Shown piece after piece: positions 1-64,000 of a DNA stretch of 64,000 nucleotides. The translations under genes were made by a program, and so were the position numbers. Below the pieces are notes generated by a model. The model was given only the letters and a program-made list of their open reading frames with translations, ran no database searches and had not been told where the DNA came from. The stretch is taken from the NCBI RefSeq assembly GCF_017811755.1, contig NZ_JADDJF010000017.1, forward strand, positions 1 through 64,000, read 5' to 3'. This stretch comes from Pararhodobacter sp. SW119 (GTDB taxonomy: Bacteria > Pseudomonadota > Alphaproteobacteria > Rhodobacterales > Rhodobacteraceae). How positions within the stretch are numbered: position 1 is the first letter of the stretch; each line of letters starts with the position of its first letter.

Positions 1-288
1 TCGAATGCACGGGTGTAAATCCGCGCCAGCGGGGTCGGACGAACAAGTAGCGCAGCGGGGCGGGGCGCCCGCTTGAAGCCTGTCTGCCTTTCTGTCTGTT
101 CGGGATGGGTGGCTCCGTCCGTCGATCTCGAACGCCGTTCCCCGCAGGATGTCCTCGAGATCCTCGCGCGGATTCATGCGAGCTTCCTTGCAGTCTGCCT
201 GGCCCTGTTGCGTGGCAAGGTCGATATCCGCGAAGAGGTCGACCGAGGCCGTGGCGCCGTCGGAACGGTTGAAGCTCTGCAACTCCAT
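1..288 (-). CDS. Partial hypothetical protein running off the left edge
   Basis: An open frame of 96 codons begins at an ATG at 288 and stays open to base 1, so the 3' end lies outside the window. A good ribosome site (GAAGGAA) lies about nine bases upstream of the ATG, which is the main reason for calling it. The visible protein starts MELQSFNRSDG, is hydrophilic and acidic in its first 65 residues, and has no recognised motif or membrane segment. The last 30 codons look less protein-like. Function is unknown. Confidence 0.4.
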   Translation of the reverse strand, partial: MELQSFNRSDGATASVDLFADIDLATQQGQADCKEARMNPREDLEDILRGTAFEIDGRSHPSRTDRKADRLQAGAPPRCATCSSDPAGADLHPCIR

Positions 289-332
289 GCGCGATATTCC
301 TTCATTGGGAGAGGGGAGGGGCATTCGAAGGG

Positions 333-605
333 CTACCGCGACTCTTTGAGGTTGAGTTGAAGTGTGCGTACTGCGCTCCGCGATGTTGGCCTGCGCGGGC
401 CGGCCAGCTGGAAGTGGATCGTGCCGGCGATGGCGATTACGAGGGAGCCGAATGCCCCGAGCCAGACGCACATCTCGGCGATGTGGTCATGACCGATACC
501 GTGGAAATGCGCCGCACCCCAGAGGGAACCGAGGACTACCAGGGCGGAAACCGCTTCGGCTGCGATCGCAAGCAGCTGACATGCGCGATTGAGAATCCTG
601 ACCAT
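333..605 (-). CDS. Small two-helix membrane protein
   Basis: The reading frame extends further upstream, but the ATG at 605 (MVRILNRACQ) is preferred because AGGAAGGA sits just before it and the upstream residues are low-complexity. The 90-residue product has two hydrophobic stretches, about residues 11-35 and 45-68, joined by a histidine-rich loop (HFHGIGHDH), and a basic C-terminal tail. It looks like an inner-membrane protein; the loop histidines could bind a metal, but that is a guess. No family was recognised. It is oriented towards the partial gene at the left edge. Confidence 0.55.
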   Translation of the reverse strand: MVRILNRACQLLAIAAEAVSALVVLGSLWGAAHFHGIGHDHIAEMCVWLGAFGSLVIAIAGTIHFQLAGPRRPTSRSAVRTLQLNLKESR

Positions 606-1395
606 GTCTCGATCCTTCCTGTCGGCCTTGCTTCGCAGATGAAGAAAGACAGACGGGGAGGATCTTCCCGGGCTTCGGTCCCGAGGGCTTAGGTCCGGCT
701 TTACCGCAGGGCGATGCCCCGCGGCAGGAACGACCGTCGGCAGCCTCCGGTCCGGCGCGCCAGAAGCGCGGACCAAGAATGTCACTTTCGCGGTCTGTGC
801 CACACTCTCCGCCTGCGCGCAGCCTGGGTGACGCTGGTGATCGAATCCACGGATCGCTTCCATATGTTCACCTTATGTTCGCAAGAGGCTTGAGGCAACA
901 TTCTTCGCGGTGAGACGCTCAGTCTCTCCCCGCCGTGACCTGGCGCGGCTTCTCGCGGTGTCTTAACGCGGTCCGCGCGGGCATCGGTGTCGGTGAAATC
1001 GGTATTGAGGTGCGAGACCCGCCATTGGTATCCGACGCGCACGAAGACGATCGGGCGCCTGCGACCGGGCAAGAGTAACACAACCCCGGCTTGCTTCCGG
1101 CGCCAGCCGGCAGTGGTTCACTGCGCTGAACGCAGTGGACGATGGTCAAGTCGATAGCGAAACGCCCACAAAGTGTTGAGAACGCAAAGCTCGGCGCTGC
1201 CGTATCCTGGGGTATTTGAGTGAGCCGAAATGGTCCGGGCATGCAGGCGCCTGGGTGGGATCGGCGCGCTGAGGGTGCTCGGCTGGCGGCGGATGCGGGG
1301 CTGACCACCGTTACTCGGCGCCTACATTGCTGAGCTTACTCTTTGGCTGGTGCCTCGCGGCACCTCGGCCCGCGGAGCGGCAAAGTCGGGACTGT
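606..1395. other. Gene-poor stretch, no convincing gene
   Basis: Several overlapping open frames occur on both strands but none has a ribosome site, a recognisable domain or consistent codon use. A perfect 7-bp inverted repeat with a 5-nt loop (CACTGCG/CGCAGTG) lies at 1119-1137. The stretch could hold decayed sequence. Confidence 0.4.
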
Positions 1396-1770
1396 TCACA
1401 TGCAGAAAAAGTTCAACTTGTTGCCGTCGAGGTCGCGAAAATACCCGGCGTAGAAATCGAACCCCGAACGCGACCGCGGCCCCGGCGCGCCCTCGTCGCT
1501 TGCGCCAAGCTCGAGCGCCCGGGCATGCAGGCGTTGCACCGCCTCGGGTCCGTCGGCGGCAAGGGCTATCATCACACCGTTGCCGACGCTCGCCGCGTTG
1601 CCATCGTGGGGTTTCCCGAGCCCGAAAAAGGGCGTGCCTTCAGCGCCGGCGTAGAGGATCACGCCTTCGAGTTCCAAACCGCGGCGGCCGCCGATCTCGG
1701 CAAGCAACGCATCATAAAATTCGCTCGCACGTTCGAAGTTGTTGGTCCCGAGCATGGTATAGGCGATCAT
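1396..1770 (-). CDS. VOC family (glyoxalase/dioxygenase fold) protein
   Basis: A 124-residue single-module protein starting MIAYTMLGTNNF, typical of the VOC superfamily: an N-terminal 'GTNNFERASEFYDALL' strand-helix unit, a middle strand and a C-terminal 'YFRDLDGNKLNFFC' signature. Two such modules normally pair, often as a dimer, to hold a divalent metal. The start at 1770 is chosen because GGAGGGAC precedes it; the frame continues upstream without similarity. Members of this subgroup are often called lactoylglutathione-lyase-like, but the substrate cannot be read from sequence. It lies head-to-tail with the membrane protein fragment to its right. Confidence 0.85.
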   Translation of the reverse strand: MIAYTMLGTNNFERASEFYDALLAEIGGRRGLELEGVILYAGAEGTPFFGLGKPHDGNAASVGNGVMIALAADGPEAVQRLHARALELGASDEGAPGPRSRSGFDFYAGYFRDLDGNKLNFFCM

Positions 1771-1900
1771 CGGCAGTCCCTCCGACCGGATGAAGCGCAG
1801 TCCAAATTCACCATGAAGATCGTAGTCGAAATGCGGTCGCAAAGCAACGCTTCGAGATGTCTTCAGCGGCGACACCAGACCCGGGAACAACCGTTTCCGA

Positions 1901-2131
1901 TCATGCCGTGATCGTCTGGGCCTCAGAGGGTCCGCGTCCGGGAACAAGAAAATCCAAGACGTCGAGGAACCGCTCGAGCACAAGGTTTCCGTAAAGGTGC
2001 GTCAGCCAGCCGATCAGCACCGCGCGCGCGACAAGGTTCAGGGCCGCGACGCCGGCGGGCAACCACCAGTCTCGCCCCCCGTCGCGCCGCATGGCCTGCA
2101 AGGCGATGATGAGCGCGATGGCCGGCGCCAT
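1901..2131 (-). CDS. Small membrane protein, possibly truncated
   Basis: The 76-residue frame has two hydrophobic segments (about 3-13 and 27-45) and a C-terminal tail. The frame stays open upstream of the ATG and no good ribosome site is seen, so this may be the C-terminal remnant of a longer membrane protein whose 5' end was lost next to the ABC exporter. No family is recognised. Confidence 0.4.
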   Translation of the reverse strand: MAPAIALIIALQAMRRDGGRDWWLPAGVAALNLVARAVLIGWLTHLYGNLVLERFLDVLDFLVPGRGPSEAQTITA

Positions 2132-2305
2132 CGTGACGGCGGCGCCCGCAGGGTCAGGCCGCCGGTTTCCGGGCGACCACTGCCGCGAAAGGAGGGGAAG
2201 GAGACTGATTGACGCCCGGTCAAGACGATGAGCTCGGAAAAATCGCTGCGGATCAACGAGGCCGTGATATCATCTCGTGAAGTTGAACCGATGCGTAGAG
2301 GGAAA

Positions 2306-3310
2306 ATGCCGGAGGCGGGATCGAACACAGTCGCATCGAAGATCAGGAACGACAAAATACCGGCGATCCGGGCGCGCGGACTGGTCAAGCACTATGGAAA
2401 TCTTCAGGCGGTGGCGGGTATCGACCTTGACGTGTCACGCGGGACCATCTTCGCGATCCTGGGGCCCAACGGCGCCGGCAAAACCACCCTGATGCGGCTG
2501 CTCGCCACGCTGACGCGCCCCGACGCGGGCGCCGCCGCGGTGATGGGGTACGATCTGCGCGCGGAGCCGAACAAGGTGCGGGCCTCGATCGCGATGACTG
2601 GCCAGTTCGCCTCGCTCGACGAGGATCTGACAGGGCGCGAAAACCTGGTCTTCCTCGCCCGTCTCTGGGGCTTTGGCCGGCAGGCCGCCCGGCAGCGGGC
2701 CGACGAACTCTTCGCCGCGTTCGAACTGACCGAGGCGCGGCATAGGCAAGTGAAGGATTATTCGGGCGGCATGCGGCGGCGCCTCGACATCGCCGCGTCG
2801 CTGATCGTGACGCCGGGCGTGTTGTTTCTCGACGAGCCGACGACCGGGCTCGACCCCTCCGCGCGGCAGAGGGTGTGGCGTATGATCCGGCAGCTTGCGC
2901 AATCCGGCGTCACCGTGTTGCTCACAACGCAATATCTCGAGGAGGCGGATCAGTTGGCTGAGCGGATCGCGGTGATCGACCACGGCCGGAAGATCGCGGA
3001 AGGCACGAGCCGGGAACTCAAGGCCGCGACCGGGTCGGGTTTCCTGCACGTGACCGTTGCCGACCCGGCAACGCTCGACCGTGCGGCTGGCGTGCTCGAG
3101 GCTCAACTCGCTGCGCCGGTTCAGCGCAACCCCGAAGGCGCGCGCCTGTCGGTCATGGCCCGGACGCCGGAGGCTGCCAATGCGGCGCTGACTGCGCTCG
3201 TTTCGGCGGGCATCGCGCTGGAGGATTTCGCGATGGGATCGCCGAGCCTCGAGGAGGTGTTCTTCGCCCTCACGGGCGGCGTCGCGACGCAATCGGAGGA
3301 TGCTTCGTGA
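2306..3310 (+). CDS. ABC transporter ATP-binding protein, DrrA type
   Basis: Nucleotide-binding subunit of a two-gene exporter. Walker A is GPNGAGKTT, the signature is YSGGMRRRLD, and Walker B is LFLDEPTTGLDP. The switch region reads TTQYLEEAD, with Gln in place of the usual His, as in daunorubicin-resistance DrrA proteins. A C-terminal domain of about 90 residues follows, also usual for DrrA. The frame is open from 2228; the ATG at 2306 is preferred because GAGGG precedes it and earlier residues do not resemble the family. The stop overlaps the permease start (GTGA), so the two are translationally coupled. Substrate unknown; drug or lipid efflux is likely. A TGATATCA palindrome at 2265-2272 may be part of an operator. 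Confidence 0.9.
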   Translation: MPEAGSNTVASKIRNDKIPAIRARGLVKHYGNLQAVAGIDLDVSRGTIFAILGPNGAGKTTLMRLLATLTRPDAGAAAVMGYDLRAEPNKVRASIAMTGQFASLDEDLTGRENLVFLARLWGFGRQAARQRADELFAAFELTEARHRQVKDYSGGMRRRLDIAASLIVTPGVLFLDEPTTGLDPSARQRVWRMIRQLAQSGVTVLLTTQYLEEADQLAERIAVIDHGRKIAEGTSRELKAATGSGFLHVTVADPATLDRAAGVLEAQLAAPVQRNPEGARLSVMARTPEAANAALTALVSAGIALEDFAMGSPSLEEVFFALTGGVATQSEDAS

Positions 3311-4110
3311 CCGAAATCACCCCCGCAACGCTTCGGCACATCGAACGTCCTCCGCGTCCCTCGGCGCTGTCGAATGCGCTGACCTTCGGCTGGCGGGCGG
3401 TGCTGAAGTTCCGTCACGTGCCCGAGCAACTCTTCGATTTGATCATGACTCCGCTCATGTTCACGCTGCTCTTTACTTTCGTCTTCGGAGGCGCGCTGGC
3501 TGGTTCGACCCGCGATTACTTGCAATTCTTCCTGCCCGGGATTCTCGTGCAGACGGTGGCGTTCAATGCGGTCTATTCCGGCATGGGCCTGTCGACCGAC
3601 CTTAGAAAGGGGCTGTTCGACAGGTTTCGGAGCTTGCCGATCTGGCCGCTTTCTCCCTTCGCCGGACTCATCGTCGGGGACATGCTGCGCCATCTGATCG
3701 CGGGCGCGATCATCCTCGGGATCGGTCTCATCCTTGGCTACCGCCCCGAGGCGGGCCTGCCGGGCGTTGTCGCCGCCTTCCTGTTGCTTCTCGCAATCGG
3801 CTTCGGGATCGGCTGGGTGTTCATTGTCCTCGGCCTGCTGATCCGGACCCCCACCACGGTCATGACGCTGGGGTTCACCGTGCTCTTCCCGGTGGTCTTC
3901 GCGTCCAACATCATGGTGCAGCCGGAAACCATGCCAGACTGGCTGCGCGCCTTCGTGGATGTGAACCCGATATCGCTGATGACGACTGCCATGCGCGGGC
4001 TGATGGCGGGAACGTCGACACCGGGGCAGATCGCACTTGCGCTCCTCGCCCCCGCCCTTCTCACGGCGATATTGGTCCCTGTCACCCTGTGCCTCTACCG
4101 GCGCGCATGA
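3307..4110 (+). CDS. ABC-2 type transporter permease, DrrB type
   Basis: Membrane subunit partnering the preceding ATPase. The 267-residue protein has about six hydrophobic helices and matches the ABC2_membrane layout: a cytoplasmic N-terminus, helices starting near 'LFDLIMTPLMFTLLFTF', a 'RSLPIWPLSPFAG' coupling loop, and a C-terminal 'PISLMTTAMRGL' helix pair typical of DrrB. It starts with GTG overlapping the upstream stop. A 6-bp hairpin with a 3-nt loop at 4116-4130 just after the stop may end the transcript. Confidence 0.9.
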   Translation: MTEITPATLRHIERPPRPSALSNALTFGWRAVLKFRHVPEQLFDLIMTPLMFTLLFTFVFGGALAGSTRDYLQFFLPGILVQTVAFNAVYSGMGLSTDLRKGLFDRFRSLPIWPLSPFAGLIVGDMLRHLIAGAIILGIGLILGYRPEAGLPGVVAAFLLLLAIGFGIGWVFIVLGLLIRTPTTVMTLGFTVLFPVVFASNIMVQPETMPDWLRAFVDVNPISLMTTAMRGLMAGTSTPGQIALALLAPALLTAILVPVTLCLYRRA

Positions 4111-4705
4111 CGCAAGCGGCTCAAAGCCGCCTTCGAAGGGAATGCCGACTTTTCATCACAACCATACCAGGCGGCCCTTCGAGCCCCGCAGTAGTTTACC
4201 CGCGGTCTGCGGGAGGCGTAGCGGATCTTCTCAGCCACCTGCGCGGCGTTTCATGTCTGGCCCCCGGTCCCCGCTACGCTTTTCCACTGCTCAGCCGACT
4301 GCTCAGGGCGGGCGGCAACCGAGAGGTGCTGATCCGACCATCTGATCGGCTGATGTTGACGGTCGAGGGTTGCGTCCGAAAAACTCCAGGAGAGTTTCCG
4401 TGGTCGGGCGCGAATTCCAACCTCTGATTGACCGGATTGAAGGATGCACAATGAGCCAGGCTTTACACCCAAACGCGATTCCACTGCGGTGGCGCCGGCG
4501 GGGATTGACCGTCCGCCTTTGTCATTGTGGCAGTTCGCAAGGCCTTCGCTGCGTGGGATCTCAGGTGTCCGTCGCGGCTGTCGCGCGTGATGTCGGCAAT
4601 GCGGTCGACAAGGTTCGCGTTCCACATCTGCGGGTGGCAACCCGTGAGTTGCCGGGCGTAGCCACGGGCAGCATCCTTGGGTATGATCCGACGGGGGTGA
4701 TACGA
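4111..4705. other. Gene-poor stretch between exporter and ParB-like gene
   Basis: No frame here has a ribosome site and a recognisable product. Open frames on both strands are short or low-complexity. A perfect 6-bp inverted repeat (AAACTC/GAGTTT, 5-nt loop) lies at 4381-4397. The stretch may be decayed mobile DNA. Confidence 0.4.
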
Positions 4706-4954
4706 ATGCTCAAACCGAAGATCTTTCAGATCGCGACGATCCATGTTCCGGTGAAGCGCGCCAAGTCGCTCGACAGGTACAAGGTTGGCCAGATCGCCGA
4801 AGGCATTCTGGAGGACGGACAGACGGTGCCGATCCAGGTACGCGCGGACGCGGAACGGTTTGTGCTGGTGGAAGGTCTCCACCGGATCGAGGCCATGAAG
4901 GCGCTCGGGGAGTCGACGATAAATGGCTACCTGGTGCAGCCTCGACAGCGCTGA
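4706..4954 (+). CDS. Small ParB/sulfiredoxin-fold domain protein
   Basis: An 82-residue protein starting MLKPKIFQIATIHVP. It resembles the N-terminal ParB/Srx domain: a short beta strand, an 'IAEGILEDGQTVPIQVR' helix-strand unit, and the ParB-type box 'VEGLHRIEAMKALG'. There is no HTH or C-terminal dimerisation domain, so it is not a full partition protein. Stand-alone versions occur near mobile elements and DNA-modification genes. The ATG at 4706 is chosen because GGGGGTGA precedes it. Whether it binds DNA or a nucleotide (CTP in true ParB) is unknown. Confidence 0.7.
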   Translation: MLKPKIFQIATIHVPVKRAKSLDRYKVGQIAEGILEDGQTVPIQVRADAERFVLVEGLHRIEAMKALGESTINGYLVQPRQR

Positions 4955-5010
4955 CGATTGCAATGGGGACGTCCCGAAAACGGAAGTGACCGCCGACGTC
5001 ATGGTCTGAG

Positions 5011-5040
5011 GGTTCGGAAAGGTGGTACGTAGCCCGAACC
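5011..5040. promoter_or_regulatory. Inverted repeat upstream of CPBP protease gene
   Basis: GGTTCGG at 5011-5017 and its exact complement CCGAACC at 5034-5040 are separated by 16 bases and lie 15 bases before the protease start. This spacing fits a dimeric repressor site, but no regulator gene is adjacent. Confidence 0.25.
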
Positions 5041-5055
5041 AACCGAGGTGACGCC

Positions 5056-5883
5056 ATGACGAGACGCTTTGCCAACCCACCGGTGCGCTCGGTATTCACT
5101 TTCTTCGCACTGACCTTCGGCATCGCATGGGGGCTGTTGGTTCTTCTGCTGGCCTTTCCCGCGCCGATCGAGGCGGCGTTCGGGCCGTTGCGCGCCTCGC
5201 ATCCGCTCTTCATCCTTGCCGTCTGGTCGCCGGCGATCTCGGGCATCGCGCTGGTTTTATGGTATGGCGGGCTCATCGGGCTGCGCGGGTTCCTGTCGCG
5301 TCTGCTGCTCTGGCGCGCCACCGCCGGGTGGTATCTGCTGCTCCTTGTCGGCTTGCCCGCGATCTATTTCATTGGCGCTGCCATTGGCGGCACGCTGACG
5401 CGCGAGGCCCTGGCCCAGCCGCCGATCCTTGAGCTGCTCGCGCTGGCGGGCTTCATGCTGATCCTCGGACCCATCGAGGAATTCGGCTGGCGCGGTTATG
5501 CCCTGCCACTTCTTCAGCGCCAGATGGCGCCGATCTGGGCGGGACTGATCGTCGGCATCCTCTGGGCGCTATGGCATGTCCCGGCGTTTTTTTTGAGCGG
5601 CACACCGCAGAGCGGTTGGGACGTGATGCCCTTCCTGATCGGCGCCACGGCGGCCAGCTTGATCGTGACCGGTTTCTTCAATGCGGCGCGTGGCAGTATC
5701 CTCGTGGCCATCCTCTTTCACTGGCAGCTCAACATGCCGATGTGGCCCGATGCGCAGCCTTGGGACATGTATCTCTTCGTCGCGGTTGCCGTGATCGTGG
5801 TCTGGGTCGACCGCGCCGCCATGTTCAGCCGAGAAGGTGCGGCGACCGAGGTCATGCCGATCTTGTTGCCGAGACCGGCATGA
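5056..5883 (+). CDS. CPBP family intramembrane glutamic endopeptidase
   Basis: A 275-residue polytopic membrane protein of the CPBP/Abi family (relatives of Rce1). All family motifs are visible: EE-x3-R as EEFGWR at 141-146, WHVPAFF with His174, and a final N/H pair (Asn209 in FFNA, His222 in FHW). These bacterial proteases are linked to bacteriocin self-immunity or envelope stress; the substrate is unknown. GAGGTGACGCC precedes the ATG. The stop overlaps the next start by ATGA, so it is coupled to the serine hydrolase. Confidence 0.9.
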   Translation: MTRRFANPPVRSVFTFFALTFGIAWGLLVLLLAFPAPIEAAFGPLRASHPLFILAVWSPAISGIALVLWYGGLIGLRGFLSRLLLWRATAGWYLLLLVGLPAIYFIGAAIGGTLTREALAQPPILELLALAGFMLILGPIEEFGWRGYALPLLQRQMAPIWAGLIVGILWALWHVPAFFLSGTPQSGWDVMPFLIGATAASLIVTGFFNAARGSILVAILFHWQLNMPMWPDAQPWDMYLFVAVAVIVVWVDRAAMFSREGAATEVMPILLPRPA

Positions 5884-7025
5884 AGTTCGCCGTGGTTTTC
5901 GCCATCGGACTGGCGATCGCGGTTCCTGCGTGGGCCAGCGACCTCGTGCAGTCGACGCTGGACGATCTTCACGCGGAACATGAGTTTCCAGGTGTCACTG
6001 TCGCCTGGACCGGAGCCGACGGCGTGGTGCATTCCCGCGCGACCGGCTGGGCGGACCCGGATGCCGGTGTGCCGATGACGGTCGAGAGCCGGATGCTGGC
6101 CGCGAGCATCGGCAAGAGCTTCGTGGCCGCGGCGGTGCTGTCGCTACATGCCGATGGGGCGCTCGACCTCGATGATCCGCTTTCGGTCTGGATAGGCGAC
6201 CGGCCCTGGTTCGACCGACTACCCAACCACGCCGCGCTCACCCTGCGCCAGCTGCTGACGCATACCGGCGGCCTGCCCGATCATGTCGACCTTCCCGCTT
6301 TCCGCGCGTTCTTCATGTCGCTCGGACCAGATGACGCCGCGCCCGAACCAGAAACCCTGATCGCCTTCATCCTCGACGCCGAGCCGCTCTTTTCCGCGGG
6401 CGAGGGCTGGGCCTACTCCGACACAGGTTTCCTGCTCGTCGGCCTCGCGATCGAGGCGGCGGCTGGGGTGCCGTGGACCGAGGTCGTTCGGACCCGCTTT
6501 CTCGACCCCCTCGCGCTCGCCGACACCGAGCCGTCCGACCGGCGCGACCTTGCCCGTCTGGTCGTCGGCTTCAGCGCGCTCGGCGATCCGACAGGGTCAC
6601 CGGTGCGGACGCTCGACACTGACGGACGCATGGTCTGGCATCCGGGGATCGAGGGCGCGGGGGGAGGCTTCGTCACCACGGCGGCCGATCTGGCCCGGTG
6701 GGGCTGGCATCTGTGGTCCGGCCGGGCGCTGGAGGCCGCCTATCTTGACGAAATGTTCGACGCGGTTTCGATTGATCCCGACGCCCCGGGCCGCGTTTAC
6801 GGTCTGGCCGTCAGCATCGACCATGACGGTGCCTTCGGCGAGGTGCGCGGACATGGCGGTTGGATACCAGGCTATGTCTCGACCTTGCGCTACTATCCTG
6901 CGCAGGACATCGCCATCGCGATCCAGATCAACACCGATGTCGGCATGCTGGGCGCCAGAGGTGCCTTCGACGGGATCGAACGCGCGATCAGCACCGTGAT
7001 CCTTGACGAAAGCGAGCGACAATAG
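5880..7025 (+). CDS. Exported serine hydrolase, beta-lactamase/PBP fold
   Basis: A 381-residue protein with a clean signal peptide (MKFAVVFAIGLAIAVPAWAS, cleavage near residue 20). The active-site set of class C beta-lactamase relatives is visible: S76-I-G-K79, then Y179-S-D, with Asp where true beta-lactamases have Asn, and a late HGG motif replacing KTG. That pattern points to an esterase or peptidase rather than an antibiotic-destroying enzyme. It acts in the periplasm. Its start overlaps the CPBP stop by ATGA; the frame extends upstream but only as antisense-like sequence. Confidence 0.88.
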   Translation: MKFAVVFAIGLAIAVPAWASDLVQSTLDDLHAEHEFPGVTVAWTGADGVVHSRATGWADPDAGVPMTVESRMLAASIGKSFVAAAVLSLHADGALDLDDPLSVWIGDRPWFDRLPNHAALTLRQLLTHTGGLPDHVDLPAFRAFFMSLGPDDAAPEPETLIAFILDAEPLFSAGEGWAYSDTGFLLVGLAIEAAAGVPWTEVVRTRFLDPLALADTEPSDRRDLARLVVGFSALGDPTGSPVRTLDTDGRMVWHPGIEGAGGGFVTTAADLARWGWHLWSGRALEAAYLDEMFDAVSIDPDAPGRVYGLAVSIDHDGAFGEVRGHGGWIPGYVSTLRYYPAQDIAIAIQINTDVGMLGARGAFDGIERAISTVILDESERQ

Positions 7026-7110
7026 AAACATATGCGCGCAAACCCGGCCTGGCACCTGCCTCACACGTCGGTTCAAACGCAATGTGGCGGGACCTTTCGG
7101 ATGCCTTGAA

Positions 7111-8271
7111 ATGCCCCGGAATGACAGCTTTGATGCACCGACCCCCGGCAAGAGGCGCCCCGATAGACTTGGGCCTGTCGTGATGTGGTTCTTCGGTGCA
7201 GTTCTCCTCACCCTGATCGCGGCGGCGGCTGGGCTCTTATGGATCAGCCCAGGCCGCCCGGCACCGGTTCTCGATACAGAGGGACGGCCCATCCCCGGAA
7301 GTCTCTCGGAACGGGTGTTCGTCGAAATCAATGGCGTCCGGCAGGGAATGATCGTCCAGAGCGCCGATGCGGCGAACCCGGTGCTTCTGTTCCTGCATGG
7401 CGGGCCGGGAATGCCGGAGTTCTTCCTGAACGGCACCCATCCGACCGGGCTGGAACGTGATTTCACCGTCGTCTGGTGGGACCAGCGCGGCGCGGGCCTT
7501 TCCTTCGACCCAGGCCTCCAACCCGAGAGCATGACTTTCGAACATCTCATCGCCGATACGGTCGCAGTGGCGGACTACCTGCGGGATCGGTTCGGGCAGG
7601 ACCGGATCGTCCTGCTCGGCCATTCCTGGGGCAGCTTCCTGGGCCTGCTGGTTGCCGCCCGCGCCCCCGACCGCTTTCGCGCCTATGTCGGCATGGCGCA
7701 GGCCGTGCATCAGCTGCGTTCCGAGACTCTCGCCCATGCCGCGATGTTGGCGGCCTACCGGGCGCGAGGAGATGCGGCGATGGTTGGCAGGCTTGAGGCC
7801 GCGCCGGTGTCGATGGAACTCGGCCTGTCGGATGACTACATGCGGCTGCGCGATCCGGCGATGCACGGGCTGGGGGTTGGAACCACGCGCGACATGCGCT
7901 CGGTGATCACCGGCGTATTTCTGCCTGTCTGGCGCGAGCCCGCTTACACGGTTCGCGAAAAAGTCTCCGTCTGGCGCGGTCTTCGCTGGTCGCGGCGGCA
8001 TCTCTGGGACGAGTTCCTGGCGACCGACCTGGGCACCCGCATCGACCGGCTGGAAATACCGTTTTACCTCCTGATCGGGAGGCACGACCTGACGGCGAAC
8101 CCGGAACTCGCGCGCGCGCTCTTCGAGCGGATCGAGGCGCCGCTGAAGGGTTTTTATACCTTCGAGAATTCCGCCCATAGCCCGCTTTTTGAGGAACCCG
8201 AGCGCGCGCGGCAGATCCTGCGGGAGGACGTGCTGACTGGACGCGCCAAGCTTGCCGACAAGCTCCGCTGA
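7111..8271 (+). CDS. Alpha/beta hydrolase, S33 peptidase-like, N-terminally anchored
   Basis: A 386-residue protein with one hydrophobic segment near residues 23-45, then an alpha/beta-hydrolase domain. The oxyanion-hole motif is LFLHGGPG, followed by WWDQRGAG, as in prolyl aminopeptidases; the nucleophile elbow is GHSWGS; the acid is in LIGRHD and the late His in NSAHSP. The catalytic domain should face the periplasm. The frame is open from 7003, overlapping the previous gene by 23 bases; the ATG at 7111 gives a short basic N-terminus before the anchor, but neither start has a strong ribosome site. The nucleotide context suggests an operon with the flanking serine hydrolases. Confidence 0.85.
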   Translation: MPRNDSFDAPTPGKRRPDRLGPVVMWFFGAVLLTLIAAAAGLLWISPGRPAPVLDTEGRPIPGSLSERVFVEINGVRQGMIVQSADAANPVLLFLHGGPGMPEFFLNGTHPTGLERDFTVVWWDQRGAGLSFDPGLQPESMTFEHLIADTVAVADYLRDRFGQDRIVLLGHSWGSFLGLLVAARAPDRFRAYVGMAQAVHQLRSETLAHAAMLAAYRARGDAAMVGRLEAAPVSMELGLSDDYMRLRDPAMHGLGVGTTRDMRSVITGVFLPVWREPAYTVREKVSVWRGLRWSRRHLWDEFLATDLGTRIDRLEIPFYLLIGRHDLTANPELARALFERIEAPLKGFYTFENSAHSPLFEEPERARQILREDVLTGRAKLADKLR

Positions 8272-8410
8272 CTGGCGACCCGCACCAGATCGGCACCTGC
8301 ACGCAACGTCGAACGCGTTGCGGTTTGATCGTGATCAGGGAAGGGGTCTTGATCCTGCGGCAGGATGGGCCCGGACGCCGACTCGGCTTCGGCGAAATAG
8401 GGGTAAGGAT

Positions 8411-10291
8411 ATGTTTTTCGAAAGGTTCGCCGGGGCGGTTCTCGGGCTCGGCATAACTCTGGGCGCTCCGGCGCAGGCGCAGATGTCGGACCATGCCACG
8501 GGACTTGCCGCGCGGATCGACGGGTTGGCCGCGGGCTTCATGGCGACCGAACAGGTGCCCGGCGCGATCGCGGCGATCGTGATGGAGTACGAGGTCATTC
8601 TGCGCGGCTACGGCTCATCGGACCTTGAAGCCGGCACGCCTACAAGCGCTGGCGGCGCGCGTTTCGAAATCGGCTCGATCACCAAGCTCTTCACCTGGAC
8701 CGCCGTGATGATGCTGGTCGAGGAAGGAAGGCTCAATCTGCACGAAAATGTCGCGGGCTACCTGCCAGGCTTCACCGTGCCGGGCACCGAACCTCTGACG
8801 CTGGCGCAGCTGATGAGCCACCGCCCGGGCTATGAGGACAGCTACGACATCTTCGACCAGACCATAGCCGCGCTGCCCCGACCGCAGGCACTCGCGGCAT
8901 CGGCCCCGGAGCAGGTGTTCCCCCGCGGGACGGTGACGTCGTACTCCAACTGGGGCGTGGCGCTGGTAGGCTTGGTGGTCGAGGAGGTCGCCGGGCAGCG
9001 TTGGGAGGATGTCGTGCAGGCGCACATCCTCGATCCCCTGGGAATGGCCGACACGACGACATCCGAAGCCGCGCGCAGCCCCGACCAGCCGCCGCTTTCG
9101 CGAAGCTACCGATTGCAGGGTGGCATGGCGCATCCAGCCTTTCGCATCGATATCGGCGCGTTCGCACCGGCAGGCAGCATCGCCAGCACCGCCGCCGACA
9201 TGGCGCGGTTCACGCGATTCCTTATGGGCGACGGATCGTTCGATGGGGCACGCCTTTTGCAGCCCGAGACGATGACGCAGATGCGCACGAGGCTCTTCGA
9301 TGACCACCCACAGGCGCCGGATATGGCGCATGGCTTCCAGTCGCGTGCGATCGTCGGAGCCACTGCCCTGGGCCATGGTGGCGGGCTCAACGAGTTCCTG
9401 TCGAATCTCGTCTTCATCCCCGAAATCGGCGCGGGCGTCTTCATCTCGCAGAACGGTGGGACGGGGGCGAGCCTGCCTTTCCTCGGCCCCGACCTGATCC
9501 TCGCACCGCTTATCGCCGAGGCCGGGCTCGAGGCCACCGCACCGCGGCCCGTTCCCGATGCCGCCGAGCGTGCAGCCGAGGCGGCGGGGCGCTACCTGAA
9601 CAACCGGCGCAGCTTCTCCGGGCCGACGCAGGTACTGGCCGCGCTTTCGCCGTTCACCATTGCCGCGCTGCCCGACGGAGCGGTGCTGGCGCCGGCCCCG
9701 CGGTTGCAGGCCATGGTCCGCTACGAACCGGTTGCCCCTGACCTCTGGGAGGACACGCTCGGCGACCGGCTGGCGTTGATCCGGGATGCGGACGACCGCG
9801 TCCTGCGCCTGGCCGACGGGACCGGTGCGCATACCTACGAGCGGGTCACCTGGCGCACGGACCCCGTGGTCTTCCTGGGTGGCTTCGGAATGGCGGCGCT
9901 TCTGGCGCTCACCACACTTCTGGGCCTGATCTGGCGGCGCGGGCTGCGCGGTGGGTCGCGGATGGGCCAGCTTGCGGCCGGGGTGGCGGTTGCGGGGGCA
10001 GGATCGGTCTGGGCGATGGCCGGGGCGGGGATCGCGGCGGCGGTGACCGCGGCCGAGCTCGGCTCCGAATTCGTGTTCGACCAGCCACAGCCCACGCTGA
10101 CGGCCTTCCTTGCACTGGGCGACGTGGTCGCGGTCATGGCCGGGCTCGTGCTGCTGTCGCTGGTTGTCGTCTGGCGCGCCCCGGGCTGGAGCATCTGGCG
10201 ACGCCTTCACCAGAGCGTCTTCGCTCTGGCATTGGCGGGCTTTGCGGCGCTGATGGTCCTCTGGGGCCTCGCCTTCGGTGGATACGTCTGA
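8411..10291 (+). CDS. Serine hydrolase (PBP fold) with C-terminal membrane domain
   Basis: A 626-residue protein. It has a signal peptide ending near AQA (residue 24), then a beta-lactamase-related domain with S89-I-T-K92, Y178-S-N180 and a late GHGGG motif. The last ~140 residues hold about four hydrophobic helices, so the enzyme is tethered to the membrane. The start at 8411 is set by AAGGAT immediately upstream; the frame runs on to 8252 without similarity. Proteins of this layout are annotated as class A/C beta-lactamase-related or Pab87-like; true substrate unknown. A second PBP-fold hydrolase two genes upstream suggests a cell-wall or peptide-processing cluster. Confidence 0.88.
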   Translation: MFFERFAGAVLGLGITLGAPAQAQMSDHATGLAARIDGLAAGFMATEQVPGAIAAIVMEYEVILRGYGSSDLEAGTPTSAGGARFEIGSITKLFTWTAVMMLVEEGRLNLHENVAGYLPGFTVPGTEPLTLAQLMSHRPGYEDSYDIFDQTIAALPRPQALAASAPEQVFPRGTVTSYSNWGVALVGLVVEEVAGQRWEDVVQAHILDPLGMADTTTSEAARSPDQPPLSRSYRLQGGMAHPAFRIDIGAFAPAGSIASTAADMARFTRFLMGDGSFDGARLLQPETMTQMRTRLFDDHPQAPDMAHGFQSRAIVGATALGHGGGLNEFLSNLVFIPEIGAGVFISQNGGTGASLPFLGPDLILAPLIAEAGLEATAPRPVPDAAERAAEAAGRYLNNRRSFSGPTQVLAALSPFTIAALPDGAVLAPAPRLQAMVRYEPVAPDLWEDTLGDRLALIRDADDRVLRLADGTGAHTYERVTWRTDPVVFLGGFGMAALLALTTLLGLIWRRGLRGGSRMGQLAAGVAVAGAGSVWAMAGAGIAAAVTAAELGSEFVFDQPQPTLTAFLALGDVVAVMAGLVLLSLVVVWRAPGWSIWRRLHQSVFALALAGFAALMVLWGLAFGGYV

Positions 10292-10394
10292 TCCCCATCT
10301 GTCGTTGGCGCTCCGGCGAATGCGCAGGCTTCGGGTCGCGGCTTGGGGCGGCTGTCTCCAGGGTGTGTGTCCACTCCCATGGAGAGGCGACCCG

Positions 10395-10643
10395 ATGCCA
10401 GAGCTGACCCTTGCCTTGCTCATCTTTCTCCTGCCGCTCGCCTTCAGCCCCGTGCTGATCGTCCATGCCCGCGACGACCGAATCACGCCCTTTTCAACGG
10501 CACACTTCACGGCTGAACGGATCGAGACAGCCGAGGTGCAGACCTTCGACACCGGCGGGCACCTGCTTTTGGGCCATCACGACGCCGTCCGACGCCGGAT
10601 CGCCGATTTCCTTGCCGCCCATACCCAACCCGGCGGCGACTGA
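10395..10643 (+). pseudogene. Alpha/beta hydrolase remnant (N-terminus joined to C-terminus)
   Basis: The 82-residue frame begins with a hydrophobic leader (MPELTLALLIFLLPLAF) and passes directly into the C-terminal end of an alpha/beta hydrolase: PVLIVHARDDRITP carries the acid Asp and DTGGHLLLGH the catalytic His. The nucleophile and oxyanion region are missing, so an internal deletion of some 150-200 residues is inferred. A ribosome site (GGAGAGG) is intact. It cannot be an active hydrolase. Confidence 0.65.
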
Positions 10644-10673
10644 CCCCGGACCAATCCCTCAGGAAGCATTCCG

Positions 10674-11528
10674 ATGACCATTCTCAAGATCGTCCTCCTC
10701 GCCCTGTTCGTCCTCCTGCTGGCGGGCGCCGCCCTTGGCCTTTTGGTCCATTCCCGCGACCAGGCGCAGATGCGTGCCGTCTGGGCGGCGCTGGAGACCG
10801 CGCGCGAGGCCGACCCACAGCGCTACGACCCGGCGATGGTCGCGGACCTGCCCGAGATCGCGCAGCGCTACTTCGCCCGCGCCATCGAGCCAGGCACGGC
10901 CCTGCACCGGGTGGTGCGGCTGGAGATGGAGGGCAGCTTCATCATGAACGGCAACGCGATGCCGATGACGGCGCGCCAGATCCTTACACCACCCGTCCGA
11001 GGCTTCGTCTGGCAGGCCGAGGTCGGTACGGGGCTGATACGGTTCGCGGGCTCGGAAGGCTACCACGCGCCGGCGAGTGGGCCGGTCGAAAGCTGGACCA
11101 AGTTCTGGCTCCACGGCCTGATCCCGCTCGCACGTATCGGCGGTACCGAGGACCACGCACACGCGGCCGCCACCCGGGTGATGTTGGAATCCGTCTGGGC
11201 GCCAGCGAGCCTGCTGCCTCAGTTCGGCGCTGAGTGGACCCAGACCGGTCCCGACAGCGCCGAGGTGCGCTTCGCCGACGTCCTTGGGATCGAGCCCATG
11301 CAGATTACCTTCGACGCTGCGGGCAACCCCACTGAGGTTCAGGCCCTGCGTTGGACCGACGCCAATCCGCAACGGGAATACCGCCTGCAACCCTTCGGCG
11401 GCCGGATGCTGGAGATGGGCCGCCACGACGGCTTCCTCCTCCCCATCCGCGTCGAACTCGGCAACAGGTACGGAACGCCTGACTACGTGCCATTCTTCCT
11501 CCCCACGATCACCCGGGCCGAGTTCTGA
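10674..11528 (+). CDS. DUF6544-like membrane-anchored protein
   Basis: A 284-residue protein with an N-terminal hydrophobic anchor (residues 3-26) and a soluble beta-rich domain. Recognisable family features include 'LPEIAQRYFARAIEPG', 'RQILTPPVRGFVWQA' and a repeated tryptophan pattern. Proteins like this are annotated DUF6544/DUF6920; no enzymatic role is known to me. AGGAAGCATTCCG precedes the ATG. It is the last gene in the rightward hydrolase cluster, after the hydrolase remnant. Confidence 0.7.
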   Translation: MTILKIVLLALFVLLLAGAALGLLVHSRDQAQMRAVWAALETAREADPQRYDPAMVADLPEIAQRYFARAIEPGTALHRVVRLEMEGSFIMNGNAMPMTARQILTPPVRGFVWQAEVGTGLIRFAGSEGYHAPASGPVESWTKFWLHGLIPLARIGGTEDHAHAAATRVMLESVWAPASLLPQFGAEWTQTGPDSAEVRFADVLGIEPMQITFDAAGNPTEVQALRWTDANPQREYRLQPFGGRMLEMGRHDGFLLPIRVELGNRYGTPDYVPFFLPTITRAEF

Positions 11529-11558
11529 CAGAGGCACTGCCAGAGTCCCGGTAATCCA

Positions 11559-12080
11559 TCACATACCCCTGTCCGCGGTGACGGCCCGGGCGATAGCACG
11601 GAAGGCGGCGACGCTTTCGTGGTCGTTGTCGTCGAAATCCGGATCGGCGCTGGTCTTGACGACGATCACCCCGCGCGCCGGATCGACATAGATGTATTGC
11701 CCCCAAACGCCGATGGCGGTGAAATCGCCCTGCGGGTTTTCCGGTATCCACCACTTGTAGCCGTAGCCGAAGGTCCAGCTGGAGGCCGAGTTGTCGCCCG
11801 GTTGCAGATGCGCGGCCTCCGGCGTGACCGAGGCGTCGACCCAGACGGCTGGGATGATCTGCCGACCGTCGCGCGCGCCGCCTTCCAGGTAAAGCCGGCC
11901 GAAGCGGGCATAGTCGCGCAAGGTGGCGTTCAGGCAGCAGAGCGCGAATTCCTGGCCCTGGCGGTCGGTGCTCCAGAAGGCGTCACGCTCGGCCCCCAGC
12001 GGACCCCAGAGCCGGCTTTCCAGATACTCGGCCACGGGCATCCCCGTCGCCCCCTCCAGCACCAGCCCCAGCGGCGACAC
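11559..12080 (-). pseudogene. C-terminal fragment of a serine hydrolase (PBP fold)
   Basis: The 173-residue frame corresponds to the C-terminal half of a beta-lactamase-family hydrolase of the 6-aminohexanoate-dimer-hydrolase type. It opens at 'SPLGLVLEGATGMPVAEYLE' and includes 'LRDYARFGRLYLEGG' and 'FGYGYKWWIP'. The SxxK nucleophile region and signal peptide are absent. The break at about 12080 coincides with the start of the phage-derived fragment on the opposite strand, so the gene was cut by a rearrangement. No ribosome site is seen at the first ATG. Confidence 0.75.
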
Positions 12081-12088
12081 TGGGCGCG

Positions 12089-12250
12089 GTGGGCGTCGAG
12101 GTGGCGCAGAGCGTCCTGGCCGAGACCCAAACCGCCATCCTGCCGCTTGTGCCGTACCTCGATACGCTTCGCTAGGTGTTCCTCGCCGTGGCGCTCGGCG
12201 GTATCGCCGTCACCGCCCGGCTCGATGATTGGAAGCAGGGGCGGCGTTGA
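12089..12250 (+). pseudogene. Inverted C-terminal fragment of a phage endolysin
   Basis: Translating the plus strand from 12089 gives VGVEVAQSVLAETQ followed by ILPLVPYLDTLR, then an in-frame TAG at 12173-12175, then VFLAVALGGIAVTARLDDWKQ and a TGA at 12248. This aligns with residues 172-226 of the intact endolysin at 31472-32152, including its C-terminal membrane helix; the TAG stands where that protein has Trp. The N-terminal part of the same decayed gene lies on the opposite strand at 12700-13176, so this piece has been inverted. Confidence 0.75.
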
Positions 12251-12701
12251 TCGCCGCTCTACTTGTCGGAATCGCCGCCAGCTCGTGGACGCGGGTGGCC
12301 AGGATGCGTTTGACGGAATTGGCACCGGCGTAGAGCCCCAGCTTTTTCAGCTCCCCCGCGATCCGCTTGTAGCCCCAGAGAAGGTTTTCTGATCCGATGC
12401 GGATGACGACATCGCGCAACTCCTGCGTCAGGCGCGGTCGTCCGACAGCCTTGAAAGGGGTCCCGATACGCATCTGAGCGAGCCAGCGCTTGTAGGTCGC
12501 GGGCTTGGCCACTTCCAGAAGACCGTCGATCTCATGCCCGCACTCAGCCCCGATGCGCATGAGTTCGGCTTTTTCGGCGGGCGACAGGATAATCCTTTGC
12601 GTCGGGATGCGGGCCCGCAAGATCGCGATCTGGGCCTTCAGCAGCCTCAGTTGCGCGTTGTGGCGAGGCATGAAGAACTGGTTCAGGAAGACCAGAAGCA
12701 C
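12251..12701 (-). mobile_element. IS fragment: N-terminal part of an integrase-type transposase
   Basis: From the GTG at 12701 the minus strand encodes LLVFLNQFFMPRHNAQLRLLK, then an HTH-like 'ILSPAEKAELMRIG' and a linker 'GRPRLTQELRDVVIRI...NLLWGYKRIAGELKKLG'. This is the N-terminal region of integrase-catalytic-domain transposases of the IS3/IS481-like group. The reading runs into unrelated residues near 12295, before any DDE catalytic residue, so only about a third of the protein survives. It lies between the two halves of the broken endolysin. Confidence 0.7.
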
Positions 12702-13176
12702 CCCCTTTCATGGTGCGGCACTCGGCCAGCACTTCGCGCGCTGGCGGCGTCTCCGCTGCGATGGCAGTCGCCCGGACCGGGAAGGGCTCGCCCCAGGACC
12801 GCGCTGGCCCGAGGTCGATATGCATGAAGCCCGAGCGCGGATAGAAGGCGAAGCCGAGGAACCCAACCTCCCGCGCCGCCGCCTCGAACGCCACCGGATC
12901 GTGGTTCGCCATGGCGATATCGAAGGCCGTCCCGTCCAGATGCTTCGAGCGGGTGGCGCCGCCCACGGCGCGGTTGTGCTCTGGGCTGCGGTAGGCCGAG
13001 CGGACGATCAGCGGCTTGCCCAGGCGGTCGCGCAGCGCCTGCAGCTTGTCGAGCGCGGGCGCGTTGATCAGCAGCTTGCCGGTGCCCCGGCAGGCGATCT
13101 CGGCCGGGCTGAAATTCGGCCAGCGCCAGCCGCTCTCGGGCACGTCGCGCCAATGGCGGTGGAAGGTCGTGGTCAT
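12700..13176 (-). pseudogene. Decayed phage M15 endolysin, N-terminal part
   Basis: The first 159 residues match the intact prophage endolysin at 31472-32152 almost throughout (same RSAYRSPEHNRAVGG and SGFMHIDLGPAR), including zinc-ligand motifs SKHLDGTAFD and MHID. After RTMKGG the frame enters the IS fragment and ends in unrelated sequence, so the linker and C-terminal membrane helix are lost. A ribosome site (GGAGGACCCTC) precedes the ATG. The catalytic domain itself could still fold, but the gene sits in a clearly scrambled locus. Confidence 0.8.
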
Positions 13177-13191
13177 GAGGGTCCTCCGGAC

Positions 13192-13215
13192 AAAAAACCC
13201 GCCTCTAGGGCGGGT
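13192..13215 (-). terminator. Rho-independent terminator on the minus strand
   Basis: On the minus strand ACCCGCC and GGCGGGT form a perfect 7-bp stem around a 5-nt loop, followed directly by six T residues. It lies between the DUF6127 remnant and the broken endolysin, so it would end transcripts entering from the right. Confidence 0.75.
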
Positions 13216-13248
13216 GCGGTTGGGCTGATGGTTTTGGGTGTTGAGCGG

Positions 13249-13401
13249 CTACGGGCTGCCGCCGAAGATCTCGAGCTTGATGGCGATGCCAGCCAGCAGC
13301 GCCAGCATCACGCCGGTGGTGATCATGCGGACGGCGGTCTGCATCGCGGTGCGGCGCACCAGCCGGATGCAGTCCACGAGGGAGCGCAGATCGCGGACGT
13401 C
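13249..13401 (-). pseudogene. DUF6127 phage membrane protein, C-terminal remnant
   Basis: The minus strand reads DVRDLRSLVDCIRLVRR, then a hydrophobic segment ITTGVMLALLAGIAIKL, and ends at a TAG at 13249. This matches residues from about 49 to the end of the intact DUF6127 protein at 32264-32554. The first half is gone; similarity stops near 13401, just before the next gene. With the endolysin pieces it shows that a second, related prophage lysis cassette once sat here in the same gene order. Confidence 0.7.
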
Positions 13402-13413
13402 CGGGCGCCCTCT

Positions 13414-13902
13414 CTATGCCGCCAGTCCCACCCCGACCACGCCGAAGCCGAGCAGGAACATGCTCAAGGAGACGTGGAAAAGTCCCGCGGCGACGCCTCG
13501 CCAGCGCATCTGCTCCTGCGGGTCCGACGCGGCCAGAGCGACGATCGCCCGGTACGCCGCTCCCCAGGTGGCCACGCCCGTCGTCACGCCGAATGCCCAG
13601 ATGAAGAGGGCGCAGGCGATGAATGCCGGGTGCACGAAGTCGATGTGGCTGGCCTGGCTGAGGCCGGCGACCAGCGCGCCCGAGTTGATCGTGACGACGG
13701 CGGCAAACCCGGCGCTGGCATAGGCGCGGAGGAGGTCGAGAATGTATTGCTCGGGGATTGCAGCAGTCTCCGACGATTGCGTTTGCGAGGTCGGGGGGCG
13801 CGAGCCTGCGGCGGTCAGGCCGGCTGGCCTCCCGAGCGAGCCGGAGTGTCCCAGACCACCGAGGCCAAGGAAGGCGAACGTTCTGATCGGCAGCGCAAGC
13901 AT
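13414..13902 (-). CDS. Hypothetical multi-helix membrane protein
   Basis: A 162-residue protein starting MLALPIRTFAFLGLG. It has a short N-terminal hydrophobic stretch, a Ser/Thr/Gln-rich linker, then about four hydrophobic segments (for example AGFAAVVTINSGALVAGL, FIACALFIWAFGVTTGVA and the C-terminal SMFLLGFGVVGVGLAA). GGAG lies about seven bases before the ATG. It ends at the edge of the DUF6127 remnant, and the frame continues upstream into the DJ-1 gene, so the start is uncertain. No family recognised. Confidence 0.5.
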   Translation of the reverse strand: MLALPIRTFAFLGLGGLGHSGSLGRPAGLTAAGSRPPTSQTQSSETAAIPEQYILDLLRAYASAGFAAVVTINSGALVAGLSQASHIDFVHPAFIACALFIWAFGVTTGVATWGAAYRAIVALAASDPQEQMRWRGVAAGLFHVSLSMFLLGFGVVGVGLAA

Positions 13903-13975
13903 CTCGGAGCTCCAAATGTGTCTTGTTCCGGCGGTGGGGTCTGCTCGGTTCATGAGCAGCTTTGGTGTCTGACGG

Positions 13976-14767
13976 TTACGCGCCCAAGATTCCAAGCGTC
14001 CGAGCCTCGTCGACAAAGGGGGCGAGACCCTGGCTGATGAGGTCGACGACTTCGGGTCGGGCAGTCTCGGGCGAGCCCCCGGGGAAGGGAGGATCGGGAT
14101 CATACTCGGAGACGAGGAGGATGGCCTCCGCATCCAGCATGCCGCGCATCTCGGCCACGAGCGTGCAGCCGAAGTCGAGCCCCGCCGAGACGCCTGCGCC
14201 GGTTATGATATTGCCGTCCCGCACGACGCGCCCCGCCGTGGGGATCGCTCCGAACTGGGTGAGCAGGTCGCGGGTGATCCAGTGCGAGGTGGCATGCTTG
14301 CCCGTGAGCACACCGGCCGCTCCCAGGACGAGCGACCCCGTGCAGACGCTGGTCACGTAGCGGGCACGGGAGGCGCGGTCCCTGATGAAGTGGACGGTTG
14401 TAGGGTCACGCGCGGCTACGACTGTGCCCATGGTGCCGCCTGGGACAAAAATGAGCGTCAGGTCCTCGGGGCAGGTCGCGAATGTGGCCGTAGGCTGGAG
14501 CGCCAGTCCGAGGTCGCTCGGAACCGGGCTCAGATCGGGCCCGGTCGTCACGAGATGGACCTCGACCCCGGTCGAAGCGAGGAAGTGATAGGGACCCACG
14601 AGGTCGAGCGCGGTCATGCCCGGATAGAGCAGCATGGCGATGTGCTCGTCGCTTGCCGAGCGGGTGGGCGCAGGCGCTTGCTGCTGGGCCTGCAGGAGGC
14701 TCGGCAGCGCGGGTGAAAGGGTCAGCCCGGCGAGGGCGGCGAGGACGGAGCGTCTGCTGAGGTCCAT
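13976..14767 (-). CDS. Exported DJ-1/PfpI family protein
   Basis: A 263-residue protein with a Tat-like leader: the twin arginine in LSRRSVLAALAG is followed by a hydrophobic stretch to about residue 27. The mature part is a DJ-1/PfpI (class I glutamine amidotransferase-like) domain with 'LYPGMTALDLVGPYHFL' and a nucleophile elbow at Cys142 in SVCTGSLVLGAAG. The closest type is the isonitrile hydratase/GlxA-like branch rather than the proteases. Periplasmic location is inferred from the leader. It lies 67 bases downstream of an AraC-type regulator on the same strand, a common arrangement. Confidence 0.85.
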   Translation of the reverse strand: MDLSRRSVLAALAGLTLSPALPSLLQAQQQAPAPTRSASDEHIAMLLYPGMTALDLVGPYHFLASTGVEVHLVTTGPDLSPVPSDLGLALQPTATFATCPEDLTLIFVPGGTMGTVVAARDPTTVHFIRDRASRARYVTSVCTGSLVLGAAGVLTGKHATSHWITRDLLTQFGAIPTAGRVVRDGNIITGAGVSAGLDFGCTLVAEMRGMLDAEAILLVSEYDPDPPFPGGSPETARPEVVDLISQGLAPFVDEARTLGILGA

Positions 14768-14834
14768 GATGGGCTTCCTTGGCTGGATGTGCCTGTCCTA
14801 CCGCCGGCCGACACGGCGCGCTTGAACGAAGCGG

Positions 14835-15605
14835 CTAAACCAGCCCCAAGGCGCTGGCCTGCACGCCGAACATGCGCATGAAGGTCCGACTGAAATGCGC
14901 CGAGTCCGAGAAGCCGGCCTCAAGGGCGGCTGTCGTGAGGTTTTCGCCCGCAGCCATGTGCTCCACCGCGCGCATGAGGCGCCTCCAGAGGAGCCAGGTT
15001 CGGAACGGCAGCCCCGTCACCTCGGCGAAGCGATGGCTGAAGCGGCTCTCCGAAAGGCAAGCCACCGAGGCTGCCTCGGCCAGGGTAAGGTGGTTCTCGA
15101 CGCGCGGCTCGAGCCAGTCGATTGCCCGCGAGATGCGAGGGTCGAACGCCGGGGGCGCCGGCAGGCCACCAAGCAGCCGGTCGAGGATGCCGCGCCCCAG
15201 CTCCGTTATCTCGGCATCGGTGGCGCGCGGCACGCCCCAGACAAGGGAGAGCTGCCGCTCGGCGTCCGGAAGGCGATCCGAATCCAGGCGTGCGACCGGG
15301 GCGCCGTCGAGCTCCGCCACGAGGATCTGACCAGTCCGGCTCTCGGGCTCCGCGAAGAGCAGGGCGATCCGCCCCGACGGCTCGAAGGCGTGGGGGGTAT
15401 CCGGTGCGATCAGCACCAGCGGTCCCGGTGTCCGGCCCTGGTCTGTCCTGATGTGGAAGTCGCCGCCCGCGGCGAGCGTGAGTTGAACGGCGTGATGGGC
15501 GTGCATCCGCGTCGTGGCGATATTGCCCGGTTGCGGCGGAACCTCGAAGGCCCACAGGCTCCCGCCGTCCCAAAGCACGATTCGACCGTCCGTCGCGACC
15601 TTCAT
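14835..15605 (-). CDS. AraC family transcriptional regulator
   Basis: A 256-residue regulator. The N-terminal ~130 residues form a cupin-like sensor (HHAVQLTLAAGGDFHI, PLVLIAPDTPHAFEPSG). The C-terminal ~100 residues hold the double HTH: first helix pair in 'LTLAEAASVACLSESRFSHRF', second ending 'GFSDSAHFSRTFMRMFG'. The start at 15605 (MKVATDGRIVLWDGG) has GGGAG five bases upstream; an earlier in-frame ATG lacks one. It likely controls the DJ-1/PfpI gene behind it and perhaps the divergent cytochrome pair; the inducer is unknown. Confidence 0.88.
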   Translation of the reverse strand: MKVATDGRIVLWDGGSLWAFEVPPQPGNIATTRMHAHHAVQLTLAAGGDFHIRTDQGRTPGPLVLIAPDTPHAFEPSGRIALLFAEPESRTGQILVAELDGAPVARLDSDRLPDAERQLSLVWGVPRATDAEITELGRGILDRLLGGLPAPPAFDPRISRAIDWLEPRVENHLTLAEAASVACLSESRFSHRFAEVTGLPFRTWLLWRRLMRAVEHMAAGENLTTAALEAGFSDSAHFSRTFMRMFGVQASALGLV

Positions 15606-15873
15606 GAGACTCCCGCCCCCAACGACGCACCGCATCATACTACAGGCTCGAACTTGCTCATAGTCGCCTCGCGCCCTGCGCTCGAAGAATGGTAATGCAC
15701 TCGGGGTCCAGAGCCTCGCCTCAGCGAATGCGGGCGGAATAAAGAAGTCGGTCTGCCTCGCGAGGGCGACATCAAGTCAGCAGCTACATTCAAGCAGACG
15801 CAGCCTCGTACCCTGTAGATGTCACCCCGCGTCACGCTTCCGTCCGGGAAGCTCAGGATCAAGGGGAACCGAC
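15606..15873. promoter_or_regulatory. Divergent intergenic region, AraC regulator / FixH-like gene
   Basis: This 268-base gap separates divergent genes and must hold both promoters. It is less GC-rich than its surroundings around 15760-15810. No clear -35/-10 pair or repeat was recognised. Confidence 0.4.
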
Positions 15874-16320
15874 ATGCCGACCTTCACCTCACGCCGCGCG
15901 CTCCTGCTCGGCGTTCCCGCACTCGTTATCGTCGCCGGCGTGGCCAGCGCTGCCTGGATGATGCGTCCGCCGCCATCCGATCTCGACCTGTCCCTGCAGA
16001 GGGCTACCGACAGCGGGCTATACGTCGCGCGCTTGGCCCCGGAGACCGAGCCCGTCAGCGTGGGGCCTATGCACTCCTGGACCCTCACGGTGGAAGACCG
16101 CGACGGAGCGCCGATCGAGGACGCTCGGATCATGATCGGCGGCGGCATGCCTCAGCACGGCCATGGCCTCCCGACGGCACCGGCGGTCACCGAGGCGCTC
16201 GGGGATGGCCGGTTCCTGATCGAGGGCATGAAGTTCAACATGCCCGGTTGGTGGGAGATCGACCTGTCGATCGACGGCCCCACCGGCGCCGACACCATCA
16301 CCTTCAACCTCGTCCTCTGA
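15874..16320 (+). CDS. FixH/YtkA-like periplasmic protein
   Basis: A 148-residue protein with an N-terminal membrane anchor or signal (RALLLGVPALVIVAGVASAAW) and one immunoglobulin-like beta domain of the FixH/YtkA type. Diagnostic parts are 'GPMHSWTLTVEDRDGAPI', 'IGGGMPQHGHGLPT' and 'GMKFNMPGWWEIDLSI'. The His/Met-rich loop suggests copper or haem contact, as proposed for relatives. The stop lies nine bases before the di-haem cytochrome gene, so the two are probably one operon. Confidence 0.8.
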   Translation: MPTFTSRRALLLGVPALVIVAGVASAAWMMRPPPSDLDLSLQRATDSGLYVARLAPETEPVSVGPMHSWTLTVEDRDGAPIEDARIMIGGGMPQHGHGLPTAPAVTEALGDGRFLIEGMKFNMPGWWEIDLSIDGPTGADTITFNLVL

Positions 16321-16329
16321 GGCATCGCC

Positions 16330-17610
16330 ATGCGCCGGGTCCTCTTCGCACTCGCCTTGGTCGCGGCAGGCGCCGGAGCGCTGGCTGTGGGCCTGCCCGT
16401 CCTGGTCGGTCCCGGCTGGAGCGACGAGGACCTCGCGCTGGTCCGCTCGCTTTCGCTCGACGCGCTGCCGCGAACTCCGGCCGACCCCTCGAACCGTGTC
16501 GCGGACGATCCCCGCGCCGCGGAGCTGGGCCGGGGGCTGTTTTTCGATACCCGCTTCAGTTCGACCGGCGACGTCGCCTGCGCAACCTGCCACCTGCCGG
16601 AGCGGCAGTTCCAGGACGATCTCCCGCTCGCGCGAGGCGTCGGTCGGACCGACCGAAGGACCATGCCTATCGCTGGCATGGCGCACAGCCCGTTCCTGTT
16701 CTGGGACGGGCGCAAGGACAGCCTTTGGGCACAAGCACTTGGCCCTCTGGAAAGCCCGGTTGAACACGGTGGTGACCGGACCCGATATGCTCATCTCGTG
16801 GCGGAGCACTATGCCGAGCACTACGAGGCGATCTTCGGACCGCTTCCTGACCTGGATCTGCTTCCGGCACATGCCGGACCGGTCGCGGAGCCGACCGCCA
16901 CGGCGGCCTGGGACGGCATGTCCGAGGCGGATCGCGAGGCTGTCAACGTCGTATTCGCCAACATTGGCAAGGCCATCGCCGCCTTCGAGCGGACGATCGA
17001 TCCGCCCGAGACACGCTTCGATGCCTGGGTGGGTTCGCCAGAGTTCCCTGAACCCGGCCTTCTGACCGAGCACGAGGTGGCGGGACTTCGGCTCTTCATA
17101 GGCGAAGGCCAGTGCATCAACTGCCACAACGGTCCTCTTCTGACTGACAACCACTTCCACAACACCGGTATTCCGGCTGCCCCGGATTTGCCGGAGGACC
17201 GAGGACGTGAGGCCGGGGCGCGGCTCGTCCGCGAGGATCCGTTCAACTGCCTCGGACCCTACAGCGACGCAGACCCCAGCGAGTGCACCGAGCTAAGGTT
17301 CATGGCGCCGGCGAGCCACGAGATGCTGCGAGCGTTCAAGACGCCGTCCCTCCGGGGCGTCGCGGGTCGCCCACCCTACATGCACGCCGGGCAGATCGGG
17401 ACGCTGGCGGATGTGATCGGCCACTACGCTGCAGCGCCCCACGCTCCGGAGGGGCACAGCGAACTCCGGCCCGTCGACCTTAACGAAGCTGAGCGCGCGC
17501 AGCTCGAGGCGTTTCTGCGAGCGCTCGACGAGCCCACGGGTGTGCAAACCGAACTTCGCCAAGTCACTCGCACAAGGGCGGAACAAGCTCCGAGCCCCAT
17601 TGATCCGTAA
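16330..17610 (+). CDS. Di-haem cytochrome c peroxidase / MauG-like protein
   Basis: A 426-residue periplasmic protein with an N-terminal hydrophobic signal or anchor and two c-type haem sites, CATCH (residues 84-88) and CINCH (262-266). The arrangement 'FDTRFSSTGDVACATCH' and a second domain after 'GLRLFIGEGQCINCH' is that of bacterial di-haem peroxidases and MauG. 'RDPTR'-like peroxidase detail cannot be assigned by eye, so the choice between H2O2 peroxidase and MauG-like oxidase is open. The preceding FixH-like gene could be a metal or haem partner. Confidence 0.88.
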   Translation: MRRVLFALALVAAGAGALAVGLPVLVGPGWSDEDLALVRSLSLDALPRTPADPSNRVADDPRAAELGRGLFFDTRFSSTGDVACATCHLPERQFQDDLPLARGVGRTDRRTMPIAGMAHSPFLFWDGRKDSLWAQALGPLESPVEHGGDRTRYAHLVAEHYAEHYEAIFGPLPDLDLLPAHAGPVAEPTATAAWDGMSEADREAVNVVFANIGKAIAAFERTIDPPETRFDAWVGSPEFPEPGLLTEHEVAGLRLFIGEGQCINCHNGPLLTDNHFHNTGIPAAPDLPEDRGREAGARLVREDPFNCLGPYSDADPSECTELRFMAPASHEMLRAFKTPSLRGVAGRPPYMHAGQIGTLADVIGHYAAAPHAPEGHSELRPVDLNEAERAQLEAFLRALDEPTGVQTELRQVTRTRAEQAPSPIDP

Positions 17611-17714
17611 GCGAAAAGGACATGATCGAGTGCAGTCACACCGACATGACGAGTGTGAGCAGTTCGGCGTCATCGATGGAGAACCCGCTTGACGACAAAG
17701 TCTGAGCCAAAACA

Positions 17715-18020
17715 ATGTCCTTCTACGACCGACACATCGCCCCCCGCCTGATCGACTGGTCCTGCGGTGGCGATCTCGTCACCCCAGAAACGGCAGCGCA
17801 TCGTTCCGCATGCCGAAGGCCGCGCGTTGAAAATCGGCGCGGGCTCGGGGCTGAACCTCGCCCGTTACGACGCCAGCCGTGTCACGCATCTGTGGACGCT
17901 CGAACCCGACGCCGCCATGCGGCGCCGAGAGAAGCCTGCGCCCCCGTCGCACCTGACTGGCTTGACGCCTCCGCGGCGGCCATTCCGCTGGAGACCGAAT
18001 CCGTGGATACGCTGGTCGAA
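17715..18020 (+). pseudogene. SAM-dependent methyltransferase remnant with frameshifts
   Basis: The plus strand reads MSFYDRHIAPRLIDWSCGG in one frame, then QRIVPHAEGRALKIGAGSG and LNLARYDASRVTHLWTLEP in the next, then PDWLDASAAAIPLETESVDTLV back in the first. Together these are the N-terminal ~100 residues of a class I methyltransferase (motif I GAGSG) in two or more frames. The remainder is replaced by an HsdR fragment. It cannot be functional. Confidence 0.7.
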
Positions 18021-19361
18021 ACTCTCGGGTTCACAAAGGTCGCAGAGTGCGGTGTCGAGGCGCTCGGCATCGGCGAGGATGGACCGAAGCGGCTGCAGTT
18101 CCTGCACCGACTGCAGGGCGAGATTGCTAAGCGCGGTGTTATCGACGTGTTGCGCAACGGCGCGAAGCACGGCCCCGGCTCGGTGGAGCTGTTCTTCGGC
18201 ACACCGACCCCGGGTAACGCCAAGGCCGAGGCGTTGTCCGCCGCAAATATCTTCAGCGTCACCCGCCAGCTGCACTATTCAAAGGACGCCACAAAGCTGT
18301 CGCTCGACGTGGCCGTCTTCATCAACGGCTTGCCTATCGCCACCTTCGAGCTGAAGAACAGCCTGACCAAGCAGACGGTCGAGGACGCGATCGAGCAGTA
18401 CAAGCGCGATCGTGATCCGAAAGAGCTGCTGTTCCAGTTCGGCCGCTGCGTCGTTCATTTCGCCGTGGACGACCACGAGGTGCGGATGTGCACCCACCTG
18501 AAGGGCAAGGCGTCCTGGTTCCTGCCGTTCAACAAGGGCTGGAACGACGGCGCGGGGAACCCGCCGAACCCCCACGGGCTGAAGACGGACTACCTGTGGA
18601 AGGAGTACCTAACGAAGCGGAACCTCACCGACATCCTTGAGAACTATGCGCAGGTGGTCGAGGAGGTCGACGAGCGCGGCAAGAGGAAGCCGCTGAAGCA
18701 GGTCTTTCCCCGCTTTCACCAGCTTGACGTGGTGCGCAAGCTGTTGGCCGATGCCGAAGCCGTAGGGGCCGGAAAGAGATACCTGATCCAGCACTCAGCC
18801 GGTTCGGGCAAGAGCAACTCGATTGCCTGGCTCGCTCATCAGCTGATCGGCTTGGATACTGCCGGAAAGACGACCTTCGACTCCGTTATCGTGGTCACCG
18901 ATCGGCGCGTTCTGGACAAACAGATCCGCGACACGATCAAGCAGTTCGCGCAGGTGTCATCTGTCGTGGGCCACGCCGAAAAGTCTGGCGACCTGCGCGC
19001 CTTCCTGAAGGCCGGTAAGAAGATCATCATCACGACGGTCCAGAAGTTCCCCTTCATCCTTGATGAGATTGGCGACGAGCACCGTGGGCGGACCTTCGCG
19101 ATCATCATCGACGAGGCCCATTCCAGCCAGGGTGCAGAGGAGTTGCCCGCAAAAGTCTCAGCCGACAGGGCATATCAGAATGCCATGAAGAACTCGGACA
19201 AACAGAACGCCCGAATCGAGCACGACAAGGCGCTTGAACGCGCAGTGATCGAGCTGCTCTCCGACCATACCGAGTTGTTCAAGCAGTTCTCCGACAATCC
19301 GTCGTTCAAGAAATGGCTGTCCGAAACGATCTTCACAGCGACATACGCCGACGCATCGTAA
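18021..19361 (+). pseudogene. hsdR: Type I restriction enzyme R subunit (HsdR), internal and end deletions
   Basis: This is fused in frame to the methyltransferase remnant. It retains the N-terminal nuclease region ('FSVTRQLHYSKDATKLSLDVAVFINGLPIATFELKN', with the D...ExK pattern), Walker A as HSAGSGKSNS, and the DEAH box as IIIDEAHSSQGAEE. Just after that box the sequence jumps to the C-terminal HsdR region ('RAVIELLSDHTELFKQFSDNPSFKKWL') and ends. The natural start, most helicase motifs and the true C-terminus are missing, from a normal ~1000 residues. No hsdM or hsdS is present. Confidence 0.8.
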
Positions 19362-19737
19362 TTGCGAGACCGGAAAAGTTCGACGTGGGGGGCGACAGGA
19401 AGCGAAGGGAACTGGGATCGGAGTCCGCGCCGGCACAAAATGAAACCGTTCATAGTCAGATGATTACAGGCTATTCACCAAAACGGCGCAGTCAACAGGT
19501 GCGGAGAATAACGGCCCGTAGAGACCGCTTCCGGCCCTCCTAGCGCTAGGCAAGGTGAATAGCCCGTCCCGCATAACCCTCGAAAACAACGGAAAAATCC
19601 GGCCGCAGCCGGATGGGAAGAACGATTTCGCGAGGGCAAGTGGCGGAGGGGATGGGCCTGATTTCCAACCTTCTCCACCTTGGAAAGCTCCTCGCAGAGC
19701 GACGCGAAGGAGACCTTTAATACGTAAAATCAACACT
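19362..19737. other. Intergenic stretch with a minus-strand terminator
   Basis: No gene is seen. It separates the HsdR relic from the toxin-antitoxin pair and contains the terminator at 19593-19614. It could hold the left boundary of the defence island, but no repeat was identified. Confidence 0.4.
19593..19614 (-). terminator. Rho-independent terminator behind parDE
   Basis: ATCCGGC and GCCGGAT form a perfect 7-bp stem around a 4-nt loop; on the minus strand the stem is followed by TTTTTCC. It lies 124 bases past the parE stop and would end that transcript. Confidence 0.75.
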
Positions 19738-20046
19738 TTATTCGAAGTCTTCCTTGAGGCGCTCGATCTGATGCATCCGCTCGTGCAAGATGGTGACGAT
19801 CCCGATGTCGCCATTGGCAAGGCGTTTCCAGTACACGAAATGTCGCTCGTAGCGGAAGAAGTAGCCTTCCACCCCGAACTCGGCCGGCACGGGCCTCGAC
19901 ATCACACCGCGTCTTTCAATCCGCTCGAACGCGGAGAAGAGGCCGGTGACGTAGGTTTCAGCCTGCGCCTCGCCCCACCGGTCGCGGGTGTAGCGGTAGA
20001 TCTCGTCGAGACGGACCGAGGCCGCCTCCTGGACCCGGATCGCCAT
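19738..20046 (-). CDS. parE: RelE/ParE family toxin
   Basis: A 102-residue toxin of the ParE branch: 'EAASVRLDEIYRYTRDRWGEAQAETYVTGLFSAFERI' forms the N-terminal helices and 'YFFRYERHFVYWKRL...IGIVTILHERMHQ' the C-terminal strands with conserved Arg/His. ParE toxins poison DNA gyrase and relatives cleave mRNA; which applies here is not shown. It starts four bases after the antitoxin stop and shares its transcript, ended by the terminator at 19593-19614. Confidence 0.9.
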   Translation of the reverse strand: MAIRVQEAASVRLDEIYRYTRDRWGEAQAETYVTGLFSAFERIERRGVMSRPVPAEFGVEGYFFRYERHFVYWKRLANGDIGIVTILHERMHQIERLKEDFE

Positions 20047-20050
20047 GGGC

Positions 20051-20311
20051 TCAGGCCCGGTTCCGGGAGATCACCTCGGCGGCGGTCAGGGGCTTGTAGC
20101 TTTCCTCGGGCGCGGCGAAGGCATGGTTCAGTTCGGCTTTCAGACGATCGAAAGCTTCGCGCTCGGCGCGTTCCTTGTCGCGGCGGATGAGATCGCGGAT
20201 GTATTCGCTTACGTTCTCGTAAGCGCCGCCTTCGCCGACATTGGTCGCAACGAACTCGCTCAGGGTACCGCTGACGCGGACGGTCATGGTCGTTGTGCGG
20301 GACATGGGCAC
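20051..20311 (-). CDS. parD: ParD/CopG-type antitoxin
   Basis: An 86-residue antitoxin with an N-terminal ribbon-helix-helix (TTTMTVRVSGTLSEFVA then YENVSEYIRDLIRRD) and a charged C-terminal tail that would wrap the toxin. The first gene of the pair is the antitoxin, as usual; the RHH domain should bind and autoregulate the promoter just right of 20311. GAGGAGGTGCGTGCCC precedes the start. Confidence 0.9.
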   Translation of the reverse strand: MPMSRTTTMTVRVSGTLSEFVATNVGEGGAYENVSEYIRDLIRRDKERAEREAFDRLKAELNHAFAAPEESYKPLTAAEVISRNRA

Positions 20312-20402
20312 GCACCTCCTCTCGGCTCCGTTGTCTTCAAGATAACCAAAAAGGAAGACAGATCAAGCCGTGCGCTACGCTATCGCTCCCGGTTTCTGGC
20401 CT

Positions 20403-20708
20403 TCAATCGCCTTCGTCCTCCACCACATGGCGGCCCGCAAGCGCGAGAAGCATGAACAGCACCGCATCGGAGTGCCGCGCCAGCGCGATGAGATGATCGC
20501 CGCTGGGTCCCCGTTCGCCCGCGAGCCAGTATTTCACGGTGCGCTCGCTGGCACCCGTCCACCGCATCGCCATCTTGATCGCACGACTGGTTGAACCGAG
20601 TTCCTCGTGCAACGCCATCGCCATGGCTTTCCGGTAGTCAATCGGCTTGTCGATCAGGTGCACAAATGTGCCCATCTTCGGCACAACTGTGCCCATCTTG
20701 ATCCGCAT
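20403..20708 (-). CDS. Small HTH-like DNA-binding protein
   Basis: A 101-residue protein whose core 'ELGSTSRAIKMAMRWTGASERTVKYWLAGERGPSGDHLIALARHS' reads as a helix-turn-helix of the phage regulator type. GAGAGGAAC lies before the ATG at 20708; internal ATGs at 20696 and 20675 are alternatives. Such proteins accompany integrases and recombinases on mobile elements and may be regulators. It is divergent from the serine recombinase, 315 bases away. Confidence 0.6.
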   Translation of the reverse strand: MRIKMGTVVPKMGTFVHLIDKPIDYRKAMAMALHEELGSTSRAIKMAMRWTGASERTVKYWLAGERGPSGDHLIALARHSDAVLFMLLALAGRHVVEDEGD

Positions 20709-21023
20709 CTTCTCGTTCCTCTCCGTTAAACATCTGGAGAGCCATGAAAACGGGAGAATCTCTTTTGCGCCCGAGACGACCCTTCGGGGTCGCCTGGCTA
20801 ATCACTTTGTTATTGGACGGTGACGGCAATGCTTCGAAAATCAGCGCATCACGCGCGCACCCGGGATCTGCGGTTACAGTTGTTGAATTGCAGGACTGGA
20901 AAAGACTTGCCCTTTTCAGGAAACGACTTTCCGGGCGCGCCACTGTCTTCTGCGCACACCGATTGTGCCGAGCACACCGAGCAACTGCATCAGCGTCTTG
21001 GGTGGTGAAGAGGAGAAGCGCGT
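20709..21023. promoter_or_regulatory. Divergent gap between HTH gene and serine recombinase
   Basis: No gene is seen. A perfect 6-bp hairpin closed by a stable TTCG tetraloop (CGACCC/GGGTCG) lies at 20777-20792. The gap should carry divergent promoters, and large serine recombinases often have their attachment site near the gene start. Confidence 0.4.
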
Positions 21024-22595
21024 GTGAGAGGCGGCCGGGCAAACAAAGAAGACGGTGGCGCGACGGCTGAACAGGACGTCCCGGCCGTCGCCTATGTCCG
21101 GATGTCGACCGATCACCAGAAATACTCGACCGAGAACCAGCTGGACGTCATCCGCAGCTATGCCGCCGCCCGCGGCCTGCAGATCCTGCGCGTATTCGAG
21201 GATTCAGGGCGTTCCGGGCTGCGGCTCGACGGCCGGGAGGCGCTACAGAACTTGATGGCCGAGGTCCAATCCGGCCTGGCCGATTTCAAGGCGATCCTCG
21301 TCTATGACGTCAGCCGCTGGGGGCGGTTTCAGGATGCCGACGAGGGCGCGTATCACGAACACGTCTGCTCCCGCGCCGGGATCCGGGTCCACTACTGCGG
21401 CGAACAGTTCGAGAATGACGGCAGCATCGGCTCGAACCTTCTGAAGACCGTCAAGCGGGTGATGGCCGGTGAATACAGCCGGGAGCTGTCGGTCAAGGTC
21501 TTCGCCGGGCAATGCCGACTCGTCGAGATGGGCTATCGCCAAGGCGGCGCGGCCGGCTACGGGCTGCGGCGGGCGCTGATCGACGAGCAAGGCCATCCGA
21601 AGGGAGAACTGTCTCGCGGCGAGCAGAAGAGCCTGCAGACCGACCGCGTGATCCTGGTGCCCGGCCCCGAGGAGGAGCAGCGTGTCGTTCAGCGCATGTA
21701 CGAGATGTTCGTCAACGAGGGGCGCCCGGAGCGCGAGATCGCGGATGTTTTGAACGCCGAAGGACACCGCACCGATCTCGACCGACCTTGGACCCGCGCG
21801 ACCGTCCATCAGGTGCTGACCAACGAAAAATACATCGGGAACAATGTCTTCGCGAAGGTGTCCTTCAAGCTGAAGCAGCGCCGCGTAGTGAACCCGCGCG
21901 AGATGTGGATCCGAGCTGAGGGCGCCTATCCCGCCATCGTCGAGCAGGCGCTGTTCCTGCGCGCCCGTGAGATCGTGGATGCCCGCAGCCGCCATTTCTC
22001 CAACGAAGAACTGCTCGACGCCCTGCGCGCGATCCTCGAGCGGCAGGGCATGCTGTCGGGGCTGATCATCGACGAGGAGGACAATCTTCCGTCCTCCAGC
22101 GCCTATCGTAGCCGCTTCGGCAGCCTGCTGCGCGCCTACCGGTTGATCGGCTATGAGCCGGACCGGGACTACAGCTACATCGAGATCAATCGCGCTCTGC
22201 GGCAAGCCCACCCGCAGGTGGTGGCCGAGATCATCTCCGGAGTCACGCGCCACGGCGGGTGGGCCGCGCAGGACGCGGCGACAGAACTGGTTCGTGTCAA
22301 CGACGAGTTCACCCTGTCCATCGTTCTCGCCCGCTGCACGGCGACAGCGGCCGGGTCGCTGCGCTGGCGCATCCGTCTCGACACCGGCCTCGTACCCGAC
22401 ATCACCATCGCCGTGCGCATGGACGAGGTGAACGAGGCGCCGCGCGACTACTACGTGCTGCCCAGCATCGACATGACCATTCGAAAACTGAAGTTCGCCG
22501 AGCAGAACGGCCTCGCGCTCGATGCGTACCGCTTCGACACGCTGGATTACTTCTACGCGCTCGCCTCGCGGGCCAGGATCGCGGAGGTGGCATGA
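21024..22595 (+). CDS. Large serine recombinase
   Basis: A 523-residue site-specific recombinase. The catalytic domain opens with 'AYVRMSTDHQKYSTENQ', where Ser is the nucleophile, and continues 'VFEDSGRSGLRLDGREALQNLM' and 'VYDVSRWGRF' with the catalytic Arg pair. A Recombinase (DNA-binding) domain follows, with 'GYRQGGAAGYGLRR' and 'DRPWTRATVHQVLTNEKYIGNNVF'. The C-terminal ~170 residues are a less common extension. The GTG start at 21024 has GAGGAG upstream. The stop overlaps the next gene by ATGA, coupling it to two ParB/RepB-like genes. It probably mobilises the island. Confidence 0.9.
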   Translation: MRGGRANKEDGGATAEQDVPAVAYVRMSTDHQKYSTENQLDVIRSYAAARGLQILRVFEDSGRSGLRLDGREALQNLMAEVQSGLADFKAILVYDVSRWGRFQDADEGAYHEHVCSRAGIRVHYCGEQFENDGSIGSNLLKTVKRVMAGEYSRELSVKVFAGQCRLVEMGYRQGGAAGYGLRRALIDEQGHPKGELSRGEQKSLQTDRVILVPGPEEEQRVVQRMYEMFVNEGRPEREIADVLNAEGHRTDLDRPWTRATVHQVLTNEKYIGNNVFAKVSFKLKQRRVVNPREMWIRAEGAYPAIVEQALFLRAREIVDARSRHFSNEELLDALRAILERQGMLSGLIIDEEDNLPSSSAYRSRFGSLLRAYRLIGYEPDRDYSYIEINRALRQAHPQVVAEIISGVTRHGGWAAQDAATELVRVNDEFTLSIVLARCTATAAGSLRWRIRLDTGLVPDITIAVRMDEVNEAPRDYYVLPSIDMTIRKLKFAEQNGLALDAYRFDTLDYFYALASRARIAEVA

Positions 22596-23503
22596 TGCCC
22601 GACGACATGGAACCGACCAGCCAGAAGCAGGTGACCCTGATCCCGACCGACAGGGTTCGGGTCCTCAATCCCCGCGTCCGCAACCGGCGGACCTTCGAGG
22701 CGATGGTGGAGAACATCGCCCGCATCGGCCTGAAGCGCCCGATCACCGTTGCCCCGCGTGCCGGGACCGACCCGCAGGAATACGACCTGGTCTGTGGTCA
22801 GGGCCGTCTCGAGGCATTCATCGAGCTCAAGCAGGACCGCATCCCCGCCATCGTGATCGAGGCCGACGAGAGCGACTGCCTCGTCATGAGCCTCGTCGAG
22901 AACTGCGCGCGGCGGCAGCACAACCCCATCGACCTGATGCGCGAGATCGGCATGCTCCGCCAGCGCGGCTATAACGACCGCCAGATCGGTGAGAAGATCG
23001 GCCTGTCCACCGAATACGTGACCATGATCGCAGGGCTGCTGGAAAAGGGCGAGGAACGTCTGGTCGCGGCCGTAGAGACCGGAGTTCTGCCCCTGAACCT
23101 CGCCATCCAGATCTCCAAGACAGATGCGAAGGGCGCGCAGAAGGCGCTGATGGACGCCTACACGCAGAACAAGCTGCGCGGTCGAAAGCTGGCGCTCGTG
23201 CGCCGCCTGATCCAGCAGCGCGAACTCCGCGGCCCGCAGATCCAGACCAACCCGCTCGGACGCCGGATTGCGAAACGCGCGCTGACCAGTGAAGGCCTCG
23301 TGCGGGCCTATCAGCAGGAAGCCACGCGCCAGAAACTGCTGATCAAGAAGGCTGAACTGACCCAAGGACGACTGATGTTCGTGCGCGAGGCATTCCGCAA
23401 GCTCTGCGCGGACGAGCACTTCCTGACGTTGCTCAGGGCCGAGGGGCTTGAGACGATGCCCGCCGATCTCGCACGGTCGGTAACCGAAGGTGCCCCGGCA
23501 TGA
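22592..23503 (+). CDS. ParB/RepB-like partition protein 1
   Basis: A 303-residue protein with a ParB N-terminal domain: 'IPTDRVRVLNPRVRNRRTFEAMVENIARIGLKRPITV', the box 'YDLVCGQGRLEAF' (in the GxRR position), and 'SLVENCARRQHNPIDLMREI' leading to an HTH 'YNDRQIGEKIGLSTEYVTMI'. The C-terminal half is helical and basic. It starts with ATGATG overlapping the recombinase stop and ends overlapping the next gene by ATGA. No ParA ATPase is nearby, so a role in the recombination reaction or excised-circle maintenance is more likely than chromosome segregation. Confidence 0.82.
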   Translation: MMPDDMEPTSQKQVTLIPTDRVRVLNPRVRNRRTFEAMVENIARIGLKRPITVAPRAGTDPQEYDLVCGQGRLEAFIELKQDRIPAIVIEADESDCLVMSLVENCARRQHNPIDLMREIGMLRQRGYNDRQIGEKIGLSTEYVTMIAGLLEKGEERLVAAVETGVLPLNLAIQISKTDAKGAQKALMDAYTQNKLRGRKLALVRRLIQQRELRGPQIQTNPLGRRIAKRALTSEGLVRAYQQEATRQKLLIKKAELTQGRLMFVREAFRKLCADEHFLTLLRAEGLETMPADLARSVTEGAPA

Positions 23504-24417
23504 AACGCGAGGCCAAGGAGACCCCGCAAAGCGTCAATCACGGGTTCGAGGACGACTGCGTAACCCTCCCCATCGACGCGATCCTGCCGTTGCGCGCCCT
23601 TGGCAAGAGCGCGAAATCCAGCCGGAAATATCGGCAGATCGTGGCCTCCATCGCCCAGATCGGGATTGTCGAGCCGCCCGTCGTGGTACGGAACCCCGAC
23701 AAGTCTGCCACCTGGTTGCTGCTCGACGGCCACCTGCGGATCGAGGCGCTGAAGGACGCAGGCGCGAGCGAGGTGGAATGCTTGGTCTCCACGGACGATG
23801 AGGCCTTCACCTACAACCGCCAGGTCAGCCGTCTCGCGCCGATCCAGGAGCACAAGATGATCCGCAAGGCGATCGAGCGCGGCGTGCCGGAGGAAAAGAT
23901 CGCGCTCGCGCTCGATCTCAACATGAGCAGCATCCGGCGCAAGGCCCGCCTGCTCGATGGCATCTGCGAGGAAGCAGTCGCGATTCTGAAGGACAAGCCC
24001 TGCACCAATGCTGTGTTCGACACACTGCGCAAGATGAAGACCATGCGCCAGATCGAGGCGGCCGAGTTGCTGGTCAACGCGAACAACTATTCCGTCGCCT
24101 ACGTAAACGCGATCCTCGCCGGAACGCCTCAGGCGCAGTTGGTCGAGGCCTCAAAGCCGAAGAATATCAAGGGCATAACGCCCGAGGCGATGGCGCGGAT
24201 GGAGCAGGAACTGGCTCGCCTGCAGGAAGGGATCGCTTCCATCCAGGACACCTATGGCCAGGACCATCTGCACCTGACCGTGATCAAGGGCTACGTCGGC
24301 AAGCTGCTCGGGAATGCTCGGGTCGTGCGCTACCTGGCGCAGAACCATCCCGAGTTCCTCGGCGAGTTCCAGACAATCACCGAGATCACGCCGACCGAGG
24401 CCGCCAACGCCGAGTAG
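23500..24417 (+). CDS. ParB/RepB-like partition protein 2 (RepB C-terminal type)
   Basis: A 305-residue protein. The N-terminal domain has 'PIDAILPLRALGKSAKSSRKYRQIVASIAQIGIVEPPVV' and the box 'LLDGHLRIEALKDAG'; then 'LAPIQEHKMIRKAIERGVPEEKIALALDLN' forms the HTH. The C-terminal part resembles the plasmid RepB C-terminal domain ('MRQIEAAELLVNANNYSVAYVNAILAGTP'). It is the third gene of the recombinase operon, by ATGA overlap. Together with the previous gene it gives a paralogous ParB pair. Confidence 0.85.
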   Translation: MKREAKETPQSVNHGFEDDCVTLPIDAILPLRALGKSAKSSRKYRQIVASIAQIGIVEPPVVVRNPDKSATWLLLDGHLRIEALKDAGASEVECLVSTDDEAFTYNRQVSRLAPIQEHKMIRKAIERGVPEEKIALALDLNMSSIRRKARLLDGICEEAVAILKDKPCTNAVFDTLRKMKTMRQIEAAELLVNANNYSVAYVNAILAGTPQAQLVEASKPKNIKGITPEAMARMEQELARLQEGIASIQDTYGQDHLHLTVIKGYVGKLLGNARVVRYLAQNHPEFLGEFQTITEITPTEAANAE

Positions 24418-24880
24418 CCGTTCTCGGCGAATGAAGGGGACCCGGACCCGATAAGCGCGGGGACCGCGGGAGACGCCGGACTGTGGGCCGGATCGAGCGC
24501 GGCGGTGGGGATGGCGGCGAACCCGCTCGGAGCCCACCAGGCTGGCTCGAGTTTTCGCCAGCTGCGCGGCCGCGCCTGCGGCTGCGTCTCATTCGGGGCG
24601 TGTCGGAGGTCGGGCTACTCCGGCACGCCCTTCCGAAGCGAGAGCGTCATCCACCCACTGCAGCAAGAAGGTGTCAACCGTCATCGCCGCATCGCCCTAA
24701 CAACGACGATGCCGCGAACTCATCATCGCCAGTCGAGAAACGTGTAGACGCCTCGTGATGGCTCGCGCTCGCGGTAAGACCCCTCAGTTCCACCATCGAG
24801 ATGGTGCCAAGCTTTGATCTTGAATCCTGAACTAAGCCTAGTAGCATGAACCCAATGTTTTCTGGAACTTAGAAGTTGTA
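24418..24880. other. Gap between recombinase operon and defence operon
   Basis: No gene is seen in 463 bases. It holds the long hairpin at 24596-24630 and then an A/T-richer stretch (about 24790-24880) that should carry the promoter of the three-gene operon. No clear -35/-10 pair was assigned. Confidence 0.45.
24596..24630. terminator. Long GC hairpin, possible terminator or recombination site
   Basis: GGGCGTGTCGGAG pairs with CTCCGGCACGCCC around a 9-nt loop: 13 bp with one G-T pair. There is no T-run on either strand, so a rho-independent terminator is only possible. Its place between the recombinase operon and the defence operon also fits a recombinase recognition site. Confidence 0.4.
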
Positions 24881-26122
24881 ATGGGGCTCAGAGCGATGCG
24901 CCAGTTAAGATCAACCGGCGCGCGCAATGCGCTGCAAGTGGAGCCGGCGCTAGGCTGGACTTTTCTGTCCCGCGAGGCACTGTCCCGCGCTAAGGCTCAG
25001 ATGGACGAAGAGTCCATGGGCGTGCGCGACGAGATTGGCTTTCTAACGATTCATCAGCGTTACGCCGACCGCTTCTTTCCGGGCACATCAGTGCTGCATA
25101 CCCGAGCCCGCTATATTCTTTTTGTGCCTTGGCTGTTCGAGGATTTGGCAGGTTTGACAGGACCTGCTGCCATGCGTGCCATGCGCGAACGGGAAAGGGA
25201 GCTCGCTGGGCGGCTCAAGGATGCTGGAGAATCCCAAGTGATCGGGGGGCGCGTCTTCCCCCAACCTTCGAGCCAGCCGCCGTCAACGGTGTACTGGAAT
25301 GCGCTCGCGGTCTGGGGAATACTGCGTAGGCGCCTTGATGGGCGGACCATTTCCCGGGCGCATGCGCATCGGCTGCTTAAAAGCGCTGGAACAGCGATGG
25401 ATGACGACGGCCAACCGCTCGTCAGTTTCGATCCACCATTCGTGCCACTCCCTAAACGACCGGAGAACTGGAGAAGTGGGCATATCTCCCTTCAGCTTAC
25501 GACTGAAGAAGCAACTTTCCTGCGCGAGCGGCTTGGCCAGTTGCGGAGCAATGGTGGACACGAGGCCTCACTGCTCGCGCGATTGGTGCGGACTGAGACT
25601 GTGGCACCGGACGGAATGTGGGCCACTGAAACCCGGGAGATCGCCGGCCCCGACAAATCCGCACTTGCGCGCGCTCATCAGGCTGCACACCTCGCGGGTG
25701 TCGGCCGTGCTGTCTACGATGCACTACTGGAACGGATTGTCGAGACCGATGACAAGCGGGAGACTTCGACTCGACATCGCGACCACCTTGCTGCCGTCGT
25801 CGAAGATCATGGTTCGCTTGCTGAAAAACTTGATGTAGGTGCTCTCGAGGCGGACATTGGCGCGCTGCCAACGAAATTGCGGGCTGTACTGACAACTACT
25901 AAGGATTGGGTGGCCTCGAAATCACAGAACCCCGCCCCACTCTTCGACGTCTATGCTGCGGCTGAGGCCCGAAAGGGCCCACGCGCACGCCTCGCGGTTA
26001 CACCCCATGGTCGTGCCCGACGGCTCGAATGGTCAAGCGATGAACATGGTCTCGCGGGGCCGCTCCACTACAGGTGGGAGCAGGTCAGCATGCTTCTCAA
26101 TGATCTTGCGGGCGCCCAATGA
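24881..26122 (+). CDS. DUF6361-like protein, first gene of candidate defence operon
   Basis: A 413-residue soluble protein. The stretch 'GVRDEIGFLTIHQRYADRFFPG' followed by 'TSVLHTRARYILFVPWLFEDL' (about residues 46-88) is what I recognise as the DUF6361 hallmark; this is from memory and should be checked. Other parts are 'RVFPQPSSQPPSTVYWNALAVWGI' and an Arg-rich middle. No nuclease or ATPase motif is visible. There is no strong ribosome site at 24881; ATG at 24896 is an alternative. Its stop overlaps the next start (ATGA). Codon use is visibly more A/T-tolerant than the flanking genes. It may be a specificity or scaffold subunit, but that is inference. Confidence 0.75.
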   Translation: MGLRAMRQLRSTGARNALQVEPALGWTFLSREALSRAKAQMDEESMGVRDEIGFLTIHQRYADRFFPGTSVLHTRARYILFVPWLFEDLAGLTGPAAMRAMRERERELAGRLKDAGESQVIGGRVFPQPSSQPPSTVYWNALAVWGILRRRLDGRTISRAHAHRLLKSAGTAMDDDGQPLVSFDPPFVPLPKRPENWRSGHISLQLTTEEATFLRERLGQLRSNGGHEASLLARLVRTETVAPDGMWATETREIAGPDKSALARAHQAAHLAGVGRAVYDALLERIVETDDKRETSTRHRDHLAAVVEDHGSLAEKLDVGALEADIGALPTKLRAVLTTTKDWVASKSQNPAPLFDVYAAAEARKGPRARLAVTPHGRARRLEWSSDEHGLAGPLHYRWEQVSMLLNDLAGAQ

Positions 26123-27972
26123 GCGGCGCAGTCGAAAACTGGGCGGCGCTCTCGTTTCTTGAGGGTTTACGTCCCGGTCCCGATGAAAGTGTCGAGTTGG
26201 CACTGCTGGCGTCCTATTCGGCAGACCTGGGATCAATCGGCGCTACTTTGCTTGCCCTGGCAGGCAAAGACACAGATGCGGGCCGAGGTAGTCCCTCAGA
26301 TTTCGCTGATGCGGTCGAGCGACTGCGAGGGAAGGCACGGATTGTCATTCAGCGTGGCCGCCTAGCAAAGATGCGTCGGACACCGCGCATAGCAGCAGTG
26401 TTGGACCAATTCGTGCGCGAGGTCGATTTCGATGAAGCCACCCATAGCTGGCACCCCAAGGTAGCTCTCGTTCGAACACGCAACACGACTGGAGAGACTG
26501 GCTGGCGGCTTTGGATCGGAAGCCGAAATCTCACCGAAAACGTGAACCGCGACATCGGGTTACTGCTTGTCTCAGGCACCAAGGGCGGCGCACTGATCGC
26601 TGGTGCGGATGAGATGGCGCGTGCGCTGGCTGAAAGGGCCGAACTGAAGGGGCTGCGCCCGGCCTCGCTCGCGGCGACGATCGCAAAGGTAGCTTGGCGT
26701 TCTCCGGCGGGCGTACGGGTTGAGCGCATTCGCTGGTCTGCCGGAACTGGAGATCAGCCCGTTCCAGTCCCGCCGCCGGATGTCGATGAAGTCATTGTGG
26801 TAAGTCCTTTTATAGACAAGCAATTTCTTGCTCGTCAGCTCGTGAAGGGTACAAAACAGTCTAGGCGTGTTTTGCTGACTACGGTACGTGAGATTGAGCG
26901 GATTGGCCCGTCACTGGCAGCATTCGACGACTTGCTGGCGCTGGATGCACCTGATTATCCCGTGGGTGATCCGGAGCTTGGGTCCCGGTCCGCCGAGTGG
27001 CCATCCGATGTCACTTCGACCGAGGATGAGGAAGAAGAGGTCGGACGCGGCCTCCATGCCAAATTGCTGTTCATGCGAACTGGGCGCAAACGCACCCTGT
27101 GGCTGGGAAGCGCGAACGCGACCCTCCGGGCCTGGACTGGACGCAACGCTGAAGCCACGGCCGAACTGGTTGTCACCGAGCCGGTCGAAAGAGGGCTAAA
27201 GGCGCTGCTGGGGTCAGCCCGTCTGGTCGACGCGCCCAGCGGCGAGCATTTGCCCGACGCAGCGGTCTTGGAGGAGGAAGCGCTCGAACGGGCGCGCGCG
27301 CAGGTGGCGGCGCGATGGTCCGCTTCGCTCAGTATTGATGGCGAGGGGATACGTCTCAGCCATCGTTCCGATCTACATCCCGACGGGCCACATCCTGACG
27401 AAGCCGACATCCTGCTGGAAGTCGGCGCTCTTCACGGTGACCTTCTGATCTGGCCGCCACGACAAGCCGAGGTGTATCTTGGGCATGTCGTTCCATCTGA
27501 CCGAAGCGAGCTCGTGCGCTTGCGTGTCAGCCGCAAGGACAAAGGTCTCTCATGGCTGCAACGAGCACCGGCGGAGCCGCCGTTTGGGGAGGATCGAGAC
27601 CGTGCCGCGTTCGTACGCTTTCTTGGTGCGCGAGGGTTTCTTCTTTGGGTGGCCGGATTGCTCGCAAATGACGATACACAGAGCGACGGCGACTGGACGA
27701 TTGACGAACCGCGGGAACGGACGAGTGAAGAGGAGAAATCAACATTCGACTCCTCGTTGCCAACTTTGGAAGCGATGTTGGCGGCATGGGCCCGCGATCC
27801 GGTAAAGTTCCGCGAGATTGAACGGCGGGTCTCTCAGTATCTGCCTGCGGTGCTCAAACAGGCCGAACAGGAAGATATACTAACCGCTGAAATGCTGAGG
27901 AGCTTCAAGGAGTTGTGGAGCAAGCTCCGAACTGGGCTGGGCTCCACCGAAGTAAAGGGTAGAAGCCGATGA
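26119..27972 (+). CDS. Protein with two PLD-type HxK motifs, probable nuclease
   Basis: A 617-residue protein with a duplicated phospholipase-D-like signature: HPKVAL near residues 112-117 followed by WIGSRNLTEN near 131-140, and HAKLLF near 312-317 followed by LGSANATLRAW near 329-339. Each half thus supplies His, Lys and a GSxN turn, as in PLD-family nucleases and the DISARM protein DrmC. The Asp after Lys in classical HKD is not evident. The C-terminal ~280 residues are of unknown fold. It overlaps both neighbours by ATGA, so all three proteins are made together. A DNA-cutting role is inferred from the family. Confidence 0.82.
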   Translation: MSGAVENWAALSFLEGLRPGPDESVELALLASYSADLGSIGATLLALAGKDTDAGRGSPSDFADAVERLRGKARIVIQRGRLAKMRRTPRIAAVLDQFVREVDFDEATHSWHPKVALVRTRNTTGETGWRLWIGSRNLTENVNRDIGLLLVSGTKGGALIAGADEMARALAERAELKGLRPASLAATIAKVAWRSPAGVRVERIRWSAGTGDQPVPVPPPDVDEVIVVSPFIDKQFLARQLVKGTKQSRRVLLTTVREIERIGPSLAAFDDLLALDAPDYPVGDPELGSRSAEWPSDVTSTEDEEEEVGRGLHAKLLFMRTGRKRTLWLGSANATLRAWTGRNAEATAELVVTEPVERGLKALLGSARLVDAPSGEHLPDAAVLEEEALERARAQVAARWSASLSIDGEGIRLSHRSDLHPDGPHPDEADILLEVGALHGDLLIWPPRQAEVYLGHVVPSDRSELVRLRVSRKDKGLSWLQRAPAEPPFGEDRDRAAFVRFLGARGFLLWVAGLLANDDTQSDGDWTIDEPRERTSEEEKSTFDSSLPTLEAMLAAWARDPVKFREIERRVSQYLPAVLKQAEQEDILTAEMLRSFKELWSKLRTGLGSTEVKGRSR

Positions 27973-30900
27973 GCGCGCCCAAGCCGTTCCAGGAAGCTGC
28001 AGTCAATGCGGCGCTCGCGGCCTTCGGAGTTCATAATGGGCGTCGGCGATTTCTGGTGGCGGATGAAGTCGGTCTCGGAAAAACAGTGGTAGCGAAGGAA
28101 TTGGCTCGCCGCATGTCGGAGGATGGTAGGGCGCCCCTGGTCATTTACTATATAGCCAACGGTCATGCGGTTTCGCACCAAAACAAGAGCCGAGTTGTTG
28201 ACTTCCTTAAGGATTATTCACGTAAAGCCGCTATCGCGACACCAGATCGGCTCTCGCTGATTGCAGTCGCGAGACGGCCGGACAGTCCCGTCCTTGTCTA
28301 CGCACTGACTCCCGCAACGTCCTTTCCCGGGGGGCGGGTACGTCTGACTGGAGGACGCAAGGAAGAACGAGCATTCCTGAAGGTTTTGCTCGAGCAGAGC
28401 TATCCTGCTTTTGCACGCAATCTCGATCCGGACATATTGCAGTTGAGCGCGCGTGGGTCATGGGAGTGGGCCATCAAGGATGCGGAGCACAAGTTCGCGG
28501 CGTCGCCGCCCCATTTGCGGAAGAGGTTTCGCGAGGCCCTTGCGGCTGAGTTCGGCGAGCCCGTCCGCACGATGCTCGATCTGGCTGTGTATGGCGACCC
28601 GGCCCGAAAAATTAAGCCGCTCAAGCCTACCACCTTCGTTGGCCGCCTCAGGCGCGCCCTTGCACTGGCAACGCTTCGCCATCAGCCGCCCGATTTAGTC
28701 ATTCTCGATGAATTTCAGCGCTACCGGCAAATTCTTGACGAAAAGGACGCAGACCCGCTTCTTAAGGCTCTTCTGGAACCTGAACATTTGGTTGTCCCGC
28801 CGGCAGTCTTGCTGCTTAGCGCTACGCCATATCGGCTATTAAGCACACGATGGGAAGAGGCGCGCGGTGCGCTTGCTCACTCGCAACTTCTAGAACTGAT
28901 CGAATTTCTTGCCGGCGCCGATGTTCGAGAACGTGCGAAGGTGCTTTTTGCCGATTTCGGTGACAAATTACGTGATATTGCGGCGCATGCAGATGCGAGT
29001 AGTCCCGAGTTGGCGGCTGAAGTCGCCCAAGCGGCCAGACTAAGAGATGAACTCCGCGGCCTTCTGACGCCAGTCATGTCGCGCACTGAGCGGGACAGTG
29101 TGGCGTCGGCCGATCCACTCGCCGCGACGCAATTTCTCGATGCGGACCCGTTGCCAGAGGATTTTCGGGTCTATCGACATCTCGTCGAGAGCTTTGCAGA
29201 GCAGATGCGCTACGAGGCGCTGCCATATTGGTCGTCCGTTCCGATGCCCGCCCAATCGCTTGGTCCACGCTATGCAGCGTGGAAGCGTGCCAAATTCAGG
29301 GCAGCACCGAAGCTCACTAAGATGACCCGGGAGCGCCGCAACAAACTCAACGCGCCTACGACATGGCCTGACGCGAAGCTTCGCGCTCTGAACAGCGTGG
29401 CTTCTCCCAAGGAGCTTTCGCTCCCGTGGGTCGCCCCGTCACTACCTTGGTGGCCACTATCCGGCGGCTGGAAGGGTTCGGGAGCCGATCCCAAGCTCCT
29501 GATGTTCAGCCGCTTTCGCGCAACGCCCCCTAGCGTGGCGGCGCTTCTGAGCTTTGGCGTCGAGGCGCACTGTCTTCCCAAGAATCACGGCGGGTACGAG
29601 AAGGCTTATAAGCGCCGTCGTTTCAAGTTGGGGGCCGAGCCGGGGCCAGTGATGGCCGCATTCCATCCGTCGCCATGGCTAATCCGGAACACGAACCCGC
29701 TTGCGAAAGCCGGAGCGACGCTCGGCGCTGTACGCAAAGAGGTTCGGCGACAAATTCTCGCCGCACTCCCCAAGGGCATCATTGAACGCGACACCGTGAA
29801 GGCCCGCAGGCGGCACAGATCGATTGCCCGGATTCTGTCGTCGATAGAACGGACAGCAGGTGTTGTCGAACAATCCGCCTCAGGCTGGGGCAGCGCAATC
29901 GGTGATGATCGTGCCGCGAAGTCTGCGGTTCGAAAATGGCGCCAGGCGCAGCCGATTGAGCGGCTTTCACCTGTCGAGCTTTCTGATCTTGTGGACTATG
30001 CGATCGGGGCGCCTGGCGTCGCGCTAGGACGGGCATTGCTACGGCATGATCCGTCAATCCTTGATCCGACACGCTATCCCGAGTTGGTCCAGCTCTGTTG
30101 GCAGGGATTGCGCGCCTACCTCGATAACCCGGTGATCCTGTCATCGCTGCCGGGGAAGAGCGCAGTCGAGCAAGTCATGGGCGCCGTGGTCGATGGCGGC
30201 TTCGAAAGCGTCCTGGACGAGCATTTCTGGTTGCGATCGCAAAATCTCCAAGAGGGCGCAGCTGGTCTCGCCAAGGACCTTCAATCGTCGCTCGGACTAC
30301 GCGCAGGCACCTTTAGCTTTCATGCAATAGGAGGTGCGCCACATAAGATCCCGGTGCGCTGCCACGTCGCCGTGCCGTTCGGCGACGCCGAGACCCAACC
30401 CGCCGTCAAGGTGGACGGCGGCGTGGGGCAAGCCGCTCCTGTCCGACCCGATGAGGTTCGGCGCAGCTTCAACACACCCTTCTGGCCACATGTGCTGGCA
30501 ACAACATCGGTTGGTCAGGAGGGTCTCGATTTTCATCCCTGGTGCGCGCACGTGGTTCATTGGGATCTTTCGTCAAACCCTCTCGATATCGAACAGCGAG
30601 AGGGTCGCATCCAACGCTATGCTGGTTTAGCCGTCAGACGCAGACTCGCGGTAGATTTGCGTGGTGACGTGCTGAAAGATCGTACTGCGGCACACCATTC
30701 CCCTTGGCATTGCGTAGAATTTCACGCTGAGCGTCTGGTCGATGCGAGCGGCCTTCGCCCCTGGTGGGTGTACGATGGTGCCGAAATTCGTCGTCACGTC
30801 TTCGAGCGCCCGTTTGGACGGGAGATCGTCCGCTTCGCCCAACTTCGAGAACAGCGCATGATCTATAGGTTGGCTCTCGGACAACCCAATCAGGAGGACT

Positions 30901-31043
30901 TCATCGACGTGCTTTCACGAGGTGGGGCGACTACCCGCGCTTTGCTGCAACCGTTAATTCTTGACCTGTCTGCGATGGGGCTTCGGCAACGGCCTATGCC
31001 ATGTGGCAATGAGCTAGAATGCTCTTGGTCATGCAAGAAATGA
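27969..31043 (+). CDS. SNF2-like superfamily 2 helicase, 1024 residues
   Basis: A large SF2 helicase or translocase. Visible motifs: a Gln in PKPFQEAAV (about 7-13), Walker A as DEVGLGKTVVA (32-42), motif II as VILDEFQRY (near 245-253), motif III as LLLSATPYRLL (near 281), motif V as TTSVGQEGLDFH (near 847), and motif VI as DIEQREGRIQRY (near 870-881). The wide spacing between lobes is typical of SNF2/Mtr4-like defence helicases such as DrmD. It ends eight bases before the spanin stop codon on the other strand. In the operon it probably supplies ATP-driven DNA translocation for the PLD-like protein. Confidence 0.87.
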   Translation: MSAPKPFQEAAVNAALAAFGVHNGRRRFLVADEVGLGKTVVAKELARRMSEDGRAPLVIYYIANGHAVSHQNKSRVVDFLKDYSRKAAIATPDRLSLIAVARRPDSPVLVYALTPATSFPGGRVRLTGGRKEERAFLKVLLEQSYPAFARNLDPDILQLSARGSWEWAIKDAEHKFAASPPHLRKRFREALAAEFGEPVRTMLDLAVYGDPARKIKPLKPTTFVGRLRRALALATLRHQPPDLVILDEFQRYRQILDEKDADPLLKALLEPEHLVVPPAVLLLSATPYRLLSTRWEEARGALAHSQLLELIEFLAGADVRERAKVLFADFGDKLRDIAAHADASSPELAAEVAQAARLRDELRGLLTPVMSRTERDSVASADPLAATQFLDADPLPEDFRVYRHLVESFAEQMRYEALPYWSSVPMPAQSLGPRYAAWKRAKFRAAPKLTKMTRERRNKLNAPTTWPDAKLRALNSVASPKELSLPWVAPSLPWWPLSGGWKGSGADPKLLMFSRFRATPPSVAALLSFGVEAHCLPKNHGGYEKAYKRRRFKLGAEPGPVMAAFHPSPWLIRNTNPLAKAGATLGAVRKEVRRQILAALPKGIIERDTVKARRRHRSIARILSSIERTAGVVEQSASGWGSAIGDDRAAKSAVRKWRQAQPIERLSPVELSDLVDYAIGAPGVALGRALLRHDPSILDPTRYPELVQLCWQGLRAYLDNPVILSSLPGKSAVEQVMGAVVDGGFESVLDEHFWLRSQNLQEGAAGLAKDLQSSLGLRAGTFSFHAIGGAPHKIPVRCHVAVPFGDAETQPAVKVDGGVGQAAPVRPDEVRRSFNTPFWPHVLATTSVGQEGLDFHPWCAHVVHWDLSSNPLDIEQREGRIQRYAGLAVRRRLAVDLRGDVLKDRTAAHHSPWHCVEFHAERLVDASGLRPWWVYDGAEIRRHVFERPFGREIVRFAQLREQRMIYRLALGQPNQEDFIDVLSRGGATTRALLQPLILDLSAMGLRQRPMPCGNELECSWSCKK

Positions 31044-31051
31044 GCTTGCGA

Positions 31052-31306
31052 TCAGAGTGTGCATGCTTTGGCTTGGTTCCTGATGACGCCGTAGTCGGCG
31101 AGCATCTCGACGATGGCGGACATCTCTGGAAGTAACGCGAGTTCCTCAGCCGCGCGCACTTGGACCTCGTTGGGATACTCTACCACGGGCGGGCAGACGG
31201 TCGCGATGCCGGGCTCAGAACCGACCGTTGCGCAGCCGCTCAGCAAGCTCAACGCGATCGCGAGGACGGCGAGCCGCCGCTTCCAGCATCTGGCGGTGGA
31301 TGGCAT
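31052..31306 (-). CDS. Rz1-like outer-membrane spanin lipoprotein
   Basis: An 84-residue lipoprotein starting MPSTARCWKRRLAVL. The lipobox LLSGC places the lipidated Cys at residue 25. The mature part is short and carries a Pro pair (CPPVVEYPNE). About 90 bases of its 5' end overlap the i-spanin gene in another frame, the classic Rz/Rz1 arrangement. With Rz it would fuse inner and outer membranes in the last step of lysis. Confidence 0.75.
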   Translation of the reverse strand: MPSTARCWKRRLAVLAIALSLLSGCATVGSEPGIATVCPPVVEYPNEVQVRAAEELALLPEMSAIVEMLADYGVIRNQAKACTL

Positions 31307-31472
31307 CGGTTTGCTCCAACATGTCGAGCCGCTCGGCGGCGCGGCCAACGCGCTCGGCCGTGCGGCGGAGGTTAACGATGAACAGGGTGATGGTGAGCGC
31401 GACGAGGGCGAGAGCCGCCACCCGCCACGCCCATCGCCGGGCGATCAACTCGGCCACCAGCGTGCCCCACAT
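31215..31472 (-). CDS. Rz-like inner-membrane spanin
   Basis: An 85-residue protein with one membrane helix (about residues 17-34, WRVAALALVALTITLFIVN) and a charged, coiled-coil-like C-terminus rich in Arg and Glu (RRTAERVGRAAERLDMLEQ). Its ATG overlaps the endolysin stop as TGATG. The Rz1-like lipoprotein gene starts inside it. Identification rests on topology and position, because spanins diverge rapidly. Confidence 0.75.
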   Translation of the reverse strand: MWGTLVAELIARRWAWRVAALALVALTITLFIVNLRRTAERVGRAAERLDMLEQTDAIHRQMLEAAARRPRDRVELAERLRNGRF

Positions 31473-32152
31473 CAGCGCAGCCCTCGCTTCCAATCGTCCA
31501 CCCGCGCCCAGACGGCCAGCGCGATCCCCCCGAGCGCCAGCGCAATGAACACCCAGCGGAGCGTGTCCAGATACGGCACCAACGGCAGGACGGCGCCCTG
31601 CGCTTCCGCCAGAACCTCCTGCGCGACCTCGACACCAGCGGCGCCGACGGTGGCTACACCGGCCGCGCCAGCACCCCGTAGCGTCCGGCTCTCAGCCAGC
31701 GCCTCACGCGCGGGCGGTGTCTCCGCTGCGAAGGCAGTCGCCCGGACCGGGAACCGCTCGCCCCACTGACGCGCGGGGCCGAGGTCGATATGCATGAACC
31801 CCGATCGCGGATAGAACCCGAAGCCGAGGAACCCGACCTCGCGCGCCGCAGCCTCGAAGGCCACCGGGTCGTGGTTTGTCATGGCGATGTCGAAGGCGGC
31901 GCCGTCGAGGTGCTTGGAGCGGGTCGCGCCGCCCACGGCACGGTTGTGCTCGGGGCTGCGATAGGCGGAGCGGACGATCAGGGGCTTCTCGAGCCGGTCG
32001 CGCAGGCCCTGCAAGCGGTCCATGGCGATGGGGTCGAGCTTGAGCGCGCCGGTGCCGCGGCAGGCGATTTCGGGCGGCGAGAAGTTCTTCCAGCGCCAGA
32101 GATGCGCGGGGAGGTCGCGGAAGTGGCGGAAGGTGCGGACGGGTTCGGGCAT
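31472..32152 (-). CDS. Phage endolysin, peptidase M15 type, with C-terminal membrane helix
   Basis: A 226-residue protein. The catalytic domain is M15/DUF882 (D-Ala-D-Ala carboxypeptidase fold): 'RSAYRSPEHNRAVGG', then zinc ligands His81 and Asp88 in SKHLDGAAFD, and His121 in GFMHIDLG. After a Gly/Ala linker comes a hydrophobic helix at about 199-215 (WVFIALALGGIALAVWA) and a basic tail, so the enzyme is membrane-anchored or the helix aids export. The ATG at 32152 is chosen for its AGAGGAACTCACC; an upstream TTG would add six residues. No separate canonical holin gene is obvious. Confidence 0.88.
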   Translation of the reverse strand: MPEPVRTFRHFRDLPAHLWRWKNFSPPEIACRGTGALKLDPIAMDRLQGLRDRLEKPLIVRSAYRSPEHNRAVGGATRSKHLDGAAFDIAMTNHDPVAFEAAAREVGFLGFGFYPRSGFMHIDLGPARQWGERFPVRATAFAAETPPAREALAESRTLRGAGAAGVATVGAAGVEVAQEVLAEAQGAVLPLVPYLDTLRWVFIALALGGIALAVWARVDDWKRGLR

Positions 32153-32188
32153 GGTGAGTTCCTCTGGCAAGGTGAATGACGAGAACCG

Positions 32189-32210
32189 TCCGCAGCGCGA
32201 AGACTGCGGA
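32189..32210. terminator. Hairpin between DUF6127 and endolysin genes
   Basis: TCCGCAG and CTGCGGA form a perfect 7-bp stem with an 8-nt loop. No T-run follows on either strand. It occupies the same relative position as the strong terminator in the decayed copy (13192-13215), so a regulatory role in lysis timing is plausible. Confidence 0.4.
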
Positions 32211-32263
32211 TTGGCGGGGTTTCGGCGGTATCTGATTGGGTCGATGGTCGACCCGGCTCGGGG

Positions 32264-32554
32264 TCAGTCGCCCGGACCGAAGATCTTCAGCTTCACCGCA
32301 ATGCCGGCGAGCAGCGCCAGGATGACGCCAGTGGTGATGATATGCACCGTGGTCTGCACGGCGGTGCGGCGCACGAAGCGGATCGAAGCCAGGAGACTGC
32401 GCAGGTCGCGGATGTCGAGGGCGGCCTCGGTGCCGTCGAGACCGACATCGGCGAGGGCGCGCTTCGCACCTTCCTCGGCGGCCCGTGCCAGCAGTTCCTC
32501 GAACTCCGCATCCGGCATGCGGACATGGCCCTCTCCGGAACGGCGCGGGCTCAT
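32264..32554 (-). CDS. DUF6127 family phage membrane protein
   Basis: A 96-residue protein with an acidic N-terminus (MPDAEFEELLARAAEEGAKRAL), the 'DIRDLRSLLASIRFVRRTA' core and one C-terminal membrane helix (IITTGVILALLAGIAVKL). The ATG overlaps the upstream stop as ATGA. It sits immediately before the endolysin in this prophage and in the decayed copy, so a holin-like or lysis-accessory role is possible. That function is inferred from position and topology only. Confidence 0.75.
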   Translation of the reverse strand: MSPRRSGEGHVRMPDAEFEELLARAAEEGAKRALADVGLDGTEAALDIRDLRSLLASIRFVRRTAVQTTVHIITTGVILALLAGIAVKLKIFGPGD

Positions 32555-33543
32555 GCCGAGACGATCCCGACTTCGGCGGGCAATGTCAGATCGGTCCACG
32601 GGCTCGCATCGGCCGGGTTCACCGCCCAGCTCGAATAGACCCCCTTGGGCATGAGGCTGGGCACGGTCACCGGGGCGGCGTCATGGTCCACGCCCCCGAG
32701 ACGCAGGAAGCCGGCCGTGGCCTGCGGCCCAATGGTGCCCGCCTGCGCGATCTGCTTGAGATGCACGCCGGCGATCGCCCCCGCCGGGACGGCCGGGCCG
32801 GTGAGCGAGAAGGACATGCGCTGCCCGGCCGCGGCGCTGGCGACGCGCGTGGCGATGTTGCCATCGGCCAGCGCCGCAAGGCTGCCGACCATCTGGTTGT
32901 AGCTGGCGATCGCATTCGGGCGGCGGCGCACGAAGCGCCGGCCGATGGTCGAGACCCCGTCGAGGACCGCGATATGGGCGTAGTACCAGGTGCGGACAGA
33001 GGTCATGGCGTGCAGGCCCAGATTGCTGAACACGATCAGCCGCGGCTTGCCCTTGCTGCCCGTGTTGGCGGCGGTGGCCGAGCTGTGCAGCACACCCTCG
33101 ATGTAAAACTCGATGGTGATGTCGGCGCCCACGGCCACGCGCACGTTGACCCAGCTCGGCTGGCCGGCGGCGGCCGTGTAGCTTGAGCCGCCCTGTACGG
33201 TCGTATCGCCGTGCGCCTCGGCGTGGTAGCGGTTGGTGGCGGCGAGCGGCTTGACCCGCGCAACCATGACATGGTCCGCATCGAAGACCTCCAGAAACGA
33301 GGCAGCGCTTGCAATGATGCTGCTCGCGTCGGCGTTGGGGGGTACGTAACGAAACCCCAGCCACAGGTCGCCCGCGGGCGCTGGAAACCCGATCCCGAGG
33401 GGAACTGCATTGTCCCTGTGGGTGGAGATCCGGATGCAGTTGACGTCGAGGGTTGCATCAAACCCGGCCGCGTCCGTGCTCAGAAGCCCCGTGACGCCGG
33501 AGAGGTCGGTTGGCTGGTGTCCCAGATGCAGGATATGGGTCAT
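32551..33543 (-). CDS. Phage tail-fibre-region protein
   Basis: A 330-residue protein starting MTHILHLGHQPTDLSGVTG. It is beta-rich with a lectin-like or fibre-like central part (PLGIGFPAPAGDLWLGFRYVPP, IEFYIEGVLHSS) and a C-terminal domain common in related prophages (SLTGPAVPAGAIAGVHLKQIAQAG). It probably forms part of the distal tail or receptor-binding apparatus. Both ends overlap neighbouring genes by ATGA. The frame continues far upstream only as antisense-like sequence. Confidence 0.7.
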   Translation of the reverse strand: MTHILHLGHQPTDLSGVTGLLSTDAAGFDATLDVNCIRISTHRDNAVPLGIGFPAPAGDLWLGFRYVPPNADASSIIASAASFLEVFDADHVMVARVKPLAATNRYHAEAHGDTTVQGGSSYTAAAGQPSWVNVRVAVGADITIEFYIEGVLHSSATAANTGSKGKPRLIVFSNLGLHAMTSVRTWYYAHIAVLDGVSTIGRRFVRRRPNAIASYNQMVGSLAALADGNIATRVASAAAGQRMSFSLTGPAVPAGAIAGVHLKQIAQAGTIGPQATAGFLRLGGVDHDAAPVTVPSLMPKGVYSSWAVNPADASPWTDLTLPAEVGIVSA

Positions 33544-34418
33544 GGCAATTCCACTTCGATGTAGAGGGCGGCATGGGCGGCGGAGAGCGCCGGGGCCCCG
33601 CCGTGGTCGAGAAAGAGCGAGACATCGTTCGAGGTGAGGCGCACGCCGCCGCCGAGATCGAGCCAGGCCGCGACTTCGCTGACGCTGAGGTCCGTGTCCC
33701 AGCCGATCTCGATGAAGGCATGGGCCTCGTAGATGCGCAGGTCGGGGTCCTCGAAGCCCAGCGGCTGCACCCCGGGCGGGACGGGATAGCTGAACTGCGA
33801 GCGCAGCGAGCGCAGCGTGCCGCCGTCTCCCGGATCGCGCCCCTGGACCTGGGGATAGAAGGCGGCGCCGGGCGCGGCGGTCCATGCCGGTGCCCCACTC
33901 ACAGGATCGTCGCGCCAGATGCCGTTCTTGCCGATCCAGAGGCTCGCGGCGGCCGGATCGAAGACGAACATGGCGACATCGCCCGCGCCGAAGGTGGGTA
34001 GTCCGACAAGCTGTTGAATGGAGTTGAAGGAGGGCGCGGAATTGGTCGACCAGAGCGTGCCGTTGCCGCGCCAGCCGATGCTGCCGCCGGAGATCGGGTT
34101 CCAGCCCTCGTCGAAATGCGACCGCATGGCCTCGCTGACCACACCGAGATAGCCGTCGAAGCTGCTGGCCCCTCCGGGTGCGCAGCGCACCTCCCAGTAG
34201 CGCTTCCCGTCCGAGGGCAGGATCGCCCTGGCCGTCGGCACCCAGCGGCGATAGTCGCCGCCGCCCGAGGTGTTGACGGCGGTCTGGTTTGCGTCCGAGA
34301 GCGTGTAGCCCGCGGGGCGCCGCGCCGTGTCGAGCTGCCAGGCGCTGCCGATATCGACCGGCGGCGCCGTGGCCGCGCCTTGCGCGAGAAGCGCCGCGCG
34401 CATCATCAGCAGACTCAT
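33540..34418 (-). CDS. SPRY-domain-like phage tail protein
   Basis: A 292-residue protein. The middle reads as a SPRY/B30.2-type beta sandwich: 'GKRYWEVRCAPGG', 'SIGWRGNGTLWSTNSA', 'GDVAMFVFDPAAASLWIGKNGIW', 'AFYPQVQGRDPG'. The C-terminal ~80 residues (VQPLGFEDPDLRIYEAH...) form a second domain. SPRY domains bind protein or sugar ligands, so an adhesin role is likely. It is coupled by ATGA overlap to both neighbours. Confidence 0.75.
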   Translation of the reverse strand: MSLLMMRAALLAQGAATAPPVDIGSAWQLDTARRPAGYTLSDANQTAVNTSGGGDYRRWVPTARAILPSDGKRYWEVRCAPGGASSFDGYLGVVSEAMRSHFDEGWNPISGGSIGWRGNGTLWSTNSAPSFNSIQQLVGLPTFGAGDVAMFVFDPAAASLWIGKNGIWRDDPVSGAPAWTAAPGAAFYPQVQGRDPGDGGTLRSLRSQFSYPVPPGVQPLGFEDPDLRIYEAHAFIEIGWDTDLSVSEVAAWLDLGGGVRLTSNDVSLFLDHGGAPALSAAHAALYIEVELP

Positions 34419-35089
34419 GCGACGGCGCCCGCCAGCGCGCCCTGGACGGTCCAGGCATCCGCCCCGCGCTTGACGAGCGCCACCCCGGACCACTGGCCAT
34501 CGAGGGCCACCGATCCGCCGGACACACCGTTGAGCGACACGCCCGCTGCGGCCGCGATCGTCGCCACGCCGGCCCCGACCTGCGTCACGTTGATCAGCGT
34601 GCCGGTCTCGAAGGGGACCGATGCCTCGGCCGGGAGGGTCACGGTCACGGCCGAGGAGCCGGTCGTCTCGAGGATGGCGCCGGTATCGGCGAGCTCCAGC
34701 GTATGCGCCGTGGCGGTCAGCGTCCGGATCGCCACGATGCCGGGGCGTGGGACCTCGACCCATGCGCCGGCAGTGAAGCGAACCTGCCGGGCCTCGTCGT
34801 CGATCCGGAACTGCCAGCCCTCCTGCGGGGTCAGAAAGACCCATGCCGGGGTTCCCGCCACCTCGTCCCAGAGGGCCACGGCATTGGCATTCGCGCCTGC
34901 CGCGGCGGGCACGATCGCGATCTGCCCGGCGCTTCCGGTGACAGGCAGGGGGGTGCTGCGCGACGTGGCCCGCGCCTGGAGGAGCGCCGAGACAAGGCGC
35001 AGGTCCTCGCTGACGCTGGTGCCCCAGTCGCGCTGGCCAGGGTCGTAGAAGGCGCGCAGCCCCAGCCCCGGCATGATCCGTTCCGGCAT
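34415..35089 (-). CDS. DUF2793 family phage protein
   Basis: A 224-residue protein starting MPERIMPGLGLRAFYDPGQ. 'VALWDEVAGTPAWVFLTPQEGWQFRID...VRFTAGAWVEV' is the DUF2793 pattern found in alphaproteobacterial prophages next to tail-tip genes. The C-terminal part is a repetitive beta region (LNGVSGGSVALDGQWSGV) of fibre type. An upstream extension lacks similarity. It begins 61 bases after the large tail protein. Confidence 0.75.
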   Translation of the reverse strand: MPERIMPGLGLRAFYDPGQRDWGTSVSEDLRLVSALLQARATSRSTPLPVTGSAGQIAIVPAAAGANANAVALWDEVAGTPAWVFLTPQEGWQFRIDDEARQVRFTAGAWVEVPRPGIVAIRTLTATAHTLELADTGAILETTGSSAVTVTLPAEASVPFETGTLINVTQVGAGVATIAAAAGVSLNGVSGGSVALDGQWSGVALVKRGADAWTVQGALAGAVA

Positions 35090-35149
35090 GCTCGTTCTCG
35101 CTTGTGGTGATGATGGTCGTGATGGTGCCGATGGCACCGATGCCCGGGA

Positions 35150-38100
35150 TCAGCTGCCCCAGAGAAAGCCCCAGCCCCGATCCCATCCGGCGGCGAAGGG
35201 CGCGGTCAGCCGGAAGCTCCGGGCCTCGCGGTCAGTGAGCCAGATGCCCTCGACCATGCGGCGGGAGCGAACCGCGACATCGATCTCGGCCGTGCGCGCG
35301 GGCGCACCGGTTTCGGGAATGTCCCCGGGCGCCAGCGTCCAGCTCGTGCCGGTGCCTGCGTCGACGACAAGGCCGGGCAGCAGGACAGGCGCGCCGGTGT
35401 CCGGATCGATCCAGCGCACCTCGATGATGTAGCTCACGCCCGGCTCCGGGCCGACGGAGGCGGCGGTGTGATCGACGATCACCGGGCTGGTCTGGGTCAG
35501 CCGGTCCCGATGCGCCCATGTCAGCACCAGGTCAGCTGTGACCAGCGCATCGACGTCCGGCGCGTAGCTGCCATTGCCCTGCACCCGGCCGGGCGGCAGC
35601 GGGCGGATCGCGCGGCGGTCCATGGTCACGCTGTCCTCGGGCGCCAGTGCGAACGCGAGCGTCCCGCGCCCGGTCTCGGGCAGCAGCCGGACGGCAAGCG
35701 TCTCGCCTGCCGCCCATGCCTCCTCGCTGATCCGCGCCGCCGCGTCGAAGAAGATCACCGGGGTGCCCGCGGCATGAATACGCGGCACGGTGTCGAGGCA
35801 GCCCCGGCCGACGGTGACGGAAGTGGCGGTGACCCCGTCGACGCGGACCAGTTCGCCGCCGATGCTCGCGAGCGTGCCGATCCCGACCTCGCCGATGTCG
35901 CGCCAGCCGGTGACCGGGATGACGCGTGCGTCCGGATCACCGGAGAGGTCCGCGGACAGCAGTGCGGTCGGCGCGAAGGCCACTGCGCCCTCAGGCAAAG
36001 GGCCGGTGCCCGCATCGATCCAGAGTTCCGCCGCCAGCGCATCGGCGCTCGGCCGCTCGCCGGTGGCGACGAGCGCGCCCGCGTCAGGATCCTCAGCCAG
36101 GCGCCGGTCGGCCTCGGCATGCCCCAGCTCGCGCACCAGCAGCCAGTACGGCGCCTCCGCGACCAGGCGCCGGGCCAGTGCCCGCGGCGGGGCGGCAACG
36201 CCGGTTCCCGAGGGCATGCGCCCGCCGGCGATGGCGGTGGCGCCGAGCGCAAAGACGTCCTCGGCGAGCTTCAGCCGGATGCCGTTGTCGCGTCCGTCGC
36301 CCTGACCGATCTCGGAGAGGCGCATGACGACATCGTTGAGCCCCAGCCGCTCGGAGCGCAGCCGGATCACGTCGCCGGGGGCGAGGCTCGCGCCCTCGCG
36401 GTTGACGGTGATCTCGCCGGTGAGCAGCGGCACCGAGAGCGCGCGCAGGTCGCGCTCGGCCACCCGCACGGCAAGCCCCTGGTAGCGGATGCCGGGGTAA
36501 TCGAGCGTGGTCGCGATCACCTCGCCCATGGCCTGCACCCGGGCGGTGTCGGTGACGCTGACCGCGCCGGTGTCGTCGGTCGCGGCATCGGTAAAGCGCA
36601 CGGTGACCGAGTTCACCAGGTCGGAAGGGCTGCGCCGTCCGAGGCGCCCCCAGTCGACCACGTTCGTCTCGTCGAAGAGGGGCAGCGTCGAGGCGGTGTA
36701 ATCGGCGCGGATCAGCTTCAGCTCCCAGAGCCCAGTGCGCCGGTCGATGAAGAGCGTCGCATCGATATGGTCGAGGACACTGGCGATGAAGTCCTCAATC
36801 GAGCTGTCCTGCTGCCAGATCAGCGACAGGCCGAAGCCCTCGGTGTAGAGCGTGTCGGCCGCCGCCGTGAAACTCGCCCCGATCTCGACCGCGGACCAGC
36901 CCAGACCCCAGTCGCGGTTGGTCAGGCACTCGCGGATGATATGCGCGGGGTTCATGTCCGGCCCGTTGCCGAACGCGCCGCGCAGCGAGGCCGCCAGCGC
37001 CTGGCTGTCGCCGGGCGGAATGACCGGGACGCCATCGACGGGCGTGTTGTCGATGCGCGCGGTGCAGGTCGTGTTCGCCAGCGCGATGTTGAAGCCGAAG
37101 ATGTCGGCGGGCGGCAATGCGGCGATGGTCGCGACCGCGTCGTCGACCGAGGAGACGGGCACGGGCTCGCCGTCGGTGACGAAGATGACGATCCGGCGCC
37201 TTGTGCCGCCGCCGGCGAAGAAGGCGCCGGCGTCAGCGAAGGCGGCGTTGAAGTTCGTACCGCCCGAGGTGGTGTTCGAGAGCGCCAGCATCCAGGCCTC
37301 GAGCGCGGTGTAATCCTCCGGCCCCATGTTGCGCCGCTCGATCGATCCCGCGACCGCGGCGTTCCAGAGCACGATCGCCATGTCGTTCGGCCGGTCGGGG
37401 TCGACGCTGGCGCCGATCTCGCGGATGAGGGCGGCGACGCCGGCCTTCTGCGCGGCCATGCGCGTGCCCGACATCGAGCCCGAGACATCGAGCGCGATGT
37501 AGATCGCCGCATCCGAGATACTGGCCTCGGGGACGATGGCGGCCTTCGAGGGATACCATTGCGCCGCACCCGCCTCGCCGGTCAGCACCCGCGTCACCCG
37601 CACGGCCCATGGCTTCAGGTAGGGGTTGATGCCGAGGTACACCTGTCGCAGCACCAGGCTGCAAAGCCCGCGCCAGGCCGGGACGTCCCCGCCCATACGC
37701 GCGGCGAGATAGTCGTTCGCCCCCTGGCCGGGCCCGCCCGTCAGCACGTCGATATCGCCGACGATCCCGCCCTCGCGGCTCTCGCCACCGAAGAGGTCGG
37801 GCTTGTCGATGCGGATGCGGCCCCCACCGGCACCCGCGTTGCTGGCGCCGCTCGTTGCCTCGAGGACCTCGACCGACTGGGCCGGAAAGCTCAAGGCGCC
37901 CGGCAGGACCGACCAGGACGTCGTGCCGGTCTCCGCGTCGAACGTCACGCCCTGCAGCGTGACCGTCTGGCTCGAGCCGTTCGCAAGCCGCAGCCGGTAG
38001 TCCCGCCCGATGCGCACGCCGGCAAGCGAGCCCGGGAAGGCGATCGTGGCGCCGGCATCGCCGGCCAGCGCCGCGGTCGCTGCCATGCCCGCAACCGTAC

Positions 38101-38281
38101 CGATCCGGGTCTCGACCGCCGCGCCCCCGCCCGAGACGCCGACGCCGGTGGTGACGGACCAGGCGCTACGGCGATCGACGAGGATCTCGCGGATGGCATC
38201 GACCGGGCCGTGGCAGAGCGCCAGATGCATCCCCAGCGAATAGCGGTAGCCGACTGTCTGGGATTTGCTACGACCGCCCAT
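35150..38281 (-). CDS. Large phage tail-tip protein with an inserted VWA domain
   Basis: A 1043-residue structural protein. The N-terminus ('GGRSKSQTVGYRYSLGMHLALCHGPVDAIREI') and the C-terminal half with repeated beta modules ('VTVRFTDAATDDTGAVSVTDTARVQAMGEV', 'LRALSVPLLTGEITVNREGA') are those of tail-tip/host-specificity proteins in gpJ position. Between about residues 258 and 440 lies a von Willebrand factor A domain with a complete metal site: DVSGS beginning at Asp265, a TSGGTN threonine near 338, and FVTDGEP near 369. VWA in this position could mediate metal-dependent adhesion. GGAG precedes the ATG, which lies inside the upstream gene's end. Confidence 0.82.
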   Translation of the reverse strand: MGGRSKSQTVGYRYSLGMHLALCHGPVDAIREILVDRRSAWSVTTGVGVSGGGAAVETRIGTVAGMAATAALAGDAGATIAFPGSLAGVRIGRDYRLRLANGSSQTVTLQGVTFDAETGTTSWSVLPGALSFPAQSVEVLEATSGASNAGAGGGRIRIDKPDLFGGESREGGIVGDIDVLTGGPGQGANDYLAARMGGDVPAWRGLCSLVLRQVYLGINPYLKPWAVRVTRVLTGEAGAAQWYPSKAAIVPEASISDAAIYIALDVSGSMSGTRMAAQKAGVAALIREIGASVDPDRPNDMAIVLWNAAVAGSIERRNMGPEDYTALEAWMLALSNTTSGGTNFNAAFADAGAFFAGGGTRRRIVIFVTDGEPVPVSSVDDAVATIAALPPADIFGFNIALANTTCTARIDNTPVDGVPVIPPGDSQALAASLRGAFGNGPDMNPAHIIRECLTNRDWGLGWSAVEIGASFTAAADTLYTEGFGLSLIWQQDSSIEDFIASVLDHIDATLFIDRRTGLWELKLIRADYTASTLPLFDETNVVDWGRLGRRSPSDLVNSVTVRFTDAATDDTGAVSVTDTARVQAMGEVIATTLDYPGIRYQGLAVRVAERDLRALSVPLLTGEITVNREGASLAPGDVIRLRSERLGLNDVVMRLSEIGQGDGRDNGIRLKLAEDVFALGATAIAGGRMPSGTGVAAPPRALARRLVAEAPYWLLVRELGHAEADRRLAEDPDAGALVATGERPSADALAAELWIDAGTGPLPEGAVAFAPTALLSADLSGDPDARVIPVTGWRDIGEVGIGTLASIGGELVRVDGVTATSVTVGRGCLDTVPRIHAAGTPVIFFDAAARISEEAWAAGETLAVRLLPETGRGTLAFALAPEDSVTMDRRAIRPLPPGRVQGNGSYAPDVDALVTADLVLTWAHRDRLTQTSPVIVDHTAASVGPEPGVSYIIEVRWIDPDTGAPVLLPGLVVDAGTGTSWTLAPGDIPETGAPARTAEIDVAVRSRRMVEGIWLTDREARSFRLTAPFAAGWDRGWGFLWGS

Positions 38282-38489
38282 CGCCCGACTCCTGCTTGGC
38301 CGACTCCCGCATCTCGGCGACCCGGATCACCGGTTCCACCAGCGCATCCCCGGTCGCGCGCAGGCACTCGGCGTCGATGCCGTGCTCCAGAAAATCCTGC
38401 CAATCGAGGCCGTGGCGGCGGAACCATGGCCGCACGCCCGCGAGGCAATAGCGCGCGGCGCGGAGGTCCCGGATCGTCACCCGCGTCAC
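38268..38489 (-). CDS. Small conserved phage tail-region protein
   Basis: A 73-residue, charged protein: 'VTIRDLRAARYCLAGVRPWFRRHGLDWQDFLEHGIDAECL'. Proteins of this type occur just upstream of the tail-tip gene in related prophages. Function unknown; an assembly factor is possible. It overlaps the upstream gene by ATGA and the tail-tip start by 14 bases. Confidence 0.7.
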   Translation of the reverse strand: MTRVTIRDLRAARYCLAGVRPWFRRHGLDWQDFLEHGIDAECLRATGDALVEPVIRVAEMRESAKQESGDGRS

Positions 38490-38734
38490 TTCTTGCCGCC
38501 TTTCTTCCTGATGGGATCGACCTTGAGGTCGCCCGCCCAGACAACATTGGGCCCGGTGATCAGCACGGTGCCGAAGACCACCGGGATCGGTCGGCCTTCC
38601 TCGGCCGTCGGCAGGCTGAAATCGTCGAGCCCCGCCGCCTGCGGCTTCTCGATCCTGGGGCGCGGGCTCAGCGCATAGGAAATCGCCGAGAGCACCAGCC
38701 CAAGGACGAGCCGCGCGATGAAGGTCCAGGCCAT
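38486..38734 (-). CDS. Small phage tail protein with N-terminal hydrophobic helix
   Basis: An 82-residue protein: hydrophobic N-terminus (AWTFIARLVLGLVLSAISYAL), then 'LDDFSLPTAEEGRPIPVVFGTVLITGPNVVWAGDL', a motif also found at the N-terminus of some gpJ-like tail proteins. It probably belongs to the tail-tip complex. It overlaps the next gene by ATGA. Confidence 0.7.
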   Translation of the reverse strand: MAWTFIARLVLGLVLSAISYALSPRPRIEKPQAAGLDDFSLPTAEEGRPIPVVFGTVLITGPNVVWAGDLKVDPIRKKGGKK

Positions 38735-38772
38735 GGGAGGTGCCGCCTATGGATTGGCGCCATGCGGGCGCG

Positions 38773-39633
38773 TCAGACGATGGAGCCGCCGCCGAAGGGG
38801 TTGCGGCCGGGGATCTCGGGAAAGCCCCCGAAGTTCAGAAGATTGCCGAACTTGGCCGCACAGGTGGCCGAACGCAGGTCGCAGCCCGGCGCGATGTCGG
38901 CGAGCACCGGCAGCGGTCCACCGGTGTCGGGGTCAATCTCCGGTGCGGTAACGGCGGCGGCCAGCTCCGGGATCGGGCGCGAGAGCGCGAGCGTCGCGCC
39001 CGCATGGCCGGTGATGAAGCCCAATTGCGCCCCGAACCGGAGCACGCCGCCGCGATACCAGCCGTCGGGCTGTTCCGCCGCCTCGGGGATTGTCACGGCA
39101 GTGCCGGATACGACGGTCACTGTCCCGGTCTGCCAGTGATACGCGATGTCGAGCCCGCAGCCGCGTCCATAGAGCGCATGGCGACAGAGGCGCTGATACT
39201 TCGCCCGGACGCCGGCACGCCGCAGCGTGCTGAAGACGGACCCGCAGCTCAGCATGATCCGCTGCCCCTCGACCTCCGCGCCGACCACGCGGCCCTTCCA
39301 GTGGGCGACCGTCTCGCCCGGCACCTGCTCGTGACCGCGGAAGATGGTGAGCGTCACCGGCGCGTTGCCCAAGGGCGCGAGGAACCGCCGCGCGAAGGGA
39401 TGCGAGAGCGGAAAGGTCAGCTCCAGCCGTCCCCGTTCGATTTCGCTCGTCTGCACCACATCGCCGTGGGCCACCGCGGCGGGCTCCCAGGTGATCTCCG
39501 TTCCGCCGCTGCCGGCGCTGGTCCAGGCCGTGGCGCGGCTGGTGAAGCGCCAGACCTGATCGCCCTCGACGAACTGGTAGAGAAAATAGGGGCGGCCCTC
39601 GGCGGCCGAGGCCTCGATGATGGCGTAGGTCAT
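38773..39633 (-). CDS. Phage BR0599/DUF2163 family tail protein
   Basis: A 286-residue protein resembling the DUF2163/BR0599 tail proteins shared with gene transfer agents. The N-terminal domain has 'EGRPYFLYQFVEGDQVWRFTS' and 'DVVQTSEIERGRLELTFP'. The C-terminal domain is Cys-rich: 'YQRLCRHALYGRGCGLD' and 'PGCDLRSATCAAKFGNLLNFGGFPE'. It likely forms the baseplate hub, in lambda L-like position, and the cysteines could hold an Fe-S cluster as in gpL, which is inference. Host-like cargo (39945-41743) separates it from the preceding tail gene. Confidence 0.8.
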   Translation of the reverse strand: MTYAIIEASAAEGRPYFLYQFVEGDQVWRFTSRATAWTSAGSGGTEITWEPAAVAHGDVVQTSEIERGRLELTFPLSHPFARRFLAPLGNAPVTLTIFRGHEQVPGETVAHWKGRVVGAEVEGQRIMLSCGSVFSTLRRAGVRAKYQRLCRHALYGRGCGLDIAYHWQTGTVTVVSGTAVTIPEAAEQPDGWYRGGVLRFGAQLGFITGHAGATLALSRPIPELAAAVTAPEIDPDTGGPLPVLADIAPGCDLRSATCAAKFGNLLNFGGFPEIPGRNPFGGGSIV

Positions 39634-39944
39634 GGGGAGGTAGGCTCTACGAATGTGGCCGGTGACGCTTAGCGCTCACAGGCCGGGTTGTGCGGAGGCC
39701 AGGCACCGTCGCGGAGACGTCAGCAGAGGACACGAAGAGCCCAAACTGACCGCAGCGATGATCGAGAATTTCGCGATTGCAGCATGGGCGGATTCGACAC
39801 GACCGGCCCATTTCTATTGACTTCGCACGCAAGGCCGCGCCGTAGCTTCCCCAAACCCGTCATTGGTAACTTTGCTTGGCATCTCCACGAGATGGCGGGT
39901 CTCTCGCCGACTCGATTCGGTCAGCCGCTGCTACTTGGCCGGGT
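39634..39944. other. Gap at the left side of a cargo insertion
   Basis: Between the BR0599-type gene and the cargo hydrolase lie 311 bases with no convincing gene. A 61-codon minus-strand frame (39647-39832) is Arg/Cys/Ser-rich and looks non-coding. Confidence 0.4.
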
Positions 39945-40727
39945 TTAGGCAGAGAGGAAGCTGATGACTTCGCGCACAAAGAGATCCGGCGCGCTGGACA
40001 TTGCAGCGTGTCCCTGGCCCTCGAGGATGACGATCCGGCTGTCGGGGAGGGCAGCATCGAGCGCGCGCGTAGGGGCAGTGAACCCAATCGGACTAGCCTC
40101 TCCCAGTAGCAGAAGGGTCGGAACGGCGAGACGTCGGAAACGCGCTGGATCAAACCGATACTCCCCGGCGACCATTTCGCGCAATGCGGTGTGCGCGGCC
40201 CTCACGCGCCCTTCCCACGACGGGTCGGCGCGCATTGCGGCCAACTGCGCAGCGGAAATTCCCGCAACTTCGCTGAGAAAAGTGATCAACAACTTTTCGC
40301 GTTCGTCATCGGCAAGCATCGCGCGAAGCCGAATGTCGAGCCCAGGAGGGTAGACCGGCGCGTCACCGATCGGGAACGGCGGCTCGTAAAGCACCAGCTT
40401 ACGAATGTTGTCGAGCCTGAGCGCCGCCTCCATTGCACACAGCGCCCCGTAGGAATGACCTAGAAGGCTGGTGCCGGGGCCCATCGCCATTGCGACCGTA
40501 GCGACGTCTTCGTATTCCTGTTCGAGCGAATAGGCCGCCGCATCGCCGCTCTCTCCGCGCCCGCGCCGCTCCATGGCGATGACCGAGAACTTCTTCTCAA
40601 GGCCTGGTAGAACGTGCACCCATCGCGTGTGGTCCGAGGTCGTGCCATGCACCAGCACCAGCGGCGGGCCGTCGCCGCTTCGAGCGAAGCTGATTTGCGT
40701 GCCGTCCGTGGATTTGAGCGATTCCAT
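39945..40727 (-). CDS. Alpha/beta hydrolase (cargo within prophage)
   Basis: A 260-residue hydrolase: 'PPLVLVHGTTSDHTRWV' is the oxyanion region, LLGHSYGAL the nucleophile elbow, and the late acid and His lie in 'LLLLGEASP' and EGQGHAAM. The class is that of small haloperoxidase/esterase-like enzymes. The ATG at 40727 is chosen for AGGGAGCACACCT. It lies on the same strand as the phage genes but has no phage relative and is separated by more than 300 bases, so it is probably acquired cargo with its own promoter. Confidence 0.85.
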   Translation of the reverse strand: MESLKSTDGTQISFARSGDGPPLVLVHGTTSDHTRWVHVLPGLEKKFSVIAMERRGRGESGDAAAYSLEQEYEDVATVAMAMGPGTSLLGHSYGALCAMEAALRLDNIRKLVLYEPPFPIGDAPVYPPGLDIRLRAMLADDEREKLLITFLSEVAGISAAQLAAMRADPSWEGRVRAAHTALREMVAGEYRFDPARFRRLAVPTLLLLGEASPIGFTAPTRALDAALPDSRIVILEGQGHAAMSSAPDLFVREVISFLSA

Positions 40728-40936
40728 AGGTGTGCTCCCTGACGTCCAGCCCCTCGCGGCGAGCTCCGTCGTCTTTGTGCGCTCAACAGCCACAGAAGCC
40801 ATAGGTCTGTGAGGTCAGTGAGCAATCTTCCTCGGTCGACAGACACTGCTCGCCCAACCGTGCTCGGCGTGGCAGCACTCGGATCAAGCTTTCGGGTTGG
40901 ACCTCTCCTTTCCATGTGGCGGTGGCAGCTGCGGTG

Positions 40937-41743
40937 TCAGGCAGCAGGTTTGCGGGCGATCAGCGTGACGAAGGGCAAAAAGCCATAGAGCGTTCCGGCC
41001 TCGGCGCGGCGCAGGTATTCGGCTTCCAGTGCCTCGGCGAGCGGTTGGCCGATCACGCCGTCCTCGACCAATCGTGCGACCGACATTCGCACCCAGGCGA
41101 GGTTGCCCATGCCTTCGGTCACGACACGGATGGCGGTGCCGAAATGCTCAACGACCAGTCCGGCGCGAGCGGCCAGGGGCTTCAGCTTGCCCGTCAGCCA
41201 CGCATCGGTGACCGACCCGGCGACGAAGGCCTCGGCGCAGGCACCGAGCGGATCGCCTGGCGCGAGTCCAAGCGCCGCCTTGGAGAAATCCGCGTCGCAG
41301 ATCACCAGCGTGCCGCCGGGGCGCAGGATGCGCAATGCTTCTGCGATCAAGAGGGCTGGATCAATGACATGGGATAGAACGGTATGCAGGATGGAGATGT
41401 CGGCGCTGGCATCTGCGAGGTCGAGGGCCGCGCCATCGCCCACGTGAAAGCTCAGGTTGGTGCGGTCACCAACCAGTTTGCGCGCCGTCTCGGTCAGCGC
41501 GGTGGAGGGCTCGACGCCGATCACCGTCGCCCCGGGGAAGCGGTCGGCGATGCGCCGGGTCACTCCGCCGGTGCCGCTACCGATATCGATGATCATTCCT
41601 CCCTCGGGCACACTAATCGTGTCGAGATATGCGTCGATCACCGGCAACATGGCGGGGTCCGCTGCACGGGTTTCAAGCGCGGCCGCGATCATCTCGACAA
41701 TTTCGGGCGAGGCGGCATCGACGTTGGCGAAAGGGTCGGGCAT
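40937..41743 (-). CDS. Class I SAM-dependent methyltransferase (cargo within prophage)
   Basis: A 268-residue methyltransferase with motif I as IIDIGSGTGGVTRRIA, acidic loop VIGVEPS, then 'LHTVLSHVIDPALLIAEALRILRPGG' (motifs II-III). The C-terminal ~90 residues form a cap. The layout is that of small-molecule methyltransferases of the UbiE/ArsM-like type; the substrate is not evident. The ATG at 41743 has GGAGAG upstream; a TTG five codons earlier is the alternative. It precedes the hydrolase by about 210 bases on the same strand. Confidence 0.85.
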   Translation of the reverse strand: MPDPFANVDAASPEIVEMIAAALETRAADPAMLPVIDAYLDTISVPEGGMIIDIGSGTGGVTRRIADRFPGATVIGVEPSTALTETARKLVGDRTNLSFHVGDGAALDLADASADISILHTVLSHVIDPALLIAEALRILRPGGTLVICDADFSKAALGLAPGDPLGACAEAFVAGSVTDAWLTGKLKPLAARAGLVVEHFGTAIRVVTEGMGNLAWVRMSVARLVEDGVIGQPLAEALEAEYLRRAEAGTLYGFLPFVTLIARKPAA

Positions 41744-42151
41744 AGAACTCTCCAAATGGGGTCGGAGGTTTCCGGCGCCTCGAACGCAGGGTCACTGGCA
41801 CGCCGTTTAAACGGGCCTTGAGCGTATAGAAATACTCTACCACAGAAACGGCGATCAACCACGTGAAATGCACGGCAAGGTCAAGAATGTGGGCCGCCCC
41901 GCCCTCCAATGGCCCCTGAGTAAAGGCGCCGATCAGAACCGTCGTGCCGGTAGGTCGTGGTTTTGCTGGGCATCTACAGGAATGTCTGATCCCTACACTT
42001 GCCGCAAATGCGATGCTGCAAAAGCATCGGTCGGCTCTCCGCCCTTCACGACGGGATCGCAGCGACAGCGAACGGCAACTCCTCAACCGCGGCGAATGTC
42101 CGGAAGGTCCGCATCTCCGACATTGGCCCGCCGCCGCTCGTCATCTCCAAC
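41744..42151. other. Gap at the right side of a cargo insertion
   Basis: No convincing gene. The stretch separates the cargo methyltransferase from the phage gene at 42152 and holds the inverted repeat at 41824-41840. The A/T-richer segment at 41815-41845 may be the methyltransferase promoter. Confidence 0.4.
41824..41840. promoter_or_regulatory. Near-palindrome upstream of the methyltransferase
   Basis: GTATAG and CTCTAC flank five bases; one arm matches the other's complement at five of six positions. The site lies about 80 bases before the methyltransferase start and contains a TATA-like element on the minus strand, so it could be an operator overlapping a promoter. Confidence 0.25.
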
Positions 42152-43306
42152 TCACTCCTTCACCTCCACAACCGGCAGGGTCACCTCGCTCGCCACCGCC
42201 CCGTGCTGGATCTCGATCCGGTCGGCATCGGCCCGAACCGCCGTAAGGAAATGCACCTTCGTCGTGAGCGGAACCGGTTCCCCGAGGTTCGAGGACAGCG
42301 TCAGCCGGTGGTCATCGCCCTCGGCGATCGCGGCCGTGATTGTCCGGAAGCGGAGAGCGGTCGGCATCTCCAGCATGATCCGGCGGCCGACGTATGCATG
42401 TAGTGGAGCGACCGGGGCGACGCGCATCAGCACCGATCCCGAGCTCATCGCCGCGCGCAGCTGCAGCTCATGGCCCCAGGTCGGCAGCCAGAAGCTCGCC
42501 TGGCGGCCGCGCAGGGACCAGAGCCAGCGGCGCAGGGCGGAGCGGGCCAAGGGCCCTTGCGCCTTCAGCGTGATCGCCTCGCCGCGCTCGAAGACGTCGC
42601 GCACCGGCTCGACCGCCACCGGGCCGAAGCCGTTGTCGATATATTCGACAGCCCGGCGCAGGCTGGCGGTGAGCGGGCGGCGCACGAGGCTCGGGTCGGT
42701 CTGGACCGGGCGGCCAAGATAGCTCGGCATCGCCGGGGCCGCGAGGTCGGGCGGGTCGCGGAGCAGGAAGCTCGCGGTCACCGTGCCGTCGCCCTGTCGG
42801 CGGCGCGCGATCTCGACAGCCGAGGTCAGCATACCCGTTCGGATCGGCGCGACCGTGAGCCGACGTGCAGCTACCGTCGCGGCGGGCAGCTGCAAGGCCA
42901 ATGGTTCCGCGAGGATCAGCCGGTCGGGCTGAACGCTGGCGATGGCCACCGGCGCCGCCTCTTTGCCATCCACCGCAATCGCGGCCAGACCGCCGCTGCG
43001 GAAATCCGACAGCCCCGTGTCGAGCAGGATCTCGGTCGCGCCCTGCGCCAGGCCGGCGTCCGGCTGCAGCGCCAGATGCCAGAGCGGCACCAGCCAGTCG
43101 CCCGCAAAGCCTGCCCGAGCCAGTTCCGCCGCCCGTGCCATGCCGAGCGCGTGGAGCCTGTGGCGCAGGGTGACGATCTCGCGCGGGCGGGGGCGCAACG
43201 CGATGCGTTGTTCGCCGGCGCGGGCCTGCAGCACATCGGTGCGCCATTCCAGCACCTCGGCGATCTCCTGCGCCGCCGGGAAGGGCCAGAGGGGCAGCTC
43301 AGGCAT
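42152..43306 (-). CDS. Phage tail protein, downstream of the tape measure
   Basis: A 384-residue protein starting MPELPLWPFPAAQEIAEVLEW. It is rich in beta structure and carries 'FWLPTWGHELQLRA' and 'TALRFRTITAAIAEGDDHRLTLSSNLGEPVPL'. It occupies the lambda M position, right after the tape measure, and its start overlaps the tape-measure stop by eight bases. It is probably a distal tail component. No named domain was recognised. Confidence 0.7.
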   Translation of the reverse strand: MPELPLWPFPAAQEIAEVLEWRTDVLQARAGEQRIALRPRPREIVTLRHRLHALGMARAAELARAGFAGDWLVPLWHLALQPDAGLAQGATEILLDTGLSDFRSGGLAAIAVDGKEAAPVAIASVQPDRLILAEPLALQLPAATVAARRLTVAPIRTGMLTSAVEIARRRQGDGTVTASFLLRDPPDLAAPAMPSYLGRPVQTDPSLVRRPLTASLRRAVEYIDNGFGPVAVEPVRDVFERGEAITLKAQGPLARSALRRWLWSLRGRQASFWLPTWGHELQLRAAMSSGSVLMRVAPVAPLHAYVGRRIMLEMPTALRFRTITAAIAEGDDHRLTLSSNLGEPVPLTTKVHFLTAVRADADRIEIQHGAVASEVTLPVVEVKE

Positions 43307-45734
43307 TCAGCGCACTCCGGTTGCGGCGGATGACGTTCAGGATCGCCCGCTCGCCCGAGGGCGTGGCAAGGTAGTCGCCGACCACCGAGGGATCGAGCAC
43401 GTTGATGATGCGCGTCGACATGTCCGGGCCTGACGACTGGCCGGCGTCACGGTTCATCTCCACGCCCAGCCTACCGTCGCGACCGCGCCGCAGCGGCAGG
43501 ATCGCCTCGGGCCCGGCCTCGCCCATCAGGCCGATGCCGCGCGCGAACGGAAACACCGTCGGCCGGTTGACGACGCCCCCGCGCGCGAAGGCAGTCAGTT
43601 CCTGCCCGCCGGCGAAGACACCGCCGCGGGCGAAGCCGAAGAGGCCCGAAAGAAACCCGCCACCGCCACTGCTACCCGAGAACGCCCTCATCAGCGCGTT
43701 TTCGATCGGCTTGAACGCGAGCTCGATCAGCCGGTTCGCAAGGTTCTGGGCGATCCGCGAGACGGCGCCGGCGAAGGTCTGCCAGCTGAACTCGCCCGAC
43801 TTCAGCGCCTCCTTGATCGGCCCGGTGATGTCCTGCGCCAGACCCTGCGCGATCTCGCGCGAGCGTTCCTGCGCGGCGCGCACCGCCTCGGCGGTGGCCT
43901 CCCAGGCATTGCGTGCGGTGTCGGCGGCATCGCGCAGCGCCTGGCCGGCGCCGCGACCCGCGCCGCCCGCGCGTCCCGCGGCCTCGCTCGTGGCATCGAG
44001 CGCGTCCTCGAGCCCCTCGGCGGCCGCTCGCGCGCCGTGCAGCCGGGCCTCGGCCTGCGCGCCGGAGGCGGCGACGGCGTCACGCAGGGCGGCGATGGAC
44101 GCGAGCGGGGCGGTCGCCGCCTCCACCACGCCGGCCATGGTCTCGCGCAGCGCCTTGGCCTGCGCACGGGCATCGGACGCGTACTCGCCGAGCCCCATGT
44201 CGGGCAGCGCGATCGGGTCGGCATTGAAGGCAGCCGCGAAGGCTTCGCGTGCCCGGGCGCCAGCCTCGGCGGCGGCGCCCTCGAACGGATTGTCAATCCG
44301 GCCGAGTTCGAGGTTGCCGATCAGCGACACGCGCCGCTCGATGCCCAGCGCTTCGAGCCCGGCGTTGATCCCGTCCAGAAACCCGTTGATGCGGCGCCCG
44401 ACACCATTCAGCATGGCCTCGACGCCCGCGATCAGCGCGTTCGCCGCCTGGAAGGCGAAGTCTCCGATGGCCGAAGGCAGCGCGCCCCAGAGCACCTCGA
44501 TCGCGTCCAGCGCCCCCTGGAAGGTGTTCAGCGCCCCGTTACCGAAACCGACCACGGTTTCCAGCGACGTCTGCAGCGCCTCGGCGATGGTGGCCTTGAT
44601 GTCGGCCCAGCTCGCCATGATCGCGAGACCCATGGCGACGGCGCCGAGCTTCATGCGCTCCCAGACCTCGCGGGCGAGATCGCCCAGAAGCGAGAGCGAA
44701 TTTCCGAACCCGCCCGCGCCGCGCACCAGCTGCCCGAACCAGTAGATCATTTCGCCTGCGCCCACGATCAGCGCCCCGATCCCGGTGCGGATGATCGCTC
44801 CACGCAAGAGCGTCAGCGCGCCCGCGAGGCTGATGGTGGCGACCTGCGCCGCGACAAGACCCGCAACCCAGCGCGCGGCCATGAAGCCCGCGAAAGCAAT
44901 GCCGATGGCCGCCAGCCGCTCCATGTTGTCGGCGAGCCCGATCAGTGCCTCGGCCACCGTCGCGGAGGCGCCCACCATCTGGTCCCAGGTGCCGACCAGT
45001 TGCAGCGCGGCATTGCCGATCAGCGTGAAGGCATCGCCGATGGTTGCCGGCATGCTGTCGGCTTCCTCGCGCAGCAGATCGAGATTGCCGATCAGCGCCG
45101 TGCGGATCACCTCGCCGGTGATCCCGCCCTGCTGGCCCAGCCTGCGCAGGCCCGAGACGGTGGTGCCGAGTTCAGCCGCCAGCAGTTCGGCCAGCCGCCC
45201 GCCGTTCTGGATCACCGTGTTGAGGTTGTCGCCGCTGAGGGTGCCAAGCGCCATGGCGCGCGAGAGCGCGGCCTGGACCGAGGCCGCGCGTTCGGCGCGC
45301 GCGCCGGACACCACCATGGCGTTGTTCAGCGCCTCGGTGAAATCCAGCGACTCCGCCGTCGTCAGCCCCAGCTCGCGCAGCGCAGTGGCATTGGCGAGCC
45401 AGGACTCCGTGGTCTGGCCGAGGCTGGAATAGGTCCGCCGCGCCATGGCGGCGAGCCGCTCCATGACGGCAGCGCCCGCCTCCTGGCTGCCGGTGGCCAG
45501 ATCTACACGCGAGCGCAGGTCGGTCCACTGGTCGGCATAGGCCACGAGCTGGCGCGTACTGATCGCGGCACCGAGGATCCCCATGACCCGGCGCACCACG
45601 GCGCCGGTGATGTCGGCCTGCCGCTCGATCCGCTTGAAATTGCGCTCGCCCGCATCGCCGATCCCCTGAAACTCGGCCTTCACCTGCCTGCCGCCTTCGG
45701 CGACGAGGCGGACGGAGACGCGTTTCTGGGCCAT
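43299..45734 (-). CDS. Phage tail tape measure protein
   Basis: An 811-residue protein. The N-terminal ~250 residues match the tape-measure domain ('YADQWTDLRSRVDLATGSQEAGAAVMERLAAMARRTYSSLGQTTESW', then 'GDNLNTVIQNGGRLAELLAAELG'). Central hydrophobic helices lie near 270-340, followed by long Ala-rich helices and a C-terminal Gly-rich region ('FGFARGGVFAGGQELTAFARGGV') with an end 'MGEAGPEAILPLRRG'. At the usual ~0.15 nm per residue the tail would be roughly 120 nm long. It lies after the G/GT chaperones, as in lambda H. Confidence 0.92.
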   Translation of the reverse strand: MAQKRVSVRLVAEGGRQVKAEFQGIGDAGERNFKRIERQADITGAVVRRVMGILGAAISTRQLVAYADQWTDLRSRVDLATGSQEAGAAVMERLAAMARRTYSSLGQTTESWLANATALRELGLTTAESLDFTEALNNAMVVSGARAERAASVQAALSRAMALGTLSGDNLNTVIQNGGRLAELLAAELGTTVSGLRRLGQQGGITGEVIRTALIGNLDLLREEADSMPATIGDAFTLIGNAALQLVGTWDQMVGASATVAEALIGLADNMERLAAIGIAFAGFMAARWVAGLVAAQVATISLAGALTLLRGAIIRTGIGALIVGAGEMIYWFGQLVRGAGGFGNSLSLLGDLAREVWERMKLGAVAMGLAIMASWADIKATIAEALQTSLETVVGFGNGALNTFQGALDAIEVLWGALPSAIGDFAFQAANALIAGVEAMLNGVGRRINGFLDGINAGLEALGIERRVSLIGNLELGRIDNPFEGAAAEAGARAREAFAAAFNADPIALPDMGLGEYASDARAQAKALRETMAGVVEAATAPLASIAALRDAVAASGAQAEARLHGARAAAEGLEDALDATSEAAGRAGGAGRGAGQALRDAADTARNAWEATAEAVRAAQERSREIAQGLAQDITGPIKEALKSGEFSWQTFAGAVSRIAQNLANRLIELAFKPIENALMRAFSGSSGGGGFLSGLFGFARGGVFAGGQELTAFARGGVVNRPTVFPFARGIGLMGEAGPEAILPLRRGRDGRLGVEMNRDAGQSSGPDMSTRIINVLDPSVVGDYLATPSGERAILNVIRRNRSALNA

Positions 45735-45781
45735 GGATCAGACTTCCTGACGAGCGGGGCGCGGCTTGCGGGGCGGGTTCA

Positions 45782-46476
45782 TCAGCCGCGGGGCGGAGAC
45801 GCCCGGTCATCGGCCGCCCTCTGTTCGTTGAACTTGCGGACCATCACGGCCTCGATCACCGGCAGGCATTCGGCCGCGATGAGCGAGTCGACGCCGAGCG
45901 CCTGCGCCATGGCCAGTGCCGCGGTCATGTCCCAGCCCAGAACCACAGTCCCGTCGGCGCTGGATGCGACGCGCAGTTGTCCCATCAGGCGCTGCGCCAG
46001 ATCCCAGACCTGCCAGCCTTCCGGGGTTTCCGGCTGGTTCAGCCGCGCCGGGCAGTCCGGGCACGGCCCTTCGCAGGCTGCACAGTAGCGATCGCCCCCG
46101 CCGAGCCACCATTCGGCAAGGGCGCAGAGACGTTTTTTTCCTGCTCGAGGAGCAGCCATTTGGCGACATAGGTGGACTGGAAGGCATCGAAGGCCGGCCA
46201 GATGTCGAGGAGCGCGTCGATCCCCTCGGGCGTCACAGGGACGGGGTTGCCCTCGGCATCGCCGACACCCTCCCAATCCAGCACCGCGCGCCGCGCCACG
46301 GCCTTGGCCATGGCCATGGCGAGTTCCTCGGGCCCGGCCTCGGGCGGCAGCGCCTGGATCGCGGCATCGCTGCGCGCCGAGACCATCAGCGCGGTGGTCA
46401 GCGGACGCAGTTTCAGCCGAACGCCCGGCAGCAGGTCGAGCCAGCGTGGCGCATTCGTCAGATCGAGTGTCAGCAT
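45782..46476 (-). CDS. Tail assembly chaperone GT fusion made by -1 frameshift
   Basis: The longer product of the G/GT pair. Ribosomes start at 46476, decode 115 codons to the slippery site at 46132-46138, shift back one base and continue in the other frame to the stop at 45782, giving about 231 residues. The T part begins KKRLCALAEWWLGGG and holds a Cys-rich 'YCAACEGPCPDCP' that could bind zinc, then 'WDMTAALAMAQALGVDSL'. GT links the tape measure to the tail tube protein during tail assembly in lambda. The T frame has no start codon of its own at the right place, supporting frameshifting. Confidence 0.8.
46039..46476 (-). CDS. Tail assembly chaperone G
   Basis: The in-frame product is 145 residues, starting MLTLDLTNAPRWLDLLPG with GGGAGACC upstream. 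It is the lambda G counterpart: 'GVRLKLRPLTTALMVSARSDAAI', 'GNPVPVTPEGIDALLDIWPAFDAFQSTYVAKWLLLEQEK'. The ATG overlaps the tail tube stop (TGATG). It should be made in large excess over GT and leave the final virion. Confidence 0.82.
   Translation of the reverse strand: MLTLDLTNAPRWLDLLPGVRLKLRPLTTALMVSARSDAAIQALPPEAGPEELAMAMAKAVARRAVLDWEGVGDAEGNPVPVTPEGIDALLDIWPAFDAFQSTYVAKWLLLEQEKNVSAPLPNGGSAGAIATVQPAKGRARTARRG
46132..46138 (-). promoter_or_regulatory. Programmed -1 frameshift site A AAA AAC
   Basis: On the minus strand codons read GAA AAA AAC in the G frame; the preceding A gives the canonical slippery heptamer A-AAA-AAC. After a -1 slip the frame reads AAA AAA CGT CTC and continues 116 codons to 45782. 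The position, just before the end of G, matches lambdoid G/GT genes. Confidence 0.8.
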
Positions 46477-47417
46477 CAGTAGGTCTCCCGTTCGTTCACC
46501 AGCGTGACCGTGCACATGCGCCCCGCCACCGAATCCTTCGCCGCCTGCCAGTTGAAGCTTGCCTGCACGCCCTGCGGCCCGGAAATCTCGATTCGCGGGC
46601 GCGGCAGGTAGACGGCATGCGCCACCAGCGTCAGGCTTTCGCCCGAGGGCAGCGTGTGGGCGAAGGTCATCTCGCAAGGATCGCCATTGATCGCCTGGTT
46701 CACCAGGAGCTGATCCGCGAAGCGCACCTCGATCTGGCCCGTGAGCGCGGCCATGCCGGGATCAGCGCCGTCGATCCGTCCGTCCGAGCGGATGGTTTCG
46801 ATCCGGTCGAGAGTGTTTGCATAGGTGATCTCGGCCGAGACGATGTTGCCAAGGGGCTGGCCGTTACGGGTGATCGCCCCATTGAAATGCCCGAATCGCT
46901 GGAGGTCGAGGTCAGCCAGCGTACCAGCGGCGGAGGTCGTGGCGATCGCCTCGCCTTGTGCGACAAGGCTCGCCGTCGCCGTCAGCAGCCCCGAGCGCTG
47001 CATCTGCCAGGACAGCGTATCGAGCACGCATCCCGAATACATCGCGAAGCGCGGCACCTCCGGCATGCCGGTCTCGATGGACATCGACGGCAGCACCCAG
47101 CCGCCCGAGCGAAACTCATGGCTGTAGGGCGTGGTGGTGCCGGTGGAAATCGGCTGCCCGAAGGCCGCCTTCAACCAGAAGCCGAAGGCCTCCGCGTCGA
47201 TCGGCACGACGACATTGCCGTCGGCGGTCACCGCGTCCTTGATCGGCGGCAGCGGATCGCGGCCATAGCCCAGCAACTCCGAGTTCAGGAGCGGCTGCTC
47301 GGCGCCGAGCGTGGCGCTGGCGAAAGGCATCCGCGTGAAGCCGCTCGCGGGCGGGGTGCCGTAGGTCGTCTCGAACGCGAGCGCCATCTGCGCCCGCGCC
47401 CCGTGGGCGCGTGCCAT
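46476..47417 (-). CDS. Phage major tail tube protein
   Basis: A 313-residue protein in lambda V position. It starts MARAHGARAQMALAFETTYG and has 'FTRMPFASATLGAEQPLLNSELLGYGRDPLPP', 'GFWLKAAFGQP' and a central beta region 'ITRNGQPLGNIVSAEITYANTLDRIETIRSDG'. This is the tail tube family of siphoviruses related to Phage_tail_2. It polymerises around the tape measure to form the tube. It ends TGATG into the chaperone gene. Confidence 0.87.
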   Translation of the reverse strand: MARAHGARAQMALAFETTYGTPPASGFTRMPFASATLGAEQPLLNSELLGYGRDPLPPIKDAVTADGNVVVPIDAEAFGFWLKAAFGQPISTGTTTPYSHEFRSGGWVLPSMSIETGMPEVPRFAMYSGCVLDTLSWQMQRSGLLTATASLVAQGEAIATTSAAGTLADLDLQRFGHFNGAITRNGQPLGNIVSAEITYANTLDRIETIRSDGRIDGADPGMAALTGQIEVRFADQLLVNQAINGDPCEMTFAHTLPSGESLTLVAHAVYLPRPRIEISGPQGVQASFNWQAAKDSVAGRMCTVTLVNERETY

Positions 47418-47441
47418 GGTGTTCTCCTCGGGTTGTTGGGG

Positions 47442-47858
47442 TCAGGCCAGCGGATCGGCCGTGGAATAGTGCAGCACCACCGGGATGACGGCGGCCTTCA
47501 GGCTCGCCGCGCCCTCGACCGGCAGATCGACCGGGCGCGGCGCTTCCGCCTCGACCCAATCGCAGAGCCCGCCCAGCGTGCGGTCGACAGCAATCGCCGC
47601 GCCGACGCTGGCGGTCAGTGTGTCAAAGGCCGCGTCACGGTCGGCGCCCTGCACGACCGCCTCGATCTCGGCGCGGTGCTGGTAGTGGTAGGCGAGCGGC
47701 GACAGCGTCACCTCGGGTTCACCGGGTTCGCCGTCGCGCAGGATCAGCAGGCCAGTGGCGGGCACGCGCTCGGGAAGCACGTCGCCGCGCAGGACGGTGG
47801 CGGGCAGCGCCGAGAGCCGCGTGTGCAGCGCGGCGAGGATGGTTTCACGGGGGGTCAC
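47442..47858 (-). CDS. Phage tail terminator/completion-like protein
   Basis: A 138-residue protein beginning with GTG at 47858 (VTPRETILAALHTRL). 'LPERVPATGLLILRDGEPGEPEVTLSPLAYHYQHRAEIEAVV' is typical of proteins in lambda U position in alphaproteobacterial prophages. The upstream frame stays open but belongs to the cargo junction, so the native ribosome site may have been displaced; none strong is visible. It is expected to cap the tail tube. Confidence 0.7.
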   Translation of the reverse strand: MTPRETILAALHTRLSALPATVLRGDVLPERVPATGLLILRDGEPGEPEVTLSPLAYHYQHRAEIEAVVQGADRDAAFDTLTASVGAAIAVDRTLGGLCDWVEAEAPRPVDLPVEGAASLKAAVIPVVLHYSTADPLA

Positions 47859-47911
47859 GTGACAACTCGCGTAGTAGATCGCATTGACTGGGTCTTGTTC
47901 ATTGCCAACCT

Positions 47912-48082
47912 TCAGACGCTGGGCGCAGCCCTCTTCACGCCGGCGTCGTGAAAGCTCTGCTTGGCGTCCGGTGTCTGATCGCACTGCACGGCGAAGGCCC
48001 AAGGGGCGGTCGGGATACTGGAGAGGCTGAAAACCAGAAAGCCGCTCCATTCCGTGCGGCGCACGTGATAATCGTCTGACAT
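47912..48082 (-). CDS. Doubtful small protein at a cargo junction
   Basis: A 56-residue frame from the ATG at 48082 (MSDDYHVRRTEWSGFLVFSLSS) ends at 47912. It has a plausible hydrophobic stretch but a weak ribosome site and no recognised family. It fills the gap between the tail terminator gene and the EEP hydrolase. Confidence 0.25.
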   Translation of the reverse strand: MSDDYHVRRTEWSGFLVFSLSSIPTAPWAFAVQCDQTPDAKQSFHDAGVKRAAPSV

Positions 48083-48155
48083 CCGGTGCTCGCGACGCGA
48101 GACCCATCGCGAATCAGCAGGCCGTTCACGCAACGCTCAGGTGGGGAAAAATGCC

Positions 48156-49259
48156 GTGAACGATCGAAAAAGCAGATACCGACGAGCGGCGACGAGCACC
48201 GTCCTCGCGCTACTGGTTGCACTGACCGCAGGGTCCTTGCTGCCCTTGATCGAGACAAACATCTGGTGGATCCGTTTTCTCGATTTCCCGCGTTTACAGT
48301 TCGCGCTGGTCACGATCGTGCTGATGGCGCTTCTTCTTGTTCTAGAAGGACATCCGGGTCGATTCGGTTGGGTGGCCATCTTCGGCGCCATGACCGCACT
48401 CGGCTACCATGCTTACAAGCTGCATCCGTATACCAGATTTGTCGAACCCGCCGTCGTGGCGCAGGACGACTGTCCAGAGGGGCGTGCCCTGCGTGTCATG
48501 ATCGCCAATGTGAAACTCAAGAACGAACGCGCCGAGGCATTTCTCGCTCAGGTCGCCGCCACTGAGCCTGATCTGTTGCTGGTGATGGAAACCGACGCGT
48601 GGTGGGACGAGCGCCTCTCGATCCTTGACAAGGATTTTCAGTATCGGATGCAGAGCATTCCTGTTGAGCATGCCTTTTACGGCATGCACCTTTTCTCAAG
48701 GTTCGAACTGATTTCGCCCGAGTTTCGCTTCTTTTTCGACGCGGACACGCCGAGCGCGGTGACGCAGGTGCGAATGCCTGACGGCGAGATCATCGGCTTC
48801 ATCGGCCTTCATCCACGACCGCCCCTCGCCTTTACTCAACCGACGACGATGCGGGACGCGCACATCCTTCAGGGCGCGCTGATTGCACGGGAGTGGGAAG
48901 CACCAACTATCCTCGCCGGCGATTTCAATGCCGTCCCATGGGAGCGCGCAACGCGACGCGCCATGCGGATCGGAGAGCTTCTCGACCCTCGCTTCGGGCG
49001 TGGACTTTTCCCAACCTATGACACCGAGAGCTATCTGATCTCCTGGCCACTCGACCAGATATTGCTGCAGCCGCAGTTCACCCTTCATGACTTTCACACG
49101 CTCCCGGATTTTGGATCGGACCATCGCGCGGTGGCCGTGGCCCTATGCCATGAGCCGGACGCGCCACAACGTGCGCCGCAAATGCTTGCTAATGATCTCG
49201 CCGAGGCTGAGGCTTCTATCGAAGCAGCCAGACGTTTGGAAAGTAGCCTGCGCGAATAA
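48156..49259 (+). CDS. Membrane-anchored endonuclease/exonuclease/phosphatase (EEP) family protein
   Basis: About 367 residues. Three hydrophobic helices occupy roughly residues 10-85 (TSTVLALLVALTAGSLLPLI, LQFALVTIVLMALLLVL, WVAIFGAMTALGYHAY). The catalytic EEP domain follows: 'MIANVKLKNERAEAFLAQVAATEPDLLLVMETD', GDFNAVPW and the final GSDHRAV. Such proteins are metal-dependent phosphodiesterases facing the periplasm. GTG at 48156 has AGGTGGGG upstream; GTG at 48141 is the alternative. It runs opposite to the phage genes and pairs with the PAP2 phosphatase 106 bases on, so both are cargo. Confidence 0.85.
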   Translation: MNDRKSRYRRAATSTVLALLVALTAGSLLPLIETNIWWIRFLDFPRLQFALVTIVLMALLLVLEGHPGRFGWVAIFGAMTALGYHAYKLHPYTRFVEPAVVAQDDCPEGRALRVMIANVKLKNERAEAFLAQVAATEPDLLLVMETDAWWDERLSILDKDFQYRMQSIPVEHAFYGMHLFSRFELISPEFRFFFDADTPSAVTQVRMPDGEIIGFIGLHPRPPLAFTQPTTMRDAHILQGALIAREWEAPTILAGDFNAVPWERATRRAMRIGELLDPRFGRGLFPTYDTESYLISWPLDQILLQPQFTLHDFHTLPDFGSDHRAVAVALCHEPDAPQRAPQMLANDLAEAEASIEAARRLESSLRE

Positions 49260-49365
49260 TATCCGCCGTGGGTTTGCGCGATCGCCCTACACAAGACATG
49301 CTCGAACAGATGCCGATGACAACTGCTCGGTCGGAACGGAGCTCGTATCGAATGGTTTTCATCCT

Positions 49366-50097
49366 ATGACCAAAGAGAATTTCAGCAACGCACGCCGCTG
49401 GGTGCGGGAGAACGTTGAGTTTGGTACCCTTCTCTTTTTCGCGCTTGGCGTTCTAGGTTTCTGGGCCCTGGCCGAACTGGCCGACGAAGTGATCGAAGGT
49501 AGCACGCGCAACCTTGACCGCGACCTTCTGCTCCTGCTCCGAACCACAGGAGACCATAGCGATCCGATCGGCCCTGCATGGATCGAAGAGGTCGTCCGCG
49601 ACTTTACCGCCATAGGCGGTGTCGCCATCCTTACGCTGACGACACTTGCGGTCGCCGGCTTCTTCCTCCTGCAGAACAAGTTCGCCACGGCTCTCTATCT
49701 GTTCGCTGCTGTCGGAGGTGGTCTTCTTATCTCTAGCACCGCGAAGGGGTTTTTCGACCGCCCACGGCCCGAGCTCGTACCCTATGATTCATTTGTGAAT
49801 ACGTCGAGTTTCCCTTCCGGTCATTCGATGATGGCCGCAGTCGTGTATCTCACACTGGGCGTGCTGGTCGCGAGAACGCTTCTGCAGACACGGCTAAAGG
49901 TCTACGTGCTGACGCTCGCCGTGATCGCAACGCTCCTCGTCGGGATCAGCCGTGTGTACCTCGGGGTCCACTGGCCCACTGACGTTCTCGCCGGATGGCT
50001 CGCAGGCTTTCTCTGGGCCTCCATATGCATGCTGGGCGCGCGCTATCTCGCCCGGCGCGGAGGCGTCGAACAGGAGGCGTCCGGGAAATCGCCTTAA
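49366..50097 (+). CDS. PAP2 family membrane phosphatase
   Basis: A 243-residue protein with about five or six helices and the full acid-phosphatase signature: KGFFDRPRP (KX6RP), FPSGHS (PSGH) and SRVYLGVHWPTD (SRX5H). Such enzymes dephosphorylate lipid phosphates such as phosphatidate or undecaprenyl diphosphate. The ATG at 49366 is preferred because the frame upstream overlaps the EEP gene. With the EEP protein it forms a lipid/phosphate-ester hydrolysis pair. It converges on the DUF6441 phage gene. Confidence 0.9.
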   Translation: MTKENFSNARRWVRENVEFGTLLFFALGVLGFWALAELADEVIEGSTRNLDRDLLLLLRTTGDHSDPIGPAWIEEVVRDFTAIGGVAILTLTTLAVAGFFLLQNKFATALYLFAAVGGGLLISSTAKGFFDRPRPELVPYDSFVNTSSFPSGHSMMAAVVYLTLGVLVARTLLQTRLKVYVLTLAVIATLLVGISRVYLGVHWPTDVLAGWLAGFLWASICMLGARYLARRGGVEQEASGKSP

Positions 50098-50250
50098 GCT
50101 CGCGCGCACGTCAGCCTTCTATGCTGCAAGCTTGGCAAATTGGCGAAGGTAGATTGCCACTCAAGCCAATGACTGTGCGTGCCGCTAACTTGAATCGTAC
50201 CACCAGAAGTGAACTGCAGGTTGATTTTCAACAGAATATCCGCATAGCTG

Positions 50251-50886
50251 TCACCCGAACTTTCCTTCCGCCCAATTCGCCACTATCAGCCCCGGCATGC
50301 TGTCCAACGCCCGGTCTGCATCCCGTGCCAGATCCAGCCGCTTCGGCAGTTTCACCTGCGGGACCAGCAGGAAGATCGGCATCGTGGTGACCCCCCGCCC
50401 GGTCTTCGAGCGCGACGCCACCGCGCGCCCTTTCGTGTTCAGCCGCCCCTCAGCCACCAGCAGGCTCGGACCGGTGTGACGATAGACGAAGCGCAGGCGC
50501 AGACCGGTGCGGCGTTCCCATTCCAGCGGCGTGATGCGACCGCCGCGGGAGGACTTGCCCGCCGCCGGTAGCGGGATGGCCAGCCAGAAGCCGTTCTTCG
50601 AGCGGATCAGCGGCCCGGTGTCATGCGCGCCGACGATGACCGGGGCCTTCGACCAGACGAGCGCCGCGGCGTTGAGGCTGGGCTTGCCTTTTGGAAACTG
50701 CTCGGTCCGGATCGTGCGGGCTAGGCGTGCCCCGAGGCCGGCGCCGGTGATCTGCGCACGCCAGGCGCTCTTCAGCCCGGTCCCGGCCTCGCGGATAGCG
50801 GCCGAGACGGCGCGCTCGCCTGCCGCGATCTCGGCCTGCATCATCGCGACGAGGTCGGGTGTGATGTCCAGTTCGAGCTTCAGCAC
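50251..50886 (-). CDS. DUF6441 family phage protein (lambda Z position)
   Basis: About 211 residues starting with a GTG (VLKLELDITPDLVAMMQAEI). 'GTGLKSAWRAQITGAGLGARLARTIRTEQFPKG' and 'FWLAIPLPAAGK' fit DUF6441, a minor tail or connector protein. The frame is open upstream to 50961 but only over the cargo junction. It is separated from the head genes by the oxidase-like cargo gene and from the tail terminator by the EEP/PAP2 pair. Confidence 0.75.
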   Translation of the reverse strand: MLKLELDITPDLVAMMQAEIAAGERAVSAAIREAGTGLKSAWRAQITGAGLGARLARTIRTEQFPKGKPSLNAAALVWSKAPVIVGAHDTGPLIRSKNGFWLAIPLPAAGKSSRGGRITPLEWERRTGLRLRFVYRHTGPSLLVAEGRLNTKGRAVASRSKTGRGVTTMPIFLLVPQVKLPKRLDLARDADRALDSMPGLIVANWAEGKFG

Positions 50887-50911
50887 GCGAACCACCGGAT
50901 CAATTGTCAAT

Positions 50912-50937
50912 GCTGTCGGTCCAGCACGACCGACAGC
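50912..50937. terminator. Perfect 10-bp hairpin at a cargo junction
   Basis: GCTGTCGGTC pairs exactly with GACCGACAGC around a 6-nt loop (cagcac). It lies between the stop of the oxidase-like gene and the DUF6441 start. No T-run follows, so it is either a weak terminator or a trace of the insertion. Confidence 0.4.
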
Positions 50938-51004
50938 GGTTCCAGAGATCGCGGGACGCACGTCTCAGCGACGAGTCAATGCGACATGAGCAAAGGCGCA
51001 GCGT

Positions 51005-51415
51005 TCACTCAGCAGGTGTGGCACCGGAGGTCGAGTTTGGCTGCGGCTCCGCATTCGAAAACACGACGACGGTGAAGACGATGACCGACAGAAAGGCGAC
51101 AATCGACGCGATGGCGAGTGGCACCTCGAACGCCAGATAGCCCATATAGAGAAGGTAGAGCGACGGAGCCATGACGACGACCGCGCCGAAGTAGGACCAG
51201 AAGTGGATGACGGCGAGCCGAGTCTCTGCCTTGGCCGGGTTCAGCGCGTAATATCCGCCGAAGATCGCCATTGTCACCCAGCCCAGAAGATTGGTGTGCG
51301 CATGTGCGCCGATGACGTTGTGCTCGCCGGAGATCGACATCTGCAGCCCCATCATTATCCCGATGAGGAGAAAGGCTGCGGCGGCCTTGAAGAAGTGGTT
51401 CGCGATACGCGGCAT
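51005..51415 (-). CDS. Small haem-copper-oxidase-like membrane protein (cargo)
   Basis: A 136-residue protein with four hydrophobic helices. Helix 2 reads 'HNVIGAHAHTNLLGWVTMAIFGGYYAL', resembling the haem-ligand helix of cytochrome oxidase/NO reductase subunit I; the rest of that subunit is absent. Stand-alone four-helix relatives exist near respiratory genes. GGGGAGGAGCCAAC precedes the ATG at 51415. It lies between phage genes FII and Z with no phage relative, so it is cargo. Function unknown. Confidence 0.7.
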   Translation of the reverse strand: MPRIANHFFKAAAAFLLIGIMMGLQMSISGEHNVIGAHAHTNLLGWVTMAIFGGYYALNPAKAETRLAVIHFWSYFGAVVVMAPSLYLLYMGYLAFEVPLAIASIVAFLSVIVFTVVVFSNAEPQPNSTSGATPAE

Positions 51416-51491
51416 GTTGGCTCCTCCCCGCGACAATTCGTCTCATTGAATTCAGCCACAGCGGGGGTTCGGTCAAGCGAAATCTTCTTCA

Positions 51492-51803
51492 TCACGCTGG
51501 ACGCAGGTCTAGCGTCCAGACCAGCCGCTCTCGATCCCGCACCGGCTCCCCTTGGATGAGAAATGCCTCGCCGTCGATCTCGACCCGGTCGCCCGGGCGC
51601 GGGGTCAAAACCTCGGCCACGCGCAGATCGATACGGGTGGTCTCCGACCAGAGCCGCGCCTCGCCGAAGCCGGTGATCTCGTCCGCGCGGCGGGTGACCA
51701 CGCGGACGAGCTTCGGAGCGCCGCCGTCGGCGATGTAGACGGCGTCGCCCCCGATATTGCCGTCCGTGAACAGCGCGTCGAGCGCCGCGGCGACGGCGTG
51801 CAT
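51492..51803 (-). CDS. Phage head-tail joining protein (lambda FII position)
   Basis: A 103-residue protein starting MHAVAAALDALFTDGNIGGDA. A beta-rich core 'KLVRVVTRRADEITGFGEARLWSETTRIDLRV' and an end 'GEAFLIQGEPVRDRERLVWTLDL' fit head-tail connector proteins. It follows the capsid gene with TGATG overlap. The next phage gene (DUF6441) is displaced by a cargo gene. Confidence 0.75.
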   Translation of the reverse strand: MHAVAAALDALFTDGNIGGDAVYIADGGAPKLVRVVTRRADEITGFGEARLWSETTRIDLRVAEVLTPRPGDRVEIDGEAFLIQGEPVRDRERLVWTLDLRPA

Positions 51804-52816
51804 CACGTCCGCCTTGCGCTGCGCAGCACCTGCGGGCGGGTGCAGATCGGCAGCGGATTGCTCTCGATCTCGAGGCGCACCCATTCGTCGCGATCGCGGT
51901 CAGGGATCATGCGCGCATAGAGCGGCAAACCGACGGTGTTGACCGTCTCGAAGGTGTCGGCGGGCGCGTAGTAGATCTCGAAGAGCCCCTCGACGCCTTC
52001 GGGATAGAAGACCGCCTTGTCGGTCGGCACGCCGAAGCCGAGCCCGCCCCGGTAGCGGCGGAAGGTGATGCCGCCGAAGCTGACCTCCTCGCCCACGCGC
52101 CCGCGCAGATCGGCGGCGGCGGCGGTGTTGAGATAAGTCTCGCGCACCTCCTTGTGCGCGACCAGATCGGCGAAGAAGGCCGAGCCGCATTCGGCGCGCA
52201 GCTGCACCTGACCGGCGGCGAGGCCGCCCAGCGTGTCCTCGACGCTCTCGATCATCGCCTGGCAGCGCTTGCGCAAGGCACCGGAGGCCGGTGTGGCGTT
52301 GTCGAGATCGAAATCCACCTCGGCCGCGGGCGTGATGCCGAACTCGGTGTAGTAGTTGATCACCGTGACCCCATCGCGCGGATCCTTCACCACGCCCTGG
52401 ATGCCGTTGAAGAGGTGGAACTCGAATGTGGCCTCGGCGTCGTTGCGCAGCCGCCCCAGCTTGCGCGCCACCTCGGTTTGGACCTGCTGCACGGCGGTTT
52501 CCGAACCAAAGTCGCGGATCGCCTGGATCTCCGAGGCCCAGAGCACGTCCTGCTTCTTGAACTGCCGGCAGACGAACGCGCGCATGTCGCGGCGCTCGGG
52601 GATCTGGCTCTCGTAGGCCGAACCGCGCTCCGAAAAGGGGATGAGTTGCAGCGTGCCATCCCGGCTTTCGATCATCACCGTGCGCGTGCGCACGCCCCGG
52701 CTCCCGAAGAGCCCCGCCCCCGACAGGATCGCGGGCTTGAAGGGGATGTTCTCGAGCGCGCGGGTGAGCTCGATGATGGAGAAGGCATCGCCTTCAAAGA
52801 TGTCCATGGTGGCCAT
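51803..52816 (-). CDS. Phage major capsid protein, E family
   Basis: A 337-residue capsid protein of the lambda E family: 'IFEGDAFSIIELTRALENIPFKPAIL', 'RTRTVMIESRDGTLQLIPFSERGS', 'AFVCRQFKKQDVLWASEIQAIRDFGSE' and C-terminal 'IPDRDRDEWVRLEIESNPLPICTRP'. It forms the HK97-fold shell together with the decoration protein encoded just upstream. The stop overlaps the FII-like gene. Confidence 0.93.
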   Translation of the reverse strand: MATMDIFEGDAFSIIELTRALENIPFKPAILSGAGLFGSRGVRTRTVMIESRDGTLQLIPFSERGSAYESQIPERRDMRAFVCRQFKKQDVLWASEIQAIRDFGSETAVQQVQTEVARKLGRLRNDAEATFEFHLFNGIQGVVKDPRDGVTVINYYTEFGITPAAEVDFDLDNATPASGALRKRCQAMIESVEDTLGGLAAGQVQLRAECGSAFFADLVAHKEVRETYLNTAAAADLRGRVGEEVSFGGITFRRYRGGLGFGVPTDKAVFYPEGVEGLFEIYYAPADTFETVNTVGLPLYARMIPDRDRDEWVRLEIESNPLPICTRPQVLRSARRT

Positions 52817-52860
52817 GCGCCAACCTCCTGTCGTTCAGCGAATGAGATGCGCGCTTTGGT

Positions 52861-53232
52861 TCAGCGCAGGATGATGCCGAGCCCGGCCAGTGCGGTGGTG
52901 GCGGTGGCGATCTGCCCCTCGGTGGCGCCGTCGGGCCAGACGATCTCGTGGCGGTTGACGATGGCGGGACCGCGCACCAGCACCACTGCGGGCGCGTCGG
53001 CATCGGTGGCATCGGCGTGACCCCAGAGGATGCCGGCGGCGTTCTGGCTGCCGTTCGAGGCACCGGGGGCGAGCGGGGTGAACTTTCCGCCAGTGGTGAT
53101 CTTGCCGAGCACAGTGCCTGGGACCGGCTTTCCCGCGCCCGAGGCAAGGGTGACGGTGTCGCGGGTATAGTCGCGCAGGACTTCCCAGGTCAGGAAGCCG
53201 CCGGGATGGGGGAGCTCAGAAAGCGTGGCCAT
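52861..53232 (-). CDS. Phage head decoration protein, D family
   Basis: A 123-residue protein with the gpD pattern: 'RDYTRDTVTLASGAGKPVPGTVLGKIT', 'AGILWGHADATDADAPAVVLVRGPAIVN' and 'GLGIILR' at the end. Trimers cap the expanded capsid in lambda. It lies between protease and capsid genes as expected. Confidence 0.88.
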   Translation of the reverse strand: MATLSELPHPGGFLTWEVLRDYTRDTVTLASGAGKPVPGTVLGKITTGGKFTPLAPGASNGSQNAAGILWGHADATDADAPAVVLVRGPAIVNRHEIVWPDGATEGQIATATTALAGLGIILR

Positions 53233-53238
53233 GGAAGC

Positions 53239-54246
53239 TTATCCTTTCAACTTGAAGGTACGGGCGATGACGTCGCCCCAGGGACGCGTGGTGGGGCTCG
53301 GCCCGGGCTGCGGGTGATGCGGCGCGATCTCGGGCTCGGCCTCGGCCTTTGCGGCCAGAAGCGTTGCCCTCACCTCATCGAGGCTCGCGTCCCCGTCGAG
53401 GAAGCGACCGGCCAACTGTGGCTGGCCGGCGAGACGGCAGAGATCGATGACGGCGCGGGCATGGGCGATGGCCTCGGCCCGGATTGTCACAGGATCGGGC
53501 GGGGTTCCGATGGGGGGCGGCGTTTTGGCGGGCGTAGGTTCGGGGTCGGTCGCGGCCGAAGGGGTGTTTCCGGCAGGAACACCGGCCTCTCCGGGCTCAG
53601 CGGGAGCCGGCAGCTCGGCCGCGGGCTCGACATCGTCGGTGTCCTCGGCCGCCACCGCCTCGACCAGCTCGGGCGGCGCATTGCGGAAACGAGCGATGTC
53701 GAACGCGGCGACCATGCGTACCGGCTCGGCGATGCGGGTGGCGAGGCCCGCGTCCAGCGCGTCCCTGGCGTCGAACCAGGTCTCGGCTGTCATCAACGCG
53801 GCGATGTCTTCGGCGGCCCTGCCGGACTTCGCCGCGTAGCCCGCGACCAGGCTGCCCTTCACCTTGTCGAGCGCCTCGGCCATGGCGCGCATGTCCGCAG
53901 CCGTGCCCATCACCAGCCCCGCGGGGTCGTGGATCATCAGGAAGGCGTTCTCGGGCATGATGATCTCGTCGCCCGCCATCGCCACGTAGGAGGCGGCCGA
54001 AGCGGCGATGCCGTCGATCCAGACCGTGACCGGGCCCTCGTGGCGCTTGAGCGCGTTGTGGATCGCCACCGCGTCGAAGACCGACCCGCCGGGACTGTTG
54101 AGCCGCAGGTCGATCGGCGCCGCGTCAGGCAGCGCGCCGAGTTCGGCGAGAAACCCTTTCGCCGAGACGCCGTAGGCGCCGATCTCGTCATAGATGGAAA
54201 TCTCTGCGCCGCCCGCCCGGGCGCGCAGGCTGTACCAGCTTTTCAT
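53239..54246 (-). CDS. Phage head maturation protease, ClpP/S49 type
   Basis: A 335-residue protease starting MKSWYSLRARAGGAEISIYD. The ClpP-like domain spans about 1-200: 'IDLRLNSPGGSVFDAVAIHNAL', catalytic Ser in GIAASAASYVAMAG, His in FLMIHDPAG. The C-terminal part is Pro/Glu-rich with a last helical region 'TFKLKG' and probably acts as an internal scaffold, as lambda C/Nu3 does. The start at 54246 lies close behind the portal gene; the longer frame has no similarity. Confidence 0.88.
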   Translation of the reverse strand: MKSWYSLRARAGGAEISIYDEIGAYGVSAKGFLAELGALPDAAPIDLRLNSPGGSVFDAVAIHNALKRHEGPVTVWIDGIAASAASYVAMAGDEIIMPENAFLMIHDPAGLVMGTAADMRAMAEALDKVKGSLVAGYAAKSGRAAEDIAALMTAETWFDARDALDAGLATRIAEPVRMVAAFDIARFRNAPPELVEAVAAEDTDDVEPAAELPAPAEPGEAGVPAGNTPSAATDPEPTPAKTPPPIGTPPDPVTIRAEAIAHARAVIDLCRLAGQPQLAGRFLDGDASLDEVRATLLAAKAEAEPEIAPHHPQPGPSPTTRPWGDVIARTFKLKG

Positions 54247-54250
54247 GGAA

Positions 54251-55786
54251 TTACTCCTGTTCGGTGGCGGGATTGGCCGCCGCGGCGCCAGCGCCGCTGT
54301 CGTCGCCTGTGCCGTCGCCGGGATCGGGGCGCGTTGCCGGCGTCGCCCGCGCGCCCTGCGTCTCGCCCGGACTGGTGCGATAGCGCAGGCCCAGTTCGGC
54401 CGCGCGCTTGGCGTCGACAGCGTTCTCGCGGTCGACTTCCTCGACATCGTAGCCGGTGGCCTCGACCACCTTGCGCCGCGAGGTGATGCCCGCCTCCATC
54501 GCCAGCACCTGCGCCTGGATGTCCTTCAGCGGATCGACCCAGTCCCAGCGCGGTGGGATCCACTGAACCGCGCGGAAGCGGGCAGGGGCCCCGGCATAGT
54601 CCGGCAGGTCGAGCGCGCCGGCGAGCATCGCCGTTTCCATCCACCGTGCCCAGATGGGCCGGCAGAGCTGATGTGCGAGCACCCCGTGCTGAAGCTGCTG
54701 CACCCGCCTGCGGAATTCGACCAGTTCCGCCCGCAGGCTGGAATAGTTCGCCTGCCGCACATCGCCGGTCACCAGGTGATAGGGCAGCCCCAGCGAGGCG
54801 GAGACTGCCAGCAGCGTCCGGTACTGGAACGCCTCGTAGCCGCCGCCGACATCGGCGGGGCTCGAGAACTTCACGTCCTCGCCCGGCAGCAGCACCTGCA
54901 TGGTGCCGGGCTCGAGGCTGGCAATGGCGGCGCCATCGAGGTCCGCGTCGGTCTCGCCCATCATCGGCTCTTCCGGCGCGGACTTGGTGATGAAGCCCGC
55001 GAACATCGCCGCGGTCTTCTTCCGGTCAAGTTCGGCGTCGTCGTACTGGTCGAGCAGGAACAGCCGCACCATCGCCGGCGCCACATGCGGCAGGCCCCGG
55101 AGCTGGCCGGCATCGATCGGCCGATAGATGTGCAGCACCTCCGTTGCCGGCACGCGCACCGTCTCCGGGATCACCGCGCCCTGGTCAGTGCTGTCGCCCG
55201 GATGACGGCGGCGGAAGTGGTAGGCCACGCGCCGGCCGATCGCGTCGAACTCGATCCCGCAGCGCAGCCGGTTGCCGTTCGCCGCCGTCCCCGTCTTCTC
55301 GAAGGGCAGCATTTCCGATTGCAGCAGTTGCAGCTGCAGCGGCACCAGCAGCCCGTCCTCGGCGCGGCGCGGGCGCATCCGGACGAAGCACTCGCCCGCG
55401 ACGAACATCTCCCGCGCTACCATGGCCTGCAGGCCGTAGAAGTCGGTCAGCCCGTCGGCATCCGCCTCGTCGGTCCAGGCGAGCCAGAGCCGCTGGACGC
55501 GATCACGCATGGCCGCATCCTCGATCAGCGAGGAGGGCTTGATCCCGTCGCCCACGAGGTTCGCCGCAAACGCCTCGCAGGCATTTGCCGCATAGCCGTT
55601 GGTGACCACCAGTTCGCGCGACCGCGCCAGCAGTCGCGGCCCGCCCGAGGCGACCAGCGCGTTGATGTTCTCCAGTGGCGGGTTCCAGCCCCGCAGCCGG
55701 CGCCGGGACATGGCCCCTTCGAGGCGGGCGCGCACGGCCGCGGGGCCGCCGGTCGCGCGGCGGCGGAAGCGATCAATCAGACCCAT
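54251..55786 (-). CDS. Phage portal protein, lambda B family
   Basis: A 511-residue portal protein: 'RGWNPPLENINALVASGGPRLLARSRELVVTNGYAANACEAFAANLVGDGIKP' and 'HIYRPIDAGQLRGLPHVAPAMVRLFLLDQYDDAELDRKKTAAMFAGFI' are characteristic of Phage_portal_2. The C-terminus is rich in Gly, Asp and Ala. It forms the dodecameric ring for DNA entry and binds terminase. The start lies three bases after the gpW-like stop. Confidence 0.93.
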   Translation of the reverse strand: MGLIDRFRRRATGGPAAVRARLEGAMSRRRLRGWNPPLENINALVASGGPRLLARSRELVVTNGYAANACEAFAANLVGDGIKPSSLIEDAAMRDRVQRLWLAWTDEADADGLTDFYGLQAMVAREMFVAGECFVRMRPRRAEDGLLVPLQLQLLQSEMLPFEKTGTAANGNRLRCGIEFDAIGRRVAYHFRRRHPGDSTDQGAVIPETVRVPATEVLHIYRPIDAGQLRGLPHVAPAMVRLFLLDQYDDAELDRKKTAAMFAGFITKSAPEEPMMGETDADLDGAAIASLEPGTMQVLLPGEDVKFSSPADVGGGYEAFQYRTLLAVSASLGLPYHLVTGDVRQANYSSLRAELVEFRRRVQQLQHGVLAHQLCRPIWARWMETAMLAGALDLPDYAGAPARFRAVQWIPPRWDWVDPLKDIQAQVLAMEAGITSRRKVVEATGYDVEEVDRENAVDAKRAAELGLRYRTSPGETQGARATPATRPDPGDGTGDDSGAGAAAANPATEQE

Positions 55787-55789
55787 GGA

Positions 55790-56005
55790 TCAGAGCCCTT
55801 TAGCTGTCGTCACGCGCACCTGCCGGACGATCCGCCGCCCCTCGGCGGAGGCGATCTCGCGGTCGAGCGCCTCAAGCGCCCGGTCGATCTCTGCGATGCT
55901 GCGATACTCAACGGTCTTGCCGTCGTAGCTGACCCGCGCCACGCCCGAGGACCGCTGCGCGGCTAGCGCTGCGCGGCGCGCGCGGAGTTCTGCGGGCGTG
56001 GGCAT
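55790..56005 (-). CDS. gpW-like head-tail connector protein
   Basis: A 71-residue helical protein starting [18 protein letters not shown] with '[28 protein letters not shown]', the usual gpW-like pattern between terminase and portal. CCAGGAGCCATCG precedes the ATG. In lambda, gpW stabilises packaged DNA at the portal. Cargo genes separate it from the terminase. Confidence 0.82.
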
Positions 56006-56097
56006 CGATGGCTCCTGGTAGCTTTTTCCCGGTGGCGGAGGCGCCGCGGGACGGATATTTCCGACCAAAAAACCGGAATCGGAATCGGAGATCAGGC

Positions 56098-56994
56098 ATG
56101 TCCCCCAACGAAATCTTCACCACCCTGGCCGTCTCGGAAGGCTTCCCGCGCGAGGCCCTGGTCGCGGCGGGCGAGTGCCGTGACGAGATGGTCCCGCTGT
56201 TTCTCGACCAGATCGAGCGGCTCCGGAATGCAGACGCCGACACATCCAGCGAAGCAGACGTCTCTGCCTTCCTCTTCGTCTATTACCTGCTCGGCGAATG
56301 GCGCGACAGCCGAGCTTATCACCCGCTCACCGCCTTGCTGCGGCAGGATTCCGACTATCTCGAACTTCTCCTCGGCGATGCCATCACCGAAGGCACCAAG
56401 CGCGTCATTGCCGGTGTTTTCGATGGCGATCTGCAGCCGATCCTAGACGCGATCGAGGATCCGACCGCCGACCAGTTCGTTCGCTGCGAGATGATCGACG
56501 CACTCGTCATCATCGCTCGGCAGCATCCTGAAACGCGTCCGGATGTCGAAGACTACCTTGAGCGGTTCTTCGCATCCGACTTCAAGAAGCCGGAGATCCT
56601 CTGGGGTTCCTGGGCCTTCGCCGTCGCAGATCTCGGCCTTGCGCATCTGGAGCCGCAGGTCCGGGAAGCCTTCGAAAAGGAGTGGGTCTCGCCAGAAGAG
56701 GCGGATTTCGACTTCTTTCAACAGGAGTTGCGAAAGTCGGTGGAGGGCGGCCAGTCGCCGTGGTTCCATAGTCGCCGCAAGACCGGACTGATCGACAGCG
56801 CCATCGACGAACTCGCGCGTTGGCATTGCTTCTCCGAAGCGTTCCTGAAGGCCCGGGCGAAGGAACGTGCCTCAAGCACCGGGCTGCCCCAGATCTTCGG
56901 CGACTCCTTCGAACGCGAGACGCCCAAGGTCGGCCGCAACGACCCCTGTCCCTGCGGCAGCGGCAGAAAGTTCAAGAAGTGCTGCCTGCATTGA
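56098..56994 (+). CDS. DUF1186 protein with C-terminal SEC-C zinc motif (cargo)
   Basis: A 298-residue helical-repeat protein. '[38 protein letters not shown]' and '[25 protein letters not shown]' fit DUF1186. The end [18 protein letters not shown] is a SEC-C zinc-binding motif. Proteins of this kind are linked to translation or secretion contacts but remain uncharacterised. The ATG at 56098 has GGAG nearby. It runs opposite to the phage genes and overlaps the 3' end of the DUF1989 gene by 23 bases. Confidence 0.85.
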
Positions 56995-57643
56995 TATCTG
57001 CGGCCAGCGTGCCGCCACCGGCGAATTGGCACGGGTTTGGCAGGATGCGATAGTGCGCCTCGGTCGGCTGGCAAGCGGCGCCGTTTATCGGCAACATGTC
57101 CTGCGGACAGGCGGACATGGCGACGATGCAATCCATCTGCGCACGCAGAACGACGTAGTCCCCCGGTTTCGACAGGGGTTCACCCCACCCGGTCAACCCG
57201 TCCGCCGAAACCGGGATGTTCATCCAGAGGTTCAGCGGGCTCGGGCATTCGGGTGGTACGCGCCCGATCCGCCTCATGGCAGCATGCAGGTTGTCCGTGC
57301 AGTTGTCGTGATACTCCGTGCAGCCCAGAAGGCCGTAGCGATAGTCGTCACAGGCCGCCATGAGTGTGTCATGCCGCCCGGGCGAGGTATCCTCTTCCAT
57401 GATCATGATCGGCCGACGCCGGTTGGTGATCAGCGCATCTCCCTTTCCAGGCCACAGCTTGCCCAGTGTCGCGCGCATGTGCTCGTTGGACAGAAATTCC
57501 GTCAAGTCTTCGGCGCTGAACACCCATGTATCCACCACCTGAGACCCGTGCGTGTTGATGATCTGAATTGCCTGCCCCGTGCCGAGACGCACCGCGCGCC
57601 CCCGCCGGGCTGGAAGAGTGGAGAGTTCGGGTTCTGAGGACAA
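56972..57643 (-). CDS. DUF1989 / urea carboxylase-associated family protein (cargo)
   Basis: A 223-residue protein: '[31 protein letters not shown]', '[29 protein letters not shown]', 'HDNCTDNL' and '[12 protein letters not shown]' are the DUF1989 hallmarks. Conserved His and Cys could bind a metal. Relatives act beside urea carboxylase/allophanate hydrolase in guanidine or urea nitrogen metabolism, none of which is present here. It lies between the terminase and gpW-like genes on the phage strand, 87 bases past the terminase stop. Confidence 0.88.
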
Positions 57644-57730
57644 ATGCCTGGCTCCGTTTCTGAAGCTCCCCGATCAAAACAGAGATGCAGGAGCCTCGCA
57701 AGCGATGGAGCCCCGACATGGCCCGCACGT

Positions 57731-60226
57731 TTACCTCAGATAACTTGACCGCACAGTCCGCCGTTTCGGCGCGGCAGCTCTCGCAGCCGATGTCCGCGAG
57801 GGCGCGCCGCCAACTGACACCTCCTTCTCCACGCCGAGCTGCGACTCCAGATCGGCCCATCGCGCTTCTGGCCAGCGATCGGCACCGGCAATCCAGGCGG
57901 CGGCGCGGGCATAGACGCGCAGGTCCAGCGCCTCGTTGCGCTCGCGCAGTTTCTGCCATTCGAGCTTCGAGAAGCCGCGCCTGGTGCGCACCGTCACCAG
58001 CTGCTCGGCGGTGAGCTGCTTCAGCCATTCGCCGTCGGCCCAGTCCGGCAGGTGGATGGTGCCGGGCGGGAACGCCGCGCCAGCGTCATGCTCCTCTTTC
58101 GTTGGTCGCTCCTGCCGCAGATAGCGATAGGTCTCGGCCTTGAAGGTCGAGGTGGCGACGGTCCAGAGCCGCGCGCCGCGCCGAAGTCGCTTGCCGGCGA
58201 CGGTCGCGTCGACATAGGTCGGCCCCGTCACCGGGCTCGCGCGGTTGAACCCTTCGACGCCCTTCACTGGGGCCACCTGCGCGAAGCCCACCTGCCGCGA
58301 CCAGGCATAGACGGCGCTGGTCTCGAAGCCCGTGTCGATGGCAAGCCGGGCGATGGTCAGGTGCTGGCCGCTCGCATGCGCCCATGTCCGGCCAAGCAGG
58401 TCGGTGAGCTTCTGCCAGCAGGCCGGATCGCCGGGCCCGCCCTCGATCACCATATGATCCACGAGCCAGCTTTCCAGCCCGCGGCCCCAGGCCCAGACGT
58501 CGACCTCGATCCGGTCCTTCTGCACATCGGCGCCAGCTGTCAGGAAAAGCCCGCCTGCAGGCACGGTGCCCGGCGTCCAGGCTTCGCGCCGGTCCGCCAG
58601 GCGCTGCCAGTCGGGGGCTTCGCCGGTCTCCATCCAGGTCTCGCCGAGGATGGTGTTCCGGAACGCCCGCATCGCCTCGTCCGATCCCCGTGCTGCCTCA
58701 TGCGCTCGCGCGATCCGCGCCCAGCTTAGCCATCCCACCGGCGAGTAGAGCGCCGAGAGATGGTAGCCGACCGTGGTCGGATCGGCGGCGGTCGCGGTCG
58801 CCCGCCATTCGCCTCGCTCCAGCATCGCCGTCTTGTGGTGCTCGGAGATGGGTGCCTCGCAGCCCTCGCAGTGATACTCCGCCGTCTCCGGCTGCCCCTT
58901 GTCCCAGCGCAGCCGCTCGAACTTGAGCCACTGCTCGTGCTCGCATTGTGGACACGGCACGAAGAACCGCCGCTGGTCGGATGCCTCGAACTCCCGCTCG
59001 ATGCGCGACAGCCCTCGGATCGTCGGGGTCGAGACCAGGAACACCTTGCGCCGGTGCGCGAAGGTCAGAGACCGGGCCTCGGCCAGTGTGACCGGATCAC
59101 CTTCCTCGTCGGCCGAGGCCGGATAGGCATCAACCTCGTCGAGAAAGATGTAGCGCGCCGGGGTAGAGCGCAGCCCCACGGCCGAGTTGGCACCCGTCAT
59201 GATCAGGATGCCGCCCGCGAACTCCTTCGACAGCATCGTGTTGCCGGCATCGCGCGAGCGCGCGGGCTTCACCCGCTCGCGCAGTTCCGGGCTTTCCTCG
59301 ATCAGCGGGTCGATGCGTTGCCGCGAGTTGCGCTTTGCCAGTTCCACCGTTGGCTGCACCGCCAGCATCGGGCCCGGCGCCTGGTGGATCACGAACCCGA
59401 TCCAGTTGTTGCCAGCCTCGGTCGCGCCCACCTGCGCAGCCTTCTGGAATACGATCCGGCTGCTGGGATCGCCCGGGCTCAGCCGGTCCATGATCTCGCA
59501 CATGTAGGGCGTGCGGGCAGTACGGTACCGCCCCGGTTCGGCCGAGGCGCGGGAGGCCAGCATCCGGTGCCGATCGGCCCATTCCGAAACCGTCAGGTCC
59601 GGGTCGGGACGCATGCCCCGCGACCAGGCGAGGATCAGCCCGGCGGCGCCCTCGAAGGCAAAGACATCCTCATCCAAGCCCGGTCCGGATCTCGGAGAGG
59701 CTGTTGAGCTGGGCGCCAGCGCCGCCTCCACCTCGACTCCGTCTCCCAGCACCGCGGTCAGTTCCGATGCCATCAGCGCCGCGACGCGCGCGGGCAAGGT
59801 GACCCAGGCATCGCGCTCCTCGCGCGCCAGCCGGAACATCAGCGTTTCGGCCCGCGCCTTGTCGACCAGTTCGCCCTTGAGCTTCTGGAGCCGGATGCGC
59901 CGCTCCTGCGCCTTCAGCACCTCGTTCGCAGTCTTCGCCTGCAGGAAGGTCGTGCCGCCGCCAACCGGAGGCGCGGCGAGCCCCTGTTCGCGCAGCGTAT
60001 CGCCCACCGCGCTGACGGCCGCTTCGGGCACAGGCTTCAGCTTCGGTGCGGGCGGCTTTCTGGTCTTGGACGGGTCCGTCGTCTCAGAGCGCCGCCGGTC
60101 GGAAGCCTCGGCGTCGATGGAGCCGTCGGGGAACAACACCAGCCGCTCGGCTGTCTTCGCCTTCTGGATCGCGCCGCGCGAGAGGCCGGCATGCGCAGCG
60201 TACTGGCGCTCGCTCATGCCCTTCAT
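57731..60226 (-). CDS. Terminase: small and large (GpA) subunits joined in one frame
   Basis: One 831-codon frame. Residues 1 to ~168 look like a terminase small subunit (HTH 'SERQYAAHAGLSRGAIQKA', then 'TFLQAKTANEVLKAQERRIRLQKLKGELVD'). From residue 184 it is a GpA-type large subunit: ATPase site QKAAQVGATE (261-270), Walker B IFLDEVD (360-366), zinc-like pairs C425/C428 and C453/C456, and nuclease region 'AGADVQKDRIEVDVWAWG'. Near 59711-59720 the small-subunit reading appears to continue in another frame as QLNSLSEIRTGLG and stop at 59670, so an indel has probably fused the two genes. A TTG at 59677 could start the normal large subunit. Confidence 0.88.
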   Translation of the reverse strand: MKGMSERQYAAHAGLSRGAIQKAKTAERLVLFPDGSIDAEASDRRRSETTDPSKTRKPPAPKLKPVPEAAVSAVGDTLREQGLAAPPVGGGTTFLQAKTANEVLKAQERRIRLQKLKGELVDKARAETLMFRLAREERDAWVTLPARVAALMASELTAVLGDGVEVEAALAPSSTASPRSGPGLDEDVFAFEGAAGLILAWSRGMRPDPDLTVSEWADRHRMLASRASAEPGRYRTARTPYMCEIMDRLSPGDPSSRIVFQKAAQVGATEAGNNWIGFVIHQAPGPMLAVQPTVELAKRNSRQRIDPLIEESPELRERVKPARSRDAGNTMLSKEFAGGILIMTGANSAVGLRSTPARYIFLDEVDAYPASADEEGDPVTLAEARSLTFAHRRKVFLVSTPTIRGLSRIEREFEASDQRRFFVPCPQCEHEQWLKFERLRWDKGQPETAEYHCEGCEAPISEHHKTAMLERGEWRATATAADPTTVGYHLSALYSPVGWLSWARIARAHEAARGSDEAMRAFRNTILGETWMETGEAPDWQRLADRREAWTPGTVPAGGLFLTAGADVQKDRIEVDVWAWGRGLESWLVDHMVIEGGPGDPACWQKLTDLLGRTWAHASGQHLTIARLAIDTGFETSAVYAWSRQVGFAQVAPVKGVEGFNRASPVTGPTYVDATVAGKRLRRGARLWTVATSTFKAETYRYLRQERPTKEEHDAGAAFPPGTIHLPDWADGEWLKQLTAEQLVTVRTRRGFSKLEWQKLRERNEALDLRVYARAAAWIAGADRWPEARWADLESQLGVEKEVSVGGAPSRTSAARAAAPKRRTVRSSYLR

Positions 60227-60257
60227 CGCCGACCTCTATTATCATTCCGGTTTAGGT

Positions 60258-60276
60258 GCTTATCGAGTTGATAAGC
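60258..60276. promoter_or_regulatory. Operator-like inverted repeat upstream of terminase and DUF3489 genes
   Basis: GCTTATC and GATAAGC form perfect 7-bp arms around a 5-nt centre (gagtt). The site lies 32 bases before the terminase start, in the divergent gap to the DUF3489 gene, and is more A/T-rich than its surroundings. It fits a dimeric regulator of the late operon. Confidence 0.4.
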
Positions 60277-60429
60277 CCGCCGTGTGGAGCGAACGTCCAT
60301 CCACAAGGACGATCCAACTCACTGCTCGGGGCCACGACGACGACCTCTGGCCCACGCCGCGCCGACCGCGCGGCTCGGGGTGGTAGGAGGCTCCGCATTC
60401 CGCGAGCCTCGACCACCACGGAGACGACC

Positions 60430-61034
60430 ATGAACAAGCTTTCCGATACCCAACTCGTGATCCTCGGCGCCGCCGCACAGCGCGACGACCGCAACGTCCT
60501 GCCGCTGCCCGGCAGCCTCCGCGGCGGCGCGGCCGCCAAGGTGGTGGGCGCGCTGCTCTCGCGCGGGCTGATCGCCGAGACGGTGACGACAGCCGGACCA
60601 AGGCTGACGCGGTTCTCAACCGCTTCTGGCGCAACGACGCCGAAGGCCGGGCAATTCTGCTGCAAATTACTGACACTGGCCTCGCCGCCATCGGGGTAGA
60701 ACCGGAGGGCGCGGACAGCGCGAACACGGGCGCGACGGAGGCGCCGGTCGAGGCCGCGCCGAAGAAGGGTCGCGGCCCGAAGAAGGCGGCGCCCACGGGC
60801 GCGAACATAGCCGCTCCGCGCAAGACGCGCGACGGCACCAAGCAGGCAACCATGATCGCCATGCTGCGCCGCCCCGAGGGCGCGACCATCGCGCAGATAA
60901 GCGAGGCGACGGGCTGGCAGTCCCACACCGTGCGTGGGGCCTTCGCCGGGGCGCTGAAGAAGAAGCTCGGGCTCGAGGTCACCTCCGAGAAGGTCGAGGG
61001 TGGTGGGCGGATCTACCGACTGCCGCCGGCCTGA
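60430..61034 (+). pseudogene. DUF3489 phage protein with a frameshift
   Basis: Starts MNKLSDTQLVILGAAAQRDD with GGAGACGACC upstream. After 'GLIAETVTT' (near 60590) similarity moves to another frame: DSRTKADAVLNRFWRNDAEG, then a Lys/Ala-rich linker 'APKKGRGPKKAAP', and the DUF3489 HTH 'QATMIAMLRRPEGATIAQISEATGW' with 'HTVRGAFAGALKKKLGL'. The rebuilt protein is about 200 residues. One base appears lost near 60590-60600. DUF3489 proteins are phage-associated DNA-binding-like proteins of unknown role. It is the only phage gene here on the plus strand. Confidence 0.78.
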
Positions 61035-61050
61035 TTTCCGCGATCTGCGG

Positions 61051-61077
61051 AAGCCGCCGCTTCATTGGCGGCGGTTT
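61051..61077 (+). terminator. Terminator-like hairpin behind the DUF3489 gene
   Basis: AAGCCGCCG and CGGCGGTTT form a 9-bp stem with one G-T pair and a 9-nt loop, followed by a T/C-rich tract. It lies 17 bases past the stop. Confidence 0.65.
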
Positions 61078-61199
61078 CTCGTCTGTCTGACGGCATCGAT
61101 CCGGTCGGCAATTTTTTCCGGGGAGATGAGTCCCGAGTGAAAAGGCTAGAAGGATGAGCTTCGCATCAATCCGCGCCGTCGTGGGGCGCGACTGGCGCG

Positions 61200-62405
61200 C
61201 TACTGGTCTCGAGGTACTCTGGTGTGAGGGTCACGATGGTCTCGCAACCGCCAGGCGGTGGCGCGGGTAAGCAGGGCGCCGCACAGGCATGTGATGAAGA
61301 TCACCACGATGACGGCGTCGACCACGGTTGCGTCGATCAGGCCGGCGCCCTCGGCTGTGGTGGTGACGGCGAGCGTTGCAGCGGCTTGTGGCAGAGTCAT
61401 GCCGATCATCGCCCACCGGCCAGTCCGGCTGAACCCGAAGCTGCGGCCGGTGATCCACGCGGCCCCACCCTTGCCGGCCAGGACCGCGAGGACGAGCAGT
61501 CCAGCCATCACCCAAGGCCAGATCTCGCCGAACACCGCGAGTTCGAGCTTCATGCCGGTCTGAATGAAGAAAAAAGGGATGAACAGCATCCGGCCGGCGA
61601 AAATCAGATGCTCGAACAGAACTTCGCGCCGCTTGAGACTGAGGTTGAGAGCGATGCCGGCGATGAAAGCGCCGAGAATATCCTTGGTGCCGATCAATTC
61701 GGCAAGTGCGGCGAGCGCCAGAAGTGCCGCGACCACGAAGAGCGCATTCTCCGCAAGGGTTGCCTCGGGGTCTTCGAAGGTGGCGCGAGCCAGCCGGGGC
61801 AGGCCATAGAGCGCCGCGGCGGCGAGGACGGCGAGCAGGACAATCGGGCCGGCCCAGCCGAGCGCACCCTCCTCGGCGCCCGAAAGCTGAAGCACGACCA
61901 CCAGAACGACCAGGGCGGCGGTGTCGGTGAGCAGGGTGCCGCCAACGGCCGCAACGATCGGTCGGCGATGGATCAAGCCCATGCGTTGGACGATGGGGTA
62001 GGAAATCAGGGTATGCGATGCCAGTGCGGCGGCAAGCAGCAGCGCGCCGGGCCAATCCAAGCCGAAGAGAAGACCGACGCCGAGCACGGGTAGGAACGAC
62101 AGCAGGAGGCACAGGGCGCCGAAAACGGCTGATTCGCGCTTGTGATGGCGGACGATCTCAAGGTCAATTTCAAGCCCGGCAAGAAACATGATGAAGAGCA
62201 GGCCGATGGAGCCAAGCAATTCGACGACAGGCTCGGCAGGCAGAATCTGCGCCCCACCCGGCCCGATCAGCATTCCGACGACCAGGAGTCCGATGAGACC
62301 CGGTACAGGCACGCGGTGGAAGACACGCTGAACTACCAAAACGACCAGCAAAACCAAGGTGAACTGGAGTAGTGCATCCTCCAGCGGCAGGGTAAAATCC
62401 AACAT
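61200..62405 (-). CDS. Monovalent cation:proton antiporter, CPA2 type (cargo)
   Basis: A 401-residue membrane protein with about 12-13 helices of the Na_H_Exchanger fold. 'PVPGLIGLLVVGMLIGPGG', 'IGLLFIMFLAGLEIDLE' and the helix-5 region 'TDTAALVVLVVV' are CPA2 hallmarks; 'IGTKDILGAFIAGIALNLSL' and 'FIPFFFIQTGMKLELAVF' follow. Regulatory RCK/TrkA-N domains are absent, so it is the short KefB/YbaL-like form. It would exchange K+ or Na+ for protons. It lies between phage genes, on the phage strand, with no phage relative. Confidence 0.88.
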   Translation of the reverse strand: MLDFTLPLEDALLQFTLVLLVVLVVQRVFHRVPVPGLIGLLVVGMLIGPGGAQILPAEPVVELLGSIGLLFIMFLAGLEIDLEIVRHHKRESAVFGALCLLLSFLPVLGVGLLFGLDWPGALLLAAALASHTLISYPIVQRMGLIHRRPIVAAVGGTLLTDTAALVVLVVVLQLSGAEEGALGWAGPIVLLAVLAAAALYGLPRLARATFEDPEATLAENALFVVAALLALAALAELIGTKDILGAFIAGIALNLSLKRREVLFEHLIFAGRMLFIPFFFIQTGMKLELAVFGEIWPWVMAGLLVLAVLAGKGGAAWITGRSFGFSRTGRWAMIGMTLPQAAATLAVTTTAEGAGLIDATVVDAVIVVIFITCLCGALLTRATAWRLRDHRDPHTRVPRDQ

Positions 62406-62597
62406 TCCGGCTATCTTTCCATTCCGCTGAGAATTCGGGCTGTCTTACCAGAACCTCCGTGCCACGTTCCGCCGTGGCAACAAAACAGGCGCGCAAGCGT
62501 TCCCGAAACGAGCCCTTCCGTGATTGTTGGACAGATACCACGAGGGTTTTGCCTACAGTCGGACCAGCACAATCAATGGCATTTCGTAGAACTTCGT

Positions 62598-63041
62598 TTA
62601 CCGCCCGATCTGGCGCTGCTCGAGTGTCTCATCGTCGCCGTCCGACTGCATTACGTCGGCAATCAGGTGGTTCACCATCTCCGCGAAGTAGCTTGTCAGT
62701 TCCTTGTGCAGGTTGCGGAACTCGGCGCCGGTGGTCTTTTCGAACTCGGTTTGGCGGACCCGCACCATGACGGAGGTGCGCCGCTGTCGCGGATAGCGGT
62801 ACGGCTTGACGCCGTTCTTGCGGCACAGCGCGACAAACAATCGAACCGCCCAGACATCGGGTAGTGAGTACTGAACCTCGATCTCGGGCTCCTCCGGTAA
62901 TGCTGCCCTTGCCGGATCGAGCCGCGCCTGCAAGCGCTTGAGCGCCGCGCCGGCCGCCGCCCGTTCGCCGGCGGTCGCGCCGCGGGCGAACAAAGCCTCG
63001 AGCTTTTCCAGTCGTTCCCGAATATCGGCGTAACCGCGCAC
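62598..63041 (-). CDS. Hypothetical phage-region protein, DUF2786-like N-terminus
   Basis: A 147-residue protein. The first 50 residues, 'IRERLEKLEALFARGATAGERAAAGAALKRLQARL', resemble the DUF2786 helix pair. The rest is a mixed domain with 'PDVWAVRLFVALCRKNGVKPYRYPRQRRTSVMVRV' and 'AEFRNLHKELTSYFAEMVNHLI'. Such proteins occur in alphaproteobacterial prophages near DNA-modification genes. Function is unknown. Confidence 0.65.
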   Translation of the reverse strand: MRGYADIRERLEKLEALFARGATAGERAAAGAALKRLQARLDPARAALPEEPEIEVQYSLPDVWAVRLFVALCRKNGVKPYRYPRQRRTSVMVRVRQTEFEKTTGAEFRNLHKELTSYFAEMVNHLIADVMQSDGDDETLEQRQIGR

Positions 63042-63080
63042 TTGCCAGTTTCCCGTCTTAACAGGATCCGGCGTAAACCA

Positions 63081-63320
63081 TCACGTCGTGGAGCGGTCAA
63101 CCGTCCGGGATGCGCGCAGCTGCTCGAAGAACCGGCGCAGCAGGTATCCCCTTGCCAACGAGACCATCACGAAAGCGGCGCCAATCGCCAGATGCTCGCC
63201 GAGTGCGGCCTCGATGCCGAACAGCGGGAACACCGTCAACTGCGTCGCGATCGCTAGCACATAGCCCACGACGACATTGGTCGCGGCCTCGACGAAGGAC
63301 ATCTTGCGTGACTGTCTCAT
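63081..63320 (-). CDS. DUF7220-like small phage membrane protein
   Basis: A 79-residue protein, 'SRKMSFVEAATNVVVGYVLAIATQLTVFPLFGIEAALGEHLAIGAAFVMVSLARGYLLRRFFE', with two membrane helices. This matches the small DUF7220-type proteins common in prophages; role unknown. Its ATG overlaps the methyltransferase stop by ATGA. Confidence 0.75.
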   Translation of the reverse strand: MRQSRKMSFVEAATNVVVGYVLAIATQLTVFPLFGIEAALGEHLAIGAAFVMVSLARGYLLRRFFEQLRASRTVDRSTT

Positions 63321-64000
63321 GCCGCGGCAGCCTCGGACGCGACCTTCCCCAGCCGCTCGGCTTTCACCTGCGCGAAGGACCGACCGTCACCGTCGAGGAT
63401 CGCGTCGCGGCCGGTCTCGGCCTGCCAGCGCTCCACGGCGACCTCGACATAGGCCGGGCTGATCTCCATCGCGAAAACGCGACGGCCATTGGCCTCGCCC
63501 GCCATGATCTGCGAACCGGAGCCGCAGAAGGGCTCGTAGCAGAGGCCACCGCGGGCGACGTGCTGGCGCATCGGAATGCCGAACGCGTCGATAGGTTTCG
63601 GTGTCGGGTGGTCGGGGCGCTCGTCCCTGGCAAAGCTGGGCAGCGCCCATGTGGACGGCAGCGTCTGCTCGGCCACCTTCGGCGGGCGGTTCGGGCGGCG
63701 CCAACCCATTAAGCAGGGCTCGTGCTTCCAGAGGTAGTGGGACCGGGTCAGGACGCCCCGATCCTTCACCCAGATGATTTGCTGATGGACGAAGGCCCCG
63801 GCCTTTTCCCAGCAGGCTTCCAGCATCGCCTGGCGGCGCGAGGCATGCCAGCAATACCAGGCGGCATCCTCGGTGATGGCTTCCGCCACAGCGGCGGCGA
63901 TGAAGCCGTCGTAGAGTTCGGCGCCCTGCGAGCTGTCGTCCCAAGTCACGCCGTAGGACTGGCTCCAGTCCTTGTTGCGCGTCGGATGGTTCGAGCCGTC
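63317..64000 (-). CDS. Site-specific DNA methyltransferase, partial at right edge
   Basis: The 228 codons visible are the C-terminal part of a beta-class N4-C/N6-A DNA methyltransferase. SAM-binding motif I, late in this class, is 'YEPFCGSGSQIMAGEANGRRVFAMEISPAYVEVA', preceded by RDERPDHPTPKPIDAF. The frame continues past base 64000, where the catalytic DPPY-type motif should lie; 'DGSNHPTRNKDWSQSYGVTWDD' is visible at the edge. A phage-encoded methylase may protect its DNA from restriction. It is coupled to the DUF7220-like gene. Confidence 0.88.
   Translation of the reverse strand, partial: DGSNHPTRNKDWSQSYGVTWDDSSQGAELYDGFIAAAVAEAITEDAAWYCWHASRRQAMLEACWEKAGAFVHQQIIWVKDRGVLTRSHYLWKHEPCLMGWRRPNRPPKVAEQTLPSTWALPSFARDERPDHPTPKPIDAFGIPMRQHVARGGLCYEPFCGSGSQIMAGEANGRRVFAMEISPAYVEVAVERWQAETGRDAILDGDGRSFAQVKAERLGKVASEAAAA

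What the first reader, a model, noticed from the sequence alone, without database searches (positions are those of the whole stretch)
24881..31043. Candidate three-gene anti-phage system: DUF6361-like + dual-HxK PLD protein + SNF2-like helicase
Seen: three genes of 413, 617 and 1024 codons joined by two ATGA overlaps, with two HxK/GSxN sites in the second and a full SF2 motif set in the third. Known: PLD nuclease plus SNF2 helicase pairs occur in DISARM (DrmC, DrmD). Inferred: the operon is a restriction-like defence system. DISARM also needs DrmA, DrmB and usually a methyltransferase, none of which is here, so this is a reduced or separate type with the first protein as a novel subunit.
Basis: partly seen in the sequence, partly recalled or inferred. 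Interest (0 to 1): 0.9.

Follow-up and report, generated by a model that had tools for sequence, protein, structure and literature searches.

The report
Azaca anti-phage operon in prophage cargo
The three genes are a copy of Azaca, an anti-phage system that already has a name, sitting between a recombinase cassette and a prophage's lysis genes; the operon itself is ordinary, but how Azaca works is still unknown and two side observations deserve follow-up.

Summary
The three genes lie at the stated coordinates with two ATGA overlaps. Against PADLOC-DB they match ZacA (2.2e-91), ZacB (2.6e-117) and ZacC (2.2e-264) over nearly whole profiles. DISARM fails on DrmB, DrmC and the DrmD cut-off.

ZacA-ZacB-ZacC occur in one order and strand in 74 of 80 fetched loci. 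Both HxK pairs of ZacB are invariant in 52 sequences. Best mechanism (inferred): a SNF2/RapA-type motor works with a PLD nuclease, all-helical ZacA being the adaptor.

Leads, not proofs: the operon fills a slot beside a serine recombinase-RepB-RepB cassette whose ~110-130 bp non-coding element follows repB2 in 15 of 15 loci fetched; and a two-gene relative (DUF6361-like + dual-HxK PLD) occurs in 8 of 390 genomes of the order, with no ZacC-like gene seen (one locus ends too soon to tell).

The parts
24881..26122 (+). zacA, DUF6361 protein, 413 aa; predicted mostly helical
   Evidence: PADLOC ZacA 2.2e-91, residues 22-411 on profile 3-392/396; PF19888 1.6e-17; AlphaFold2 mean pLDDT 88.7; no PDB match with E<=0.001
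26119..27972 (+). zacB, PLD-superfamily protein with two HxK sites, 617 aa
   Evidence: PADLOC ZacB 2.6e-117, profile 6-582/586; AlphaFold2 mean pLDDT 85.9; Foldseek hits to PPK1, Tdp1, SauUSI
26452..26460 (+). first HxK site (H112-P-K114); partner S135/N137 at 26521-26529
   Evidence: H112, K114, S135, N137 invariant in 52 sequences
27055..27063 (+). second HxK site (H313-A-K315); partner GSAN at 27106-27117
   Evidence: H313, A314, K315, G330 invariant; S331, N333 at 90% or more in 52 sequences
27969..31043 (+). zacC, SNF2-type SF2 helicase, 1024 aa
   Evidence: PADLOC ZacC 2.2e-264, profile 10-1017/1019; ResIII and Helicase_C; profile hits to RapA, best 2.7e-07
28059..28085 (+). ZacC motif I (residues 31-39)
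   Evidence: A31-E33 and G35-T39 invariant, V34 at 90% or more, in 40 sequences
28707..28718 (+). ZacC motif II, DEFQ (residues 247-250)
   Evidence: D247, E248, F249 invariant in 40 sequences; Q250 invariant in 12
21024..22595 (+). large serine recombinase of the cassette next to the operon
   Evidence: Resolvase 1e-20 and Recombinase 7.8e-23; phrog_95 integrase 4.3e-56
22592..23503 (+). RepB/ParB-like protein 1 of the cassette
   Evidence: PF07506 8.9e-30
23500..24417 (+). RepB/ParB-like protein 2 of the cassette
   Evidence: PF07506 4.4e-58; 50 of 394 genomes of the family at E<=1e-40
24433..24562 (+). conserved non-coding element directly behind repB2, left edge of the cargo slot
   Evidence: found behind repB2 in 15 of 15 fetched loci, 74-99% DNA identity over 103-131 bp; Rfam: one match of E 0.99, outside the element and below its gathering score
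31052..32170 (-). phage lysis side of the slot: small lipoprotein-like gene (31052-31348) and M15 peptidase (31472-32170)
   Evidence: phrog_17373 7.6e-113 and endolysin phrog_894 1.7e-24 for the peptidase; the small gene has no Pfam hit at E<=0.1 and is named by eye

Best explanation
This is an Azaca (ZacABC) anti-phage operon carried as cargo beside a prophage. Shown: identity of the three proteins, conserved order, conserved HxK residues of ZacB, conserved helicase motifs of ZacC, position between a recombinase cassette and phage lysis genes. Inferred: the three proteins form one machine in which ZacC, a RapA/DrmD-like translocase, moves on or senses invading DNA at the cost of ATP; ZacB, whose two HxK sites would form one PLD active site as in Tdp1 and whose core resembles the restriction enzymes SauUSI, NgoAVII and BfiI, cuts nucleic acid; and ZacA, a helical protein with an invariant FPGTS patch, links or licenses the two. 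No methyltransferase lies in the unit, so telling self from phage would have to rest on a DNA structure, a DNA modification or a phage product rather than on marking of host DNA.
For: Matches of all three to PADLOC Zac models over nearly whole profiles. ZacC named as the Azaca helicase in PMC10925250 (passages); Azaca listed with a PLD-like domain, source Millman et al. 2022, in PMC10952713 (passages). Linkage: 74 of 80 loci with A-B-C on one strand in order; the window and the 6 other genomes of the order with a full-length ZacA all have B and C beside it. HxK residues invariant in 52, most motif residues of ZacC invariant in 40. ZacB fold hits include Tdp1 1.9e-6, SauUSI 1.6e-4, NgoAVII 1.7e-3, BfiI 2.2e-3. 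Defence-type neighbours: AbiEi/AbiEii, helicases and N-6 methylase, VapC, PD-(D/E)XK and UvrD genes, and SoFic, HKD-Snf2, ZorA/ZorB and a type IIG restriction-modification gene near four relatives; Azaca also appears in a defence hotspot of Pseudomonas islands (PMC12629846, passages). Recent transfer: ZacABC 99% identical in another genus of the family and 98-99% in L030 and L031; GC 59.3-60.5% against 64.3-67.8% around it.
Against: No phage or protein test was done here, and no mechanism was found in the passages read. Fold does not prove a nuclease: the two best hits of ZacB are polyphosphate kinases and lipid phospholipases also match, and TM-scores are low (at most 0.44 in the 50 rows listed). 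ZacA has no significant structural match, so its role is a guess. ZacB reaches solved structures only weakly by sequence (7clg 0.012, 2c1l 0.28). NCBIfam has no match for ZacA or ZacB. Neighbours in the Cronobacter and Janthinobacterium plasmids are not clearly defence genes, and enrichment was not measured against a control. No relative was confirmed in viral contigs (0 of 17 candidate stretches); in 50,697 phage records ZacC has 2 matches, the better at 24.5% over 67%.
Confidence: 0.7

Rival explanations
1. A reduced or divergent DISARM system, with ZacB as DrmC and ZacC as DrmD.
For: ZacC resembles DrmD models (PADLOC 1.8e-11; NCBIfam 8.6e-14) and one DrmA model (4e-08 over 44 residues). 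The PLD proteins of the two-gene relatives hit DrmC weakly (0.003 and 0.0018).
Against: The best stretch on DrmD is about 60 residues of the second helicase domain, and the score is 50.8 bits against a cut-off of 610. ZacB of the window hits no DrmC model at E<=1. MZB (PF09369, taken as the mark of DrmB from recall) gives 0 matches in the window's genome, while 8 of 14 control genomes ring. ZacC's own model scores 878.7 bits.
Confidence: 0.03
2. A type IV-like restriction system that attacks modified phage DNA, as SauUSI does (recalled) with a PLD nuclease and a helicase.
For: ZacB resembles SauUSI by fold (7clg 1.6e-4) and weakly by sequence (7clg 0.012); no methyltransferase among the genes of the slot.
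Against: Pfam shows no modified-base reader in the three proteins at E<=1, although the fold of ZacA is unmatched. Specificity could not be tested here.
Confidence: 0.25
3. An abortive-infection device: the nuclease is released on sensing and destroys host nucleic acid too, in the way of Hachiman (helicase sensor, nuclease effector; abstract of PMC12278908 seen in the listings).
For: Same kind of parts, helicase plus nuclease-like protein, without a methyltransferase in the unit.
Against: Nothing in the sequence separates it from a phage-only nuclease.
Confidence: 0.3
4. A DNA-repair or phage-life-cycle module (Tdp1-like removal of protein from DNA ends) that serves the prophage rather than defence.
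For: Tdp1 is among the best fold hits; the operon adjoins phage genes.
Against: Relatives are found in bacterial contigs (435 confirmed) and plasmids (54 records with a ZacC match), hardly in phage records and not in viral contigs.
Confidence: 0.08

Closest known systems
Azaca (ZacA, ZacB, ZacC)
   Same: All three proteins match its PADLOC models over nearly the whole profile and lie in the order A-B-C.
   Different: Nothing in the three proteins. This copy lies beside a serine recombinase-RepB-RepB cassette and prophage lysis genes.
DISARM (DrmA, DrmB, DrmC, DrmD, usually a methyltransferase)
   Same: A PLD protein and a SNF2-type helicase.
   Different: DrmB mark absent from the genome, no DrmC hit, DrmD far below cut-off; no methyltransferase among the genes of the slot.
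SauUSI, NgoAVII R protein, BfiI (restriction enzymes with a PLD core)
   Same: Partial fold match to ZacB; SauUSI is an ATP-dependent restriction endonuclease by its PDB title.
   Different: Azaca splits nuclease-like protein and motor into two chains and adds ZacA; ZacB carries both HxK sites in one chain.
Hachiman (HamAB)
   Same: Helicase plus nuclease (abstract).
   Different: HamB is placed among Ski2-like, ZacC among SNF2-like helicases (passage).
PADLOC candidate PDC-M27
   Same: Its models hit ZacB (M27B, 0.028) and ZacC (M27C, 1.3e-17).
   Different: The stretches are about 36 and 58 residues, far weaker than the Zac matches.

Membership tests
Azaca | ZacA, ZacB and ZacC all present over nearly the whole profile | tested here: met
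   2.2e-91, 2.6e-117, 2.2e-264 over 3-392/396, 6-582/586, 10-1017/1019
Azaca | genes adjacent, one strand, order A-B-C | tested here: met
   ATGA overlaps; same order and strand in 74 of 80 relatives
Azaca | intact HxK sites and helicase motifs | tested here: met
   present in the window copy; conserved in relatives
Azaca | protects against phage | not testable with these tools
   needs plaque assays
DISARM | DrmB (DUF1998/MZB; the link of the domain to DrmB is recalled) | tested here: not met
   0 matches to PF09369 in the window's genome; 8 of 14 controls ring
DISARM | DrmC-type PLD protein | tested here: not met
   no DrmC hit for ZacB at E<=1
DISARM | DrmD helicase over NCBIfam cut-off | tested here: not met
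   50.8 bits against 610
DISARM | DrmA helicase and methyltransferase | tested here: inconclusive
   no such gene in the slot 24563-31051, but the rest of the genome was not searched for either; ZacC itself hits one DrmA model over 44 residues (4e-08)
Type IV restriction (SauUSI-like) | cuts modified DNA only | not testable with these tools
   needs biochemistry
Prophage cargo | phage structural and lysis genes on one side, an integrase-type gene on the other | tested here: met
   M15 peptidase and tail protein, tape measure, minor tail, major head, head protease, portal, terminase; serine recombinase. Whether the recombinase belongs to the same prophage was not settled

The most novel reading that the evidence does not exclude
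Azaca is one branch of a wider DUF6361-PLD family: the three-gene form uses an ATP-driven helicase, while a two-gene form (DUF6361-like + dual-HxK PLD, joined as one operon) works without it, so that the DUF6361 protein rather than the helicase would be the common partner that controls the nuclease. In Paracoccus-type genomes such operons can be carried by a serine recombinase-RepB-RepB unit whose ~110-130 bp element marks the edge of a swappable cargo slot.
Probability: 0.35. Interest if true: 0.6.

Novelty: new member of a known kind. Interest (0 to 1): 0.25.

Why it matters
As an operon it is one more Azaca. It matters modestly because two papers list the mechanism of Azaca as unknown (PMC10482375 and PMC12926258, passages), and the alignments made here name the residues to mutate and show that ZacA has no significant structural match in the PDB. 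The two-gene relative would be a simpler system in which to learn what a DUF6361 protein does to a PLD protein, and the recombinase-RepB-RepB cassette is a place to look for more defence cargo.

Tried and rejected
Rejected: DISARM membership. Rejected: a second ZacC in the same genome; one match at E<=0.001. Led nowhere: DUF6361 in the literature (0 papers); ZacA/ZacB/ZacC by name (useful only through the Hachiman papers); a first guess at Gao_RL (no paper with that name among those listed); PDB sequence search with ZacA (0 at E<=1); Foldseek with ZacA (228 matches at E<=10, none at E<=0.001); Rfam on the conserved element; ZacA relatives in viral contigs (0 confirmed of 17); consensus promoters (0 found, shuffles 1.6) and terminators (2 found, shuffles 6.3); literature on a serine recombinase-ParB cassette (7 papers, none on this by title and abstract, none opened; only the spelling 'defence island' was searched).

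Limits of counts. The six of 80 without all three genes are L044, L064, L085, L093, L098, L099: L044, L098 and L099 reach a contig end, L085 and L093 hold ZacA fragments, L064 shows only short matches to ZacA and ZacB. In one search, 37 of 80 loci were left out of the overlap count because an ORF was missing, incomplete or outside my length limits. Alignments A4, A5 and A6 hold the window plus 50 of 60, 51 of 68 and 39 of 59 ORFs listed. The 15 cassette loci were picked by me among the 50 matching genomes, mostly the better matches, with G888, G817 and G228 passed over. The cargo scan used 37 hand-picked ORFs from 11 of these 15 loci; L158, L159, L162 and L170 were left out, so its tally is not a rate.

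Results against the two side readings. With my own models at E<=1e-3, only 2 of the 8 two-gene loci show the ZacA-like protein and 7 of 8 the ZacB-like one, and DUF6361 in Pfam is below its cut-off in the two tested. The contig of L116 ends about 120 bases behind the PLD gene, so a helicase there cannot be excluded. In Polaromonas a SNF2-related gene lies upstream of such a pair. In 385 genomes of the class the PLD profile of the pair has 4 matches at E<=1e-10, one of them full length. Lysis genes were seen in only 4 of 15 cassette loci.
Full report
Observation. The three ORFs, their lengths, ATG starts and both ATGA overlaps are as described. The two HxK sites and the helicase motifs are real and conserved. 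One correction of detail: motif II of ZacC reads DEFQ in the window, not DEAD/DEAH; its Q250 is invariant in 12 sequences but not a 90% column in 40. Motif numbers are my own assignment.

Identity. Against PADLOC-DB 2.0.0 the proteins match ZacA (2.2e-91), ZacB (2.6e-117) and ZacC (2.2e-264), each across nearly the whole profile. The Hachiman preprint PMC10925250 lists 'Azaca (ZacC)' and places ZacC among SF2_SNF2 defence helicases (two passages). PMC10952713 lists Azaca among systems with a PLD-like domain, source Millman et al. 2022 (passages). PMC10121019 uses Azaca as a known system (passage), and PMC12629846 reports it in a defence hotspot of Pseudomonas islands (passages). PMC10482375 and PMC12926258 list its mechanism as unknown (passages). 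A paper tried under the DOI that I recalled for Millman et al. is not held; that it describes and tests Azaca is recalled.

Linkage. In 390 genomes of the same order, 15 match the ZacA model: 7, the window's genome included, over nearly the whole model and 8 over a part. The window and the 6 others of the first kind have ZacB and ZacC alongside. Of the 80 best of 435 confirmed ZacA relatives in genome contigs, 76 carry ZacB and 74 carry ZacB and ZacC in the same order and strand. In 43 intact trios the A-B junction is a 4-base overlap in 33 and the B-C junction in 36. Plasmids of Mesorhizobium, Janthinobacterium, Methylocystis, Cronobacter and the archaeon Halomarina carry a trio annotated as DUF6361, phospholipase D and helicase proteins.

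Anatomy. ZacB: H112, K114, S135, N137 and H313, A314, K315, G330 are invariant in 52 sequences. Its AlphaFold2 model (mean pLDDT 85.9) has 27 PDB chains at E<=0.001, among them PPK1, Tdp1, phosphatidylserine synthase, PLD and SauUSI; NgoAVII and BfiI follow at about 2e-3. TM-scores are low, so the shared part is at most the PLD core. ZacC: profile hits to RapA (2.7e-07) and its motifs fit a SNF2-type translocase. ZacA: mostly helical model (mean pLDDT 88.7) without a significant match in the PDB; D50, E51, G53, H58 and F66-P67-G68-T69-S70-V71 are invariant in 51 sequences, F66-S70 also in the 12 that include a distant clade.

Mechanism. The parts point to an ATP-driven motor (ZacC) that works with a PLD nuclease (ZacB), with ZacA as adaptor or licence. 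Two HxK sites in one chain fit a single PLD active site built from two halves (recalled for Tdp1-type enzymes). The steps from sensing to cutting are inferred. With no methyltransferase in the unit, DNA structure, DNA modification or a phage product is left as the trigger; the sequence cannot choose among them.

Not DISARM. The DrmD resemblance has a best stretch of about 60 residues and 50.8 bits against a cut-off of 610. DrmC models do not hit ZacB at E<=1. The MZB domain, taken from recall as the mark of DrmB, is not found in the genome, while 8 of 14 control genomes ring. DrmA and methyltransferases were not searched for across the genome.

Surroundings. To the right lies a tailed-phage prophage on the minus strand: M15 peptidase and tail protein, tape measure, minor tail, major head, head protease, portal and terminase. 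To the left lie a serine recombinase and two RepB/ParB-like genes. The stretch 21075-31300 is 95% identical to a Paracoccus sulfuroxidans contig (L032), 19745-31609 is 92% identical to Palleronia pontilimi (L030) and 19473-31338 is 97% identical to a MAG labelled Halothiobacillus (L031; the label may be a binning error). In a genome of the same genus (L024) the recombinase-RepB-RepB unit and the element behind it lie about 190 bases from the lysis genes, and that genome's own, distant Azaca (26-30% identity) lies on the other side of the recombinase. So the trio of the window fills a slot that is nearly empty there. Its GC, 59.3-60.5%, is below the 64.3-67.8% around it.

The cassette. RepB2 relatives occur in 50 of 394 genomes of the family at E<=1e-40. 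I fetched 15 of these loci. RepB2 and the ~110-130 bp element directly behind it are found in 15 of 15, the recombinase in 13 of 15 (L161 and L169 are cut by contig ends). The element is 74-99% identical in DNA, in some loci more alike than the RepB2 protein (L165: 98.4% DNA against 74% protein). Lysis genes like the window's are seen in 4 of the 15, with 7.3 to 12.3 kb of other cargo between. Of 37 hand-picked cargo proteins, PADLOC models such as WYL (6 members), GajB (up to 5) and a type II restriction enzyme (4) are matched; 25 of 202 matched families were shown, and there is no control.

The two-gene relative. The 8 partial ZacA hits are 8 of 8 followed by a relative of one PLD protein; the ORFs are 492-559 and 768-821 aa. 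PADLOC finds ZacA at 1.2e-07 and 1e-08 and ZacB at 1.5e-12 and 2.5e-13 in the two pairs tested. Profile comparison gives E 2.7e-05 (probability 74) for the first proteins over 111 columns and 5.1e-13 (98) for the second. H81, K83, H267 and K269 are invariant in the 8 PLD proteins. No ZacC-like ORF was found in the fetched stretches of the 8 loci, while the same model finds ZacC in 11 of 11 trio loci; in L116 the contig ends just behind the pair, so that locus is open. My own models see the ZacA-like protein in 2 of 8 and the ZacB-like one in 7 of 8 at E<=1e-3. In the class, 4 of 385 genomes match the PLD profile at E<=1e-10, one over its full length. In plasmids 25 records match, 2 over at least 80% of the query. 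The two plasmid stretches opened show the PLD relative behind a gene of similar size with a 4-base overlap, both annotated as hypothetical; the first gene was not tested for DUF6361. In one of them, Polaromonas, a SNF2-related gene lies upstream.

Verdict. Ordinary as a finding: a new member of a known system. The side observations carry most of the interest.

Noticed in passing
L028:10115-13989, L029:10681-14558, and L114-L119: Two-gene relative of Azaca: DUF6361-like protein plus dual-HxK PLD protein; no ZacC-like ORF seen in the 8 loci, of which L116 ends too soon to tell.
   Followed up: partly
window 21024-24562 and L156-L170: Serine recombinase-RepB-RepB cassette with a strongly conserved ~110-130 bp non-coding element behind repB2 in 15 of 15 fetched loci; different cargo follows.
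   Followed up: partly
L025:4361-19742 and L027: In L025 a distant Azaca lies between a GajB/UvrD-like gene and ZorA/ZorB-type genes; a large gene before the UvrD one has no PADLOC match and is called PD-(D/E)XK-like only by analogy with the annotated Methylocystis pair. L027 looks the same by size and sequence, by eye.
   Followed up: partly
window 17715-19361: 548-aa ORF matching part of type I restriction HsdR (REase_I 3.1e-22, profile 115-417 of 1029; HSDR_N 2.5e-20); looks truncated.
   Followed up: no
window 12547-13176: A second M15 peptidase of the same phage family as the one at 31472-32170 (phrog_17373, 2.9e-86), perhaps another prophage remnant.
   Followed up: no
L024:5567-8294: SoFic-type and HKD-Snf2-type genes near the Azaca of a genome of the same genus.
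   Followed up: no
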